Positions 1 through 64,000 of a DNA stretch of 64,000 nt are shown here, one piece after another. Made by a program: the position numbers and the translations under genes. This stretch comes from Gracilaria domingensis (Eukaryota > Rhodophyta > Florideophyceae > Gracilariales > Gracilariaceae), in assembly GCA_022539475.1 (NCBI GenBank), contig VCMS01000054.1:62001-126000 (forward strand). The letters run 5' to 3'. Below the pieces are notes generated by a model. That model was given only the letters and a program-made list of their open reading frames with translations, had not been told where the DNA came from and made no database searches. Positions within the stretch are counted from its first letter, which is position 1; the number at the start of each line of letters is the position of its first letter.

Positions 1-16
1 GACATACACAGCTATC

Positions 17-1812
17 TTGCAACATGCACAAAAAGACGAGGCGGAAAGACGTCCACGTCGTGCGAGGGAGAGGAGATCTCAAGCGGATACTCTGATGCGT
101 TCAAATTCCATATCTCTCATTCCTTCGTTCTTCGAAACTTCCGTAAGCCTTGGAATGATCCCGGGATTGTCTCCATACAGTCTGTTCTCATTCGAACCAT
201 TGCACAACTTGCATCTCGGCATCTCGAAGCTGATAAAAACGGCCACAATCGAGAGACTGCAGTCAGACACCCTTTGCACCACAATAGGAACATCGGCATC
301 GCGTTCATTTCGAACGATACGCACCCAAGTCCTCAACCATGCAAACGCAATTCTAGCTGCCATAGAACGCGATTCTCCTGCCAAAGGTTTACATATCGAT
401 TTCTCCACGCAGGAGAAAGGCAAATCTTTGAATGGTATCTTCACGAAAGACGGTCTCCGTGGAATGCTGGAGGCCAAAAACTACAAAGCACTTGACATGG
501 TCTTTCCCTTCATAGGAGCATTCTTTGACATATGCTGTGGAGAACAGGACGTTGCCCCAATCACAACCGTTTTCTCTCAGTACTCGGACTTGCTTTCGAC
601 CTTATTCAGATACAATCGTGACCCGTATTGGACTGAAAGCTCTCTCCTGTGTTTTAGTTCGGAGATTGAAGCCTTCAAGCGTTCCGCAACAAAGACTCTA
701 GCGGATTTTCATCCCTCCAGACTGGGAACTCTGAAGTTACATCTTCTCGATCATCTCGTGGACGATATTCGCCGTCTGGGAAGTGTCAAGTACTACGACG
801 CATGCATATACGAACATGCACACCTGCTATTTAAGAGACACTACAAAAAGACGTCCAGAAGAACAGCAACGGCTGTGGAGGAGACTATTCGCTCCATTGA
901 GCACGGACATGTTAGAAAGCAATGGAATGGCAATACTCCTTACCAGCGTAATCTAGGTTTACCAGGAACTTCCACACAGCTTCCTCGGTTTGCAATGAGA
1001 GGGCGTTCTTTCACTTAACGAGCTCTTCAACATTGTGTTTCAAGTATGTCCAGTCCCAAAACATGGACTGCTGTTAGAGAGATGTTCTCAAGTAGGGACA
1101 CAAGGTCGATGTTTGATCAAATTGGTGAACAGGCCCTTCCTCCTTTCCTCAGTCTCGTGAAAGAAACACTGGATGAGCACTCTATTACATACTTCCCAGA
1201 AAAGACAAGGATATCTCTGGTAAATTCGGCCCTCGTGAAAGGCGGTTTCGTTCCGACTCTTGAACACTTCGATTCGTCTTCTAAGGCACTTGAGCTGGGA
1301 CGACCCAAATACCCCATCATCCAACGTGTCTTCGCTTCTCCAGCATTTGGTCCCAGTAGAAAGCCAAAGTTTTCCACTGTATTAGTAAGCGGAGAAGATT
1401 CAGAGACTTGGGTTGCCCAGGTAGTCGCTCTGATTCGAATATCTCTCCTTGATTCTGCACTTACCGCACCAGAGGTGGAATTCGTCTGGTATTTCGAGGT
1501 TTTACCCCCGCAACAAACATCGACCACATATTGAAATGCATATCTTTACGGTGGGCTACAAACGATGAAAAGAACCACACTCTTCCGTTCCCTCGTCATT
1601 CCAAAGCGGAGACTATCGTAGAGTCAACTCCTTGGTACGGGATGGTTTCGGCTTCTGCACTACAGGGAACTGTCCATGTAGTTCGATCAAACGACCCTGC
1701 TCCACCTTTTTGTCCTCCACTTCAATGGTTTCAACACCGATTCTACATCAATCGATTCTATCATGATTCAGATGAAGGACCAACTGAGCACGTTGATCTT
1801 GTACAGCCTTAA
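17..1812 (+). pseudogene. TNP2/KDZ-like DNA transposase, C-terminal part, decayed
   Basis: Three blocks (17-1018, 1046-1534, 1531-1812) read as one degenerate protein. The first two share a frame and are separated by a TAA at 1016-1018; the third needs a shift near 1500. Seen: EPLHNLHLGISKLI near residue 60, a His-rich KLHLLDHLVDDIRRLG stretch near residue 240 followed by a YEHAHLLFKRHYKKTSR-type segment, and a C-terminal VHVVRSN ... FYINRFYHDS motif. This order (DPLHN-like motif, HLLDH and Glu/His helix, a WF-V-VNRFY tail) resembles TNP2, Plavaka and KDZ transposases. The N-terminal catalytic half lies before the window. It converges on the coiled-coil ORF at 1889-3325. Family assignment is by motif memory only; it may be a related superfamily. 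Confidence 0.5.
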
Positions 1813-1888
1813 ACATTAAGGGCTCCATCCTCTACATGTTCACCTTGTGGTGCCTTTTCTTGTGATCCTGTGTTACTTCCGAAATCGT

Positions 1889-3325
1889 TCATGTCCATTT
1901 CTTGAACTCCATATCCCCTTCCTCGCATTCACCAACGAAACAATCGCTAATAGAACCCAATCTTCGGCTCACACTGTCAATAAAAAATTGTTCTTTCACA
2001 GTGAGGTAAAGTCTTCCGTTCGACGGCATTCGATATCCAAATGTAGCCTCTCTCATGTCATTACCAAGAACCTTAGTCCAGTCTTCCGTTTTCGTTCCAA
2101 AATTATGAAACTCGCTGGAATTGGTCCTCAAGACACGTTGCCTAACATCCCCCAGAACATTCTTTAAACACAGAGGTAGCAGTTGGGCAAACTTCTTTGT
2201 AAACAGTTTCTGTCTCTGGCCACCCCTTGACACATCCGTACTTAGAAGGCTCACAACTGTCAACACCCAAGCGTCCAAACGTGCGAGCAACAGTATTGTG
2301 CCATCTAGAAAGCTGCCCGTATCCTTGTCTTCCACATCATACCGACTAAACTCTTTCAGTACTTGTACCCCGACACGGTTTCGGAAGAACAAGTCTTGAT
2401 CTTCCGTCGGCATATCCTCGACATTGTCCGCATTGGAGTACTTTAGACGAACAAATGGGGCTTTTCTCCACCATGAAGTGTTCAGTACACCATTTTCGTC
2501 AAGACGCAGTATGTTCTCCTGCGCTTCCTTCAACTGCATTGTGAGTTCGTCAGCATTCTCTTCTACCAGCTTTGTTCTTCTCCAAATCAGATCGTACCCC
2601 AGGAGCAGAAATAGTTTATCCCTCGTATTTCTCTTACGAACGCCCACGACGTCACTCATGGTCTGCCGCATTCTCTGCCTAAGGCACATATCTGCACAAA
2701 GTTCCAGTATACACCTGTCGGTAAGAGATGCTTTTCTAATACCTTCCCAGCTCAACTCCTTCAACTCTCTTTCAACCATTTTCTTCAGCAAAGCATCTGG
2801 CCCCACCTCTACCGACGGTGTGAACATGCCAAAACTGCCCAAGAGCTCCACGGGGTTTTTAGGAACCATGTATGAACCACCTTCCTCCGGTTCAATAAGC
2901 CCTTTCCCACTCTCAGTTGCGTCTTCCACCTTCTCGGCACGGCTACCCCAATTCCGGGTGAGCGACTCACCTTCGAGCCATAGCTCACTTGTTTCTCTCC
3001 TTGCCCACGTCAGCATGTTGTGATACACTGCTCGAGCAACCCCTCGAAACTCGTCGCACACCTCAATTTTATGCTTCTTTCGACCTGTCTGCCCAGGTTC
3101 ACCAGCACGTGTACTCCTATCTCCCTCCTGTTTCAGTGCCCTCCTTAGCCCTTCAATGACTAGATCCTTCTCTTCAAGCCTCTTTTTCAAAGCCGTACTC
3201 TGCTCTTGGGCGACCTTCACTAGAATTCCCCGAACCATCAAGTCCTCTTGTAGCTTCTTAACCTTTTCTTTCAAGCAATTCAGTTCATTTAAAAGATCAC
3301 GTCTGTTCATAGAGGTTGATTTCAC
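1889..3325 (-). CDS. Coiled-coil protein of unknown function, 478 residues, intact ORF
   Basis: The longest undamaged frame in the left block. The listed start is GTG; the first ATG is five codons in (MNRRDLLNELNC), so that ATG is the better candidate unless the frame continues from the repeat-rich ORF upstream. Residues about 9-70 form a heptad-rich coiled coil (LNELNCLKEKVKKLQEDL), then a basic linker (GRKKHKIEV), then a mostly helical domain with WARRETSELWLEG and DKLFLLLGYDLIWRR. No catalytic motif is recognised. It lies 3' of the repeat-rich ORF with the same orientation and may be its C-terminal continuation. Its integrity beside decayed neighbours is odd and could mean recent coding function. 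I do not recognise the family. Confidence 0.6.
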   Translation of the reverse strand: MKSTSMNRRDLLNELNCLKEKVKKLQEDLMVRGILVKVAQEQSTALKKRLEEKDLVIEGLRRALKQEGDRSTRAGEPGQTGRKKHKIEVCDEFRGVARAVYHNMLTWARRETSELWLEGESLTRNWGSRAEKVEDATESGKGLIEPEEGGSYMVPKNPVELLGSFGMFTPSVEVGPDALLKKMVERELKELSWEGIRKASLTDRCILELCADMCLRQRMRQTMSDVVGVRKRNTRDKLFLLLGYDLIWRRTKLVEENADELTMQLKEAQENILRLDENGVLNTSWWRKAPFVRLKYSNADNVEDMPTEDQDLFFRNRVGVQVLKEFSRYDVEDKDTGSFLDGTILLLARLDAWVLTVVSLLSTDVSRGGQRQKLFTKKFAQLLPLCLKNVLGDVRQRVLRTNSSEFHNFGTKTEDWTKVLGNDMREATFGYRMPSNGRLYLTVKEQFFIDSVSRRLGSISDCFVGECEEGDMEFKKWT

Positions 3326-3398
3326 ACCAGTGTGGAAATCTTCCGGATTTCCCTAGCCTCTTCGGCGAGAGGCCCCGGTAATGCCGCAGGATTCGGTG

Positions 3399-4172
3399 TT
3401 ATTTCGTTATCGGAACTATCCTCATGTGCCATACCCTTAGACACGAGAGGCTGCAGGCGTTCTGTGTCCACCCTTGGCACGGCTCCGAGCTCCAACTCCC
3501 GTGTCTGTCCTCCTCCATGGCATCGTATATCAGATGAATTGGGCCTCGTACGAGCTGTAACGGCCCTCGTTCTGGAAAGAGGGAAGGTCGAGGAGTAACT
3601 CGTCTATCAGTTGTCTCTCGATTTCTTATTGTCTTTCTCCCTTGTCCGGACCCATTGCGAGGCATAATACGATTCATGGCGGCCCCAGTTCTAGAAGACA
3701 GGGAGGGATGTGACGATCTTAACATACTAGGGCTCTCACGACTTCTCGCCATTGTCCCTTGTTGTCCAGATCCACTGGGCGGCGTAACCCGCGCCTCAGT
3801 AGCTCCGGTCTTCGATATCGGCCGGGGACATGAAGGTTTTGGTGTCATACGAACCTCTTCAGTTCCAGTTGTCATGCCCTCCTGTCTTGACCCGCTGGGC
3901 CGAGTTACCTCATCTTCTTGAGGAGCAGAGACAGATGCACGATTTGCATTATCGGCAGTTGACGGCACGACATCGCTCGCTGATCCACGAATTCTTGACG
4001 CAATCCCGGAAGACGCTCCGCTGCGAGATGGGCGAGAGAGTACTGTAGAAGGACGCCCACTGACTCTCTCCTTCGTCGAGGACGACTTTCGTTTAGGGAG
4101 TGCGGTGCTTGTAGCCTGATTCGTATCATCCGATGCTCTTCTCTTCTTCTGTCCACCTTGTTCCGCTGCGTA
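3399..4172 (-). CDS. Basic, Ser/Pro-rich ORF with three ~40-residue internal repeats
   Basis: A stop-free minus frame of 258 codons begins just after a TAG at 4173-4175; the upstream ATG at 4201 (MGITPRKRNS) lies in another frame. The N-terminus is rich in Lys/Arg/Ser (GQKKRRASDD, LPKRKSSSTKERVSG), as in a nuclear, disordered protein. From about 3910 down to 3600 there are three imperfect repeats of about 120 bp, each with a V-T/M-P-x-S/N-GS-x-Q-x-G core and a P-S-x-P region. The end overlaps the region just before the coiled-coil ORF; another frame carries on as an acidic stretch (AHEDSSDNE) towards it, so both may once have been one gene. Function unknown. Confidence 0.4.
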   Translation of the reverse strand, partial: YAAEQGGQKKRRASDDTNQATSTALPKRKSSSTKERVSGRPSTVLSRPSRSGASSGIASRIRGSASDVVPSTADNANRASVSAPQEDEVTRPSGSRQEGMTTGTEEVRMTPKPSCPRPISKTGATEARVTPPSGSGQQGTMARSRESPSMLRSSHPSLSSRTGAAMNRIMPRNGSGQGRKTIRNRETTDRRVTPRPSLFPERGPLQLVRGPIHLIYDAMEEDRHGSWSSEPCQGWTQNACSLSCLRVWHMRIVPITK

Positions 4173-4236
4173 CTATTTCGCTTTCTCGGCGTTATACCCA
4201 TGTTGTGGAGATAAATGGGGTAGTGAAAGGAAATTG

Positions 4237-4262
4237 TTGGAGGGGGGAGGGGTGGGGGGTGC
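4237..4262 (+). other. G-rich run (C-rich on the minus strand) in the gene leader
   Basis: Plus strand shows runs of six, four and six G separated by single bases, with a further GGGG about 20 bp upstream. On the minus strand, the sense strand of the flanking genes, it is an almost pure pyrimidine tract ending about 35 bp before the ATG at 4201. It could fold as a G-quadruplex or be a promoter or splice-associated pyrimidine tract. Confidence 0.35.
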
Positions 4263-4436
4263 ATGGTTCAGATATTCCGGGAGACTCCGCAGTTCCTCCT
4301 TTTTAGGAATTGGAGGTGCCCAATGGGTCGCAAATATCACCGTTACAGATGAAGAGCTCCAGTGTACAACAACGCGTATTGCAAGCAGCTGCAACATTCA
4401 CAAGCATATTTACTTTCTATTCGGTACTTAACTCAT

Positions 4437-5164
4437 CTATTGCTCCAATGTCAGAGCCCAGTCCCAGGCGTATTGCTCTCTGTAATTGAAATACAACTCT
4501 TCGCCCCTCCTAATATCTCTTACTGATCTACAACAAAGTAGAGCATAGTTAGAAAATCGGACGTAAACTCCATCACGGACTTCGCTTCCACCATCTGCAC
4601 ATTGGCACTTCTAGTCCTGTTTGACCGGGGCTCCGATAAATCGGGATCCTCGGCATGATATCCGGCGTCGTTAATGTAGCCCCCGATACAAAAAGGCGCC
4701 GGGACAATGTACACTTCGCTCTCCTTTCTATCCTGAGCCTGTCCTGGTCTGTTCCTCAGGTGCAGAAAGTCCGTACCAGTCACAATGACCATCATAGAAA
4801 ACAACTTGTACCGCACTGAAGTTGCTCCGAGACAGCCACTTCCATACGTTAAGTGTCTTTCCTTCCGGTTCGTCAGATCCGTGTATACCAAAGTTCCATA
4901 AAAATGACAGATAGTTTCCCCAGCCAATATCTTATGTTCCGTGAACACCCCCATACCGGCACGGGGATGTCGAATCTTAGAAGATGCTACATGTAAGCGA
5001 TAGCGATTGGCTTCAACAGTCAACAGCATATGCATATCCATTAGATTCAGAGCTCCTCGGTACTTCTCCTCCCAAAGATCTACAGTATGCTGTCCACACT
5101 TCTCAACAAAGTCCCAGTCCTTCCAGTATCTTCCTAGGAACTGAGTTATATGTGCAGGAATCAC
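4437..5164 (-). pseudogene. SET domain (protein lysine methyltransferase-like)
   Basis: C-terminal block of the fusion gene. Seen in order: RAGMGVFTEHKILAGETICHFYG (SET N-terminal G-x-G-V and AGE-I signature), GGYINDAGYHAEDPD ... RSANVQMV (pseudoknot segment N-D and NV), and, after a change of frame, VRDIRRGEELYFNYREQY, the GEEL-x-x-Y catalytic tail. It ends at a TAG at 4437-4439. The family methylates lysines on histones or other proteins. The order and conserved residues make a SET identification firm; its joining to a DNA methyltransferase is inferred from matching orientation and abutting frames. Confidence 0.65.
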
Positions 5165-6185
5165 TTGGTACTAGGGGTAGCCAAATGGAGCCTCCCATTC
5201 AAGCCGACCTCGGTCCCGATGTGGAACCCGTTCATAAGTCGTTGAAGCCGCATCCACCACCTCCTGTTCAACCAGGATGTCATTCTTCCCCCCGCGAATA
5301 ATTCGGCTATAAGAGTCGTTATATGGTGCTTCGCATGGATGAAACATGGCCTATTCTTCTCGCACCCCAAGAACGTCCTATGCTTTGTCAGCGATAGGCA
5401 CGCCATACCCGTAGAAAAAGTTCCCGCGAACATGTCCATGACAAGATCACCCGGTCTTGTGAAGCGACATATCAACTCTTTCATCAACTCCCTGGACTTC
5501 TGCTCCGGTCTTATGTACTGCCCACCTGGTACTGAACTACCTGGCTCATGTACCTTCCATGTCAACCACTCCCCCGCTCTCGGTTTTGGCACCCGGTCAA
5601 TTACATTCCTGTTAGCCGGGAAAGTAGAAGGAATGAAATTGTTCTCTTCAAGTGGAGTAAGACTGGCTTCCTCCGATGGTCGCAATCCACGCTTCACCCC
5701 ATGAACGGCGTACTCCGTTACGGGCTGTATCCCAAACTTCCGTGGTTCCCTCCAACATTACTTCGATCCCGGATGAACACCAGTGGATTCCCATCCACTT
5801 TAAACGAAGGCATGAGTTCTGGTTTACCTTCGCTTCCAGCTTCATCTTTCGTACTCGCCGTTTCCGAAAGTATCCTGTGCCAAACATGAAACTGTGCCAT
5901 GGCACAGAATATAATGAAGTGCCCACCTGACCGAAGCGGGGAACTTATTAAATCATCCGTACGGATCATGTCATCCTCACTGAAGACATCGTGAGCACTA
6001 TTCCGTTTGTTCCTCTTCCTTCGAGTGTTAAAGAGAGGGTCTGTTAGGACACGCTGTGCCTCACCCCATAAAATCTCACTCGGATTCACAAACGTTTCGT
6101 GTGTGTGCCTCAGGTCCTTCATGTCACAGTTGTACGCTACAAAGTGTGACTTTCTCATCCCCTTCCACACCTTGTCCATATTCAT
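5161..6185 (-). pseudogene. DNA amino-methyltransferase domain (N4C/N6A type)
   Basis: Sub-feature of the fusion gene. Seen: TDPLFNTR (usual motif IV is D/N/S-PP-Y/F), then GGHFIIFCAMAQFHVW, then NPLVFIRD, then an FPANRN/KPRAGEWLTWKVHEPG-type target region, then QKSRELMKELICRFTRPGDLV and FAGTFSTG (motif I), then FLGCEKN. The RELM...RFTRPGDLVMD pattern is the hallmark of the bacterial/phage DNA methylase N4/N6 family (Pfam PF01555). Substrate would be adenine N6 or cytosine N4 in DNA. The second Pro of motif IV is Leu, which would be expected to weaken base binding. Confidence 0.65.
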
Positions 6186-7578
6186 TCGAAGGAGACTAAT
6201 ATCCCTTCATGGGCGGCTAATGCCAGTCTTTTGGATGTTGTAACCGGCAACCCGGGATTCATGCTCGCAATATTCACCGCTTCTCTCAAAGTCATCGCTA
6301 TCGGAGCTCACGAGGTTCATATACTCTCGACGAGGTGGGGTGGGGCAGACTTGGTCGAAGAAGGTTCGGCATTAGAGAGTTTTAGGGGTTTTCGTCAGTT
6401 CAATATCAGGTTTCGCGTGAATGCCGACATGGAACCCTGCCGCATGACGCATATCCTGTATCGGTTTCCATAGCAACTCCGAAAACTTCTGAAATCGAGC
6501 AGGCAACTCACCGGAGTGAGAACCAGATACGGTATCCATCCGTATCTCCGAAAACTCTATCCAGTTCCTCATCTCATCAGCCCGTAAGCTATAGAGGCTA
6601 TCGTGGGTGCATATGGTTTCGAGGTCTGTCAAAAATTCCTTAGCCAGTATTCGGAGGTTTGTATCGCATTCATCACTCAAGGTCTCCACCGATCCACTAG
6701 TACTGCTCTGTGGCACATCCTGTGTGTTGAATCGAGTACTCTGGCTCGGCGGCGCATAACCAGACTTCCGTGTCTCTAGCGCTGTATACTTCAACGTCTG
6801 CATATTCATGTAAATGTATGGTTTCACCATGTGCTGAACGTTCGTGTATCCAAATGAGCCGCAAAACAACTCATGCCCATACGACCTCACTGATAGCGAA
6901 TCCCAGTCGATCACAGTTGTCTTTGGAGAACGACGTAAAAGTGGGTATGTACACAGATGGTGCATGGTTCACTTTTCGTTTCTTTTTCGGTTGTTTCTTC
7001 TTCATCATTCGGATGTTGTCGTTCTCTCCCATTATGTGGCCGAGGTATGATAAGTATAAAACGACCTCAAATGGGTTCACAGCTGTTGGTGGGATGAACA
7101 CTGTCGTCTTCAGAACCTGCTTTCTCCTGGTCATGAAAATAACCAACCAGGCATCGCACCGGTAGGTATATACCCATATCCATAGAGAGAAGGAGAAAAT
7201 CGGGAGTCTCTGGTCCTCATCCCCGTTCTTCTTGTCAAGAAGCTTCGTTACAAGATATCCTTGTTCCACAGGTTTGTTATTCACAACACTCTTTCGCAGC
7301 TGTTGCAGTGTGAAGTTCCGCAGGTTCTTGGAGTTGGTGGCCTCCTCAAACATCTTCCTTGCCTCCGGAATATCCTTATAGTTCTCGGCGCAGAACTCTA
7401 TTAAACCTCTAAACCCCACGTCCCGTGGCCGATCAGGGCCTCCATCGCTGTTTGCCAAAGCATCGCGAAGAACCAAGAAGAGTCTGACATATGCATGGAA
7501 CGCCGGAGGCGGAGCACTCATGTCGATAGGATGTATCTCCTATCCATCATCGGTGGAATCCATCGCTTCAGCGCAAAC

Positions 7579-7664
7579 AACGGAGGCGAGCCTTTAAATG
7601 GCGACTTACGCTGGGCACCCCGCTTCGGCAGCTTCTCCAGCGCACTGCCAGTTTCGTCCGTGTC
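7579..7664 (-). promoter_or_regulatory. Left copy of an outward-facing core promoter (inverted repeat arm)
   Basis: An 86-bp arm about 93% identical, in inverted orientation, to 8498-8585. Read on the minus strand it holds a TATA-like CCATTTAAAGG about 70 bp before the ATG at 7521 of the methyltransferase-SET gene. The similarity stops shortly after the expected transcription start. Confidence 0.65.
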
Positions 7665-7926
7665 CGTCGTCCGTGTCCGCTCCCTTCTGAGGTCGGTGTC
7701 CGTGCCGCTTCGGGCGGGTGCGATAGCGTCGCGTGTCGGCCACGTCGCGATTCGGAGCTATTGCAAAGGTCGCGTATTGTGATAATAGTCACGAACCAAG
7801 TGGGTGTGAAGCTCTAGTTTTCTCTAGTGTGATATATGTGCACGGCTTGTGCAGCGAAATCATTACCGAAAGTGCCGGGAGGAGGGTTTTGGGAGGTCTC
7901 CCGGAGCGTGCCAGAATGTGGCCATA

Positions 7927-8224
7927 ACGTGCCCGCGGGCGGGGGGTCGGTCCTGTTAGGGTAGGTACCCTAACACGACCGGACCCCCCCGCCCGCGGGC
8001 ACGTTTTGGGCGATTTTTTGAAAAATGTGCGATTTTATGCCGCGGGCCGGGGGGTCCGGTCGTGTTGGGGTATCTACCGTAACACGACCGACGCCCTCCG
8101 CCCGCGGGCATGTTTTGGGCGATTTTTTGAAAATGTGCGATTTTATGCCCGCGGGCGGGGGGGTCAGGTCGCGTTAGAGTACCTACCCTAACACGACCGA
8201 CCCCCCCCCCCGCCCGCGGGCACG
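7927..8224. repeat. Array of three ~75-bp GC-rich palindromes with AT-rich spacers
   Basis: Units at about 7927-8004, 8039-8111 and 8147-8224. Each begins and ends with a CCCGCGGGC block, holds G5-7 and C5-9 runs as arms, and has a centre related to GTTAGGGTA/TACCCTAAC. Spacers of about 35 bp are nearly identical to each other (TTTTGGGCGATTTTTTGAAA then TGTGCGATTTTAT). Flanks at about 7856-7926 and 8225-8288 are also inverted copies of each other (GCGAAATCA outer, AATGTGGCC inner), so the symmetry extends outward. Candidate origin, partition site or insulator between divergent promoters; function is inference. Confidence 0.75.
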
Positions 8225-8497
8225 TTCTGGCCACATTCCGGAGTCTTCCCGGGACCTTCCAAAACACGCCGCCCCGCAGTGATTTCGCTACACCCGGCCG
8301 CCGGTACGTTGGCGCCGCTGTCCACGTGCATTGGCGGGAGTTGGCTGTACATGAAAGTGAATGAGTGTACTCTTGACTACTATGCAAAGCATTTGAAGAC
8401 CACGACTAGAGAGCGCGACCATTGCTCGCGTGAGTCATCATTGCGCGAACTCCACGACTCTAAAGCGTACAATCAGCGTGCGAGCGTCCACAAACAA

Positions 8498-8585
8498 GAC
8501 ACGGACGAGACTGGCAATGCGCTGGGAGGAGCTGCCGAAAGCGGGGTGCCCAGCGTAAGTCGCCATTTAAAGGCTCGCCTCCGTT
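8498..8585 (+). promoter_or_regulatory. Right copy of an outward-facing core promoter (inverted repeat arm)
   Basis: Mirror copy of 7579-7664. It carries CCATTTAAAGG about 75-80 bp before the ATG at 8648 of the ParB-like gene. The pair places the same core promoter on both divergent genes, which should give matched expression. Confidence 0.65.
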
Positions 8586-8647
8586 CTTGTATCGTCCAGA
8601 GCGAGCGTATTGTTGACATACACCTTTCACTGCAATAGCTGTTCAAC

Positions 8648-10282
8648 ATGAAGCCAACTCGTGTTCGAAAGCGTACGCAAAGCGTGACTGCTCGCACTCG
8701 GGGAGCACTCGATCATTGCAAGGTGAAATGCGGGTTTCTCTGCAGATGGATATTGAGAATGAAGGAAAGGTGATAGTCGGGGAAGCGTTGTTGCATGGAA
8801 TTGGAAGTGTTCTACGCCCGAGTTGAACGGGAAGCAATTGGACCCAGGTCTTGTGGTGGTTCATAATATTCTCATCAGTCGAAGCGGTCAAACGTTCTAC
8901 CCTTACCGGGCGGAGGGCCTGGATCTTCCACAATACATCCAGGATCTCCGGACGGCCGCTCCTCGGGATGAGAAAATGATGGAACCGGTGGCAGCCAGCA
9001 TTCCGGCATCCAAGCGACGAACGGTGAGCGCTATGAGTGAGGTGATGACGCCGACAAGCCGCACGGAGCCAATTCGAAGTTCATCAACAGCGAGAAGTAG
9101 CGCATCAGTAGCACCTCCGCGGGCCGGTCCATCGTCTGTTACGAAGCGGACTAAGGAGACGAGATCATCCCCAGCTACGAAGCGGACACGTCAAACAAAG
9201 TCTACCTCCGCTACGAAGCTCACTGCGTCGAAAAGGGCATCTCCTGCGATGAATCAGACCGTCGACACAACGGGAACTTCTGCGTCGAAACAAACGGTTC
9301 AGCACGTACGGCTGTGCAAGAAGAGGAAGATGAGATCATAAAAGGTCCCCTTCCAGACGCGGATGCGCAATCCGCACAAGGAGCTGGTCCATCTGTACCC
9401 AAACTGCACCAGAAACTGCGGAGCAGCAGGACGATGACGTTGTGCTTCTGCCGAAAGAATGGCACGTTCAAGTGTTTCTGGTGAGCGGTCTGGAACACAA
9501 GGGACACCTACTCGGAGCAAGACGTACAGACGAATTCGTCAGAAGGTACTAAAGGTGAACCTTAATCACTACCGGATGGTTGTTGTTACTGTTGACATCA
9601 CTTTGGTGGACACTCCGCCCAATTTACTCCGTGGCAGAAGTAAACGCACGTTGAAGCCCTTGTGAAGAGTATGGAGGAGCGGGGGATATTGCAGTCGATG
9701 GGTTCTCCAGTGGTGGCCTTACAAGATGCTACTACGGGAGAGAGGGATACTGACAAGGGACGCCTAACGAAGAAGTGCTTCATTGTAGATGGCTTGCATC
9801 GTCTGAAAGCTATGCAATATTTGGCAGCGACTGGTGCACAGAAGTGGAAGCGATTAGCCAAGTTTTGGCGTTGCAATCTGCTGATACGAAGAGATGGAGG
9901 CCCATTGGGATGAAGGAATTGTTATGTGTTGCTTCGTACCTCAATGAGTCGAGGAGTACCATGCGAAGGATGATGTTTGCAGACAAGATACACTCTATAG
10001 TTAGTGTGGTCGCCATTCTAATTGAAGATGTTGAGGGGGTGACGCCGGCAGACGTGGATCCTGCAGAAGTGACAGAAGTGTTGAAGGAGAGCCAACTGAT
10101 TGGGACTGTGCAAGAGCGTCAGTATCCTGAGATATGCCAATGTCGCCCTGCAACTCATGTCTCGTGAGGGAATGCTGGCCCATTTCAAGGATATATGTGA
10201 GACTGTGAGTGACATAGGTCTCACACATCTGTCCATACTCCGCTATATGTTTTGGATTCCAGGAGTTTTCCTTCATTCTTGA
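8648..10282 (+). pseudogene. ParB/sulfiredoxin-type nuclease-fold protein, decayed
   Basis: ATG 8648 (MKPTRVRKRTQ) opens a basic leader; the block 8823-9341 is Ser/Thr/Lys/Arg-rich with repeated S-x-x-TKRT units, like a DNA-binding tail. The block 9459-9913 gives VDITLVDTPPN ... LVKSMEERGILQ ... KCFIVDGLHRLKAMQYL, which matches the ParB N-terminal fold: a V-x-x-I/L strand with NP-like turn, a helix S-I-x-E-x-G-x-L-Q, and the V-D-G-x-H-R-x-x-A signature (usually DG-H-R). The blocks 9775-10167 and 10100-10282 are helical. The frame changes several times, so the gene looks dead. In bacteria ParB-fold domains often accompany or are fused to DNA methylases of the kind encoded across the hub. Confidence 0.6.
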
Positions 10283-12538
10283 TTGTCTTCAGATGTTTCT
10301 ATGGAGGGCAAGTCGACGAAGACAAAGCAATGGAAAAGCTTTGAGGAGGTTCGAGGTTTCTTTTATGATAGAGCAGTGTCTCTGTTCCGCGCGGCTAGAG
10401 CAGTGAGGAATGAACTGAACGAGGAAGAGTCCATGGAAGTGTTCCTGAAACGCGAAGTCAGTCTTTCTGCTCCATCGAATGAAGATGACGTGAAGACCCA
10501 GACAACAACGCAGCTGCGTATCAGTTCCTTTTGGGACAAGTTGTGAACTTCAACACATTGCCGCGTGTTCGGAGCAGGACGAACTCAATTAGAACTGCCA
10601 CGACTTCCGTTCAGAATCGATTGCGGACGATGCTCAACGTAATTCCGCCCCCCGCACCAGTGAAGCAGTCCGTGACGAAGAGGAGGACTCCCGCTGCTGC
10701 TGCTGCAACATCTGCCAGTGAAGAAGGGAGCCGCGAAGAAGTGCACGAGAACGGGCGCAGGTGAGTTCTAGGGAAATTGAGCACGGCCGAAATCGAGGTG
10801 CCATAGAAGTTCTGGATAGCTCTGAAGAAGAACAGCGGGCTCCGCCGAGGAAGAAACGGAGAAAGACTTTCACACAACAGATGAGATCTACTCTGAACAG
10901 CATGACACCGGATGACCTGATGTCTCAACTAAATGAACATGTGCTGAGAGGAACGTCGATGAAGGTTCAGTCGTGGCATTGGGAGAGGGAGCGAATGCAG
11001 AGAACGCAGGCAGTTCTGCATTTGTGGATGACGATGAGCTTCTTTCTGTGACAGTTCCACGGATTGTCACCGTCGAGAAAGATGCTGGCCAGACGATCAG
11101 CAAGAGACAGGTGGGGGGTCATTTGATGACGAGTTACCTACAGCTCTTCCGGAATCTGAGGAGCACGGACTTGTTCGAGGTGACCCATATGATGGCCCAC
11201 CGAACCCTTCATGGTGCGGGTATGCCAGGCTGAGACCGCAGGAATGGCAAGGAAGAACGTAATTGAGCACAGGACCACTGGCTCAGAGTCATTCACTTGC
11301 CGAAGGGACATAGGTCGGAGCTGCTAAGTGTCTCGAATCTCAGAGATGTACACCATCTTGTCTTTTGGCACGCTGCAAGGGCTGAACATCGCCTACGGGC
11401 GGAGACATTTGGTATGCGGTATCCTCGTACTCGACCGACAGGTATGGATGATGAAGAGGTGCTGTGGGTTGCTGCGAAGGAGCATGACGAATTTGGGCAA
11501 ATGTTCTTCGCCGAATGCAAGCTGAGCTAAGGCAGAATGGATATTGCGTGCTTGATGGCTTTGCGACGGATTGGTGTCTCTAAATGTGAGGAGTTCGAAG
11601 AGGTTCGGGAGTTCGGAGGATGTGTCGGGGAAGTTGGTAGGCACTTCTTCGAGAAGTGAGTATGGAGCGATGCCGGATATACGGATAAGGGGAGGAACAG
11701 AATGTCGTATATTATTGTTCAAATATCAAGCCGATGATGAAGGGATGGAAGGACGGTAGACGGATGACCATTCTGAGGGGAGAGGTGATGTCGACACGTT
11801 GGGGTACGATGAGAAGCCGGAGGATAATAATGAGGGACTCAGGTGGGTTGTAACAGTCGCGTGCTTTACTTGATGTTCGAATGGGTCAATTTGCTGCGGC
11901 TTTGGGGACTATGGGACAGATGAAAGGGAAGCTGTGAAGATGTACATTTCCGAAAAACTGGTGTCGATTTCTGGGTATCGGAACAGATAAGTGCGAAGCG
12001 CCAGACGCCTGCATCCAGCCGCTATATATAGTTACGAAAGGAAACTATGAATACTTGGCAACCCCACCCCGGAATACTTTGTATATGGCCTCTGGAAAGA
12101 GGCTTTCTCTCGGGTGAGCGCTTGGAAGCCCATCACTGGTGGGGATGACACAGACCAAGCCAGTTGCGAGTGATAGTGGAGGTGTATCTCCGCGAAGGAA
12201 GATAATCATCGCCAGTCCGTACCTGTATCCGTGGCCGTGGTGATGTGACACATGCTGGAGCAAGTGGGAAGGACAGGTGGATAGGTCCGCGAGTCTATGG
12301 ATTCTGCTGGTTAGATACCAATGTTACATGGTACCAGAGGGCTACGCAACTACCTGACTGCTTGTTAAATCGGGTGCAGGATTTCCGACCCACGGTTTGT
12401 AATGGTGACGAGGAGGGAATCGGAGATGAACTGTTGTCCGATAAGGAGGGTGGGGCGGTTGACGATGGACGGAGACCAAGTGGTCGTGAGATTGGTGTGG
12501 AAGCGGACGCCGGTAGAAGCCGAAGTGCTCGAGAGTAG
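10283..12538 (+). pseudogene. Unknown decayed gene with NLS-like basic patch
   Basis: Same-strand blocks at 10283-10546, 10531-10764, 10761-11051, 10973-11233, 11297-11530 and 12245-12538 follow the ParB-like gene. Visible features are an acidic-then-basic segment (LDSSEEEQRAPPRKKRRKT), an RDVHHLVFWHAARAEHR segment and a C-terminal GPRVYGFCWLDTN stretch. Between 11531 and 12244 coding-like peptide runs are still visible but broken. No family is recognised. Orientation and spacing suggest it was transcribed with or just after the ParB-like gene as part of the same mobile unit. Confidence 0.35.
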
Positions 12539-12775
12539 TAGTGATGACTAATTTGCCAATAATGAGGGCTGCGAGCGCCTCGAAGTGGTTGAGANATCGA
12601 ACTGTTGTCCGATAAAGGAGGGCGCGGTCACGGTTGGACATGGACGAAGACCAAAGTGGTCGTGAGATTGGTGTGGAAGCGGACGCCGGTAGAACCGAAG
12701 TGCTCGAGAGTAGTAGTGATGACGATTGCCAATAATGAGGCTGCGAGCGCCTCGAAGTGGATGAGAATGAGATGA
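12427..12775. repeat. 171-bp near-tandem duplication spanning the single N
   Basis: Segments starting at about 12427 (GAACTGTTGTCCGATAAGG) and about 12598 repeat each other for about 165 bp, differing mostly by single-base indels in short runs. The only ambiguous base of the window (12595) lies at the junction. Indel-type differences at a joint with an N point to an assembly merge of two low-quality read ends rather than biological duplication. Confidence 0.7.
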
Positions 12776-13085
12776 TTAGTAAATTATGTGTGTCTTGCGA
12801 GTATTAAGAGTAGTATACTATTACAAGGCTATACATATGAACATAGAAAAGGTGCGGCAGGCTGGTAATTGAACAAATGTCAAACGTCTTTGGTCCAGTT
12901 GCGTCTAATTGCAACATGCGAAATGCTCGGTATCGTTAACATCATTGGTGGCACCAGTCAATTCGCAATTGAACATGTAGCGTCCTAACATTTCTGAAAC
13001 TGCACTTAAGGTTGCTTTTAAGAGAAGTATATGCAGTTCCTGTCTATGCGGTACTTGTGGCAGTATGGTGACTGTATCAGGAAAA
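12776..13085. other. Intergenic spacer
   Basis: AT-rich spacer between the decayed block and the first HAD gene. Short helical-looking frames only; no convincing gene or RNA seen. Confidence 0.4.
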
Positions 13086-13925
13086 ATGGCAGAGGAACAG
13101 AGAGACTTGGCGGAAATTTCACCCAATACCTTGTCTAAGTTCATATATGCCAATGGTTACGGTATATTAAGTTCCGTTGATGGAACGTTGAGAAGAGAAG
13201 GAGAGTCAATCCCAGAAGAAGTTGTGAAGTGTATGAAGTTCATTGACGAACGTGTTGGTTTCGGACTTGTCACAGGGGGTGATGTGGGCGACGTGGAGGG
13301 GAAAATGGAAGGACTCGGAGACTATACGTTTGGTGTCTCGGCGAATCATGGAGCTTTCTTGCGTTTCTCTGACGAGAGGGAAATTAAGGGTGCATTCAAT
13401 GATCACACCCTTGACCATACTGTTGACGGACTACTGTTCCTGGCAAGGGATTTGAATAGGAGGCATGGTATTGTGAATGATGATGACAAGGGGTTCGTGG
13501 AGACCAGAAGTGATAGTGGCCTTCCCAATTTCGTGTACAACAAACTGTGGCAGTGGGAAGAAGAAGTGGATTCTGCTATTGGGGACCTGTTGCAGAAGAT
13601 GGATGCGTTTGTTATCTATCTCGGCGATAAAAGTTGCGAAATTGTGGACAAGCGATACACAAAAGGAAGCGGAGGAGAAAATCTTGTGGATAATGAACCG
13701 AGATTTATTGATACGGATGACGTCGTGACGTTCGGAAGTGCTTTGAGCGACGGGCCTTTGCATGAGGTAGGCGTGTACGGCGTTCACGTCAAAGAAAATT
13801 GTATCCCGCGTGGAGTACACAACCTGTTCGAAAGCGTGGAGGATGTACATTCGACAATTATGTTGGTGGCTCTGTTGTACGGCTACGAAGAAAAGCAGCA
13901 CGATAAAAACCACCAAGATTCATAA
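13086..13925 (+). CDS. HAD-IIB phosphatase paralogue lacking the nucleophile aspartate
   Basis: 279 residues from ATG 13086 (MAEEQRDLAEISP), chosen because it aligns with the paralogue's MYNSEVRAQEVTP; an in-frame ATG lies at 13065. HAD motif I should be D-x-D-G-T; here it is S-V-D-G-T-L, so the aspartate that forms the phospho-enzyme is Ser. Motif II Thr is kept (LVTGGD), the cap region follows (SDSGLPNFVYNKL), and motif IV is GSALSDGPLHEV. Fold family: Cof/sucrose- or mannosyl-phosphoglycerate-phosphatase-like HAD. It probably has lost phosphatase chemistry and may bind ligand or the active paralogue, or be decaying. It converges with the second copy across about 50 bp. Confidence 0.75.
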   Translation: MAEEQRDLAEISPNTLSKFIYANGYGILSSVDGTLRREGESIPEEVVKCMKFIDERVGFGLVTGGDVGDVEGKMEGLGDYTFGVSANHGAFLRFSDEREIKGAFNDHTLDHTVDGLLFLARDLNRRHGIVNDDDKGFVETRSDSGLPNFVYNKLWQWEEEVDSAIGDLLQKMDAFVIYLGDKSCEIVDKRYTKGSGGENLVDNEPRFIDTDDVVTFGSALSDGPLHEVGVYGVHVKENCIPRGVHNLFESVEDVHSTIMLVALLYGYEEKQHDKNHQDS

Positions 13926-13977
13926 AAGGGTATTGAGATATACACGACACTTTTATTACTGAGATCTCATATCATAG

Positions 13978-14849
13978 CTAAGTATTAAAGGCATCGTAGC
14001 ACTTGAAACAAATTCCAAGAGCATTTCTAAACCTTTGACACTTGCATTTTCTGTACCCGTACAGTTCTGCCACCCTTCTGATGGTCTCATGCACGTCCTC
14101 CACCCCATCAACAAGATATGTTACCGCTGCTGGATGGTCTTCTCCCTTCACATGAACTGCCAGGGTTGCCATTTCATATAGAGGGCCATCATTGGAAGCA
14201 TTCCCGAAAGCAACGATTAAATGTGTGTCGAACTGGGGGTCGTTTTCAACCAAGGCTAGCGCCCCACTATTTTCGTGAAATGAATGTCCCCTATGTCACA
14301 GTTTTCATCTTGAGGGTACGCAACCAGGTTCGGAAAGGATGTCAACACTTTTGAAATACCGGAGTTAACTTCTGTTTTCCACTTCGACAGTCCATTGTAC
14401 GTGAAGTTAGGGAGTCCACTGTCTTTTCTAGTGCTCACCACTGCTTGTTGACGCTCTTCGTGAAGTCCGTGCGATTCATTTAAGGAGAGTGCAAGTCTCT
14501 CAAGTTCGGCTGCACATCTTTCGTAACCTTCCCTGTCAAGGTCCTGATCAATTTCGGTGCCATTGGATAATCTCACCCGTGCGCCTTGGTTTCCAGAGAT
14601 GCCAAAAGTGTAGCCACCCAGGTGCTCCATGAAACTCTCGGCATCCTCTATATCTCGCCCAGTAGCAATTCCGAAACCAACGCGTGCGTTGATGTACTTC
14701 ATGCATTTGACTGTTTCGGCAGGAATGTTCTCCCCAGCTCTTTTCAGAGTACCGTCAACATCACTAATCACGGCGTAGCCATTTTCGAATATTTCGTTAG
14801 CCAGCTGCTGAGGAGTTACTTCTTGGGCTCTAACTTCCGAGTTATACAT
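13978..14849 (-). pseudogene. HAD-IIB phosphatase (Cof/MPGP-like) with one frameshift
   Basis: ATG 14849 (MYNSEVRAQEV); upstream in-frame ATG at 14927. Motif I is intact (SDVDGTL), motif II is GIATGRD, the cap has KDSGLPNFTYNGL, and motif IV is GNASNDGPLYEMA. The frame runs 14849-14256 to HFTKIVGR and continues one base out of phase from 14253 (LVENDPQFD) to the C-terminus KCYDAFNT. The break lies at about 14255-14262 in a GGGGC run and could be a one-base sequencing error in an otherwise active gene. About half of residues match the plus-strand copy. Likely an inverted local duplication. Role: sugar-phosphate dephosphorylation; substrate unknown. Confidence 0.75.
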
Positions 14850-14930
14850 GTTTTGAAAGCTTTCGAAAGGGTTCGTTTTGCAAATGGGTGTGGGTATACG
14901 AATGAGAAGGATGTGATTGATGTTCACAAG

Positions 14931-15445
14931 GTGTTTCGTAGTATAAAAAGAGTCTAAGAACGACCATATACGGGTATTGTAGTATTTTTTTAAAACGTTA
15001 CTAGGAGGAGAAGTTTTTGCATCGATTTGAAGTAAAGAAAGGATGATTTAGTCATAAATTATATGTACGGGTTCAAGTGGGTAAAGAAAACTGTAAATAT
15101 CTTTAACATGAGCTTAGAAACCAAGAAGAGTAAAACATCCTCCATTACGGGTTGAAACCCATAAAAGGTTTACCTTACTTTATACGGGTGCCTCAAGTAA
15201 TGCAAACGCTTAGTTCTTCAGAAATATCACAATTTTTGTACTTGTTTCGTTACTAGTATCGTGCACTTTAATGATATGGAATGACCATTTTCTATCTAGC
15301 AAAATCTTAACGAAGTATTAGTGATAACGGATGTAGGATTTAAAGGGGCATATTTGAACCACAGAAGGAAGAACAATATAAGTAATGTAATAGGAACAGG
15401 TCATTTCGATAAAGTAAATTTTATGTCTAACTATGTCTAAAAGGT
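14931..15445. other. AT-rich intergenic spacer
   Basis: No coding frame, RNA gene or repeat that I can support. A TATAAAAAG at about 14942 on the plus strand is not followed by a gene. Confidence 0.4.
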
Positions 15446-16366
15446 TCAGAACACCGAAAAGTCATGTGTTCTAACCTCAAAGCTGGGGGATAACTTTTCC
15501 TTAACAACGTTGACGTAGTTTGTATGAAAAGGAGCGGGGTCACCGCCTACAATGTTTCTTTCTTGGCGGGAAAAGTCGTAGAAGTACGCGTTCCTAAACT
15601 GAAAGTCGGAGAAAGAAGTAGGGAAGCCAACGAGAGTTTTCCCATATGCAAGAAGTCGCCCAACGGTCTCTTCCAGGTTGAAAGTAGTAGCTGTCTTAAG
15701 CGAAACTATCTTCAACAGCTCTTTCATTATTGTGAGCACAACCGTACTGCACTCCGTAGCGACTACGTCCATAGGAATGAAACCTCTTGAGGCCCCGACG
15801 ATGTTGATCGATGATAGCCACACGAGCTCCTCATAATAGCTTACGAGAAATGTGTCTTCGTCGACAACCCCGCAAGTGAGACCCATAGACCTAAACCTGT
15901 CTGCAACGTTGGAGGCCCACTTTCCTGTTGCGACAGTGAGACCATCCGGACTTTGAGGAGTGACACCATCCTGCGGAGCTGCGTTTCTTGAGGGGACACC
16001 AACGTATAGGACAACTTTTGAACATTTGTCCAAACCGAGCTTCGAAAGCAATGGTATGATGTCTCCATTCTGGAAGAAAACGAGATTCTCTCTGAGCGAA
16101 TAAGGGCAAGCCTGAATTACGGTCTCCAGGGTGTTCGTTCTTCCACAAACTAGTATCGGTACATCAGAAAGATGAGAGGTAGCAGCTATGAGGCAGAATT
16201 CGTGTGCGGAAATGACCGTATCTTCTTCGTTCGCCAGCATGGTACCTATACGCCCCCTTCCAACAATAACGGCCCGAGTCCTTCGGGCGGGAGATGAGGC
16301 CTGAGGGACGTCAGAGTATCTGGGACTCGGAGGCGGAGTCGGAGGCATGTCGGACTGGGAGTTCAT
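15446..16366 (-). CDS. Ketopantoate reductase-like NAD(P)-binding protein
   Basis: 306 residues from ATG 16366 (MNSQSDMPPTPPPSP); the frame is open further up to 16567 but that part looks like leader. A Pro/Ser-rich N-terminus is followed at about residue 33 by RAVIVGRGRIGTMLA, a Rossmann G-x-G-x-x-G nucleotide loop. Then VPILVCGRTN, LVFFQNGD (the F-x-N-G step of 2-dehydropantoate reductases), VVLYVGVPSRNA, and an all-helical C-terminal part beginning WLSSINIVGASRGFIPMD. The family reduces 2-keto acids or is a set of ApbA/PanE-like proteins of unknown substrate. No targeting peptide is clear. Gene looks whole. Confidence 0.7.
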   Translation of the reverse strand: MNSQSDMPPTPPPSPRYSDVPQASSPARRTRAVIVGRGRIGTMLANEEDTVISAHEFCLIAATSHLSDVPILVCGRTNTLETVIQACPYSLRENLVFFQNGDIIPLLSKLGLDKCSKVVLYVGVPSRNAAPQDGVTPQSPDGLTVATGKWASNVADRFRSMGLTCGVVDEDTFLVSYYEELVWLSSINIVGASRGFIPMDVVATECSTVVLTIMKELLKIVSLKTATTFNLEETVGRLLAYGKTLVGFPTSFSDFQFRNAYFYDFSRQERNIVGGDPAPFHTNYVNVVKEKLSPSFEVRTHDFSVF

Positions 16367-16766
16367 TGCAAGTGTTCGATTGTTTTTGTGTGACGATAAA
16401 AAGGGAAGATGGGGCGGAGAACTGCTGGGGTAAAGAGTGATACGTAAGTACAAACGGTTGGGAAGCGCAGAACGGGAATATGGTTCACTTTGTGAAACTG
16501 AGCGAAATGTATGATATGTGATTGTACTGAATGAATGATAGGGCTTGTATGAGACGCCAAGCCACAAAGTGTGATGATGTTTTATGAAAGGTAGGTGGAA
16601 CAGTAGAAAGTGTGCAATGAATGAAACTGATTTCGAACCTGAGTTGTAAAGTAGTTGTAAAGTACGAGTTACGGGGAGCTTGAATACAGGATGAAAGGAG
16701 CCATTTTGGCTTCATAAATGAGGTGAACGGGTTTTATAGCTTCAATCGGATTGCCATAATTAAAAG

Positions 16767-17084
16767 GATGGAGTTGGATTGCGCCCGAATACGTCTATAA
16801 AGGTCGTAGAAGCACTTATGAAGGAAGGAGTTGTAGACATGTTATTGTTGATGACGGTGGAGCCAGGGTTTGGAGGACAGGCGTTTATGGAGGGTGTTCT
16901 TGATAAGGTGCGACATGCAAGGGAGTTGTACCCAAGAATAGGGATACAGGTGGATGGAGGTATTGGACTGAGTACTGTGAAAGCAGTAGTGAAGGCCGGT
17001 GCAAACATTTCAGTTGCAGGATCTGCCATCTTTGGCTCGAGTAACCCAGCTCATGTCATAGCTGGTTTTCGAAAGGTTGGTTAG
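16767..17084 (+). pseudogene. RPE: Ribulose-phosphate 3-epimerase, C-terminal half only
   Basis: The frame reads GVGLRPNTSIKVVEAL, then MTVEPGFGGQAFM, IQVDGGIGLSTVK, AGANISVAGSAIFGS, ending FRKVG. These are the second half of the RPE barrel, including the catalytic loop MTVEPGFGGQ and the phosphate-binding DGG and AGSAIFG turns. The upstream part (about 120 residues with the metal-binding His/Asp motifs of the N-terminal half) is absent: an in-frame TAA directly precedes, and only about 200 bp separate it from the leader of the divergent reductase gene. It is either a truncated copy or the last exon after an unseen intron; the lack of room upstream favours truncation. Confidence 0.8.
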
Positions 17085-17109
17085 AGATAGTAGCATAAAA
17101 TTATTGTTT

Positions 17110-17490
17110 ATTACATTGTTACCTTTACGTGTTATCACAACTAAATTCTCCGTCTCCATTGGAGATGTATTTCTCTTGTATGACAACCGGGAAAGGATGT
17201 GAGAGAACATCAATATATCCCCAGTGGACGCTGAGAGGGAGGATGAACTACTCTACGTGCTACCATTGTTACCCATCCGGTGTCGAGTGGTGACATATTC
17301 TTTTTTTGTCACAACCCACAAAGGATGTGACGGAAGAAGAACATGCCCCCAGTGGAGACAGAGGGTGAGCAACTCTAAGTACAATCACTAGTCCCTAGCT
17401 TGCCTCCACTGGCAATATCTTCCTGTTTTGCTATAACCATCGAGTGGGGTTATGGTGGAAGAGAAAAATATCGCCGGTCGAGGCGAGGTG
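17110..17490. repeat. Tandem array of three ~125-bp units, each a long hairpin
   Basis: Hairpins at about 17150-17235, 17281-17361 and 17402-17483. Each left arm is like TCCAYTGG...ATATTTCTT..ACAACC and pairs over 30-35 bp with the right arm (GGATGTGA...AGAACAT.....CCAGTGGA). The three have diverged, but both arms keep pairing (for example ATAACC with GGTTAT in unit 3, GTCACA with TGTGAC in unit 2). Spacers are related as well. They precede the gene at 17718. Candidates: structured leader RNA, small-RNA precursors or a MITE-like array. Confidence 0.6.
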
Positions 17491-17717
17491 GGTGGGGACT
17501 ATGTGAAGAGGGGACAGAGAGATGGCGCTTAAATAGTGGAAGGTGCGGAGGTGTACAGTGGATGTTTTGGCGGGAAACGGGATGAGGGAAACAGGGACAA
17601 TCATGGTGCTGGATCTAGCCCGTGTGGTTGGACAGTGGGGGTGGACAGCACAGTTTAGCTCGATTGCACTGTATCGCAGCGGAAATTTCGATCCAACTAC
17701 TACTTCTTCTTCTCAAG

Positions 17718-18647
17718 ATGTCGAACGGATACGTGAAGGATGAGGAGCTGTTGGCGCTGTTGGAGGGGGAGGAGGTACCGCAGACGCCGTCACCAAAGCG
17801 GGAAGAAGACGTGATTACGGCGGCTGGTCGGATGTCGCAGAAGAAGGAAGTGGCTGATGAAGGAAAGAAGTGTGAGGCGAGGAGAGGGGATGGTGATGAG
17901 GTGGAGAAGGGGGTCGAATTGGAGGTGGAGGGGGTCGCAATGGAGAGAAGGGGTGCGGTGCATCTGAGTCAGTTAGAGGTTGGAGACCAGATAGAGAGTG
18001 GGGGCGGAGAGGGTGACAGGGAGATGCGGTTTGTGGGGGAGATGAAGGCGAGGGTGGGGATGTTGGGGTTGGTGATGAAGGAGCAACTGGACGATGGAAT
18101 TGTGGAGATTGTAACGGAAATGGGCGGTGTGGTGCTGAGTGGGGGTGGTAGTGGTGTTTCGGTTGAGGCGATTTCGAGCCTGCGGAATTCGTTGTCGGTA
18201 TTGGGAGTGGAGATGAGAAATCATGTGTATGGGATAGTGGAGTGTGCGGGAAGGGAGGTTGGAGAGTTGCGGGAGAAGAATAGGGTTCTGAACGAGAGGT
18301 TGGACGTGCTGGAGAAGGAGGTGAAGGAGCTGTGCAAGAGGCAAAGATTGGTGGAAGAGGAGACGGTGAAAGGAGGTGTGGAGGGAAAGACGGAGAAGGG
18401 AAGTGTGGGAAGGGTGGCGGTGCAGAAGGGGTCTCCTGTGACACCGAAGGCAAACGGTGGTGGGGTTGGGGATGGGAAGAGCCGTCTGAAGAAGAGGCGT
18501 AAGGAGATGAAGAAGGTGGAGGAGGAGGTGCCGCGGGAGGGAGTGGGAGCTCCGGTGGTGACTGGGTTTAGGAGTGCGGCGGAGGCAGCGCGGACTGCGA
18601 AGGGGATTCTGAGGGGACAGGAGGAGAGAAGGATGGGAGGGATTTGA
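17718..18647 (+). CDS. Basic/acidic coiled-coil protein of unknown function
   Basis: 309 residues from ATG 17718 in good context (CAAGATGTC); a TATA-like TTAAATAG lies at about 17529. The N-terminus MSNGYVKDEELLALLEGEE is followed by charged linker, two helical blocks (MKARVGMLGLVMKEQLDDG and LRNSLSVLGVEMRNHVYG), a coiled coil at about residues 200-245 (LREKNRVLNERLDVLEKEV), a Lys-rich tail (SRLKKRRKEMKK) and AAEAARTAKGILRGQ. Such gag/ORF1-like make-up is compatible with either a small nuclear protein or a non-autonomous element protein. The last 40 codons and the 3' flank are tandemly duplicated downstream. Confidence 0.5.
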   Translation: MSNGYVKDEELLALLEGEEVPQTPSPKREEDVITAAGRMSQKKEVADEGKKCEARRGDGDEVEKGVELEVEGVAMERRGAVHLSQLEVGDQIESGGGEGDREMRFVGEMKARVGMLGLVMKEQLDDGIVEIVTEMGGVVLSGGGSGVSVEAISSLRNSLSVLGVEMRNHVYGIVECAGREVGELREKNRVLNERLDVLEKEVKELCKRQRLVEEETVKGGVEGKTEKGSVGRVAVQKGSPVTPKANGGGVGDGKSRLKKRRKEMKKVEEEVPREGVGAPVVTGFRSAAEAARTAKGILRGQEERRMGGI

Positions 18648-19676
18648 AGCCGTTTTGGGGCGAGGCGGGTATACGAGAAGGGGGAGAGTTGTCCACCTGA
18701 CTTCTACAAAATGAACGCGTGATGGGCGAGAAATGGGTAAAAAGCGGGGGTGGTGTGGACTGGGAAGAAGTGATGGGATGATTGAGGTGGGATGAATTGC
18801 GATTGGCATTGCAACATGGGAGAAAATGGAAACGCAAACTAGCACGAGTGCAGTTTTGAGAGAGGGTCGCGGAAAAGAGTGAATGGGGTGGTGCGGCGAA
18901 GTAGAACCTCTACAAAAACTAGGGGACCGAAGCACTAAACTGCGCGAAATGGAATTTAATATTCCAAAATTTCTTAATTTTTTGAGTGCCAGCCTCTGCT
19001 ACCCCCTCGCGCGCCCCAAATAGCCCCAAAACTAGCTTAGTTTCCAAAGCGAACAGACTATATTCCACTTTGCAGAACACAGACGAGGTGCCGCGGGAGG
19101 GAGTCGGAGCTCCGGTGGTGACTGGGTTTAGGAGTGCGGCGAAGGTAGCGCGGACTGCGAAGGGGATTCTGAGGGGACAGGAGGAGAGAAAGATGGGAGT
19201 GATTTGAAGCCGTTTTGGGGCGAGGCGGGTATACGAGAATGGGGAGAGTTGTCCACCTGACTTCTACAAAATGACGTTTGCGGAGACGGAGAGAGAGGAT
19301 GCGAACGCGTGATGGGCGAGAAATGGGTAAATAGCGGGGGTGGTGTGGACTGGGAAGAAGTGATGGGATGATTGAGGTGGGATGAGCTGCGATTGGCATT
19401 GCAACATGGGAGAAAATGGAAACACAAACTAGCACGAGTGCAGTTTTGAGAAAGGGTCGCGGAAAAGAGTGAATGGGGTGGTGCGGCGAAGTAGAACCTC
19501 TACAAAAACTAGGGGACCCAAGAACTAAACTGCGCGAAATGGAATTTAATATTCCAAAATTTCTTAAATGTTTGAGTGCCAGCCTCTGCCACCCCCTCGC
19601 CCCCCACAAATATCCCCAAAACTAGCTTAGTTTCCAAAGCGAACAGACTATATTCCACTTTGCAGAACACAGACGA
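18530..19676 (+). repeat. Tandem duplication of a gene 3' end and flank (two ~555-590-bp units)
   Basis: Unit 1 is about 18530-19084, unit 2 about 19085-19676. They start at GAGGTGCCGCGGGAGG and end at GCAGAACACAGACGA, and are about 97% identical apart from one ~30-bp insertion near 19275 in unit 2. Unit 2 therefore carries a second copy of the gene's last 40 codons with no start of its own. The high identity means a recent event. Confidence 0.8.
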
Positions 19677-19677
19677 A

Positions 19678-22600
19678 GGTCGTTCTAGCTTTCAACGACC
19701 GTGTACTTTGCGCAACGACGCCGACGCTAAGCAAAACGATTGCAATCCATTTGATTGAAACCGACAATCCTGATTTGCTTATGTCAAAATGGCGAGCTCT
19801 TTAAATGATAAACGTGCAATACCGTTTTCGCTGCAAGAAGCTCTAGTTGACTCATTCGTACCCCAGGACTATGTTTCGGACACTTTAAAATCAATTGTTC
19901 ACCACCTTTTCAACACTTCCGGCAGATAGATCAAAAGTCTGCAAACTGTGCACTTGGTCTTAGAGGCTATGTTGCTTTCATAGGCTTAATGAATGAATGA
20001 GGCCTTTATTTAAGAGTTTTGTGAGGCTTAAGCATTTGACAAAAAACACTTTGCAAAAAGGAAATATTCTGTGATTCAAATTCATGATCTTTGCATGTTC
20101 TTTAATGCCTTTCAGCTACCTAAAACCTTGGTGAATCTTATTTCCTCTTTCGACCGCAACAAAAAGGCCTTGATGTCCTTCAACTTGCTCGGCCATGTCT
20201 ACGGAGAGAATTCAAATCAGATTGTTCGGATGATCGACGCGTAGAAAGCTATTTGCACCTCTTAGCCGTTCTATCTTAGAGAAATGAATCAACAGGAACG
20301 TATCACACCTTCCAGAGCGCCATTTGGTATATTTGCTCCGACTCCGCTAGCAAATCGGAGCATTCTAGACATAAATCTTCCTGCTACCGGCCACACCCTG
20401 GAATTTACCACTCTAAACTTGACGACCAATATTGCTGGTAACCCGAACGCTTCTTCTGGTGCAATCTCTGTGCCGGATATTCCATTTGCAACGAAGGATA
20501 CTGCAAAGAAAGCTGCATCGGTTTCTACGTACTTCAAGGATATGGAATTTAAAGGAGAAAAGGAGCGATCCATTAAGTAGACCCCAGGAGACTACGATTT
20601 TTGTGCACACCAGTTTGAATTATTTCCGATCAGAAAAGAAAAATTTTGTGAACATTTTTGGTGGACCAGTGTGGTGCAAGCCCGGAAACGGGACACACAT
20701 ACAGGACGTTCGAGATTCTGCTCCATGTTGGAATGGAAGCTCGGCTGAAGAGCCTCTGTTGCCACCGAGAACCTGGGTGTAAAGCCAGTAGTGGGCTAAG
20801 GTACAACCTACAGAGGTGAAGAAAAGAAGCCAGAAAGGTAGAAAACCCCCAGAAAAAATGGGGTAAGAGGTAGGAAACTTGAGAGAGTGGACTGTAGACT
20901 ACAACAGGAGGCGTAGTACGAGACGGAAAAAGGAAAGAAAAGATCCAGAAAACACAAGTCTAGAGCCGTCCGTAAGCATGCAAAAGGCCCGAAAGACGAA
21001 GAAACCAAAGAAAAGGGAAACCATAACCAAAAATACACCCTTTTCTCGGTCGGATATCTGTCTTGCAATTAGTAGTACGAAACAAACAAGAATCAAGACA
21101 TCAGGTTGTAATTCAGATGTCCTGTGGCGTCCCTGAGGGGGGTAGGTGTGCTTATACCTCTTGAGGTCACTCTCCACATAGAGTCGTAGACCGGCAAGGG
21201 CAGCAGAGCCAAGAGCCAGCATAACAGTTCTCTCGAACGAGAAAGTATTCTCGAAGACGAACCTCAGTTGACTTTACTGAGTGCGCGCGACGGCGAGGTG
21301 GCGTCCACCTAAGTATAAACTAACAATTTAAATAAAGTAGTGCACAGCTCATGAGGTCCATAAATGTGGATAGTCCACTGTCAGGGTGTCTAGAGAGGTG
21401 GTGCACTAGCTAAGAACTACACACTATCCACGTGTCCATGACTATGCAATGGCTCCAAGACCGACCTCACCTGACAAGGTTCACCAGAAATATGAACAAC
21501 ATTACCCGAGTAGTGGGGGCCAGTCTCGACAAGAACAAGACTTCATCCCAGCGGGAGCGCCCATCCTAAGCAGACTCGGAAGTACTCGTAAGGGGTGGGT
21601 TTGCTTTACAACCAGCTCGAGAATTCTTCTTTGAAAATGCCAACCCCTGGAATAACTTACGAAGAATTGCAGAAAGTTATTCTTGACGAGTATGACCATG
21701 ACGCTCGTCAATTAGCGGCTCAAGCAAAACTGGAACGCATGAGTATTGATCAAATGATGAAGGAGAAAGATATCTCAGACACCGACACGGGACTTACCCT
21801 CCTTGTTGAAAGGATCAATAGCCTGGCTCTTCAGGCTCCACCCCAGTTCCGATCAGACCAGCACAAGAAACGTTTCTTTCGTAACGCAGCTTTCACAAAA
21901 TCGTGGGCTGCTACACCCATTTCCCAGATGACAACCGCGCAATTTACTTTCAATCGATTTGTCACCGTTCTTCGGGAACAGATTCAATAGAAGGAACAGA
22001 AACTCTCCCTATCACAGAAGAACACTCCGATGTATAATCAGCTGTACGGTATCAGCCCTAACCGGTATCGAAACCGTCCCCGGAATGTTCGCTTCAAAAA
22101 TAAGAACCCAATCGGAAGAGACGGCAAGTGCATGCTGTCTCATCAGTTTGGCAGTGACTAACACCTATCTAGGGATCATAACGTCGCCTCCCGGACCAAT
22201 CGATACAATTGCATCCACACTGGCGTTACCAGATCACTTCAGGAAGGCATTCCAGCCGTTCACATCCTCTCCGAAGTTGTCAATTCCTTTAAAGGAGATA
22301 CTGACTCCTTCCAGGCAGACTCAGACGGGATTCATATGAATGACGTTGATGAACTAGCTACTTTCAACATGTTGGACTCCGAAATAAACCAGCCTAACGG
22401 ACCCCCTGAGACCTCTTTAACCAATATCATGCATGAATCCGCCGTACTAACCAACTTTACGTCGAAATTCAACAGCTCTGCTTCTGTGCCATCCATGCCT
22501 AAGAAGGTACGGTTTGAAGACAGCCAGGATTTTCGTCGGGATGCTTAATTGCAGCGTCTATCCTTAGGCATCCAAACACGGCAACTGCGCTTCGCAGTAT

Positions 22601-25600
22601 ATTTCTTGGACGCAAGTCCAAAAAACCGCTCTATGGCAAAGTGGAGACCGCTCTATGGCAAAGTGGAGACTATAAACTTCACAAGTATTCCCATCTCATC
22701 TTTATGTAAAAGGAACGAAAAGGGGAACCGCCGTGGCTTATGCGTGAATATCGGTGCACCGCAATGTGTTATCGGTCTTAAAGAAAATCGTCGCATTTTC
22801 ACCCGCATTGGCAAACGCTTCAACTACTTCTATCTTCCCGTAGGAACAGGTTTACTGATTCTGTCTACAACTCCCTAGGCAGAATAATCATCCCACTGGA
22901 AACACCGCCTGGTATACCAACAAGTAACGTTTTCCTCGACAAGATCGCAGCCGATATTCCAGCACTACTCGGTATGGATGTCCTCTACAAACACTCTCTG
23001 ACCCCTTGAACGGTTACCACCACACTCATCAGAATGATCATCGTAGACATAAGGAATAAGAACGAGAATTACATCTTAGACGACTGGTATGTCTCGCTCA
23101 TTCGCCATGCCAGACATCTATATGCACGAATCTCCGAACCAGTTTTAACCCTATTCACGTCCCAACAACTCTAGAAGTTACATCGCCAATTCTGTCATCC
23201 TTCGGCTAATAAGATATACAACCTTCTATGACGCGCGGGCAGATTGGAAGACAGCACCACGGAGATACAAAAGCAACTTGGAGAAATATCGAATTCCTGC
23301 GATCCTTGTCAAAGGATCATGGCAGGCCCGACCGGATTCAAATTCTCAATTGGTTGCGAGCATATATCCTTTAATGAAGAGATTTTCATTGACTTCATGT
23401 ATCTTGACGGCGAACCTGTTCTTCACGTGATAGATGCACAGACCCACTTTAGCGCCGCGCGCTTCTTATCCGATGTATCGACGAAGAAAATTTGATTAAC
23501 ACTTACAGAATGCTGGATAACAATCTACACCGGCCTTCCTAGCCACATCAAAGTTGACCAAGGATCCGCCTTTGCTATATCTTTCATCGCGATGGCGAAA
23601 GCATGAAATTTTGATGTTGTCCGAACAGGTCAAGAATCCCACAATAGTATGGGCATTGGCGAACGCTCTCATGAGCCACTCCGCAATACATACAGAAAGT
23701 TACGTATAGCTTACCCCCAGGAGCACAAGTCTCATCTTGGCATGATCGGTTCAGGCCATGAATACTACTTTGGGTCCTGAATGCTTGGTTCCATCCGTTT
23801 TGGTGTTCGGGGAGTATCCTTCACTCCGTACTATCGGAAAACCGTCACAACCGAAGGCCCCACTTGACGAACGGGCCCAGATCGCGAACTCCGCTCGAAG
23901 AGAAATGGAGTACCACATGGCCAAGCTCAGAGTATAAAGCGCGATACGACACAATGTTCCTCCGTCATCCAACAGAACGTTCGAACCTGGCGAAGAAGTT
24001 TTGGTATGGCGCGAAAGCTGATCGCTAACCGAATCGGCGAATGGAAAGGACCCTTTACGGTGGTAGCTGTCAACCCTACCGCCAAACTTGTCTACATCCG
24101 TGAACAATCCTGAGATACTCTGTCCTCATTCGACTTTGCCCAAGTGAAGCACTATATTCAGCCCCAGCAGCATCCCACACTCACATAACCTAACCCTTAA
24201 GGACTTTCGATCTGATCCAGACGAATTGTACCTCACTGAGATCTTAACGCCTACCTACCCAAGGACTCAAGACTCTCGCATGGAAGAGGCAAAAATGGAC
24301 GAGATTCGGGGACTTCTAAAGAGAGGAACCTTCGAGGTGATATTGAAGGAAGACATACCACCCGACGGTAACGTACTTCCTGGCAGATTTGTCTCAACCA
24401 TTAAGTCGACGAAAGACGAGAGAGAGAAGTTCAAAGCCCGCTACGTCATCGGAGGCCATCGGGATCGATACAAACATCTATTGGTTCACTATAACCAAAC
24501 CCTTCAATTGGAATCAGTCAGATTGATTATCGCAATTGCTGCTACATTCGACTTCAAGGTTTGGTCTAATGACATCACGCAGGCTTACCTGCAATCTATG
24601 GAACCTATCTCGCGCGACATATATATCCGCAACCCTGCTCCGGAGTTTCGCCTTGATCCAGAACAAGGCTTCAAATTATTTCGGCCAATCTACGGCTTAT
24701 GCGAGTCGGGCGACTTATTGTTCCGGACAATGGACCAGCACCACCGCACGGAACTTGGCGTGAAGCCCTTCGGGTTGATCCAGCTCTCTATTATGTGAAC
24801 AGAAACGGCAATATGGAAGAATCATCTGGTTCCTATGTCGACGACCTACTACGCAGCGGTACGGAGAGCTTTCATAAGCGCTGTGATCTAATAAATAAAA
24901 GGTTCGACTTCAAAGAGGATGAATCTCTTCCATGCACCTTCACGGGTTTTCAGGCTGGTCGAGACACCGACGGCTCCTACTACACCTCACAGGAGCGTTA
25001 TATTGATCGTCTTTCCGTTCTTCCTACAGATGCTCACTACGCCGCCTTCGCCTCGATGCGCATGAAACTCGCATGTCTTTCTCACACCGGCGTCGATATT
25101 CTTTTTGCTGCCTCGCAGTTGACGAAAGTTACCACAGCCATGTTTGAAAGCGAGCGCCTTGGGATCATCAAAAGGACAATTAAGGTCATCAACGAAGTGA
25201 AAACTAATGCCCTCCGCCTACGGTTTCACAAGCTCGACTTAGAATCGATCCACTTAATCGGTATATCGGAGGCATCATTTGGTAATAACGCTGATCTCAC
25301 CTCGCAATTTGGGTACATTCTGTTTCTTGCTGACCGATATCATAATGTCGTTCCCTTACAATTCAAATCTCACAAGACTCGTAGGGTCACTCGCGTCGTC
25401 CTCGCCGCTGAAACTATTGCATTTGCTGATCTCTTCGACGTCGCGTACACGCTTTCAATTGAAATTGGTAACATCTTAAACCGCCAACCTATGAAGATTT
25501 GTCTCCTCACCGACTCCAGATCACTATTTGATATAATCCATAAGGGCTCACGTACATCTGAGAAACGTTTGATGCTTGATATTGCGCTAGCACGCGAAGC

Positions 25601-26465
25601 CTATCTCAAAGGAGAGATATCTGATATTGGTTTTGTCCGCTGTGCAAACAACTCTGGCGACGCTCTCACCAAGTACATGGACGCTGCACAACTTCGATCT
25701 GTTCTTTGCACAGGCATCTGGAATGCTTCTCCTTTGCAATTAATAATAAGAGGTTCTGTTGATTCGGTTTATGAAAATGGTGGTTCGAACCCGCGTTCAA
25801 CCTATACTTTATATGTTGCTTAGAACTCTTTCGTGTATCTGATTGGCAAAAGTTGCAAAACGCCACCGGGGATTACAGCACTAGGTCTGGACACGCGCTC
25901 TCATCACCGAAGTAGACCCTCAATTCTAGAATACCAATCAGTGAACCGTCGGAGCTACAGCTAAGCACGCAGCAACCGGAATTATCACAATCGTCTATTA
26001 TCTAGGTTAATGGCAATGGCGACAGAATGCTCTGTTCCCTTTTATATCTGATGCTGTTTATGCTGTTTGGCCTAGAGTGGAGGTCTATGGTTCAATTCTC
26101 AGTTGAGTGTGGGTAGTTTTGTCTTATAATCTTGTTGATGGTTAGCGCGGCGCAAAAGGGGAGAGTGTCGACATTACTGTAAGGAGATATTTGCGCCGCC
26201 CCACCTCGCAGTGAGCTCGCCTGCGAGGCCTTGTGTGCTAACGTTTAAGGTGTTTCGGACTACGTCTGCGGTGCCTACTTTGTTCCGCACGACGTAGAAC
26301 AATACCATTTGGAAACAATAAACAGAGATCTTAGTGTTCCTTTATTGTAATACGAGAGTTGCTTCTCGAGCTTTAAGGTTGATCTAACTTTCAACGACCG
26401 TGTAAGTTGCGCAACGACGCCGACGTCACGCAAAGCGATTGCAAGCCATTTGATTGAGACCGAAA
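19678..26465 (+). mobile_element. Ty1/copia LTR retrotransposon, fossil
   Basis: The right LTR starts at about 26168 (TGTCGACATT) after a purine tract AAAAGGGGAGAG; its last ~85 bp recur at 19678-19770 (TTTCAACGACCGTGTA...), taken as the remnant of the left LTR. Parts in order: gag-like frames (19789-20580, 21449-22550), an integrase region with C..C and FIDFMYLDGEPVLHVIDAQ (23244-23495), the copia reverse transcriptase with FKARYVIGGHRD and QAYLQS (24226-24798), and RNase H ending NNSGDALTKYM (24780-25823). The order integrase before reverse transcriptase defines copia. It is broken, with many interruptions, and old. A 0.75-kb repeat (20690-21440) sits in the gag region. Confidence 0.75.
20690..21440 (-). 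repeat. 0.75-kb dispersed repeat, copy 1 (nested in the copia fossil)
   Basis: In reverse orientation this segment matches 56930-57730 and, in the same orientation, 54750-55515. Shared blocks include GACTCTATGTGGAGAGTGACC-like, CCTACGT/ACGACTC, GTGGTGCACC and ATAGTTAGTTTA-ACTTAGGTGG. A TATA-like stretch and an AATAAA in the block suggest LTR-like terminal sequence. End points are approximate. Confidence 0.5.
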
Positions 26466-26514
26466 TGATCACCTCTGTGTCCGTACCTTACTGTTCATCA
26501 CCGGGGTCCTCGCG

Positions 26515-27650
26515 TCAGCTTTGCTGACTCGGAGAATCCGGGCAGCGCTCCCGCGCCAGCTCGCGACCTCGCGCAACTCCGCCATTCCGCACAAGGAGAA
26601 TAAAAAAGGGCTGGCTCAAAGGCCAGCCGCGGGAGGAGAGGGAGGAAAAACAGAGAGCTGACGGTTCTACTCTGCTCGGTCCCGTTTCCTCTGCCTCAGC
26701 GACGCGGCGAGCCCCACTCTGCACCGGCGATCCTGTAGCTTCTCGTTTACGATGCCGACGCCTCCCCAAGTTATGGGCCGAGCTCCAGGATCCTCAAAAC
26801 CCTTCGCTCCCACAGACACGCCGATGTTCCATCCCGAACGCGATCTGCAAGAGTACCAAAGAGATGTATCTCGCTGGTTGAAACTATTCAGGCGGCTGCA
26901 GAGAAAGGAACGGACAAACTCTACAAAACGGTCTTCGCCACCTTCTCTAGGCACTTCTATGATCGTGGATTACCCCGAGAGCCAAAATCCATCGTGGACG
27001 AAGTGCAAGCCAAGGGTCTAATTAATCTTAAACAGGAAGACCAAATTGAAGCAGATCGTCAGATTGTTATTCTAATTGCCTTTGATCCACCAATTTCTGT
27101 CGTCACTCGCTTGATATCTTCCTTCACCGATGTGAATCAATTCACTTGTAGGCGCAACGAACACCTGAAGGCCTTCGTTTCGCGCTTTCGTGGACTTGCA
27201 GCCGACCATTTGATGCCTGTTGGATTGTCAACCTCTTCTCAAGTCAGCGAAGTGTTGGCCATCACTTTACTCAACAATGCAAACTTGAGTGAAGAGACTC
27301 TGACCACTGCCAAGCTTCAACTTGTGGCCCTTGCTGCAGCGAGACAAAGAGAGGACCTTGATCCTGAAGTGTCGATCACTAAGAGTTCTCACACTCTACC
27401 TTGGAATTCTTTGACAAGTTCACCGCACTGTTCAACGCAGATGATGCTCTTCCGCAGACTTCCGACAACGATACCATCGTTCGTCGCAAGGCTACCGATT
27501 TGGTTAGGAGAGCTCATGATCTGCTCGAGCAGTACACTGATGTGATCCACTATCTAAGCGAGAAAACTGTTGAAGAAGAACAGTCTCGCAACATGTTCGC
27601 CACCGGCCCGAGGTGCAAACTGAACCTTGACGACGCTGTAAAAGTTGTTC
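26515..27650 (+). mobile_element. Second copia-like gag fragment, fossil
   Basis: Frames 26752-27021, 26994-27545 and 27401-27700 give MFHPERDLQEYQRDVSRWLK, an FVSRFRGLAADHLMPVG segment and helical gag sequence of the UBN2/copia type. It starts near the end of the first copia's right LTR and stops where Ty3 fossil A begins. Broken; no pol region remains. Confidence 0.5.
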
Positions 27651-27651
27651 G

Positions 27652-30600
27652 CATTCTAGAACCGAGTTCGTATCAATCCGCCACTGCTGCCACCGCCTAG
27701 TTTTATACCACATTTTGATCTCCCTATCAAGAAATTGTGGATATACCAGTTGAAGAACGAAGACCCGAAAGGGAGTAACAAGGAGTGAGAAAAACTCTTG
27801 GTGAGGACCACTGGGAAAGCAATAAGTAACCCACCGAGCAACCTAGATGGAGAGATCTTGTCAATGCTCCACAAGAGCGCCAAGCGCACCAACCGGTGAA
27901 ATACCCTCAACTGGAAACATTGCAAGACCAATTCTGGATAATCCTGAAGAGCTACTCCATAACACCCGATCTGTCCCGCGAAAACGTGGAGCTGTTGGCT
28001 CCGCCGCACTTTTGCGGGATAACGAAAGAATAGTGAACCCTACTGACCCCGAACTGGTCCGCAGTGGTGGTCAGCACCAGACGGGAAAGGTCAACCGCGG
28101 CGAGGTCCTTCAGGGACCTCGTTTGGAATTGGATGCGATGACCAGATTGGTAGTGGATCGAGCCCTCCCAGAGCTCGTAGACCGAGTGACCCGAATGGCA
28201 GTCGAAAATGCCCTGAATGAGTTGAATACCAGGGTGCTTAAGTGGTTCTCCGTTATCTGGAATCGGATCTTAGCGGTCACATAGACCGATTGGTGATGCT
28301 GTCTTTGCAGCGTCAGGGGCCGGAACTCAAACCGGAAGTGGTAGCGCAAGCTGCCAGTATACAACTGATGCAGGTACCAAATCCCATAGCCGCACCTCCT
28401 GGAGACCTCCATTATAACTCTCCTGTCACCCAGGTCGGTGGGAAGCTAATTGACCGAGTTCGGAAAGGGGGAGACCCCCTCGGAGTGGGGGACCCTGGGT
28501 ATTATTACCTACCGAAACCAACTGGTAGAGCCATGGAGGGTGCCGCGCCAGGTCAAATGGAGACGGGGATTCGTCGAGCCCGGGAGAGGGGCGTCGCCGG
28601 AAACCGTCTGGTAACAAGAAGAAGAAGACCAAAAGAGGGAAGAGTAAGAGCCGTCGGTCAGGCCCCGACCCTTCCCGCCCAGAAACCGAGTCGGATTCGT
28701 CGAGTGACGATTACCGGAAAAGTGCAAGGAAGCGAAGGAGGACCCCCGACCGAAGAAGGGGAAGTCACCACGAAAAGGGAAGCCTAGCAAGTATGACTCG
28801 TTGGAGTCAGAGTCGGACACAGACCTAGAGGTTTTGCGGCCGCTGAACGACCTGTTCAGTAAAGCGGTCGATTATCGGACCTATAGGTTAGAGAACAGGG
28901 ATTCTGAATATACCAAGGAGGTCGCTCAGAAGATGACTAAGCATCATAAGAAGCTTCGTTTCCAATTGGGAGAAACCCGGTTATCCGGGGATGATTCCAT
29001 AGCGGTCATAGACTTCCTGCAGAGGTTTAAGACCGCATATGACAAAATCAGTTTTTCGGAAGGAGATGCCATGTGGTTCTTCCAATTCTATCAAGGGACA
29101 AGCTGCAGCCATACTTCACAGCGGGATGCAGGGAAATGCCATGGCGGTAGATGAGGAACAAAGAAAATTGCTAACAACGTATCCAGCGGTGGTTAACTTC
29201 TTCCTCGAGACCTATGCAACCGATGAGGTGACCCAAGAGGCCTATTCGGAAGTGCTCTCTTACCACCAAAGAGCAGGGCAAACCGAATTGGATTATGAGC
29301 GAGCCCGATGGGCTATCGATTCTCGTTGTGGAAGCGTCTTCACCACCACTCGGCTGAAGTCCATGTTTGTCGATGGAGTAGAGGCACCAATACGGTCACA
29401 GGTGCGACATCATCTGTTTGCGAACCGCTACATTGACTATAACTCCCTCGATAGGTTTGCGCAGCGAATAGAAGACACCTTAAGGCTAAACAAGCAGAGC
29501 ACTGTGGCGGTATGGAAAAGCACGAGAGAGAAACCGAAGAGGTCAGCGTTCCACTTCTCTGCTACCAAAACGACTTCAGAAGGTGATTCGACGGCTTATA
29601 ACACGCAAAGAGACGCCATAGACCTTGTAGGGGTCGACAGTGGAGCATTTTGCACCCCATACTCTTCCCACTGGTCGAACTCGGGGATGTCACAAGAACC
29701 ACCATCGAGACCAAAGTCAATCCCTGGCTCGATGGTCTCGGGGTCAGCTAGCGAAGTTCTGACAGTCCCCCATGCAACACACCAACCTCGTCGCTATATA
29801 AATAGCACACCCAACCCACCGGGAGTTTTTTCTTCCTCCTCATACCGGAGCGCAACTTCCCAACCTCATCCAATCCCCACGGTCAGGAGGGGAAGGGCTG
29901 CGACCGACTATGGCGACCAAGGACCCCCACATGGGAAATCTTCTCTGTTGGTTTTGCTTATCACCACACCACTTGGCGACCGCATGCGCATCGGTAGCCC
30001 AACAAAACAGAGCAGCGCTCGTCCAGGCACGCAGACAAAACCAACAGGACGTCTTTGGTGGTCCAAACAGAAACACAGCATCAACAAATACGGACAACGA
30101 GCGGTTGCGCCAACCTCAACACGTTAATCTGGTCCAGATGCCTGACCACCAAGACCTGCCCAGGAACCAAGCGGAAAACGCCGAAAGGATGGAATAAAGG
30201 CCAATCCCAACCGTAATCTCTCGGATGGCCCACCAACACCGATTGGTCTACATCTCAATGACTTTCTCCCAGGCTCATGACTGATCCACCAACAACCCTA
30301 TAAAGCAGTACGTAAAGCAAGGGAGGTCGAACTAGTAGAAGTGGAGAGGATGCTTCGAGAGGGGGTTATCGAACCGCAAATGCGGAGTGGTCTAGCCCAG
30401 TGGTCCTAGTTTAGAAACGAGAGGAATCTCGTATGCGGTTTTGCATAGATTACCGAAAACTGAACACCATAACAGTCAAAGACTCCTACCCGATACCCGG
30501 AATAGATGAATGCATCGATTCTCTAGGGGATTCGAAAATATTTACCACACTAGATGCCAACTGTAGTTACTGGCAGATAGAAATACCCAAAGAGGACAGG

Positions 30601-33600
30601 GAAAAGACTACTTTCAAGTGTCACGCAGGCATCTATAGGTTCAAGAGAATGCTCTTCGGATTGTGTAATGCCCCTGCTACCTTTCAACGGGCCTTGGACA
30701 TAATCCTCTCAAAATTGAAATGGACAACCGATTTGGTGTACTTGGACTATGTAATAATTTACTGCCGCTCAGTTGAGGACCACTTTGACCATGTTGGAAC
30801 AGTACTAAGTCTACTAAAGAACGCTGGAGTCACGTAAAAGCTCCGCAAGTGCAAATTCTTTGACCAAAAGGTGGAGTACCTAGGATGCACCATAAGCCCG
30901 GGGCGGCTGGAAGTAGCCCAACGAAACATCAAAGCGATCCAGGAAGCGAAGCTCCCGCTTTCACAACCGGACATCCGTTCCTTTAGAGGTCTATGCAATG
31001 TTTACCGCAGGTTTATTAAGGCTTTTGCAACGATAGTGGCCTCAGTGAACCGTAAGCTGCAGAAGGAACAACCAGTAAGGTGTGAGTACCTCGAAGATGA
31101 CGAGGTCAAAGCTTTCCAGGGGCTGAAAGCAGCGCTACTATCACCACCGATATTTGCACCACCGAAAACGGGCCTACCGTATATCTGAGACACTGATGCA
31201 TCGGATGCCCAGATTGGTTGCTGTCTCATGCAGGAACAGGAAGACGGCACCAAGCTACCAATAGGATACTGGAGCAGGGCCCTAACCAAAGCGGAGCAGA
31301 ACTACACTGTCACCGAGAAAGAATGCCTCGCAGTGGTTTGGAGCATGCTACTCCTGCTACCTTATCTCTATGGCGTACGGTTTACCTTTAGAACGGACCA
31401 AGACGCCTTCCGCTGAATCCTGGGACTCGCAGACGCCTCTTGAAGGTGAGCGCGATGGCCGTCGCGGCTATCGAAGTTCGAATACGACGTTCAGTACCGC
31501 CTGGGCATCAAGCACCGGGTGGCTGATGCACTGTCTAGTCTCAGTACAGACGGAATGGATACCGAATCGGTTGACGACGACATACAGTGCTAAATCATCA
31601 GGTGGCAAGGAGCAGACGGAACAGAAACCCTCAAAGGTACATGGAACGACCCACTGAGCTCGCGCAGAGGAGAAGGCCGAGACAACTCACCGGTCATAGC
31701 ATCGGTCTAGCAAACTAATAAAGAGGAGGACGCTCCTATCACCAAAGAAGACTTCCTGCGCGAACAAGCAAGTGATGCCTACTGCAAAACATTGGCGGAC
31801 CGGGTCGGTACAGCCCGCTCCCAATTTGACGTAGACTACGAGGGGTACTTGGTTAGGCGCTCATTCCTAGATGGATCCCTACAGAAGGTAGTGCTAGTCT
31901 CTCTAAAGCAAAGGGTGTTGTACTTAGCGCATTGCCTGCGCCTTTCAGGCCACCCAGGGGCCACTCGGCTATATTACATCCTACGGAGACAATTCTACTG
32001 GCCTCACATGGCTCACGACGTATACACCTTCGTGGCTGACTGTGAATCGTGCAAAAAAACCCGTGGGGGCCTAAGAAAGCATCAAAATTACCTCAAATTG
32101 TTCCCGGCGGCAGTGCCTCTCGAGTTCATCGCTATCGACATCCTTGGCCCACTACCGAAAATCTCCAATGAGTACCGGTTCGTCGTAGTCATCACCGATT
32201 GGTTCACGAAACTGACAAGAGCGATACCATTGAAGGACATGAAAACACCGGCCTTGGCGGAAGCTTTTCTGACCCACTGGGTCCATCCATATGGAGCACC
32301 GCTTGAACTGTTGACCGACAATGGTTCCAACCTCGCATCGAAGTTCTTTGAAGCAGTCTGCACCATGCTGGTCGTCAAACACTACTTCACAACAGCGTAC
32401 CTTCCCAAGACTAATAGAAGGATGAGCGCTTTAACAAGACCTTAGTGGTACGGCTCCGACATTATGTCGAAGAACACCAAACTGGCTGGGCAGATTATGT
32501 GCAACCCCTTACATATGCCTATAACATGCAGGTCCACCGTACAACACAGACCACTCCATTCTACTTGGTCCTATCCCGTAGCCCCCAGAGAATCTTAGTG
32601 CAAGCAGGAATCGACGGTATCCACGCCGCAGGGTCTACCACGCCGGCGCAGGTCAAGAAAAACATCCCAAACCGGCTTCGCACTACCTTACAGGCTGCAA
32701 GCGGGAAGTTCACAATGTAACAACCGAGATAAAAGGCCGACTACGACCGGAAGGTCCGGCAGGTAACGCAGGTCACGGAAGGTGACGAAATCTACCTAGA
32801 CATACCACCAGATGGGGCTCGCCCAACCGCAGCCGAAGAAGAGGACTATATAATCATCGACGAAGGTATCCGCTCCAAGCTTTCACCCAAGTCAACCAGA
32901 CCTTACAAGATGATTCAAGCCGACGCCCACACCGTCAAAATCCAGATGGGCGGACTGGAGAACACCGTCTCGGTCGATCGTATTGTCAAAGCGACTCCAC
33001 GCCCCCGCGAAGCGTCACCTAACGAGGAGAATAGCCCCCTAGGGACTGAACTAAACACTAACGTACAGTCTTCACCGGTTCCAACCTCGACGTCGGGAGC
33101 AGGAGCCCATACCAAGGCGGCAACTGCAGACCCTACGTCGGAACCACAACGGGAGCGGGTAACAGACCAAGAGGTAACGGCGCCACTACTTGCCCACTCT
33201 GCGGTCTTCACGATAGAGTGCGCAATCGACACCGTAATCAGCCACGCTCAAACCAATGAAGGACTCAAATACCGTGTGCGGTGGTATGGATGGCCGCCAA
33301 TTGCCGACACAATGAAACCTCCCCACCACATCCCACGTAACTTTATTATCCGTTAGTGGCGCAAACGCGGGCAAATCCCACCACCAGAGGCCTTGCCCGA
33401 TGCGGGACATCGGCCTCAGGAGGGGGGAGGAGAAGCTCCCGAGCGCAGAACATGACGGAGCTAACAAGGGAGAAACAAAGATGTTGGTTCGCACTGACAC
33501 ATATCATAACTAATTGCGACTTCAAGGTGTAACAAACGCATATGACCCAAGGGAAGGTGCCCAACCTCATAAACAAAACGACGCAGCACTGCCACCTGCA

Positions 33601-36600
33601 CCACCGCTAGGCCCAGGACCACTAGGAGAACTAGACGGAGTAGGAAAAGCACCTGGAGCCCACGCAGGAACAGGCCCGGCGCCGGCATCAACCGCAGAGG
33701 TAGGCACCGTACTAGCACTGCTAGCCATGGGGGTGGACAAAGAAGGAGTATGTGGAGCACCAGGCCTAGGCGGTGGAGCACTACCGCCACCCTCGGTACC
33801 CGTCGGACCCAATGGTGGCTGCAGCACATTACCAACAGGGTACGCACCATTATTCGGAATCAAGGGGCCGACCAGAGTGCGAAAAAGAGGATCCCCAGCG
33901 GTCGGAGCGGCATTCAAATGACCGGCCAAAGCACCAACCTGATCGGTCATCACGCAGTACAAGTCGGCCTGAAACTGAGAGCGGAACGCGGTAATGCTGT
34001 TAAGCGCCGCGACATACCGAGCATGGCGGGGAATAAGGGCCTCCAGCAGGGCCAACGCTTCGTGAATGAACTGTGGAGCAGGACGGTTGAGTGTCGACAA
34101 GCACGACTGTTGGATACGGACCAGGGCGCAGGCCATAGAGGGAGAAGTGAGAGGCTCACCCCCACCCATCCGGACATTCGGAGCCGCAAACAGTCGAGAA
34201 GGACCAGCAGAGGGAACCGGAAGAGAAAGAGAAGCAGGGACAGGGGCGCACTGACCAGAGAAACCAGGAATTGGACCAATACTCGGTGTGGCAGCGTCCC
34301 GAGTCTGCACCACATGACCATACTCGGCATCATCGGGCACGTGAGAATCCCCAGGAAGAGCCCGAGAACCATGAAGACATACCCTCTGGTTCTCATAATC
34401 CCACACCTCCCAACGCCGGTCATTCCTCCATGGGTAGTCCGCCGTGGCCGTGAGATAAGCGTCCAACTGCTGCTACGAGTGGGAGGTGTTGACCACCAAA
34501 TGGTTCAACCCCAACTTTCGAATAAGACTGATGACCCTAGTCGGTAACCCGAATAAGTGACCAACTGGTGTATACCCGTGTGCGTAAAGAGCACTCTCGG
34601 GGCTACGGCAATTCCAAGTAATACCGTATCGGGCGACTTCCAACGCAAGAATTGCAACGAGGACTCTCCATTCGCACAAGGCCACAGACCATACGGTGTG
34701 AAACCAAGGGGAACCCTCACGGGTAAGGCTCGCGAAGTAAGCAAAACCAGGGGGGATAAGGACACACAACCACCGTGGAACTTCGTACGGCGACCAGCAA
34801 GCGAGTTGCTGGACATACCATTTGCGGCGGTCATCATTACTTTGAGATAAAAGCTCCGTGTTGTGAAAACCATGCATGGTACGGACGAGACTGCCACGAT
34901 GGTGAATGCGAAACTCCAGCGCGGCGTTTTCTCCCAACCTTCGATGGTCTGTCCAGTGAAGGCGATCATATGACCCCGGTAGGCCAACCCAATCGGTATC
35001 GAACTCCTTCCAGTCGGAAAGAGGCCCTAGCTCATGCATGATACCCACGAGGTTCCGGAAGTACAGCAGGTCGTCATCCAACTGTAAGTAGAGCAGGTCG
35101 CTAGGCATCGATTCGGGAATATAGAACCGAAACGGTGAATGGTGAGACCGTTGGTGGAAGCACGTTTGTCGACCAGGACGGTGACGCGACTCGCGATTCC
35201 GTTTTGGAGGATTGTGGGGCACAGCTGCCATGCGGTGACTATCTCAACGCCGCCAGGAGGTGTAACGAACGAAGTCGAGATGTTCGTAAGGACGTCCAAC
35301 CGCATCGGTAACATTCAAAGTCCAAGAGGTAACTTTCTCCAGTTCGGTTCGGAAAACATCGGGAGTCAAACCGAATGGTCCAAAGTTCACTCGGTCGGTG
35401 GGTGTTGGGGTGGTGTTGTACGGATCATAGGCCACCCGGATACCCGTGAGAAGGACTTGAGCCATGGCCTGGGCGGAAGCAGAGACACTCGTGGACGCAC
35501 CCCCGACGGCGGCAGTCAGCGATCCCTGACCGCGACCCCGAGACCGAGAACCGGTACTTGATTTGGAGATACCACACAAGCCACGCGACCCGCGCGACTC
35601 GCGACAACCCCGACCAGACATGGCGATTGATAGGATGCCGGAGGGCGGAAGAAAGGAAATAGCGCGGGAGTTAGAGCCCTTATAACCGTGCGGTGTGTCG
35701 GTATTGCCCCCGACGGACGGGAAATCGCTCACACCATCGGTCGGCGGCACCATGTCAGGCGCAGGAGAAGACGTAGGACGGCGAACGGGCACAGTCACGG
35801 CGGCGCAAAACCCGGTAATGGGATTAACCATATGGTCAGGCGAATGTGCACTCGCGTCCGACGGCGAGGGAGCTGTGATGCGCTCCCCGACCACCAAAGG
35901 CTTATCCTCGGAAGGACCCATTGCGCCACGCCGGGAAGAGTCAGCGCCACGACAAAAATCAGAACGATAAAGAAGGGACGTGCGAGGCGCATCCGGCGAT
36001 GACGTACACCGTTAAGGTACCACCTCACCGAGAGAGAGGGCGACGAGAACCGCAGTGCGGTAGGCGCGCTGCCAATGGGCATCTTCACTGACACCGAACT
36101 GGTCGTGGTGGGATGCAATGCATCCCAACCGCCCTGCGATGCACTGCACCAGATGCCATTTTGGTCAATGTAATCGCCAATGACGCAGTCGCAACCAATG
36201 ACCGTCCCTCCTTCAAGCTGCAGCCACGGGGGCGTGCCTGGCAATAGGAGGGGGTCTGTCGTACAGTACCCGGCGACCAATGTCGGTAATGGAGATCAAG
36301 CCACACGGTGGAAGAGAAGGACATGTGGCAATCACCATTGAGGACTAACTTGTAATTTTTGTTCTAATTTGTAGTTTTTATTGTAGAATAGTTAGACAAT
36401 GCAGGGCGGAAGGGCGCCGCACCTCGGCCACACCTCCCGTGGCACACGTGTCTATTCTCCCACGACGTGCCGGGGCTCCCACCACACCATGTACTCGGGA
36501 TGGAAGCCCCCCCACCGTTATGGTAAAGTCAAGTACCTGCTACGCTAGATCTTGACCATAAGGTTTCTACAGTTAACCAAGTGGTTAGTGTAGTATCGTC

Positions 36601-36825
36601 AGGGCGATACCGGGCCGTGAGCGCTATACATCGCACTCTACCCAGGCGGTTATAGTAAACGCACCGTCCGCATTGCACGCACCAGTGGCTGGTGCTGCCA
36701 CACCTTACAGGCCGATCTCACATCCTTCCCTCCTACGTTGAGCACCCCCCAGGCACTCCCTAGAACCGAGTTGGTACCAATCCGCAGCCACTGCTGCCAC
36801 CGCCTGGTTCTATACCACAGGTGAG
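27652..36825 (+). mobile_element. Ty3/gypsy chromovirus-like element A, fossil
   Basis: Gag from about 27847 to 30197, with a zinc knuckle CWFCLSPHHLATAC (CX2CX4HX4C); reverse transcriptase 30433-30837 and 30871-31188 (FCIDYRKLNTI, CNAPATFQRAL); RNase H about 31180-31416; integrase 31792-32720 (HCLRLSGHPGATR, DILGPLPKISN, ELLTDNGSN); chromodomain 33186-33356 (YRVRWYGWP). Antisense frames occupy 33567-35921. The last ~60 bp of the 3' LTR (about 36400-36825, ending TATACCACA) recur at 27652-27712, so the left LTR seems reduced to its end. Broken with many interruptions, old. Confidence 0.8.
33567..35921 (-). other. Antisense ORF block of Ty3 element A
   Basis: Minus-strand frames 35244-35921, 34473-35231 and 33567-34466 lie between the chromodomain end and the 3' LTR. 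The middle frame has YEVPRWLCVLIPPGFAYF and WRVLVAILALEVARYGITW, which aligns with VEVPRGCHVELTPCLTYI and WPVRVVAFLLIEAYDSY in element B (53148-53939). The last frame is Pro/Gly/Ala-rich. Extra antisense ORFs at this position are known in plant Ty3 elements; here the protein is unrecognised. Confidence 0.55.
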
Positions 36826-36867
36826 CAGATTTCGAAGTTTTGGCGCCGAGTAAACTGTTCGAGCCTG

Positions 36868-36913
36868 GTTGTTACGCCTATGGCACCTTAAGGTGCAATA
36901 AGCGTAACAACCG
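36868..36913. repeat. 46-bp near-perfect palindrome
   Basis: GGTTGTTACGC ... GGCACC TTAA GGTGC ... GCGTAACAACC pairs almost end to end. It lies 40 bp beyond the 3' LTR of element A. It may be a hairpin terminator, a tiny MITE or a protein-binding palindrome. Confidence 0.6.
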
Positions 36914-37104
36914 ATGAAGCTTCATCTATTTTAATTACAGATGAACCCATTTGAGATTCAATTGGAAAGATCGAGGTTCAAACTGATTCTCATGAGATGA
37001 TACAACTGATCTGAACATGCAGAATTCTTCTTGAAAACCAATTGGTACCGTTTGTGTCAAAACAACCGTCGGTATATGGATCTACCTGCATGCATTTGAT
37101 GGTG
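36914..37104. other. Spacer beyond element A
   Basis: AT-rich sequence with no gene, repeat or RNA I can support. Confidence 0.35.
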
Positions 37105-37639
37105 TGTTAGGATTCCGTTAGTTCTGGTCATGTTTTTATTTGAACTTGTTATATTGCTGTGCTTTTATTTAGTAATTTAATGTCTTGATGCTTTCTTTGA
37201 ATTTCCCGTGATCTAGCGATCCGATTTGATACCCTTATGATCTTCAGAGTCTTTGTTTGACATTAGTTGTCAAAATGTTGCCAAGACATGTCACATGTGA
37301 TGTCTGCCTCGTCAGTTGACGTCATAACTGACTTCATAGTTTCGGTGCCTTGCTGGAAGTTCTACAGCTGGTCACGTAGCAGGAACTGCTAAAAGCTTCT
37401 AGAAGACTTCACTGTCGATTTCTACTCACAGTTTCGACTAATTCCGACGCAAGGGCCAGTACTCATAGACTCGTTAGTTTGAAGGATATTCTAGGAATCT
37501 GCGATAGCGACCTTATTTGCGAGAGTCCGATTCTCCATATAAACCCTGGTCGACTGCCAGAGTTCTCCTCGGCAGTCACCATCGTTCACGTTCTCAACCA
37601 CCGACCCAAGTCCTCAACCACTGGTCCAGTGTTCTAACA
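37105..37639 (+). mobile_element. Probable LTR remnant, TGTTAG...CTAACA
   Basis: A 535-bp segment begins TGTTAG and ends CTAACA, the usual inverted LTR ends, and holds a TATATAAACCCTGG-like promoter at about 37540 and short direct repeats (CTCAACCAC) just before its end. The 5 bp on either side are not the same, so it is not a clean solo LTR; it may be one end of a deleted element. Fossil. Confidence 0.45.
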
Positions 37640-37795
37640 TTTTGGAATATATACAGCTCCAAGATCCGCGACAACACGCATCTTAATCAGAACAGACAGA
37701 ACTGTCCCCAGCCCTTTTACTTGGCCGCACCCATGCCACCTTTCCTTTGCCAATTAGATGGAATCGATACGGACTAGGGCTGATCTCCGTAGCAA

Positions 37796-38036
37796 AACTC
37801 ATGGTCATTGAATTATCATGCGGCGGTAAATGAAAATGATGCCTTTCAATAAAACGTAAGGGCACTTTTGAGGAATTTAATTTTTTCAAAAAATCACACT
37901 CATGGAAATGTCAGGGAAACAAAAACTTACTTAATTTTCAATGACGTTGGCCATATTACCTTACTACACCAGTCATCTTGCATGCAAGTCTACTGGAAAC
38001 CCTTTTAGTTTTCCCTTAACGAGTTTTGCCTGGGTC
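37796..38036 (+). repeat. 240-bp dispersed repeat, copy 1
   Basis: About 90-93% identical to 46478-46722 over its length, from CATTGAATTATCATGCG to GAGTTTTGCCTGGGTC. One frame gives a coding-like stretch with FLVNDVGHITL-type residues in the second copy, so it may be an exon of the KDZ-like gene that was carried elsewhere. Confidence 0.75.
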
Positions 38037-41030
38037 GTTGTCGAATGGATGATGCATTGAACGAAATTGGTCTCAGCAGCATTGGTCAAAAAACATCGTA
38101 CGAAACACCACACAAAACCTCAGCCGATAATGGTATCCAGATTACACATCTCTACACATCAGTCTGGAACAACCATAGTAATGAAACGATTGCTACCGCT
38201 CGGTTTGAGAAGAAATACATTAAGGGAATTGAAGCGGGACTCAATTGAATCCGAAAGAGAAGGAAAAGTTTATGGCAGGGGAACGTTCCACAATTCTGTG
38301 TAGTGAGAGATTACATAACGAACACACTTACAATCAAGGCCCGGCACAAAACGTGAGAAAGGCGGTCGTCGTCACGCTTGCAGCGCCACGGAGCAAAGAG
38401 CTCAACTTCCTAATGATCTTATGAAATTTTTTTGGAGGTAATTTTTCCTCGCGCTCGAAAATGTACTTCAAGCATGTACCACAATCAAGAAAGTTTTGAG
38501 CTCCAACGTTTTTGGAAGTACGCTTTCACCGAAATCGGAAAACAATTGGATGCATACCTAGAACAACTTTCTCCGAGTCAAGAACCCAGTCTGAGCGAAT
38601 TGTTTCTCCGTTTTCCGAACTGTCCACTAGTTTTTGTTTGCACCAGAACATCGTATTCTCAAGTGGGTATTGATGCAAATGATGCCATGGAGCGTCATTT
38701 TGTCAGCACTTGGATTTCAATCGACTGTATTGTTTACTGTACTTGCATTGGAATGAATAGATTCCGAATCAATGCAACTAGAATGCAGTTTGAAGAAACC
38801 TCCTGAATTCATTGGAAGGGATTCTCAGAGTTTCTGCAACGAATATCCGAGATAGGCGGAATTGACCATGTCACTATAGGGAGTGTGGTTGCACAGCTTT
38901 TCCACTCAGTATCGGAAACCAATCTTGAAAATACATTTCCCATCCTCATTCTCACTGCTTTTTAATGAAACAGTTTGTGTCTTGTTCAACATTGAAAAGC
39001 TTTCACCAAAGGAAATTCTTTTCATTGTCTCTGTTCGTTGCATTCGTGGTGGCTTGTACTAATGTGGCTTTTGTGATACAGCGTATCATGGAGGGTACAT
39101 GCACACTCGCCTTGCTCAGGGACATACAAATGAAAATGGTGAGGATAAAGGCAATGCTGGAGAAGGATCTGTTGTGGATGAAGAAGATAAGGGTCGGCTC
39201 CAAGGGTTCGGAGCCACGTTTTTAGCAAAGTCACTGTCACATTTGCCTCTAGCACCCATCAGTTGCTCCAGAGCTATTCAGGTAGATATATTGGCCTGCA
39301 AGTTTGCCTCTCTGGGGCAACCATTTCTTGCGCGATTCACGCACTTATTGTCCTATTTTTCACAGTTCGCGGAAGGAAAACGCAATGATAATTCGGAAAG
39401 ATGTCATCTTAATGTGTACGCGACGAACTTTTCCTTTTCACATTGAGGAATATTTGTGCACGAATCCGGAATGCATGGCCAAGATAGTATCAGAAGGGCT
39501 GAAGCAGTTTATTTTATTGCTCAACATGTGCACTGCTGCAACTCATGCCGTGCTGCGAAGGGAATTAATTGGTGCAGTTCTTGTAAATGTACATTAAACG
39601 GTAGTTTGAGGCATTTCCATTCACAAGTCCAAGCAAACGTAAATGCTGGTTACTCTTCGTCGAGTAATTCTGTAACGTGCAGGTCAGTTCGAGTTATCCA
39701 GTACAAGTGTGTCCCAATGTTGAAGCTTATGAATTTGGATCCAGATAAAAGATTGTTCAGTTGTGTATGCGACTCTTGTACGGCACCTATTCCAGTCGTA
39801 TGCATAGACGGTATCCAATTGGGGGACTTGAAGAACAAGCAAATGATACTGAAGAACATTTCGCAAAAATGTGACCCCTTCGCAGATCAATGGCGAGGTC
39901 AATGGGCAGCATTTCTTAACCGCTGACCTGTCTTGTAAGAATGGAAGCCTTAATCAAGATATCTCCCACAGTATTGAAAGAAAACGGTATCGCATGCACA
40001 AGATTTAACGTTCGTGAGTTTTCCATGTATATTAGGCTCATCAATGGGTATATAATGCCTGCAGCATTTTGCGCCGGTTCGATTTGTGGAACCACGCCAA
40101 ACGAAATCCCTAATGACATCGGTGACATTTGCCTTTTGTCGTCGTTGAGAAGATTTTTGAACTCTCTTCTTGATGAATCTGCTGTCTTGTGCCAGTTTTC
40201 GAAACTATTAAACCAATACATATCAAATCTTTCTCAAGAAGGAATACAAAGGATTAAAATTCTTGGAGAGGAGTATAGTTCAATTACGATAACTGGTCGA
40301 TTTCTCGGAAGATTTACGAAACAGAAATGCGAATCAGAACTCAGGTACTTCATGGGCATCTTGGATTTTGGTTCCTACTGATCGGCAGAAAGACATAAAA
40401 AAAGAATTGTTGAATATTTTCATTATAGTCACTCAAGGACCCGTCTGCCAATTTATTCGTCGCTCCGACCTAAAATCGGTTAAAAGATTGGAACAGATAT
40501 GTCTCGAACAAAACATTCAGACAAGTTTGAATGTTATTCGATACCTAGACACGCTTGTTAAAAGTGCCGAAGAAACAAGCATACTTTCAAATTCGAGAAT
40601 TATACAAGCAGGTATGCTCACATTTATCGAAATTGAGATTGATGTCTCCCAACCCAGAGAAACAGAAATTAGATTTGCTCTTGGTAAGATTCTAATGACC
40701 TGTTACAAATTTGTTTTCGACTTCTACCGATATTATGAGTTTTCGTTCCGAGACAGTTCAGCCTTGCAGTAGGCAAAAATGTGGAGACACAGTGATCAAA
40801 GTCTTCTTTCTGACATCATGAGAGCAAAATATGCTCGAATATCATTAGAAAATCGTTCAAGTCTAGACAAGCATACTGCACTGGTACCTATTTTCCCGGC
40901 AGAAAACAGTTTCGGCCTCTTCCATTCAACCAAGAAAAGGTATCCGAGAAAAGTTACGCTCGTCAAGGATATTGTTCGAAAGATTACTTCCAAGCACAAA
41001 AGAGTTTTACACCCGGAGCATTAACTGTAT
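37796..41030 (+). pseudogene. KDZ-like DNA transposase relic
   Basis: Plus-strand blocks at 38432-38806, 39304-39926, 39941-40381, 40368-40772 and 40779-41024. The 39456-39926 block carries Cys-pair clusters (HCCNSCRAAKG, WCSSC, FSCVCDSC) followed by VVCIDGIQLGDLKNK. Cys clusters of CxC type followed by a D-G motif are typical of KDZ transposases and their associated zinc domains. Downstream blocks are helical. Several stops and frame changes separate the blocks, so the gene is dead. Start unclear; a 240-bp segment at its head (37796-38036) is repeated at 46478-46722. Family placement is tentative. Confidence 0.4.
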
Positions 41031-41480
41031 CTTGTGCTTGTCCTAGTCCGATTACTTCTGAAACGAAAGGTTTGTATGCAAATGAAGGTCCAAAAGTTGT
41101 TCTGGATATGGTAATATAACGGTCTGCAAGACTTCCAAACTTTTGCTTTACGATTTTTCTTGTAGTTTGTACAACTCGTGCGTCAATTCGTTATGGTGAG
41201 CGCTGGAACAATCTATTATTGTAAATGACAAGTTTCACATTGGAAATCGCAAGCACTGCTCTCCGGGATATAATTCAAGAGCCTAATTTGAGTTGGACAA
41301 CAAAAATAATGTCTGTCACGAGCAACGTAACAGTGGAATCAAATAATTAGCACGTTCGTTGAGAAATCGTGGTCAAGAATAATATATCGCATTGTTACCA
41401 TATCAGGCGTGAATTCGAAACATCAAAGCCTAAACGAAATTGAGGGAAAAGCTTAAAACAAGAAGCAATTCGTTATCTGA
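41031..41480. other. Tail of the KDZ-like relic, no gene
   Basis: AT-rich sequence between the relic and the Ty3-like block. I see no intact frame, RNA or repeat. Confidence 0.35.
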
Positions 41481-42640
41481 ACATGATCTATTGGTACGCA
41501 TCCGTCTTTCAGGCTCTGCCATGTCATTCCAGTACACTTTGTCCCTCATCCAATAGATTTGGTCACATGGGAGAGGAAAGGACATTAAGCCTAACAAATG
41601 TGACGAGGAGGAGGGAACTCACTCGAGGGGCTGCCAAACATATCGAAAAGACCCTCGAGAAGGGCATCGACTCGCCTTTGGTAGTCCGTCTCCGCCAACG
41701 TCCCAAGGAACGGCATGTCCACTGGCACTCCCCGGGCGCACTCTTGCACCGTTCTACCTTCGACAGGAACGTGCAGCCATCGCTGATACCACGATACGGC
41801 GGGAGCACGTTTGGGCTCTCGGGCACCCTCTCTGGGAGGGCGGCAAAGCGACGGGCGTCAAAGAACTCCCAGCTTAGGCTAGTGTAGTGCTGCACAGGAT
41901 ACGGCAACCCAGGGCAACGCCGGCGGAGATCTCCACGGTCTACTGTATGGTCATACCGGTCCCCCGGGCGCTTCATGACATCCATATTTAGAGGAGGCGG
42001 CACCGTTATCGCATCGCCGTTGTAAGGCGGAGGTTGCCTTGCAGGAGCAGCTGAGGTAGGGAGTAGAGGTATAGGAACGTCCCAGGGGCTCCCTCGGGTT
42101 TCGGACATTGGGGTAGCCCTTGGACAGCACTCTCGACGCAGTGAGTGACATCGTGGACATTGTTGCTGCGCTTATAGTCGAGATGGGACGCAGTGATACC
42201 CGGTACCGGCTGGCAGGATTTGTCGCAGCAGAGACTACCGAGGGCCCGATTACGACTTCTTGACGACCGAGTAAGGAAGAGGAGGGCAAAAAAACCTAGG
42301 TGGAACTACTCTTTTTGCCAGGACGTCGACGTCTGAGAGGGGGATATGTGGTACTTTGAATCCTTTGGATTATCTACCTGGAACTCGTGAATGGCAGCAG
42401 ACACCGGTGGTGCGGACGACGTGTGAAACACGTGTAGCTTTGTTGGGCCCCAGTGGTTTCCTATTTTCTAACTAGTAGTTTTTGTACCGTAGGTAGTGTA
42501 GATAGCACACGTGGTGCACTGCGTTACAGTGAACAAAGGCCGAGGTCGAAGCGCCTCGCGGCCGATGCTTAGGCTGCTCAAGCTGTGCCTCCCTCCTGTG
42601 GCAAAGTAAGAGACCCCTTGGCAATTATCTGACCCCTTAG
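41480..42640 (-). mobile_element. 3' part of a third Ty3-like element with antisense ORF, fossil
   Basis: Minus frames 41563-42108 and 41951-42289 are Pro/Arg-rich at the N-terminus and contain LSWEFFDARRF, which resembles RRWEVWDYENQR in the antisense block of element A and APVWDWFSAE in that of element B. The sequence at 42450-42620 (a run of GTAGTTTTTGT then GC-rich CCGAGG...GCCTCGCGGCC) resembles the start of the 3' LTR region of element A. No pol is left. Broken. Confidence 0.4.
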
Positions 42641-43499
42641 GTTATTAGCAAGTACCAAAGACCTTAAGGTTTTCAAGCCATTGCAACGTCACTCGCCGTT
42701 TCCTGTAGCCAGGACCGATAGCGCCCGCGCAATGCACCTTTTTATCAGTGGTCTCGACGTTGGCCCCTCTTCTTTTGGAGTGTTCCTCCCGTGGTTAGTG
42801 ACCAGTGCCACTATACTACATACGGTTTGTGCACAAAACCTGGTTGGACGCCGATATTATCAGAGACGACCATCCTGAATTTGGCAAATTTCATAACTCC
42901 CTCTAAAACATGCGACAGCGAAGTACCCACAAAATTCTTTCAACTGCTCGAATATATTTGCCCTTTGCTGTTCAATATAAGGTGCTGCATTCTTCAAATC
43001 TAGGATGGTTTGGTGATGATTCAAAAGTTATTTACGTGGATATGGAGCAATCGCTTGTGGACGAATATTCAAAGGTTAACAACACAGAACAATCTGTTGT
43101 TTTGTAGCTGTTATAATTTGAAACTCATTCGTTTACAATAAATTCACATCAATCTCATCGCAAAGGTAAAGCCTTCTTAGGCTCGCGATCGAAGCGATAA
43201 AACAACGATAAGTACCAACTCAATCCTAAGCAAAAGAGAGAGAGTGTGTCTTGTCGCTAGAAGGGAGGGCGAGCGAGAAAAGAGAGAGACACAGAAGCGA
43301 TCAGTAGCGCCGGTTCTGGATCCTCTCGATTGAGCTTGATATCGTGGGCGGCCGTCGCCGCCAGCGGCTTGCGATCGCCAGTGCTATAACCCTAATTGAC
43401 CGAACGCCTGGAGATCTTCGTGTAGCGCAATGCCCTCTCGAGGATACCCACTTCTATGCGGTTTCAGCGGTAACGCCCTCGATGGAGGTGGTGCATTGG
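42641..43499. other. Spacer between Ty3-like blocks
   Basis: Short frames at 42791-43003 and 42910-43107 (AVQYKVLHSSNLGWFGDDSKV) look like a small piece of a transposon or gene coding region that I cannot name. From about 43230 to 43300 there is a purine-rich GA-repeat stretch. No complete gene. Confidence 0.3.
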
Positions 43500-44258
43500 T
43501 GGTAATGGCCCTATTTTGGGGTATGCCTACGAAAGGTAGTGTTTCTGCACACGTGTGATGAGTTGGCCCCCATGCCGGGAGTGCCGTGGCAAACCTGCGA
43601 CGGTTTCACAAGGTGTAGAGTGCTTGCCGGCAGCGCCGGATAGTTACATATTTTTAGTTGATATTTTCAAGTGCTCTATATAGGTGGCGGCACTTGCCGT
43701 CACTGTACGGGAAGTAAACCTCAAGGAGACCTTGGGCTCTAGCTTCTTGACGCGTGCGAGCGGTTCTTTGTCCCTAACCGGGCGAAACCGCCGCATCCCC
43801 GGAGTTGCTATCCACCTCTGTCCCCGAGGAGTCCTAGACCGTCGTTATAGCATCTTTCTGTTGTTTATTTGTTATTAATTTCGTCATACGGCTCTTGTTT
43901 TTCTGCCCTATTATACATGTTTGGCCCACTAGTCTCGGGACTTATTCCGGTTTATCACGAGTCAGTGCTCGGCAGTGCGATTCGTTTGCTGATCCCTTGT
44001 TGCCCCCTACCGTTGGTCTGGATACTCCCTATCGCTGTGACTCTCCGGAACATCCGGATACCTACGCCGATTCTTTCCCTCTACCTCCGACCGCACGCCC
44101 AGATCGGGGCCACCCTGATTTACACCAGGCATCGCGCTGGCCTTATCGGAGGGTTCTACTGCTGCATTTACTGCTATAGAGAGCAGGTCTCGAACACCCT
44201 GTCGGTGCGATTTCTGCGACGCGACTCTTGTGAAGTCACTCGTGGGATTGCAGCACAA
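43500..44258 (+). repeat. 5' LTR of Ty3 element B
   Basis: Starts near TAATGGCCCTATTTTGGGG and ends GATTGCAGCACA; matched by 54655-54727 and 55735-56415. A TATA-like CTATATAGG lies at about 43676. Confidence 0.75.
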
Positions 44259-44967
44259 ACGGGTCTTCTGACCTAGAATCGGCTTCATTGTCCAACCTTT
44301 GTGGGAGAAGGTTGGCTGTTTGGAGCCCAGATGGTTGGGAATATCCTTTCTTACGGTTCTTCCATTGTCCTTTTTCGGAAGTTGTTTTGGTTGCCAATTG
44401 GTCGACTGTGTCGGTGAACGATGTCGTCCCGTCGCAAAAGTGGCGCGCCACGTGCTGCATCTGTGCCCGGTTCGTCCGGCTTGCCGGCAAGTCTGCCTCC
44501 GCTGCCGAGGGACACCTTCGAGGTCCCCGGTAATGGCGCTCCGAAAACGGCTTCCCGGGATCTCCGTTCAGATAACGAAACCCCACGTACGAGAATGATC
44601 GCTCTCGGCAGCGCGCCTCCCGTTCGCCGGCCACTGAAGCAACGCAGAGCGTCACGCGCAGCCGTACGAAAGGACGGAGGCACCTTGGATTGAAGGAATT
44701 GAAGCCGAAGAATCTACTGTATCCGAAGCTACTATCGTACCGATATTATCAGCTTGAAGACACGACGCCACAGAGGACCCCACGTGGGACTGGCAAAGTG
44801 CGAAATCATCTCCGACAAATGGAGCTCACGCCAAAGCCCCACAAGTTCTCGGGGGAAGATCCAATTCTAGTCTTGGATTTTCTTGGCCGCTTCGTGGCGG
44901 AAGCCGATGTACTTCGGATGAGTGAGGCACAGGCCTACATTGCGCTGCCGTACGTCTTGCCCAGGGG

Positions 44968-45312
44968 AACATTTGGGTGGTATATGTACGCTTCATGTCT
45001 GATATGGGGGTTCAGGTGCCTACTCTGTGCCATGTTTGGCACAATGTCGTATATAAGTCGTATCTGCGTCGCATATGTGCCGTATGAGTGCCAGGTGCAT
45101 GACGGATGATGGCAGATGTAACGGAATAAAAAACGTAATTTTTTGAGATTGTCACTGTGCCTGTTGTGTGCGAATACCATCCATAAACCAAGCATGCGCA
45201 CGCCATAGATACGGCACCCATACGGCACACATCAGTTTTTCGCCCACAACAGCCACATAGTAGACACTTGAACCCTTTTGTGTGGCACAGATAGTACATG
45301 TACCACCCAAAT
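44968..45312. mobile_element. MITE-like insert (~345 bp) in gag of element B
   Basis: Terminal inverted repeats TTTGGGTGGTATATGTAC and GTACATGTACCACCCAAA; similarity of the ends extends about 50 bp inward (GGGTTCAGGTG / CACTTGAACCC). It splits the gag frame. No ORF inside. Non-autonomous DNA transposon. Confidence 0.75.
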
Positions 45313-46477
45313 GATTACCAGGGTTGACTGGCGTAGCCGAAGATCAATTCAATTCGGTTCGTGGGTCGTCTCGCGCCTCCAAAGGAGAAGTTACGTGCTG
45401 GCCGGAAGCGGTACAATATCTCCTGTGCTCTTACGCGACAGACAATGCAATACAGGGTGCTATCGCGCTGCGAGACAGGAAGCAAGGAGCAGACGAGTCG
45501 GGAACTGTTTATTCCACACGCCTGAACAAGGCTTTTTACCGCTGTGGTAACGTGAACTGTGCATCAGAGCGATGCAAGATGTTTGTCTATGGCTTGGACG
45601 GATCAATTCGGACGTTGGTAGCCCGTTATCTGGAGAACAAACGCCGGATTACCTATCTGGAACTCGTACAATTTGCTCAAGCTGAGGGAAATGCAGCTCG
45701 CGCACGCGCTGGTGTCAAGACGCGTACGCGCCGCCTCCTTCATGTAAAAGGCCGGGACTCTTCTTTGCCTCTATCACGAGGTTCGTTCCAAGCGGGTTAT
45801 GACAACCTACACCTGTTACAGGCTGATGGTTCAGTGCCGACTACGGAGTTGCCGTCAACAACAGAGCGGTCTACTGTCGACGTAGACCGCGCTCTTCACA
45901 CCGGTCAACACGTTCCGGCTTTGCACGTGCCACAAGCTGGTGGATATCGTAACCAACGCCCTGGATGGAGGGATCCCTATCCTCCACGACAAGAGCGCCG
46001 TCAGCCGAATCCGGATCTTCTCTGGCACCTTATTTGCCACACCTGTTACAGGCCTGGACATATCGCTCTGAATTGTTTAATGCCCATATAGGATATAGCT
46101 AAGATCGTGCCCCAGTATGAGTCAGTGACGCCGGCCGAACGGGAATGCTTTCCCGACAAATCGTACCTTCGTGCGAAGGCGGAGACTCAGCCTGGGAGGC
46201 AGGAAACGGTGCCATCGAATGGTGGAACTGTAGCCGCTCCTGCGGAATCGAAACCTCCGCAGATTGGCTGCGAAGCTCAGAAAAACTGACCATGGGAGCC
46301 TCCAGCAATGGAGAGGCGCCCCCCAGTGACGGGGTGTAGTGTGCCTGAGGCTGAAAAGCGTCGCTCCCGGACCACAATCCTTTTGAGGAAGATGGCCACT
46401 ACCGATGTGGACTGCGAGCACCTTGGTGTCTTGCGTCGCCAGTGGATACGGTCGAAGAACAGCCGGTCCCTCTATCA

Positions 46478-46722
46478 AAACTCATTGTCATTGAATCATC
46501 ATGCGACAGTAAATGAAATCGATGCCTTTCAATACAATGTAAGGGCACTTTCCAGGAATTTAATTTTTTCAAAATTTCACACTCATGGAAATGTCAGTGA
46601 AACAAAAACTTACTTATTTGTCAATGACGTTGGTCATATTACCTTACTACAACAGTCATCTTGTCTGCAAGCCTACTGAAAACCCTTTTAGTTTTCCCTT
46701 AACAAGTTTTGCCTGGGTCCCC
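46478..46722 (+). repeat. 240-bp dispersed repeat, copy 2 (inside element B)
   Basis: Second copy of the segment at 37796-38036. It sits between gag and pol of element B. No terminal inverted repeats are visible, so movement by a plain TIR transposon is not evident. Confidence 0.75.
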
Positions 46723-49700
46723 GGATAGAGTCCTGGTCATGGCTAAACGAAGCTACAAAGTTTACGCCGACCTAGGGGTTTCCGACTAGTATATGGTTCG
46801 GCAGTTGTCAGTGCTCGATACAGGAGCAGGGCCAAAACTTTTTGGTTCAGTCTATAATTCCGCCGCACTTGCTGTCTCGCGTTCGTGCGGCGCCGCATAT
46901 TGATATCGCGGATGCGAATAATCGGCCACTCTCTACAGTGGAAGTGATAGACCTGCTTTTCAGGCTTGGCCGCTACGTGCTGAAGCTCGACTTCTTGGTT
47001 TGCAAGCAGCTCGCTGCGCCGGTTATACTCGTATGTGGCTTCTGTGACCGCTTCGTCGAATCAATTCGACCGCGGCGAAGAACCATCGAAATGGAAGATG
47101 GGACCATTGTACCCATCGTTCGGCGTCCCCTTCGACGGGCTTCGAAGAAGCAAGTTCCCTTGCCTGCTGCGCAGGAGCCTGCTGCTGATGAAAGGAAGTC
47201 TACGAAGATCCGAGTTGCTCGGTCTATTTGCATCCCGCCCGAATCGCAGGCCTGGGTTACTGTAACATCTCCACAATATGCCTTACAAACCGTGCAACTG
47301 TTGCCTGCGTTGCAGGGAAAGTATCAGCTCGCCCTGAATAATGGGATTGTTCTTGTCGAACCCGAGAAGCCTTTTCAGGTGCTGGTTGCGAACCTCAGCC
47401 GTTTTCCTCAACGATTGGTTAGGAGCCAAGTTATTGGATCATTGCTCCCGCACCCTGTGGCTATAGTGCCCACTCAGGTTTCTATGGCCACAGTTCTCGG
47501 TATCCTCGAAGCTGAGGAGGGGGAGGCGGAACGGAACGATTCCAAATCGAATACTGGACCAAAGATTCCGTCGGGAGATGCTACGCCGACCTCGTCGGAT
47601 GCGACTGACCGCAGGTTGTCGAAGGAAGCAAGGCGGATCTCGTCGGACGATAATGAAAAGGACCTGAGTGGTGCTGACACGAAGGATAAGGCAGTACAGG
47701 AATTGGAGTCTCTGGATTTTGAACATGTCCCAGAGACTCACTGCGATAAATTGCGGCACATGCTCGAAGAGTTCACGCCCATGTGGGATGGCACGCTCGG
47801 TAAGATTGGAATAACCGAACATCGGATTGACCTAATGCCGAATACACGGCCAACCTCACAGCACCCTTACAGGGCAGGACCGACAGCTCGGCAAGAGGAG
47901 AACGCTCAAGTTGAGAAAATGCTCCGCGCTGGAGTTATCGAGCCGGCTCAGTCACCTTGGACATCGCCGGTGGTGCTCGCGCCCAAAGCTGATGGGTCTG
48001 GGCGATTCTGCATCGATTACCGCAAGCTGAACGCAGCCACCGTCAAGGATGTATATCCTATCCCACGAATGGATGAGTACATCGATTTGGTGGGCGACGC
48101 GAAAGTTTTGACAACCATAGACGCGAATTGGGGCTCTTGGCAAGTTCCCGTGAGGGCCGAAGATCGTGACAAGACAGCCTTCGTTTGTCATGAAGGATTG
48201 TACCGATTCAATCGGATGCCCTTTGGGTTAACGAACGCACCATCCACATTTCAGAGAGCTGTGGATATTGTGCTCGTCCGCTTCAAGTGAAAGACTCTCC
48301 TGGTTTACCTGGACGACATCATTGTCTATTCCAGTAACCTGGACGAGCACTTGACTCACGTACTGGATGTGATGCGAATCCTACGCGACGCCGGCATTAC
48401 GCTCAAGCTCAAGAAGTGTGAGTTCTTCACCGAAACCTTCAGGTATCTCGGCCACGTTATCCGCCCTGGACGGCTGTCGATAGACGACGTTCGCCTGAAA
48501 TCCCTCAAAGGGGCTAAGCATCCGCGGACGCAGACTGAACTCCGATCTTTTCTCGGCTTGTGCAATGTTTACCGCCGCTTCATACCGAACTTTGCGGACA
48601 TTGCGGCCCCGTTGAATGAGCTCCTCCGCAAAGGAAAGCCAGTCAACCTGGAAGAATTCGACGACGGCAAGGCTGCGGCTTTCTCGTCGCTCGTGTACGC
48701 GGTGACATCGCCACCTGTTTTATCCCTACCTAGGGCCGGTTTGCCGTATGCCATCGATACGGATGCGAGCGACTACGAAGTTGGCTGTGCACTGTTCCAG
48801 ACGACCGAAGATGGCGAGCGATTGCCAATTGGGTATTGGTCAGGAAGCCTCAACGTTCACGAGAGAAATTACTCGGTATCCGAGAAGGAGTGCTTGGCAG
48901 TTGTCTGGGCATTACAGACACTGTGGCCCTATCTTATCGGAACTGGCTTCATTCTTCATACCAATCATTCGGCCTTACGATAGCTACTCTCCATAGCAGA
49001 GCCATCTGGCCGCTTGATGCGGTGGAGACTTCGCTTGTCGGAATTCGACTTCGAAATCGGTTACAAGAAAGGACTCCTGAACACTCAGGTTAATGCACTG
49101 TCCCGCTTGGAAACAGCGGCTGAAGCTGCGCCAGTCGATGACTTGGAAATACCGTGTTTCCTTGCGGAAGACGGCTCGAGCGATGCCGATGAAGAATCGG
49201 AAGTATGGGACATCTACGATGCTGTTTTAGCCGTGTCAGACACGCACCCAGAGTCGGGCTATTTCGTACCGATCAAGCCGGAAGAACTCATCCGGGAGCA
49301 GCACAAGGACCGTTTTCGTACGGAGATTCGTAGCCGTTTGAACGGCAGAGCACGGCTGCCTTTCGTCGACAACGACCAAGGATTCCTCATCCAAACTGTC
49401 GGAAACAGGCCACAGATTGTGGTTCCGCACTCCCTTCAGTCACGAGTACTGCATCTGTCGCACTATGCGAAGCTCTCAGCCCATCTTGGTGGCAGAAAGA
49501 TGCACTATACCTTGAGGAAGTACTTCTACTAGCCAGCGATGGCTTTCGGTGCGTATGCCACTGTTCGTGGATGTTCTGATTGCTTAAAGAACCGCGTCAA
49601 ACTCCGTAAGTACTCCAAGAAGTTGGTACGCTTCCCTGCTTGGGCTCCACTCGATTTCGTGGCTATTGACTTGCTCGGCGAGTTTATCCGCACTCGCCAG

Positions 49701-51775
49701 AGGAACCTGTTTCTACTTGTGATCACCGACCGCTTTTCTAAGCTGGTATGGACTGTGCCTTTGAAGGAGGTTACCGCCAGTGCGCTCGCCCAAGCTTTCG
49801 TGACACACTGGGTTTTTGTCTACGTGCCACCGATTGATTTGCTATCAGATAATAGACCGCAGTCTGCGGCTAAGTTCTTTCAGGACGTCTGCCGCTTCTT
49901 GCCGATCCAAAACTGGTTCACGACAACATATCATCCCCAGATTAATGGGCAGGTTGAACGCTTTAGCCGCACAATGCTCAATGCATTACGGACGTTTGTT
50001 GCCGAGCATACGTCGGAATGGGATCAATACACCGATGCGGTGAGATATGCCTACAATACGCAGATTCATCGCACTTCTCAGATCTCGCCCTTCGAGCTTG
50101 TGCTATCACGCGTTCCACAGTCGGTGGTCATCGAGCCACAGCCAGTACTGGACAAGTTCCCCTCGCCCCGCCTACATAGGGACGCGTGGAATGGATGGCT
50201 CACGAAGATTATCCCTACGGTTAGGCAGAATATCGCTAAGGCACAAGCCGCCTACAACTCGAATTTCGACGCGCGAGTGCGAAAGAATGCCCCTCAGATC
50301 AAGGAGGCTGACCACGCTTTCATACGGAAGGAATACTACAACCCCGGGAAGGAGAAGCGGCACAAGCTTTCTCCTATCGCGGATGGTCCCTACCGGTTCA
50401 TTTCAGATATAAACACCACGGTTGTCCTTGACATCAAAGGAGAGCACGAGCGTTTCTAGCGGGATCGCCTAACGCCTGCGCCAAAGCCTGTTTCTCAGAA
50501 ATTGCAATCGCCATCGTTGGCTCCTACCGCATCTACTGCGGGAACAGCCGTGGAAACGGAAACGCGCCGTCAACTGCCTGCCCTGCCGCACCTAAACTAC
50601 GAACTCGCTGATCTGCGGTCAAAGCCGGAAGCTGATCCGTCGGCTTCAACTGCCCCACATGTTCACACGGGGATACTGGCCCCTCCGGGCATACTTACCA
50701 CCGTCCGCGACGCTCCAACTGAGGAGGGAAAGGAGGAGACAAAGCGCTCGCTGTCGTTGTCGCCGTCATCGACGGAATCGCCGTAGCAGGCCTCAATGTC
50801 GCACGCAAGTCGTGGTGAACGCCCGACGCACAGCCGGACATTCGGAAAGACGCGAACAACGCGCAGCTATCGCGGAAGCCTGAGCAGGAACGCACCACCT
50901 CCGTAGAGCACAAAGCCGGACACTCGGAAGAGTACCAGAGTGTAGCTGCTGCAGAAGCCGCCGCTTCGCCCGCGGATGGTACTGTATTGCCGTCACAAAC
51001 GGAGGGACAGGAGTCTGTCCCAGCTGAGCAGCGTGAGACCGGCACGCCAGAAATGAGTGTCGGAAACGGAGCAACAGCCGCGTCAAATGCGGAACATACA
51101 CGTTTGCCGCAGTCCGAGCCCGACAGCGGTAGCGCACTTGTGCTGAAGAAATCCTGAAGTCCAGAAAAAAGTTAGTCAAAAAAGACCGTGCTGTTACGGC
51201 AGACCCGACTTCGGGAGATCTTAGTGAAACATCGAGTGACGAAGCCGTTGAAAACACGGAGGAAACTGCCGATATGGCAAGCCGATAAGCCACAGTAAGT
51301 GGGAAGCAGCACAACGCTGGACACGCGCGCACATTGCGCCAAGTGTCTGGCTCCGCCGACGATCCGCCTCCACTGAAGATTGACAGCACACAAGCCGGGC
51401 ACGTGCCTGCTGTAAGGCTTGCGGCCGCCGAAAACGGAAATTCCGAATTCGAATCGTCAGCGCACAGCCGTGCAACAGCGCAGGCCCCATCACCAGCAGT
51501 GAGTGGCAAAACGCCGCCACGGCGCGCACAACAGCACCACTTGCTGGCGCACCACAATGCGGACGGTTCACCCTCACGACGGGAGATCCCACCGGAACGC
51601 CGGAAGCTCGCTGTTCGAGAAGACCAGAGTAAGCTCACAGCCCGACAACACGGGGAGGAAAGCCAGAAATCTGGAAGCCTGAATGTGAGGAACACACAAT
51701 CGTCACCAGGACCATCTGGCGTACAGAACGCACTGCCGTCGACGGCCCTCTCGAGGAGAATCATGTTTTGTCCGA

Positions 51776-51914
51776 GGGTGAATACGGGGTGGGCATGGGT
51801 TTATTTGGAAAATTGGTGTTCATTTACGGGGTATGCAAGGCACGCGCACGCGGTAGATTGCAATTTTGCCCACCCAATTTTCTAAATAAACCGGTGCACA
51901 CCCCGTATTTTCCC
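51776..51914. mobile_element. 139-bp MITE-like insert in element B
   Basis: Left end GGGTGAATACGGGGTGGGCA and right end CACACCCCGTATTTTCCC pair over about 41 bp with roughly six mismatches; both arms end in an AAATTGG/CCAATTT step. No coding content. Confidence 0.7.
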
Positions 51915-52647
51915 TTATGATTCTACTAGAGTGTCAGGACGGAAGCCGTTTGGCAATGACGCCCACGACGGGAAAGCAATCAAAGACAGCTCAGAAGAGG
52001 GCACAATAACCGAACCGCACACTGAGCGGCGTGTCCTCAACAGGGAGTACGTTATAGACCGACTGATTAGTCACGGCTACCCCTCTGATGGAGAGAAATT
52101 GTATCGAGTCCGTTGGTACGGCTGTCCTTCTTCGAAGGACACACATGAGCCTATCGAGCATCTGCCTCGCTCTAAGGTCCTACAGTACCACCGTCGCACA
52201 CGGACACAGCGATACCGGCTACGCTGGACAAAGCCCAAGTGGGTTGACCACCCAAAACTTGTGAGATGTGCCGTCTCAGACGGAAAATGCGGCTTCACGC
52301 GGATGCAAACACGTTGATATCAACATGCCGCTCTATGGGGAAGCCTTTTGCTGAACAGACAAGCCGCAAAACGCGGAAGCCACTTACAGTGGAGAAGAAG
52401 ATGAAGAAGAAAGAAGCCTAATAAGAAGGAGAAGAAGCCAGGACACTGGAAGGAAGCCTAAGAAGTTTTATCGCTACAGCCGCTTCTGCGGAAAGTTAGC
52501 CTTCTCTTGTGGGCCACTCGGAACAGCCTCGAACGAGGTATTACACACTGAGAAGAGGGAAAACAAGAAGAAAAATTTGAGCCAAGCCAGCAAGGCTGGG
52601 GAAGTTTACCTCTAACTATTGAGTTTGCCCCTCATCATCGTGGTCTA

Positions 52648-54512
52648 CTACGGACTACTGTAGCCTGTCAGGGATCTCGAGCCGGAAAAGTACGCGCCGG
52701 ACGGCCCAGCACCTGGGGTGCCCCCACTACCGGGAGCCCCGGAGAAGCGCTGTGCCGCTAGCGCTTGCAATTCCGACTCGTCGGTCACCGTATCGGGAAC
52801 GGCCACTCCCAAGCCTCGAAGGAAGTCTCGAATGAACACCGCTCGCGGAGTGAGAGAGAAACTGCCGGCCCCGGCGGATGCTACGTCTTGAGCCCACGGG
52901 CCGGTCGGAGTGGGACCGCTATAGCTGGTGGGACAACAACCACGACTTCGTCGTCGTCTCCCATAGCTTCGGGCTCCGGTACAACCTCCACGCTCTCTGG
53001 GCTCCCCTCATCCATGGATATTCCTCCCTCGGCGGGGTCATCACCGTCATCGTCGACGTATACAAACCCACGCGGGTTCCCTTCCGAGATATGACGCTCC
53101 TCTAGGCGGCGACCAGCCGCCTCAGCGGGACCAATTATCTCCCAAATTCATGGGTCAAAGTATACGAAGTTGCCGGCATTGACGTTCCGTCCCGGAGAAC
53201 GGTCCGATTGCCAAACAACCCCGTCGGAAACCTGGCTACCAGGCACCTCGTTCCAGTCAATCTGGTCAATGACGTCCACAAACGCGGTGGCTTCGCGGGC
53301 ATTGCGGACCGAGCTGAGGGCTTCAGAGAGATCTAATGCCCAAATCGCTTGCTGGATGAGCTTCGGAATGAACCATACCCGGTACGAATCATATGCCTCG
53401 ATGAGGAGGAAAGCCACAACGCGGACAGGCCATTCTGTCGCAAGGATGCTCCAAAGGCCGTGAGGCGGATCGTTCATGAAATGGGAGACTATGTAAGTTA
53501 GGCAGGGCGTCAGCTCTACGTGACACCCTCGTGGGACTTCGACCGCAGGACAGAACGACGGAAGCGGCAGGTATCGCCCACTATGGGAGTGTCGCGCGAT
53601 CCGCTCAACTTCCACCTTCGTACACTGGTACGGCACCACTACCCCGAAGCGGGAACGCCATTTCCTCTCGAATCGGAGGCCTTCATGGAATTGAGACCGT
53701 GCAGGACGGCGAAGAAACCGGAACTCGGCACGAACAATGGGCCGAGCCCACAAGATCAACTCCTGCTGCGGCTGAACGGTGTCCGAGTATCGGTCAATTT
53801 CGTCCAACGCATTTGCTAGATGGTCGCCGTAGCCGACCTCGCCGAAAGTTCGGTGAAGTGCCACGTCATACTGGTACTGAGCCGGCACCGGATGCTCGTT
53901 CGGAGCTCGGAAGTGTCGCGCGTACCCAATGCGGGCCATCTCATTGCGAGCAAATTGTCTCGTCTCGTTTCGACCTACAAGCAGGCAACTCGGCGTGACC
54001 GCAACGCAGGCGATCCAGTCCCATGAACGGGTAACGTCAGCAGGAAGCCCACCAGGGAGTTGACCGTCGACAGCGTATCAATCGACGAGCTCGGTATCCC
54101 GAACGGCCTCTGCGTCAAGCCAGGGAGCCTGGGCGCAAAGGAAACTGTGCCGGTGCGGATCCCGGATGCGTAACGCGCATGCAGTAGGCCATCCACCCAG
54201 CGTAGCTGGCATCTCAGCGCTGAACCAATCCCATACGGGCGCATGACCAGCCTGATCTGGAGCGTGATCTTGTCCGGAAGAACCCGGCTGGTAGGCAGCC
54301 GCCGACTGCGGAAGAGGTACAGACCGGAACGGCGGGTTGAAAACTTGCATACGTGCCGTCGAAGACGGATGGGCGTTGGGTGTGTTGGACATCGCGGGAG
54401 GGCTCGAGATGGCGAGGTCCGCTATTGACACCGGAAGTGTTGGTGGTTCCGAGCAGTTCTCGGCAGACCCGTCTTGGGAGACTTCCTTATATACCTTCAT
54501 CGCGAGGCGCAT
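52648..54512 (-). other. Antisense ORF block of Ty3 element B
   Basis: Minus frames 54078-54512, 53148-53939 and 52648-52839 lie between the chromodomain and the 3' LTR. The 53148-53939 frame is a 263-residue open stretch with conserved EVPR...L.P...Y and W.VRVVAFLLIEA segments shared with element A. The 54078-54512 frame is Ser/Pro/Ala-rich. Position and strand are the same as in element A. Product unrecognised. Confidence 0.55.
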
Positions 54513-54654
54513 CGAGCTGACGGACTCGGTGTCTCAGCCTGGGAAGGGGGAGATGTAGAGCAAAACGCCCTGCAGAGGGATGCACCGAGGTGCTTTTCAT
54601 AGTTTGTTGATCCGTTACCGGCTTCGACACTTCATGTTATGAGAGGCTACTGTA

Positions 54655-56415
54655 ATAGTGGCCCTATTTTGGGGTATGCTTAGGAAGGGTAGTGTTTCTG
54701 CACACGTGTGCTGAGTTGGCCCGATGCAGGTGTAGAGCAAAACCCTGCGATAAACGCTATGGGGAATCTCCACTAGGATTCCGAGTCCTACTCCCTATTA
54801 GAGGTAGGCTCAGCGATAGAACCCTCTGTCCGTACTCGAGTCGAGTGACAAGCCGGGTGTAAGATCGGAGACGGTGACTGGCTATACATACAGAGGTGGA
54901 ATGCAAAGAACGGTGCAGATCCAGAGATAGAGTGTGATCCGAACCTGAACAAAGGGAAGAAAAAGGGGACCGTGTACACGGGGAAAAGCTCACCGTAGAA
55001 ACCACCGGAGCGGAGCTACGGACCGTGCCAACCGGCGGGAACAGGTCCGACAACGGAGCAACGCACTCAAAGGCGCCAAAAGTAAACCCAATACTGAGGC
55101 GGAAGCGATAACTGAAACAGGTGAACAAGTGTAAACAACGAGACTCAGCAGAGTGGCAACACAAGAATTAGCAACAAAAACAGAACAAGAAGCAACAAAA
55201 GACAACTGACACGGTGGTAAAGACAATCAAAGATCCAAAGAAGGCGAGACAAGTGCTTCCTTAGTGACTCTGAGGGGTAGTAGTACCGATACCAGTCGTG
55301 GTTACTCTCCAGATGGAGTCGTAGACCTACGTAGGCAGCAAGCTACTATAGCCCAATCCTGAACAGGATTCGATTTGAGTGTCGACTCAGTTGTCCATTT
55401 ACTTGGAGGCTCAAGGGTGAGATCACCCGAGCATATATACTATTACTATATCTACGGTGCACACCTCCCGAGGGTTCTACACGTGGACAACCCACTGTCA
55501 AGGGGTGGGGTAATTCCCAGCGGGTGTGGCATAACTATCTGCAGGCTAGCTTCGACACGTGGCCAACTATTTCACTTACTACAGAGGATTCAGCTATCGA
55601 GGTTCCGTTAAAACCCTCCAAAAATTGCCCGAAATTAAAGGGAGTTTTCATAACTTCGCCACGTCACCGGCCCTCGGTACCATCTCATTATGAGCGACAT
55701 GATGCATCCGATAGCGGAAAGGCGTTGCTCTACAGCAGGATGCGCCGTGGCAAGCCTGCCCCGCTTTCACAGGTGTAGGGTGTTGGCCGGAAGCGCCGGA
55801 TAGTTAGATATTTTTAGTTGATATTTTCAAGTGCCCTATATAGTTGGCGGCACTTGCCGCCACTGTACGGGAAGTAAACCCCAAGGAGGCTTCTGGCTCT
55901 GACTTTCTTGCCACTTGTGAACGGTCTTCGTCCCTAATCGGGCAAGCCGCCGCAATTCTGGGCTAGTGATCCGACCTCTACCACTGAGAAGTTCTAGTTC
56001 GTCGTTGCGGCATCTTTTCTGTTGTTTTATTGTTATTGTTTCCGTCATATGGCTCCTATCACTCTGCCCTGTTATACAAGTTTGACCCACATTGTCTGGG
56101 AATATTTCTCCATCTCGCGATTCAGTGCAGCGCTGCGCGGCGCATTGGTTGCCCGTTTCACCCAACACCGTTGGCTTGGATATCTCCACTCGCTGTGGCT
56201 CGCCGGAATTACCAGGATTCTACGGCGATTCTACCCACCCTAATCTCCGGCTGCACGCCCAGGACGGGGCTGCCCGGATTTACACCCTGCCTGTGTAAGC
56301 CCTACCGGAGGGTTCTACCACCGACCCTACCCCTATAGGGAGCGGGGCTCGAACACCCTGTCGGTGCGCTTCCCGCGACGCGGCTCTTGTTTGCCCACTC
56401 GAGGGACTGCACCAC
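54655..56415 (+). repeat. 3' LTR of Ty3 element B, split by an insert
   Basis: Left piece 54655-54727 and right piece 55735-56415 together match the 5' LTR; both LTRs end in GCA(G/C)CACA. The gap is filled by the insert at 54730-55735. Confidence 0.75.
54730..55735. mobile_element. ~1.0-kb insert with short inverted ends in the 3' LTR
   Basis: Ends are TGTAGAGCAA and TTGCTCTACA, and a GCTAT/ATAGC step pairs a little further in. Its core (about 54750-55515) is a copy of the 0.75-kb dispersed repeat. No ORF of note on either strand. Confidence 0.6.
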
Positions 56416-59340
56416 ACTCGCCACTTTTGCAGATCTTTGATGCTTTGATGGCTGAGCCTCCTCCGGTCCTTTCCATCACGTTTTCCCTTGCAAATGTCCC
56501 AGTACAGAGACCTCGTGTAGAACCTTGTCCATGGCATGGCTAGCGAGAGAGACACAAACTCCACAGAAGTGTTGCAACGCTTTCAAACCGACATATCGAT
56601 GTCCTACAATTACTTGCCTGAGCAGCTTGCGTGCCAAATTTCGAACTCGTTCTACCTTGCGAGGCTGCAAATAGAACTTGAGCTCCACAGTATCGATTAA
56701 CACACCGAGATGGCTGACTCTTTGAGACCCCTCTGTAGAGCAGCGCATACAGTGTGGTAATTGGGATGATGCGACTCATATAGTCAGGGATGAGCCTAGG
56801 AAGATGCACTCCCAATGTATGAGTGGGACCCAATTTTGGAGGTTACTTTTGGATGGCGTTCCCAGATTTTACCTGTAATCAAGGGCGCCATATCTGGCTT
56901 TTAGCGTTAGGTGGAGGCGTGTATGACCTGACCGTGTGTGCATAGTATGGGAGGATAGGTGGTGCACCTGAGGCGCCTGACACTAGATTAGCGACGTGTA
57001 TGGACCCCTGCGGGTGTGCACCACGTGTACATAGTTAGTTTAGACCTACTTAGGTGGGCTCGACCTCACCGTCGCGAGCACCTTTGTAAAGGCAACCCGA
57101 GCACTCCCCAAGTGAACTCTTTGTCGAGTAGCGCTCTTTTGAGTGGACTCCGCACGAGTGAGGCTCTGGCCGCAACCGCCTACGTCGGTTATGACTCTCA
57201 CGAGTATAACTGCGTCTGGTTACGGTGGTCCTACCCTCTCGGTACCCCTGAGGAACATCTGTCGTTCATGTCAGGACTTGCGAGTCATACCGAGGAGGTA
57301 TCAGACTAGATTACGAAGTGATCCGACTCTGTATAGAGTTTAGCCGTGCTTACGGAACCCCGTGCATCCCTGTTGAAGGGTCTCGCCCCGCTCCGGGCAC
57401 CGTGCCGAGGAGGCCCTACCCGTCGCGTGTGGGTGGTGGTTTTTTTTGTTGTTGTTGTGTGTTGCTTTCCCTTTCGGGACTATTCTGCCATTGGTCGCGT
57501 CGCATCGTAGAAGATACCACCCCATCTCTGGAGTTTCTCATCGTTTCCCGACGACTGTACCTGGCACCTCTGTAGGTACAGCCAGTGTCACTTCGGTCTT
57601 ACACCCGAGTTACGGTGGTACAGAGGGCTCTTGTCACTGGTCTACCATCTCGCAAGAGAGCGGTCCTTCGGACAGTCTGGTAGGTTTTCACTGTTCCGAG
57701 TTTGCCCCACACCCTCCCAGCAACCTTTCTGCTCGTTCCAACCAAGTCTCACCCTCTTGAGAAGTTTTGATACTACTCTCCTGGCTTACTGGCAGTGGAA
57801 CGATTGAGCCACAACTCGCAGTGGGCTGGGCGCGATAAGAAAGTCGTCTAGATAGGCGAGGACTCTGTAGCCCTTGCGACGGAGTTCTGTCACAAATCGT
57901 ACCATTAAACGTGTGAACCATAAGGGAGAGTGACCCCATCCAAACGCCAAGGCGACACATTGAAAATATCTGCCGTAAGAATGAAACAAGAACCAGTTCC
58001 TCATTTTCGGAGCTAACCGAAGGTGATGGTAACCTTTCTCTATGTCCATAGACATCAAATGATCCCCTCGATTTAGAGTCATTCCGAACTCGGCTACTGA
58101 CTCCATGCGGATGGAACCTTTGTTCCAGTGCTTCGACTGGACCGAAAGAATGACGATGAACCTGCCTTTTCGCCCTTTTTCTCTCTCCTGCCAAGTTGTG
58201 AAAGAAGAAGAGATGAGCGCTCCCAACTACACTTGCTCTTCCAGATACATTCTCGACACTTCCTTGTAGACGACCAAGCGGCACACTTTTTCCAAGTCTT
58301 TCCATGCAAAAGACTTGTCCTCCTCTGATTGTGGTAGGTTGCCCATTATCCCACTATTTCCGGGCAGAAAATGGCGATCTAGTTTGTCGTACACACCATA
58401 TTTGATTGCTCGGTAGAGGTGATCTGAGTAGCCAAGGTCGCGCCATGCTTCGGCTTTCCGCTGAGTAGCTGGCCAAAGCCGACGCGAAGATCGTACCATA
58501 ATCATTTGTCAGCCGCAGCGCCAACCTTTTTCCGGAATGCTTCGTTGCATTGCTTGGACTGAGGGTGGCAACCGCCTTCATAAGCTGGGTAGCCATATGA
58601 GATTCTAACTTGTCCATGGGTTCCTGCAAGTCGTCAGCTGCAGGCATGTCTCCCCTACGTTCGAGAATAGGTAAGAAGAGATTGGCGTTGGGTGGATCTT
58701 TTGCAGCCAATTTATAGAATTAGCAACGTAAATCAATCACTCGGAGAGCGTGTCGTACGGAGATGAAAGCTCACATGTCAAATCTGTGAGGTTCTTTTTC
58801 CTTCTCTTCCGAAAGAGATTATTGATGTAAGACTACTGCCTACTCATAAAAAAAAGCCAATACTCCGTAGCATTGATATAGTTCATCTCATACTCAGCAA
58901 CGGGACGCAAAGTGGACTGCTTTTATATTTTTAGGCGCAACAGCCACTCCTTATGCTCGAAAAATGTCGTATAGCCACGGCGGTGTTCGTCGGTTGTGGG
59001 GAGCCAACGAGGGCTCAACCTACAAGGTACGAAATAGGAAACGAACCACGACGGTAGATGAGCACTTGAATATCAAGTGGTACAGTAGGTAGAATTGCTA
59101 GCTTCGGCTGTATGGGAAACAGCAAGCGAGAGCGCAAGTGCACGTATAAGACCTTAGCGGCGGTAGTCCTCGACCACAAGGGGAATAGATTACCACGTTG
59201 GTGCTTACTTTACAATCTGTAGAAGACGGGGACCTCGGCAGCGCCTGAATATGACTCTCGGCTCAACGTGACCTCGCACACGTGTCAGGCCTAATGTCTG
59301 GTGCACCACGCGAGTCTCTAAAATATCTAAATAAGTAAAT
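56416..59340 (-). mobile_element. DIRS-like retroelement, fossil
   Basis: Minus strand. 58354-58710 is a gag-like frame (MAAKDPPNANLFLPILE). 57786-58226 is a reverse transcriptase with MSMDIEKGYHHLRL, FGWGHSPLWFTRLM and YLDDFLIA, a pattern of DIRS/Ngaro-type enzymes. 56476-56748 continues with HLGVLIDTVELKFYLQPRKVERV, the following domain. No tyrosine recombinase is visible. The end at about 58950-59340 is non-coding terminal sequence. The coding part is split by a later repeat at 56930-57730. Broken, with several interruptions. Confidence 0.6.
56930..57730 (+). repeat. 0.75-kb dispersed repeat, copy 3 (nested in the DIRS-like fossil)
   Basis: Inverted relative to the copies at 20690-21440 and 54750-55515. 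Shared blocks: GGTGGTGCACC near the left end, ATAGTTAGTTTA and ACTTAGGTGGGCTCGACCTC in the middle, CACCTCTGTAGGTACAGCCA near the right end. It lies between the two reverse-transcriptase blocks of the DIRS-like element. Ends approximate. Confidence 0.55.
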
Positions 59341-59447
59341 AAAGTACGTAAATTAATAACTAGCTAGTAGAATGTCTTAAAAGCCGTCAACACCAAGGAG
59401 GCAGAATTTTGGACATTTAAAAATCTTCAAATGGTTAATGTTGTAGA

Positions 59448-59930
59448 TGTGAGACAAATGAGCTACAAAAGCGTCTGGCAGATCAGATTTTAAACATCGT
59501 CGACTGTGTTTGTAGTTATCTTTCACGTGTGCAAGGTACAGCTAAGTGTGAGTGTACTTGGCGTCTTCCAGTGACCTTTTACATTCTTTGGTCAAAGATG
59601 GTAAAGCCGAGCATAGGCTTGCATGTATCTTGTAAACAGAATGCGATGTGTAGAAGTATTGATGTTTCTGTAATGGTGGTAATGTGTAGATGTAGAGCAC
59701 AGACGGTGTACAAGAGAAATAATCCTCTGTGATTCGATATTACTGGGGAATTGTGGAATGCGAGAAAGGTGGCGATGGCGGCATTTCGGGATTCGAACTC
59801 AAAACCACAGTAACAGCGGTTGGGGCCCATAATCTGTGAGACAACTGGGCTACAAAAGCGTCTGGTTAGACAGCGTTTGCACCTGGTCGACTTTTTTTGT
59901 AGTTATCTCTTACAGTAGAAGAATTATTAG
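59448..59930 (-). repeat. Two tRNA-related short repeats (SINE-like)
   Basis: Segments 59448-59535 and 59838-59930 share GAGACAA-TG-GCTACAAAAGCG then GTCGACT and TTTGTAGTTATCT. The second joins a sequence that on the minus strand reads GTAGCCCAGTTGTCTC (box A-like) and GAGTTCGAATCCCG (box B-like), at about 59785-59850. The box order and spacing are tRNA-like, but the acceptor stem does not pair, so it is a tRNA-derived repeat rather than a tRNA gene. Confidence 0.5.
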
Positions 59931-60999
59931 GTAAAATTAATTGTACGACCAAAAGTTTTACGTTAAACGCCGCTACGGTTGCTTCCTGTTCGTACGGGTA
60001 ACAGATAAGTCTAAACTTTTTGTCCATTTGGCGGCGGCGTGCTACATGGGAATATGACGTCATTTATTCTGTTTAGATTCCGACAGCGTCAAGCGACCTT
60101 TTGCTAAAAAGCTGTTTGGTCTTGTCAATTAAGTTGGCAAACAGACTAATTTTTCCGAAGACTTTTCGGCTCATTTTTTGTTCTCGGGCTATACAAACCG
60201 CCTTCCACCGTCGTTGCGGGGACTGTTGAAAAGATAAGAGGGACGAGCAAGATCACCCCGTCTGATCTCAAAGCTGACTCTGGCGCTTATAAAAGAAACG
60301 CACCAGCATCAATTACTAATTGAGATCGTACACGGCGAGTTGGGCGCCGTTGCGCTGCATCTTGCTATCCATTATGACAGCGTTTTACAAGTCCACACTG
60401 CACAAAACGAATGGGAATGTGCAAAAGATTTGTAAAATGAAATGAAAAAAATATGTTGGCAAAATCTGTTTGTTGTGCTGTTTGATAAACCTTACAGATT
60501 AAATTTGATATTTCAAATTCGTTGTTAAAACTGTTTTGGTTGTAGTCTTATAAGCTTCATTAAGAAATTACAACGTTTCTGTCCTCATAGAAGTCAAATC
60601 TGAACGGATCTCTTACATGTTGAAACACGTATTCGGTAAAAATACGTAACATTGGGAGAAGAGACTGATTCAAAATTATTGAATTAAACATTGAGAAGTA
60701 CTCAAACCGGTCCCATAAGCTTCTTATAATGCTCAACATAATATTATTACTATTACAAATTTCTCGTTATGCTATTTTAACATTTTCCTGCACTTACCTG
60801 GCGATTGCTCTTGTGCCTTTTTGTATGTACGCTAAATTTTAATAATGCCGCGCTTTTGGTTGCGGAGTAATGTTTAAGAGAATATCTTGGGTTATATAAA
60901 ATTTCGTGGATATTTATAAGTTTCGACATATTGTTTTTAAGTTCACTCGAAGGTTTATTCATCGTTTTGTAGTTTCTATACCTGTTTCTGTAGACTTCT
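59931..60999. other. AT-rich intergenic spacer with one TATA-like site
   Basis: TTATAAAAG at about 60288 is followed by only a 24-codon ATG frame at 60377. The segment 60252-60280 (GATCACCCCGTCTGATCTCA) is faintly like the 5S rRNA interior. No convincing gene. The rest is AT-rich without structure I can support. Confidence 0.35.
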
Positions 61000-61230
61000 A
61001 TGCGGGGTGAGAGTACATATTTTTATTTACTGTCTAATGTTATGTGGTTCTCAATAGGACGTAAAAAGATTTTTGGATCTATAGCAATTTCGAGGACTGT
61101 ATCAGTTGATCAACTATCAATGAGCGAGACGTTTGCTGATTTTGTCAGTGATGGTGACAGGCCTTGGCTCGGACTGAATCTGAATGAAGGGTTCAGGTTT
61201 CTTTACAGTCCGCAAGAATCATAGCGCACC

Positions 61231-63222
61231 TTACATCAGCAGGCATGACCCCACAATATGAGAAAAAGGCTGAGAGATGTCATCGAAACTAGCAACTGAG
61301 TCAGTGGAAGACTCGTCGATAACATCACGCGGACTTTCTCTGCTGCTTCGATGACTCTCTATCTCATGCTCCGTTCTTAGACCTTCCTCCTCTACCAACT
61401 CCGACATCACCTCGTCCGCACTGTTAGATGTACTATCTCCTCCCGTAACCACACAGTTCTCAACTACCTGAAAGATTTCCATATCCCGGCCTTGCTTTTC
61501 AACCCCTTCATGGGTTCTGGTAACATCTGTCACTCTGATTGATTCGGACCCACCATCTTTGCCCATAGCGCTTTCCACGGTTGCCTGCCCCTCCACTTTT
61601 ACGCTATCACCGTCCTTTTCATCCTCATTGCTTAAAACGCCACTATCACATGACAGCCCGGATCGAATATGATACACTCCTTCAAACTGCGATTCAAGTT
61701 CAAATCCATCACTGTCTGTCTCGCCTGAACGTGATTCAAACATAGATTTCATTGTCTGCACACGTCCTGAAAGGTGCCTTGAAAGATCGTGAATGGAGAC
61801 TAACGGTGGTTGCTCTACTTCTTTCAAGTCAGTTGTTGAGATGCTCTTTTGCACTTCCGGTATACCCTTCATCTCCTTGTTCAAGGTTTCAGGCCCTAAT
61901 GCCAGTGCTGAGACCTTAAGGGCAGATGACACCCTGCGAATCACTACTTCATCAGCCACATGGGATTCGTCTATATCCAAGGCGCTTTTCACCGTCTTGA
62001 TTGTTCCAGATGTCTCAGATGCATGTGGCAGATCGGTAGCGTCATCAAAACTTCCATTCTGTAACTCAGTGTCTTTTTCCACATTCTCGCAACCTTTTGT
62101 GCTACGACGACGGAGTTCGTCACGTTTTGCGCTGTGTTCCAATGGTTTTCTCTCTTTTGTTGCTTCCAGCTGGTGCACTAGGACTGCATCAGCTACACCA
62201 GAACTATCTTCCTCAAACACGCTTCTCAATCGCGTAACATTGCCCACCAAAACGCCATCTTCAGCTGCTTGATGTGTATTTTCTACCAGAGTGGTCTTTT
62301 CCACCACTACGATGTGTTCGCCCGCACTTGCGTCATTATCCGAGCCTGAATGAAACAGTTCTCGCGGGATTAGGCTGGCGTCCTGCGATCTCACATCTTC
62401 TCTGGAAGGCTGCGCGCCGGAACCCTGAACCACATCTGCAGAATCGTTTGAGAGCAGGCACGAGGTTTTGACCGCGTTGAAGTCCCCATCACTGCGGTTA
62501 TCATCTTGCGACACCAATGAACGTGTGTCTTTGAACACAAAACTGCCGGTTGAACGCAGGTTCGTCAGGGTCCTCACTACTGTCCCCTTCTCAACTACAG
62601 ATAAGTCGTCCCCACTGTCCACTTTGCTCTTCACCCGGCGAGGAGTTTCATCCACAATTCTATGAGAATCTTCTTCTGCGTGCGCGTCAATGGCTTCGAC
62701 CTGCTCCACATGGTGCTCCTCAATTGCTTTTCTTGGTTCTTTAATCTCGAGCAATTTGTCGCCATCAGTGAAGCGTTTGCCATGAGCTGGGTCTGGTCGG
62801 TCTCTAGGGGATGAAGATATACTTGCAACGGCATCCGGGGGGGTGACTTCAACCAAAAAGGGTGCACTATTTGCCGTCAGGTCTATACTCGAGGTGTTGG
62901 GACCAAAGCAATCCATGGTTTTCGATAGCTTTCCCAACACGCTTCGTACCATACTACCCAGTGAGTTCGGCGGAAGAAACCAAGTGTTTCCAGTACGATG
63001 ATTCTCTGTGCCCTTAACCAACTGCATTTGGGATTTGGGGCTTTTCTCTCCTGAGCTCGTCATCTCACTGAACACTCTAGAGTCTCCACGTCCGTAAAGA
63101 TCATAATCAATATACTCTCCGGGCTTTACGTTCTTCTCAAAGTCCAACATAGCCCTCATGCGCTCCATCTCCTGAGGTCCCTGTCCTATTCCACTCACAA
63201 TACAATTTCCGTTAACATTCAT
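61231..63222 (-). CDS. Long disordered acidic protein with a recurrent short motif
   Basis: 663 residues from ATG 63222 (MNVNGNCIVSGIGQGPQE), whole. Rich in Glu, Asp, Ser and Val, with few hydrophobic clusters, so mostly disordered. A loose V-x-x-(L/M)-x-(S/R)-(x)-F/L motif recurs: VVRTLTNLRSTGSF, VGNVTRLRSVFEE, IKTVKSALD and RVQTMKSMFESRSGE, each in an acidic context with V-V/A-(V/E)-K or A-D before it. No signal peptide or membrane span. TATA box at 63367-63375 lies about 150 bp upstream. Function unknown; possibly a scaffold. The upstream neighbour is a starch-binding protein, but no link is shown. Confidence 0.7.
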   Translation of the reverse strand: MNVNGNCIVSGIGQGPQEMERMRAMLDFEKNVKPGEYIDYDLYGRGDSRVFSEMTSSGEKSPKSQMQLVKGTENHRTGNTWFLPPNSLGSMVRSVLGKLSKTMDCFGPNTSSIDLTANSAPFLVEVTPPDAVASISSSPRDRPDPAHGKRFTDGDKLLEIKEPRKAIEEHHVEQVEAIDAHAEEDSHRIVDETPRRVKSKVDSGDDLSVVEKGTVVRTLTNLRSTGSFVFKDTRSLVSQDDNRSDGDFNAVKTSCLLSNDSADVVQGSGAQPSREDVRSQDASLIPRELFHSGSDNDASAGEHIVVVEKTTLVENTHQAAEDGVLVGNVTRLRSVFEEDSSGVADAVLVHQLEATKERKPLEHSAKRDELRRRSTKGCENVEKDTELQNGSFDDATDLPHASETSGTIKTVKSALDIDESHVADEVVIRRVSSALKVSALALGPETLNKEMKGIPEVQKSISTTDLKEVEQPPLVSIHDLSRHLSGRVQTMKSMFESRSGETDSDGFELESQFEGVYHIRSGLSCDSGVLSNEDEKDGDSVKVEGQATVESAMGKDGGSESIRVTDVTRTHEGVEKQGRDMEIFQVVENCVVTGGDSTSNSADEVMSELVEEEGLRTEHEIESHRSSRESPRDVIDESSTDSVASFDDISQPFSHIVGSCLLM

Positions 63223-63366
63223 CTTTCTTCTTGTTTAGTGTCTTCAGAAGACAGTTGTTTAACACCAGAAGCTATCCACAAATACTGTTGTTTCAGAAGC
63301 TAGACGTATCGCGAATGAGTCTGGCAGCCGAACTTCCAGGGGACGGTACTGTCTGAACTCCCTTCC

Positions 63367-63375
63367 CTTTTATAC
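63367..63375 (-). promoter_or_regulatory. TATA box for the 663-residue protein gene
   Basis: Minus strand reads GGTATAAAAGGGAAGG. The distance to the ATG at 63222 leaves room for a leader of about 110-120 bases. Confidence 0.6.
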
Positions 63376-63387
63376 CAAACTGAATGG

Positions 63388-63432
63388 GAGAGTGCACCAT
63401 ACAGATGCGGAGTACAAGTGCACTCTCCTGTA
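63388..63432. promoter_or_regulatory. Inverted repeat upstream of the TATA box
   Basis: GAGAGTGCAC and GTGCACTCTC are perfect 10-bp arms about 25 bp apart, just upstream of the TATA box. It could bind a dimeric regulator. Confidence 0.5.
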
Positions 63433-63636
63433 CATCATAATAATTTGTCAGCCATAGCGATCCACGAAACAGTGTATTAGCAACGCATCTGAAGCTTTAA
63501 GGTTTCCACACTCCTCTCCAGGCATTCTCTTCTGCCTGGATTCAGCATCTGAAATGTGGGAGATGCTCCTCTCTCTCCATTTGAGTGGTGGTCAATGTGC
63601 ATTCCAGTGCCCAGTCGTTCGTCCATCATTTGTCAA
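63433..63636. other. Spacer between the CBM20 gene and the disordered-protein gene
   Basis: Holds the 3' flank of the CBM20 gene. No terminator or further gene is evident. Confidence 0.35.
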
Positions 63637-64000
63637 TCAATAACTTCTCCAATGCTCCTCTAAGCGAAGCAAGGTCTGACCTGCACAAGCGAAACGTCTA
63701 TTGTCACCTTCTTCCCACAATATATTTCTACTCCCATCCACATACACGTACTTGTATTCGGTTTCCCCTCTCTCGACTAATAACTCGGCCACCAAAACAT
63801 CTTGTGCATTCACTAATCGCATTCCGTAATCAGCATTCCATTCCCCCAATTCGGGGCGATTGCCAACAACTCGCACACAACCATCACCCAATGCAACACG
63901 CACCGATTCAGGCAGACTGCTTACAGAAAGCTCGAAGCGTACAAGGAACCATTCTCTCTCAGCCTCCCGCGGTGGAGTATACTGTGGCGTTATCTTTGGG
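63637..64000 (-). CDS. C-terminal CBM20 starch-binding domain of a protein running off the window
   Basis: The frame is open to the window edge, giving about 120 residues and ending at the stop at 63637. It contains WFLVRFELSVSS, VRVALGDGCVRVVGNRPELG-EW, ERGETEYKYVYVD and WEEGDNRRF, the usual CBM20 sequence: V-G-x-x-x-x-L-G-x-W, then the Y-K-Y-V strand, then WE-x-G-x-NR. Binding-site Trp residues at E-W and L-WEE are present. CBM20 domains bind alpha-glucan and occur at the C-terminus or N-terminus of amylases, glucan phosphatases, dikinases and glucanotransferases. The catalytic part is outside the window. It ends about 400 bp from the next gene. Confidence 0.85.
   Translation of the reverse strand, partial: PKITPQYTPPREAEREWFLVRFELSVSSLPESVRVALGDGCVRVVGNRPELGEWNADYGMRLVNAQDVLVAELLVERGETEYKYVYVDGSRNILWEEGDNRRFACAGQTLLRLEEHWRSY

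Follow-up and report, generated by a model that had tools for sequence, protein, structure and literature searches.

Genes and features of the locus

The locus lies within a 64,000-nucleotide stretch of the genome of the red alga Gracilaria domingensis (referred to below as the window). Positions 17-12538, originally proposed as a candidate mobile unit, turn out to be the middle of a repeat unit of ~22.4-22.9 kb, which runs from window position -3180 to 19675 (C54:58821-81675). This unit and its genes are directly observed, with the following features in window coordinates:

1..1812, plus strand: C-terminal part of a Plavaka transposase; the frame starts upstream (C54:60511) and maps to window ~-1489..1809
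1889..4201, minus strand: gene for an 834-aa protein in which NLS-like basic stretches and coiled coils can be seen by eye; broken in the window
4437..7563, minus strand: DNA amino-methyltransferase (beta class, DPPF motif) with C-terminal SET domain; indel-broken in the window, open in other copies
7576..8588, no strand: palindromic hub; outer inverted arms 7576-7625/8539-8588, inner palindromic units of ~109 bp at 7930-8213
8648..12538, plus strand: ParB-like gene with motif VDGLHRLKAMQYL in ORF 9644-9913; broken in the window, ~1300 aa where open
12428..12768, no strand: scaffold join in the window copy; a 175-bp stretch is present twice, with a single N at 12595
12981..13925, plus strand: HAD-family hydrolase gene 1, 314-319 aa; Hydrolase_3 E 3.9e-5
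13978..15047, minus strand: HAD-IIB hydrolase gene 2, 356-357 aa in other copies; Hydrolase_3 4.9e-12 (L021:944-2011)
15446..16711, minus strand: 415-421-aa gene, domain-free in the Pfam scan; also in the short element C53:204397-215620
17619..18647, plus strand: 342-357-aa gene, domain-free in the Pfam scan; frame in other copies
18522..19675, no strand: right end, tandemly doubled in the window copy (ends 19085 and 19675); terminal sequence TCCACTTTGCAGAACACAGACG

A preliminary description of this DNA had named the tail of a TNP2/KDZ-like transposase, a minus-strand methyltransferase-SET gene, a plus-strand ParB-fold gene, a further NLS-bearing gene and a symmetrical hub from which the middle two genes diverge. 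All of these features are present, the last-named gene being the 834-aa frame of other copies (complete at L008:5329-7830, with no Pfam match; at least 54 places match it, all 54 that were scored out of 1018 first-look candidates). The points that require revision are the type of the transposase and the limits of the unit. Towards the right end, the second HAD gene (L021:944-2011) also matches TIGR01484 at 2.6e-10, just below the cut-off.

The transposase

The transposase frame is open over 1100 aa in copy C120, and Plavaka is the sole transposase model in Pfam that this frame matches at E<=1 (PF18759; L022:3683-6982, E 1.5e-18, 67.6 bits against a cut-off of 26.3), by which a KDZ/TNP2 identity is rejected. 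The motifs CHRC and HLLDH can be picked out by eye, in that order, in L011:4732-6018. Plavaka matches number at least 123 in the genome, all 123 scored candidates (of 672) being matches, and they are found in 0 of 14 control genomes, a weak control since these genomes seem to be mainly prokaryotes. At C505 the Plavaka match lies on the wrong side of the methylase-SET gene.

The methylase-SET gene

In copy C465 (L004:2009-5173) the methylase-SET gene is a single frame of 1055 aa, with matches to N6_N4_Mtase (E 3.9e-15) and to SET (E 1.8e-7; 32.0 bits against a Pfam cut-off of 22.4). Such full, stop-free frames are found in 9 of the 44 copies scored (the best 44 of 1088 candidates), the remaining 35 having stops or being incomplete. 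The gene has the signature of purifying selection (omega 0.59, p 5e-4) and is the only one for which significance survives correction for eight omega tests; that of HAD gene 1 (omega 0.5, p 0.023) is lost, and the tests gave no signal of selection for the 834-aa, second HAD, 415-aa and 342-aa genes.

A search of 5.8 billion proteins with the full-length query returned 25 homologues, two of which are named (Chondrus and Pyropia), and both domains are annotated in 19 of the 25 (precomputed column). A 198-aa methylase fragment used as query found nothing, a blank which must be an artefact of length given the 25 found with the full-length protein. Across the query and 23 of the homologues aligned to it, D521, P522 and P523 are invariant, as are G727 and T728, and the methylase motifs are conserved even in distant relatives; TDPPF stands at 520-524, followed by the SAM-binding motif DMFAGTFSTG at 723-732. 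The SET domain, in the same alignment, has nearly invariant N978, E1036 and Y1041, with the motif GEEL...Y. The usual NHSCxPN signature is absent from it, IND.RY being there in most of the aligned homologues (P0034 and P0039 differ), and for this reason the histone activity of the SET domain stays putative.

An AlphaFold model of the homologue P0021 (41% identity in the alignment; pLDDT 78) has as its best Foldseek matches M.BceJIV, CcrM and M1.HpyAVI, and viral SET proteins also match. The DPPF motif and these best structure matches point to N6-adenine as the predicted mark, although N4-cytosine enzymes are among the matches too (PvuII and bdelloid N4CMT, the latter with structures 8s9m-8s9o; ranks 29 and 32). 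The profile of the methylase-SET family matches KMT2C, KMT5A, EZH2 and one viral H3K27 enzyme. A viral origin was considered and rejected: when viral contigs were scanned with the 24-sequence methylase-SET alignment, 0 relatives came up among 37 pattern matches. Most of the viral proteins listed as structure matches are a methylase or a SET protein by itself; another is a phage protein named ParB/Sulfiredoxin.

Chondrus and Pyropia have homologues among their named genes, which would suit a host epigenetic enzyme, or a captured passenger gene, without any element-specific role. In G. domingensis, however, the gene is multicopy (44 scored places and 14 more) and forms two diverged subfamilies which both adjoin Plavaka, and we consider this reading very improbable. 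As the scored sets are the best 44 of 1088 and the best 46 of 774 candidates, a single-copy host gene may still exist.

The hub and the ParB-like gene

The hub is a strong palindrome of the kind prone to form cruciforms. Its outer arms are 98% complementary, far beyond chance, and its core folds with a z of -16 relative to shuffles; each arm contains TTTAAA, at distances of 13 and 60 nt from the start codons of the two flanking genes. Of 19 loci examined, 13 (10 distinct copies) have both arms, L003, L028 and L025 a single arm, and L052, L030 and L019 none; two of these six (L028 and L052) are short elements, one (L003) includes an N run, and two (L030 and L019) do not span the hub. A scored ParB-like match lies within 5 kb at 15 of the 44 scored methylase-SET places, and in all 15 of these pairs the two genes diverge across the hub, with 0 on the same strand, against a chance expectation of 0.15.

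The ParB-like gene has frames of up to 1295-1318 aa in other copies. Its assignment to ParB is of moderate strength, and rests on the motif DG.HR..A, a weak PHROG match (phrog_3264, E 9.9e-4) and one fused relative. Pfam ParB gave no match, and the AlphaFold model of the 89-aa frame in the window has a pLDDT of 47, making it unusable. The fused relative is the homologue P0044, in which the ParB-like phrog_1033 is matched at E 4.9e-6 by the first 131 residues and at 6.2e-5 by the whole; this N-terminal ParB-like domain brings ParB, methylase and SET together in one chain. In the general Pfam scan no ParA model was listed for the 10 element frames.

Copies, termini and flanks

The exact left end occurs 478 times, and the exact right end 492 times, in the 78 Mb genome of G. 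domingensis. The termini have the form CGTCTGT...ACAGACG, and no subterminal repeats common to left and right ends were found with E <0.7. Around four full-length copies, the ~2 kb on either side show no mutual similarity, from which a collinear block of conserved host genes is rejected. The gene order moreover recurs in other copies. The mobile unit that had been postulated is supported: its many dispersed copies, common ends and unrelated flanks are all found, with 2-bp duplications only in shorter members, and the DNA methylase, the SET domain and the ParB-like gene are its cargo. The suggestion of a plasmid-like replicon is abandoned, as the unit is integrated, with defined termini and with duplications in those shorter members.

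The short elements that were read are collinear pieces of the long one. Elements from which the whole methylase-SET/ParB module is absent still carry the ends and target duplications, which implies that the module is not needed in cis, and these module-free elements seem to be the commoner form (478 left ends against at least 44 scored methylase-SET places). Hundreds of element copies and fragments are present in the genome.

Target duplications and the state of the assembly

Identical 2-bp flanks are found in 14 of 16 end pairs spaced 10.2-15.4 kb, the exceptions being C8:31767-43001 and C57:208626-222664, but in 0 of 7 pairs spaced 16.9-22.9 kb, including all five 22-kb pairs read. The flanks of the C57:63647 pair match only under an assumed one-base change in the left end. 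Among the end pairs read, a target duplication is proven for no element containing methylase-SET. We infer, rather than observe, transposition of the full 22 kb.

The mismatched flanks of the seven long pairs are what would be expected of a composite locus, in which a 10-kb Plavaka transposon and a methylase-SET/ParB/HAD repeat are nested or were joined in assembly, such that no 22-kb transposition unit exists. The scaffold join in the window copy is in keeping with this, as are the step in identity from ~94% to 98% at 12594-12599 and contigs C53, C218 and C502, where copies are nested and rearranged; sequences matching either side of the join overlap by ~163 bp in other copies. Against it, 6 of 7 methylase-SET places on contigs C2-C67 lie 10.4-11.2 kb from a left end, in the right orientation (C32 is the exception; the first 100 of the 478 left ends were used), and the 834-aa gene sits inside an element of 13.1 kb (C42:69778-82852) that is flanked by a TA duplication. 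The collinearity of the short elements and the arrangement kept by a second subfamily (see below) also argue against a composite, which we consider rather unlikely. Chimeric assembly, or recombination via a long repeat, is the likely cause of the mismatched flanks, a judgement based on the scaffold join in the window copy.

The blocks had also been described as decayed. The methylase-SET frames of C165 and C465 differ by 1 substitution but 4 indels across 3.2 kb, and some of the apparent decay of the family is therefore probably due to sequencing indels. The window copy, with 89 substitutions and 14 indels relative to C465 in this frame, has truly diverged as well.

A second subfamily

A second, divergent subfamily occurs in the same genome, with a SET domain 40% identical to that of the first over 139 columns. 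It was delimited by scoring the best 46 of 774 candidates, of which 19 lie outside the first 44 methylase-SET places; matched range and identity assigned 14 of these 19 to it, leaving out C61, C9, C174, C250 and C296:103932. Plavaka and methylase-SET are found on opposite strands, 4.67-5.06 kb apart, at 7 of the 14 places (7 of 19 on the full base), the same arrangement as in the first subfamily, and at the other 7 the best 123 of 672 Plavaka candidates include no match at the expected site. C61 and C174 lie next to a first-family copy of the 834-aa gene.

Proposed mechanism

The reading that we favour, at a probability of roughly 0.62, is that of a giant (~22.4 kb) cut-and-paste transposon of the Plavaka lineage, equipped with a dual DNA-and-histone writer that acts on its own chromatin. 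The chromatin activity is something we infer, and the proposal that the element modifies its DNA and the chromatin around it gains in plausibility from the conservation of catalytic motifs. The transposase would bind the ends and move the unit, and the two divergent genes would be co-expressed from the near-identical inverted promoter arms of the hub. Methylase-SET, with what would be two writer activities in one chain, would then methylate the element's own chromatin in two places, at adenine N6 in the DNA and at lysines of the histones. At the hub, the ParB-like protein may assist it by binding DNA, by an NTP-driven action or by nicking. Copies would probably profit by being kept expressed or shielded from host silencing, along the lines proposed for the TET/JBP genes of fungal transposons. 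Elements of 10-15 kb would be internal-deletion derivatives, having lost the module partly or wholly and moving on the same ends.

Dam methylation promotes some bacterial transposons. The module could similarly serve replication or transposition, through hemimethylation timing or nicking at the hub, and have no anti-silencing role. A bacterial ParB-adenine methylase fusion, Bce_0392, is described as nicking DNA (PMC5512222), and the hub is a cruciform-prone palindrome; but a SET domain fits chiefly chromatin, and the module-free elements, which have the ends and duplications and seem the commoner form, also speak against this explanation, which we regard as quite unlikely.

Beyond the favoured transposon reading, a more far-reaching and doubtful extension is a self-contained epigenetic system, in which one polypeptide would write both N6-methyladenine and a histone mark, and the giant ParB-like partner would load at a palindromic, centromere-like hub and spread, to give a heritable chromatin state independent of host silencing. 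The module, which accompanies Plavaka in both subfamilies and has methylase-SET counterparts in Chondrus and Pyropia, would then be an old red-algal one, sometimes fused as ParB-methylase-SET. We know of no other eukaryotic transposon with such a system.

Chromatin marks are generally regarded as imposed on transposons, with some elements editing the marks. If the transposon reading is correct, a DNA transposon carries a single protein that would methylate both DNA and histones and that has been conserved across long evolutionary distances, together with a ParB-like partner. This would bear on the source of 6mA in algal DNA, on how bacterial methylases turn into eukaryotic epigenetic tools and on the persistence of a 22-kb element at high copy.

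Comparison with known systems

No comparable element was found in the open-access literature searched, and red algae appear in none of the titles among the listed matches for open-access Plavaka literature. Fungal elements carry TET/JBP erasers, for which a role in shielding or expression has been proposed, and retrotransposons have reportedly acquired C5-methylases, to go by the title of a 2018 study.

In a 2025 study (Kojima 2025, PMC12730594), Plavaka (CMCT group) is placed with EnSpm/CACTA; fungal PlavakaA has a 2-bp duplication and termini TGT..ACA, PlavakaB a 2- or 3-bp duplication and termini CATCA..TGATG, and some fungal Plavaka elements carry a DNA-modifying TET/JBP gene. The algal element shares with these the Plavaka transposase, the 2-bp duplications and, with some, a DNA-modifying cargo. 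It differs from them, as far as that text goes, in its ~22 kb, its CGTCTGT..ACAGACG termini and its methylase-SET, ParB-like and HAD genes, and from the TET/JBP-carrying transposons in that the Pfam scan of its 10 frames gave no TET/JBP match at E<=1. Its termini fit neither PlavakaA nor PlavakaB, which suggests a new terminal type or lineage.

The 'Plavaka giant repeats' of Amoebidium reach 50 kb and contain many tyrosine recombinases, and some of their genes match red algae; the accessible text on them mentions neither methylase-SET nor ParB (PMC11244446). The N4CMT of bdelloid rotifers (PMC8885841) likewise joins a beta-class bacterial amino-methylase to a eukaryotic chromatin domain, in that case a chromodomain. 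N4CMT reads histone marks, however, whereas the partner domain in the alga is a putative histone writer, and belongs to a transposon family. Finally, bacterial and phage ParB-methylase fusions (phrog_67, and Bce_0392 as far as it is described in PMC5512222) combine ParB-like and amino-methylase functions on mobile DNA, as P0044 does within one chain; the algal element differs from them in being eukaryotic, in its extra SET domain and in having the ParB-like protein as a separate gene of ~1300 aa.

The repeat unit and its ends

The window is contig stretch C54:62001-126000 in a genome of 77.9 Mb and 680 contigs. The genome has 11 match rows to the chlorophyll-binding family PF00504, in keeping with an alga, and a red alga is suggested by the named Chondrus crispus and Pyropia yezoensis relatives of the methylase-SET protein and by long frames free of introns. 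A genome search with window positions 3000–9000, in which scoring covered the best 29 of 740 candidates, gives matches of at least 2.4 kb and 93–96% identity at 28 further places. The aligned copies have a left edge at window position −3180 and a right edge at 19675 in common, both of them sharp, and five copies, each 22.4–22.9 kb long, possess both ends (C-numbers denote contigs).

Copies of the repeat unit with both ends
C54:58821-81675, the copy of the window
C57:63647-86477
C165:38979-61409
C120:256979-279394
C34:184904-207547, of which both ends and the location of the methylase-SET gene are known

The termini, CGTCTGTCTCTTGC... on the left and ...TTGCAGAACACAGACG on the right, form an inverted repeat that is perfect over 7 bp and imperfect beyond. 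The exact ends (20 and 22 bases) occur 478 and 492 times in the genome, with 0 occurrences of the reversed control. This element family is as real as it is unusual: the repeat unit, its ends and the conserved methylase-SET gene are solidly established, and the near-identical copies suggest that it has been active recently. In the right end of the window copy (18522–19675), a terminal block of ~590 bp stands twice in tandem, like two right ends placed head to tail.

Target duplications and the pairing of ends

Flanks were read for 23 same-strand pairs of ends, 19 of them taken from the 100 places listed first for each end and the other four belonging to aligned copies of the unit. Identical 2-bp flanks are found in 14 of the 16 pairs lying 10.2–15.4 kb apart (nine of ten in one set; C28, C26, C42 and C54, with C57 the exception, in another; and C42:69778-82852). 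Since such a match is expected by chance in about 1 in 16 pairs, the mobility of the short members is proven. None of the seven pairs 16.9–22.9 kb apart has identical 2-bp flanks, those of C57:63647 matching only if a one-base change in its left end is assumed. The long members have the ends in common, and both the pairing of these ends and a target duplication of the 22-kb unit itself are putative. That flank matches vanish abruptly in the longer pairs fits chimeric assembly through a long repeat, with ectopic recombination as a possible alternative cause. At 12428–12768 the window copy contains a scaffold join, in which a 175-bp stretch occurs twice around a single N at 12595, and therefore its left and right halves may differ in origin.

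The short elements examined are collinear pieces of the long one. The 11.2-kb element C53:204397-215620 comprises window −3179 to 1437, pieces of the hub with 7991–9566, a short piece near 13527–13649, and 15393 to the right end; the first junction of a 10.3-kb element in C8, of which the first 5 kb were read, is the same (1434 to 7734). From this composition, both retain the transposase and the hub and have lost the methylase-SET gene and the 834-aa gene. In the C53 element the ParB-like and HAD genes are mostly missing as well, and those at the right end are retained. The 834-aa gene is retained in the 13.1-kb element C42:69778-82852, which has a TA duplication.

Gene content and constraint

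The transposase, an open frame of 1100 aa in C120, matches Pfam Plavaka (E 1.5e-18), and a 428-aa part of it has 20 homologues at 32–52% identity, all 20 without a name. In a 2025 study (PMC12730594), fungal Plavaka elements are grouped with EnSpm rather than KDZ and have target duplications of 2–3 bp and termini of the types TGT..ACA or CATCA..TGATG, neither of which is matched by the Gracilaria termini. The closest precedent found for the size and the intron-poor cargo is the ‘Plavaka giant repeats’ of Amoebidium (PMC11244446).

With the Chondrus protein as query (best 46 of 774 candidates scored), additional methylase-SET genes were found in the genome; across 139 SET columns, the one in C12 has 39.6% identity to the first family. 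At seven of the 14 places of this second subfamily the opposite strand carries a Plavaka match at a distance of 4.67–5.06 kb, an arrangement also seen in the first family; in C505 the Plavaka match lies on the other side of the methylase-SET gene.

Members of the second Plavaka and methylase-SET subfamily
C12:68428-76501
C22:687175-695253
C399:5394-13693
C277:55973-63832

The like arrangement in so divergent a subfamily means that the association of Plavaka with methylase-SET predates the present burst of copies.

The 834-aa gene was scored at 54 places of 1018 candidates, many of them open and four 100% identical (the query's own included), and at 11 of 44 methylase-SET places it follows that gene on the same strand after a gap of 144–793 bp. 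The remaining cargo consists of two HAD hydrolase genes, a 415-aa gene and a 342-aa gene. The HAD genes (window 12981–15047) stand tail to tail and are ~46% identical over 187 aa.

Selection was assessed in eight genes by counting the unique substitutions in the copies read, with a single open frame of each gene as the reference. Nonsynonymous changes make up less than the expected share in methylase-SET (omega ~0.59, p 5e-4), the transposase (0.78, p 0.008), the ParB-like gene (0.68, p 0.014) and HAD1 (0.50, p 0.023), methylase-SET alone staying significant after correction for eight tests; no such deficit appears for the 834-aa (0.89), HAD2 (0.88), 415-aa (1.09) and 342-aa (0.93) genes. As these counts take in decay after insertion, constraint during spread was probably stronger. 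Against the C465 methylase-SET frame, C165 has 1 substitution and 4 indels, C296 has 4 and 1, and the window copy 89 and 14; with so few substitutions, the isolated indels of C165 and C296 look like errors of sequencing rather than decay.

The methylase-SET protein

The frame is open over 1055 aa in C465 (N6_N4_Mtase 3.9e-15, SET 1.8e-7), and 44 places of 1088 candidates were scored in the genome, nine with a full frame free of stops and 88–100% identical. Among 5.8 billion proteins, residues 450–1055 have 25 homologues (27–46% identity, E 2.3e-31 or better), two of them named, from Chondrus crispus and Pyropia yezoensis. Precomputed Pfam assignments place the methylase in all 25 and SET as well in 19; in our own scan of eight homologues, P0036 also reaches the SET cut-off, P0022 falls below it and P0045 has no SET match. 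When the query and 23 homologues are aligned, DPP and the GT within the SAM motif do not vary and GEEL...Y of SET is retained, with IND at the NHSC place in most. A structure model of the homologue P0021 (22 sequences, pLDDT 78) best matches M.BceJIV, CcrM and M1.HpyAVI, with PvuII and bdelloid N4CMT ranked lower, and also matches viral SET proteins; the family profile matches KMT2C, EZH2, KMT5A and the PBCV-1 H3K27 enzyme. On account of these motifs and matches both catalytic domains look functional, their substrates being putative. The predicted specificity is more likely N6-adenine, and a function in chromatin is proposed.

Bdelloid N4CMT (PMC8885841), in which a chromatin domain is joined to a bacterial amino-methylase, is the closest precedent found for such a fusion; it is a histone reader, the SET-bearing protein here being a putative writer. 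ParB–methylase fusions are known in bacteria (PMC5512222). Within the open literature covered, neither a methylase-SET fusion nor ParB on a eukaryotic transposon was found to be reported.

The ParB-like gene and the hub

The ParB-like gene was scored at 53 places of 1220, with frames of up to ~1295–1318 aa, some without stops. The region around VDGLHRLKAMQYL has a ParB-like PHROG match in two copies (E 9.9e-4 and 1.8e-3), from which the ParB fold is putative. In the homologue P0044, a domain ahead of methylase and SET (residues 1–131) matches five ParB-like PHROGs (best 4.9e-6), its top PHROG (3.4e-8) being a function-unknown entry; ParB and methylase-SET are thus joined in one chain outside the window's family. 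Of the 44 methylase-SET places that were scored, 15 have a scored ParB-like match within 5 kb; it is divergent at all 15, with the match starts 0.9–2.2 kb apart, and on the same strand at 0, against a chance expectation of 0.15.

Between the two genes lies the palindromic hub (window 7576–8588). In the window copy its outer arms stop short of the two start codons by 13 and 60 nt and contain the same TTTAAA. Of 19 loci searched, 13 have both arms, and these represent 10 distinct copies; by self-comparison at four loci the arms measure 81–100 bp and are 93–99% complementary. They enclose palindromic units of ~109 bp, 2.6 of them in the window, and the arm-to-arm distance ranges from ~0.9 to 1.5 kb between copies. 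On single-strand folding the hub core has a z of −16.4. The simplest reading of the arms is that they are common promoter arms of the divergent genes, and the hub is a possible ParB-binding site. At C218:145646, C502:11577 and C218:164760 element ends abut other copies of the family, one such end lying inside the hub. Frames at window 24657–25823, 31711–32445 and 46776–50459 resemble, by eye, Copia- and Gypsy-type retrotransposon polyproteins.
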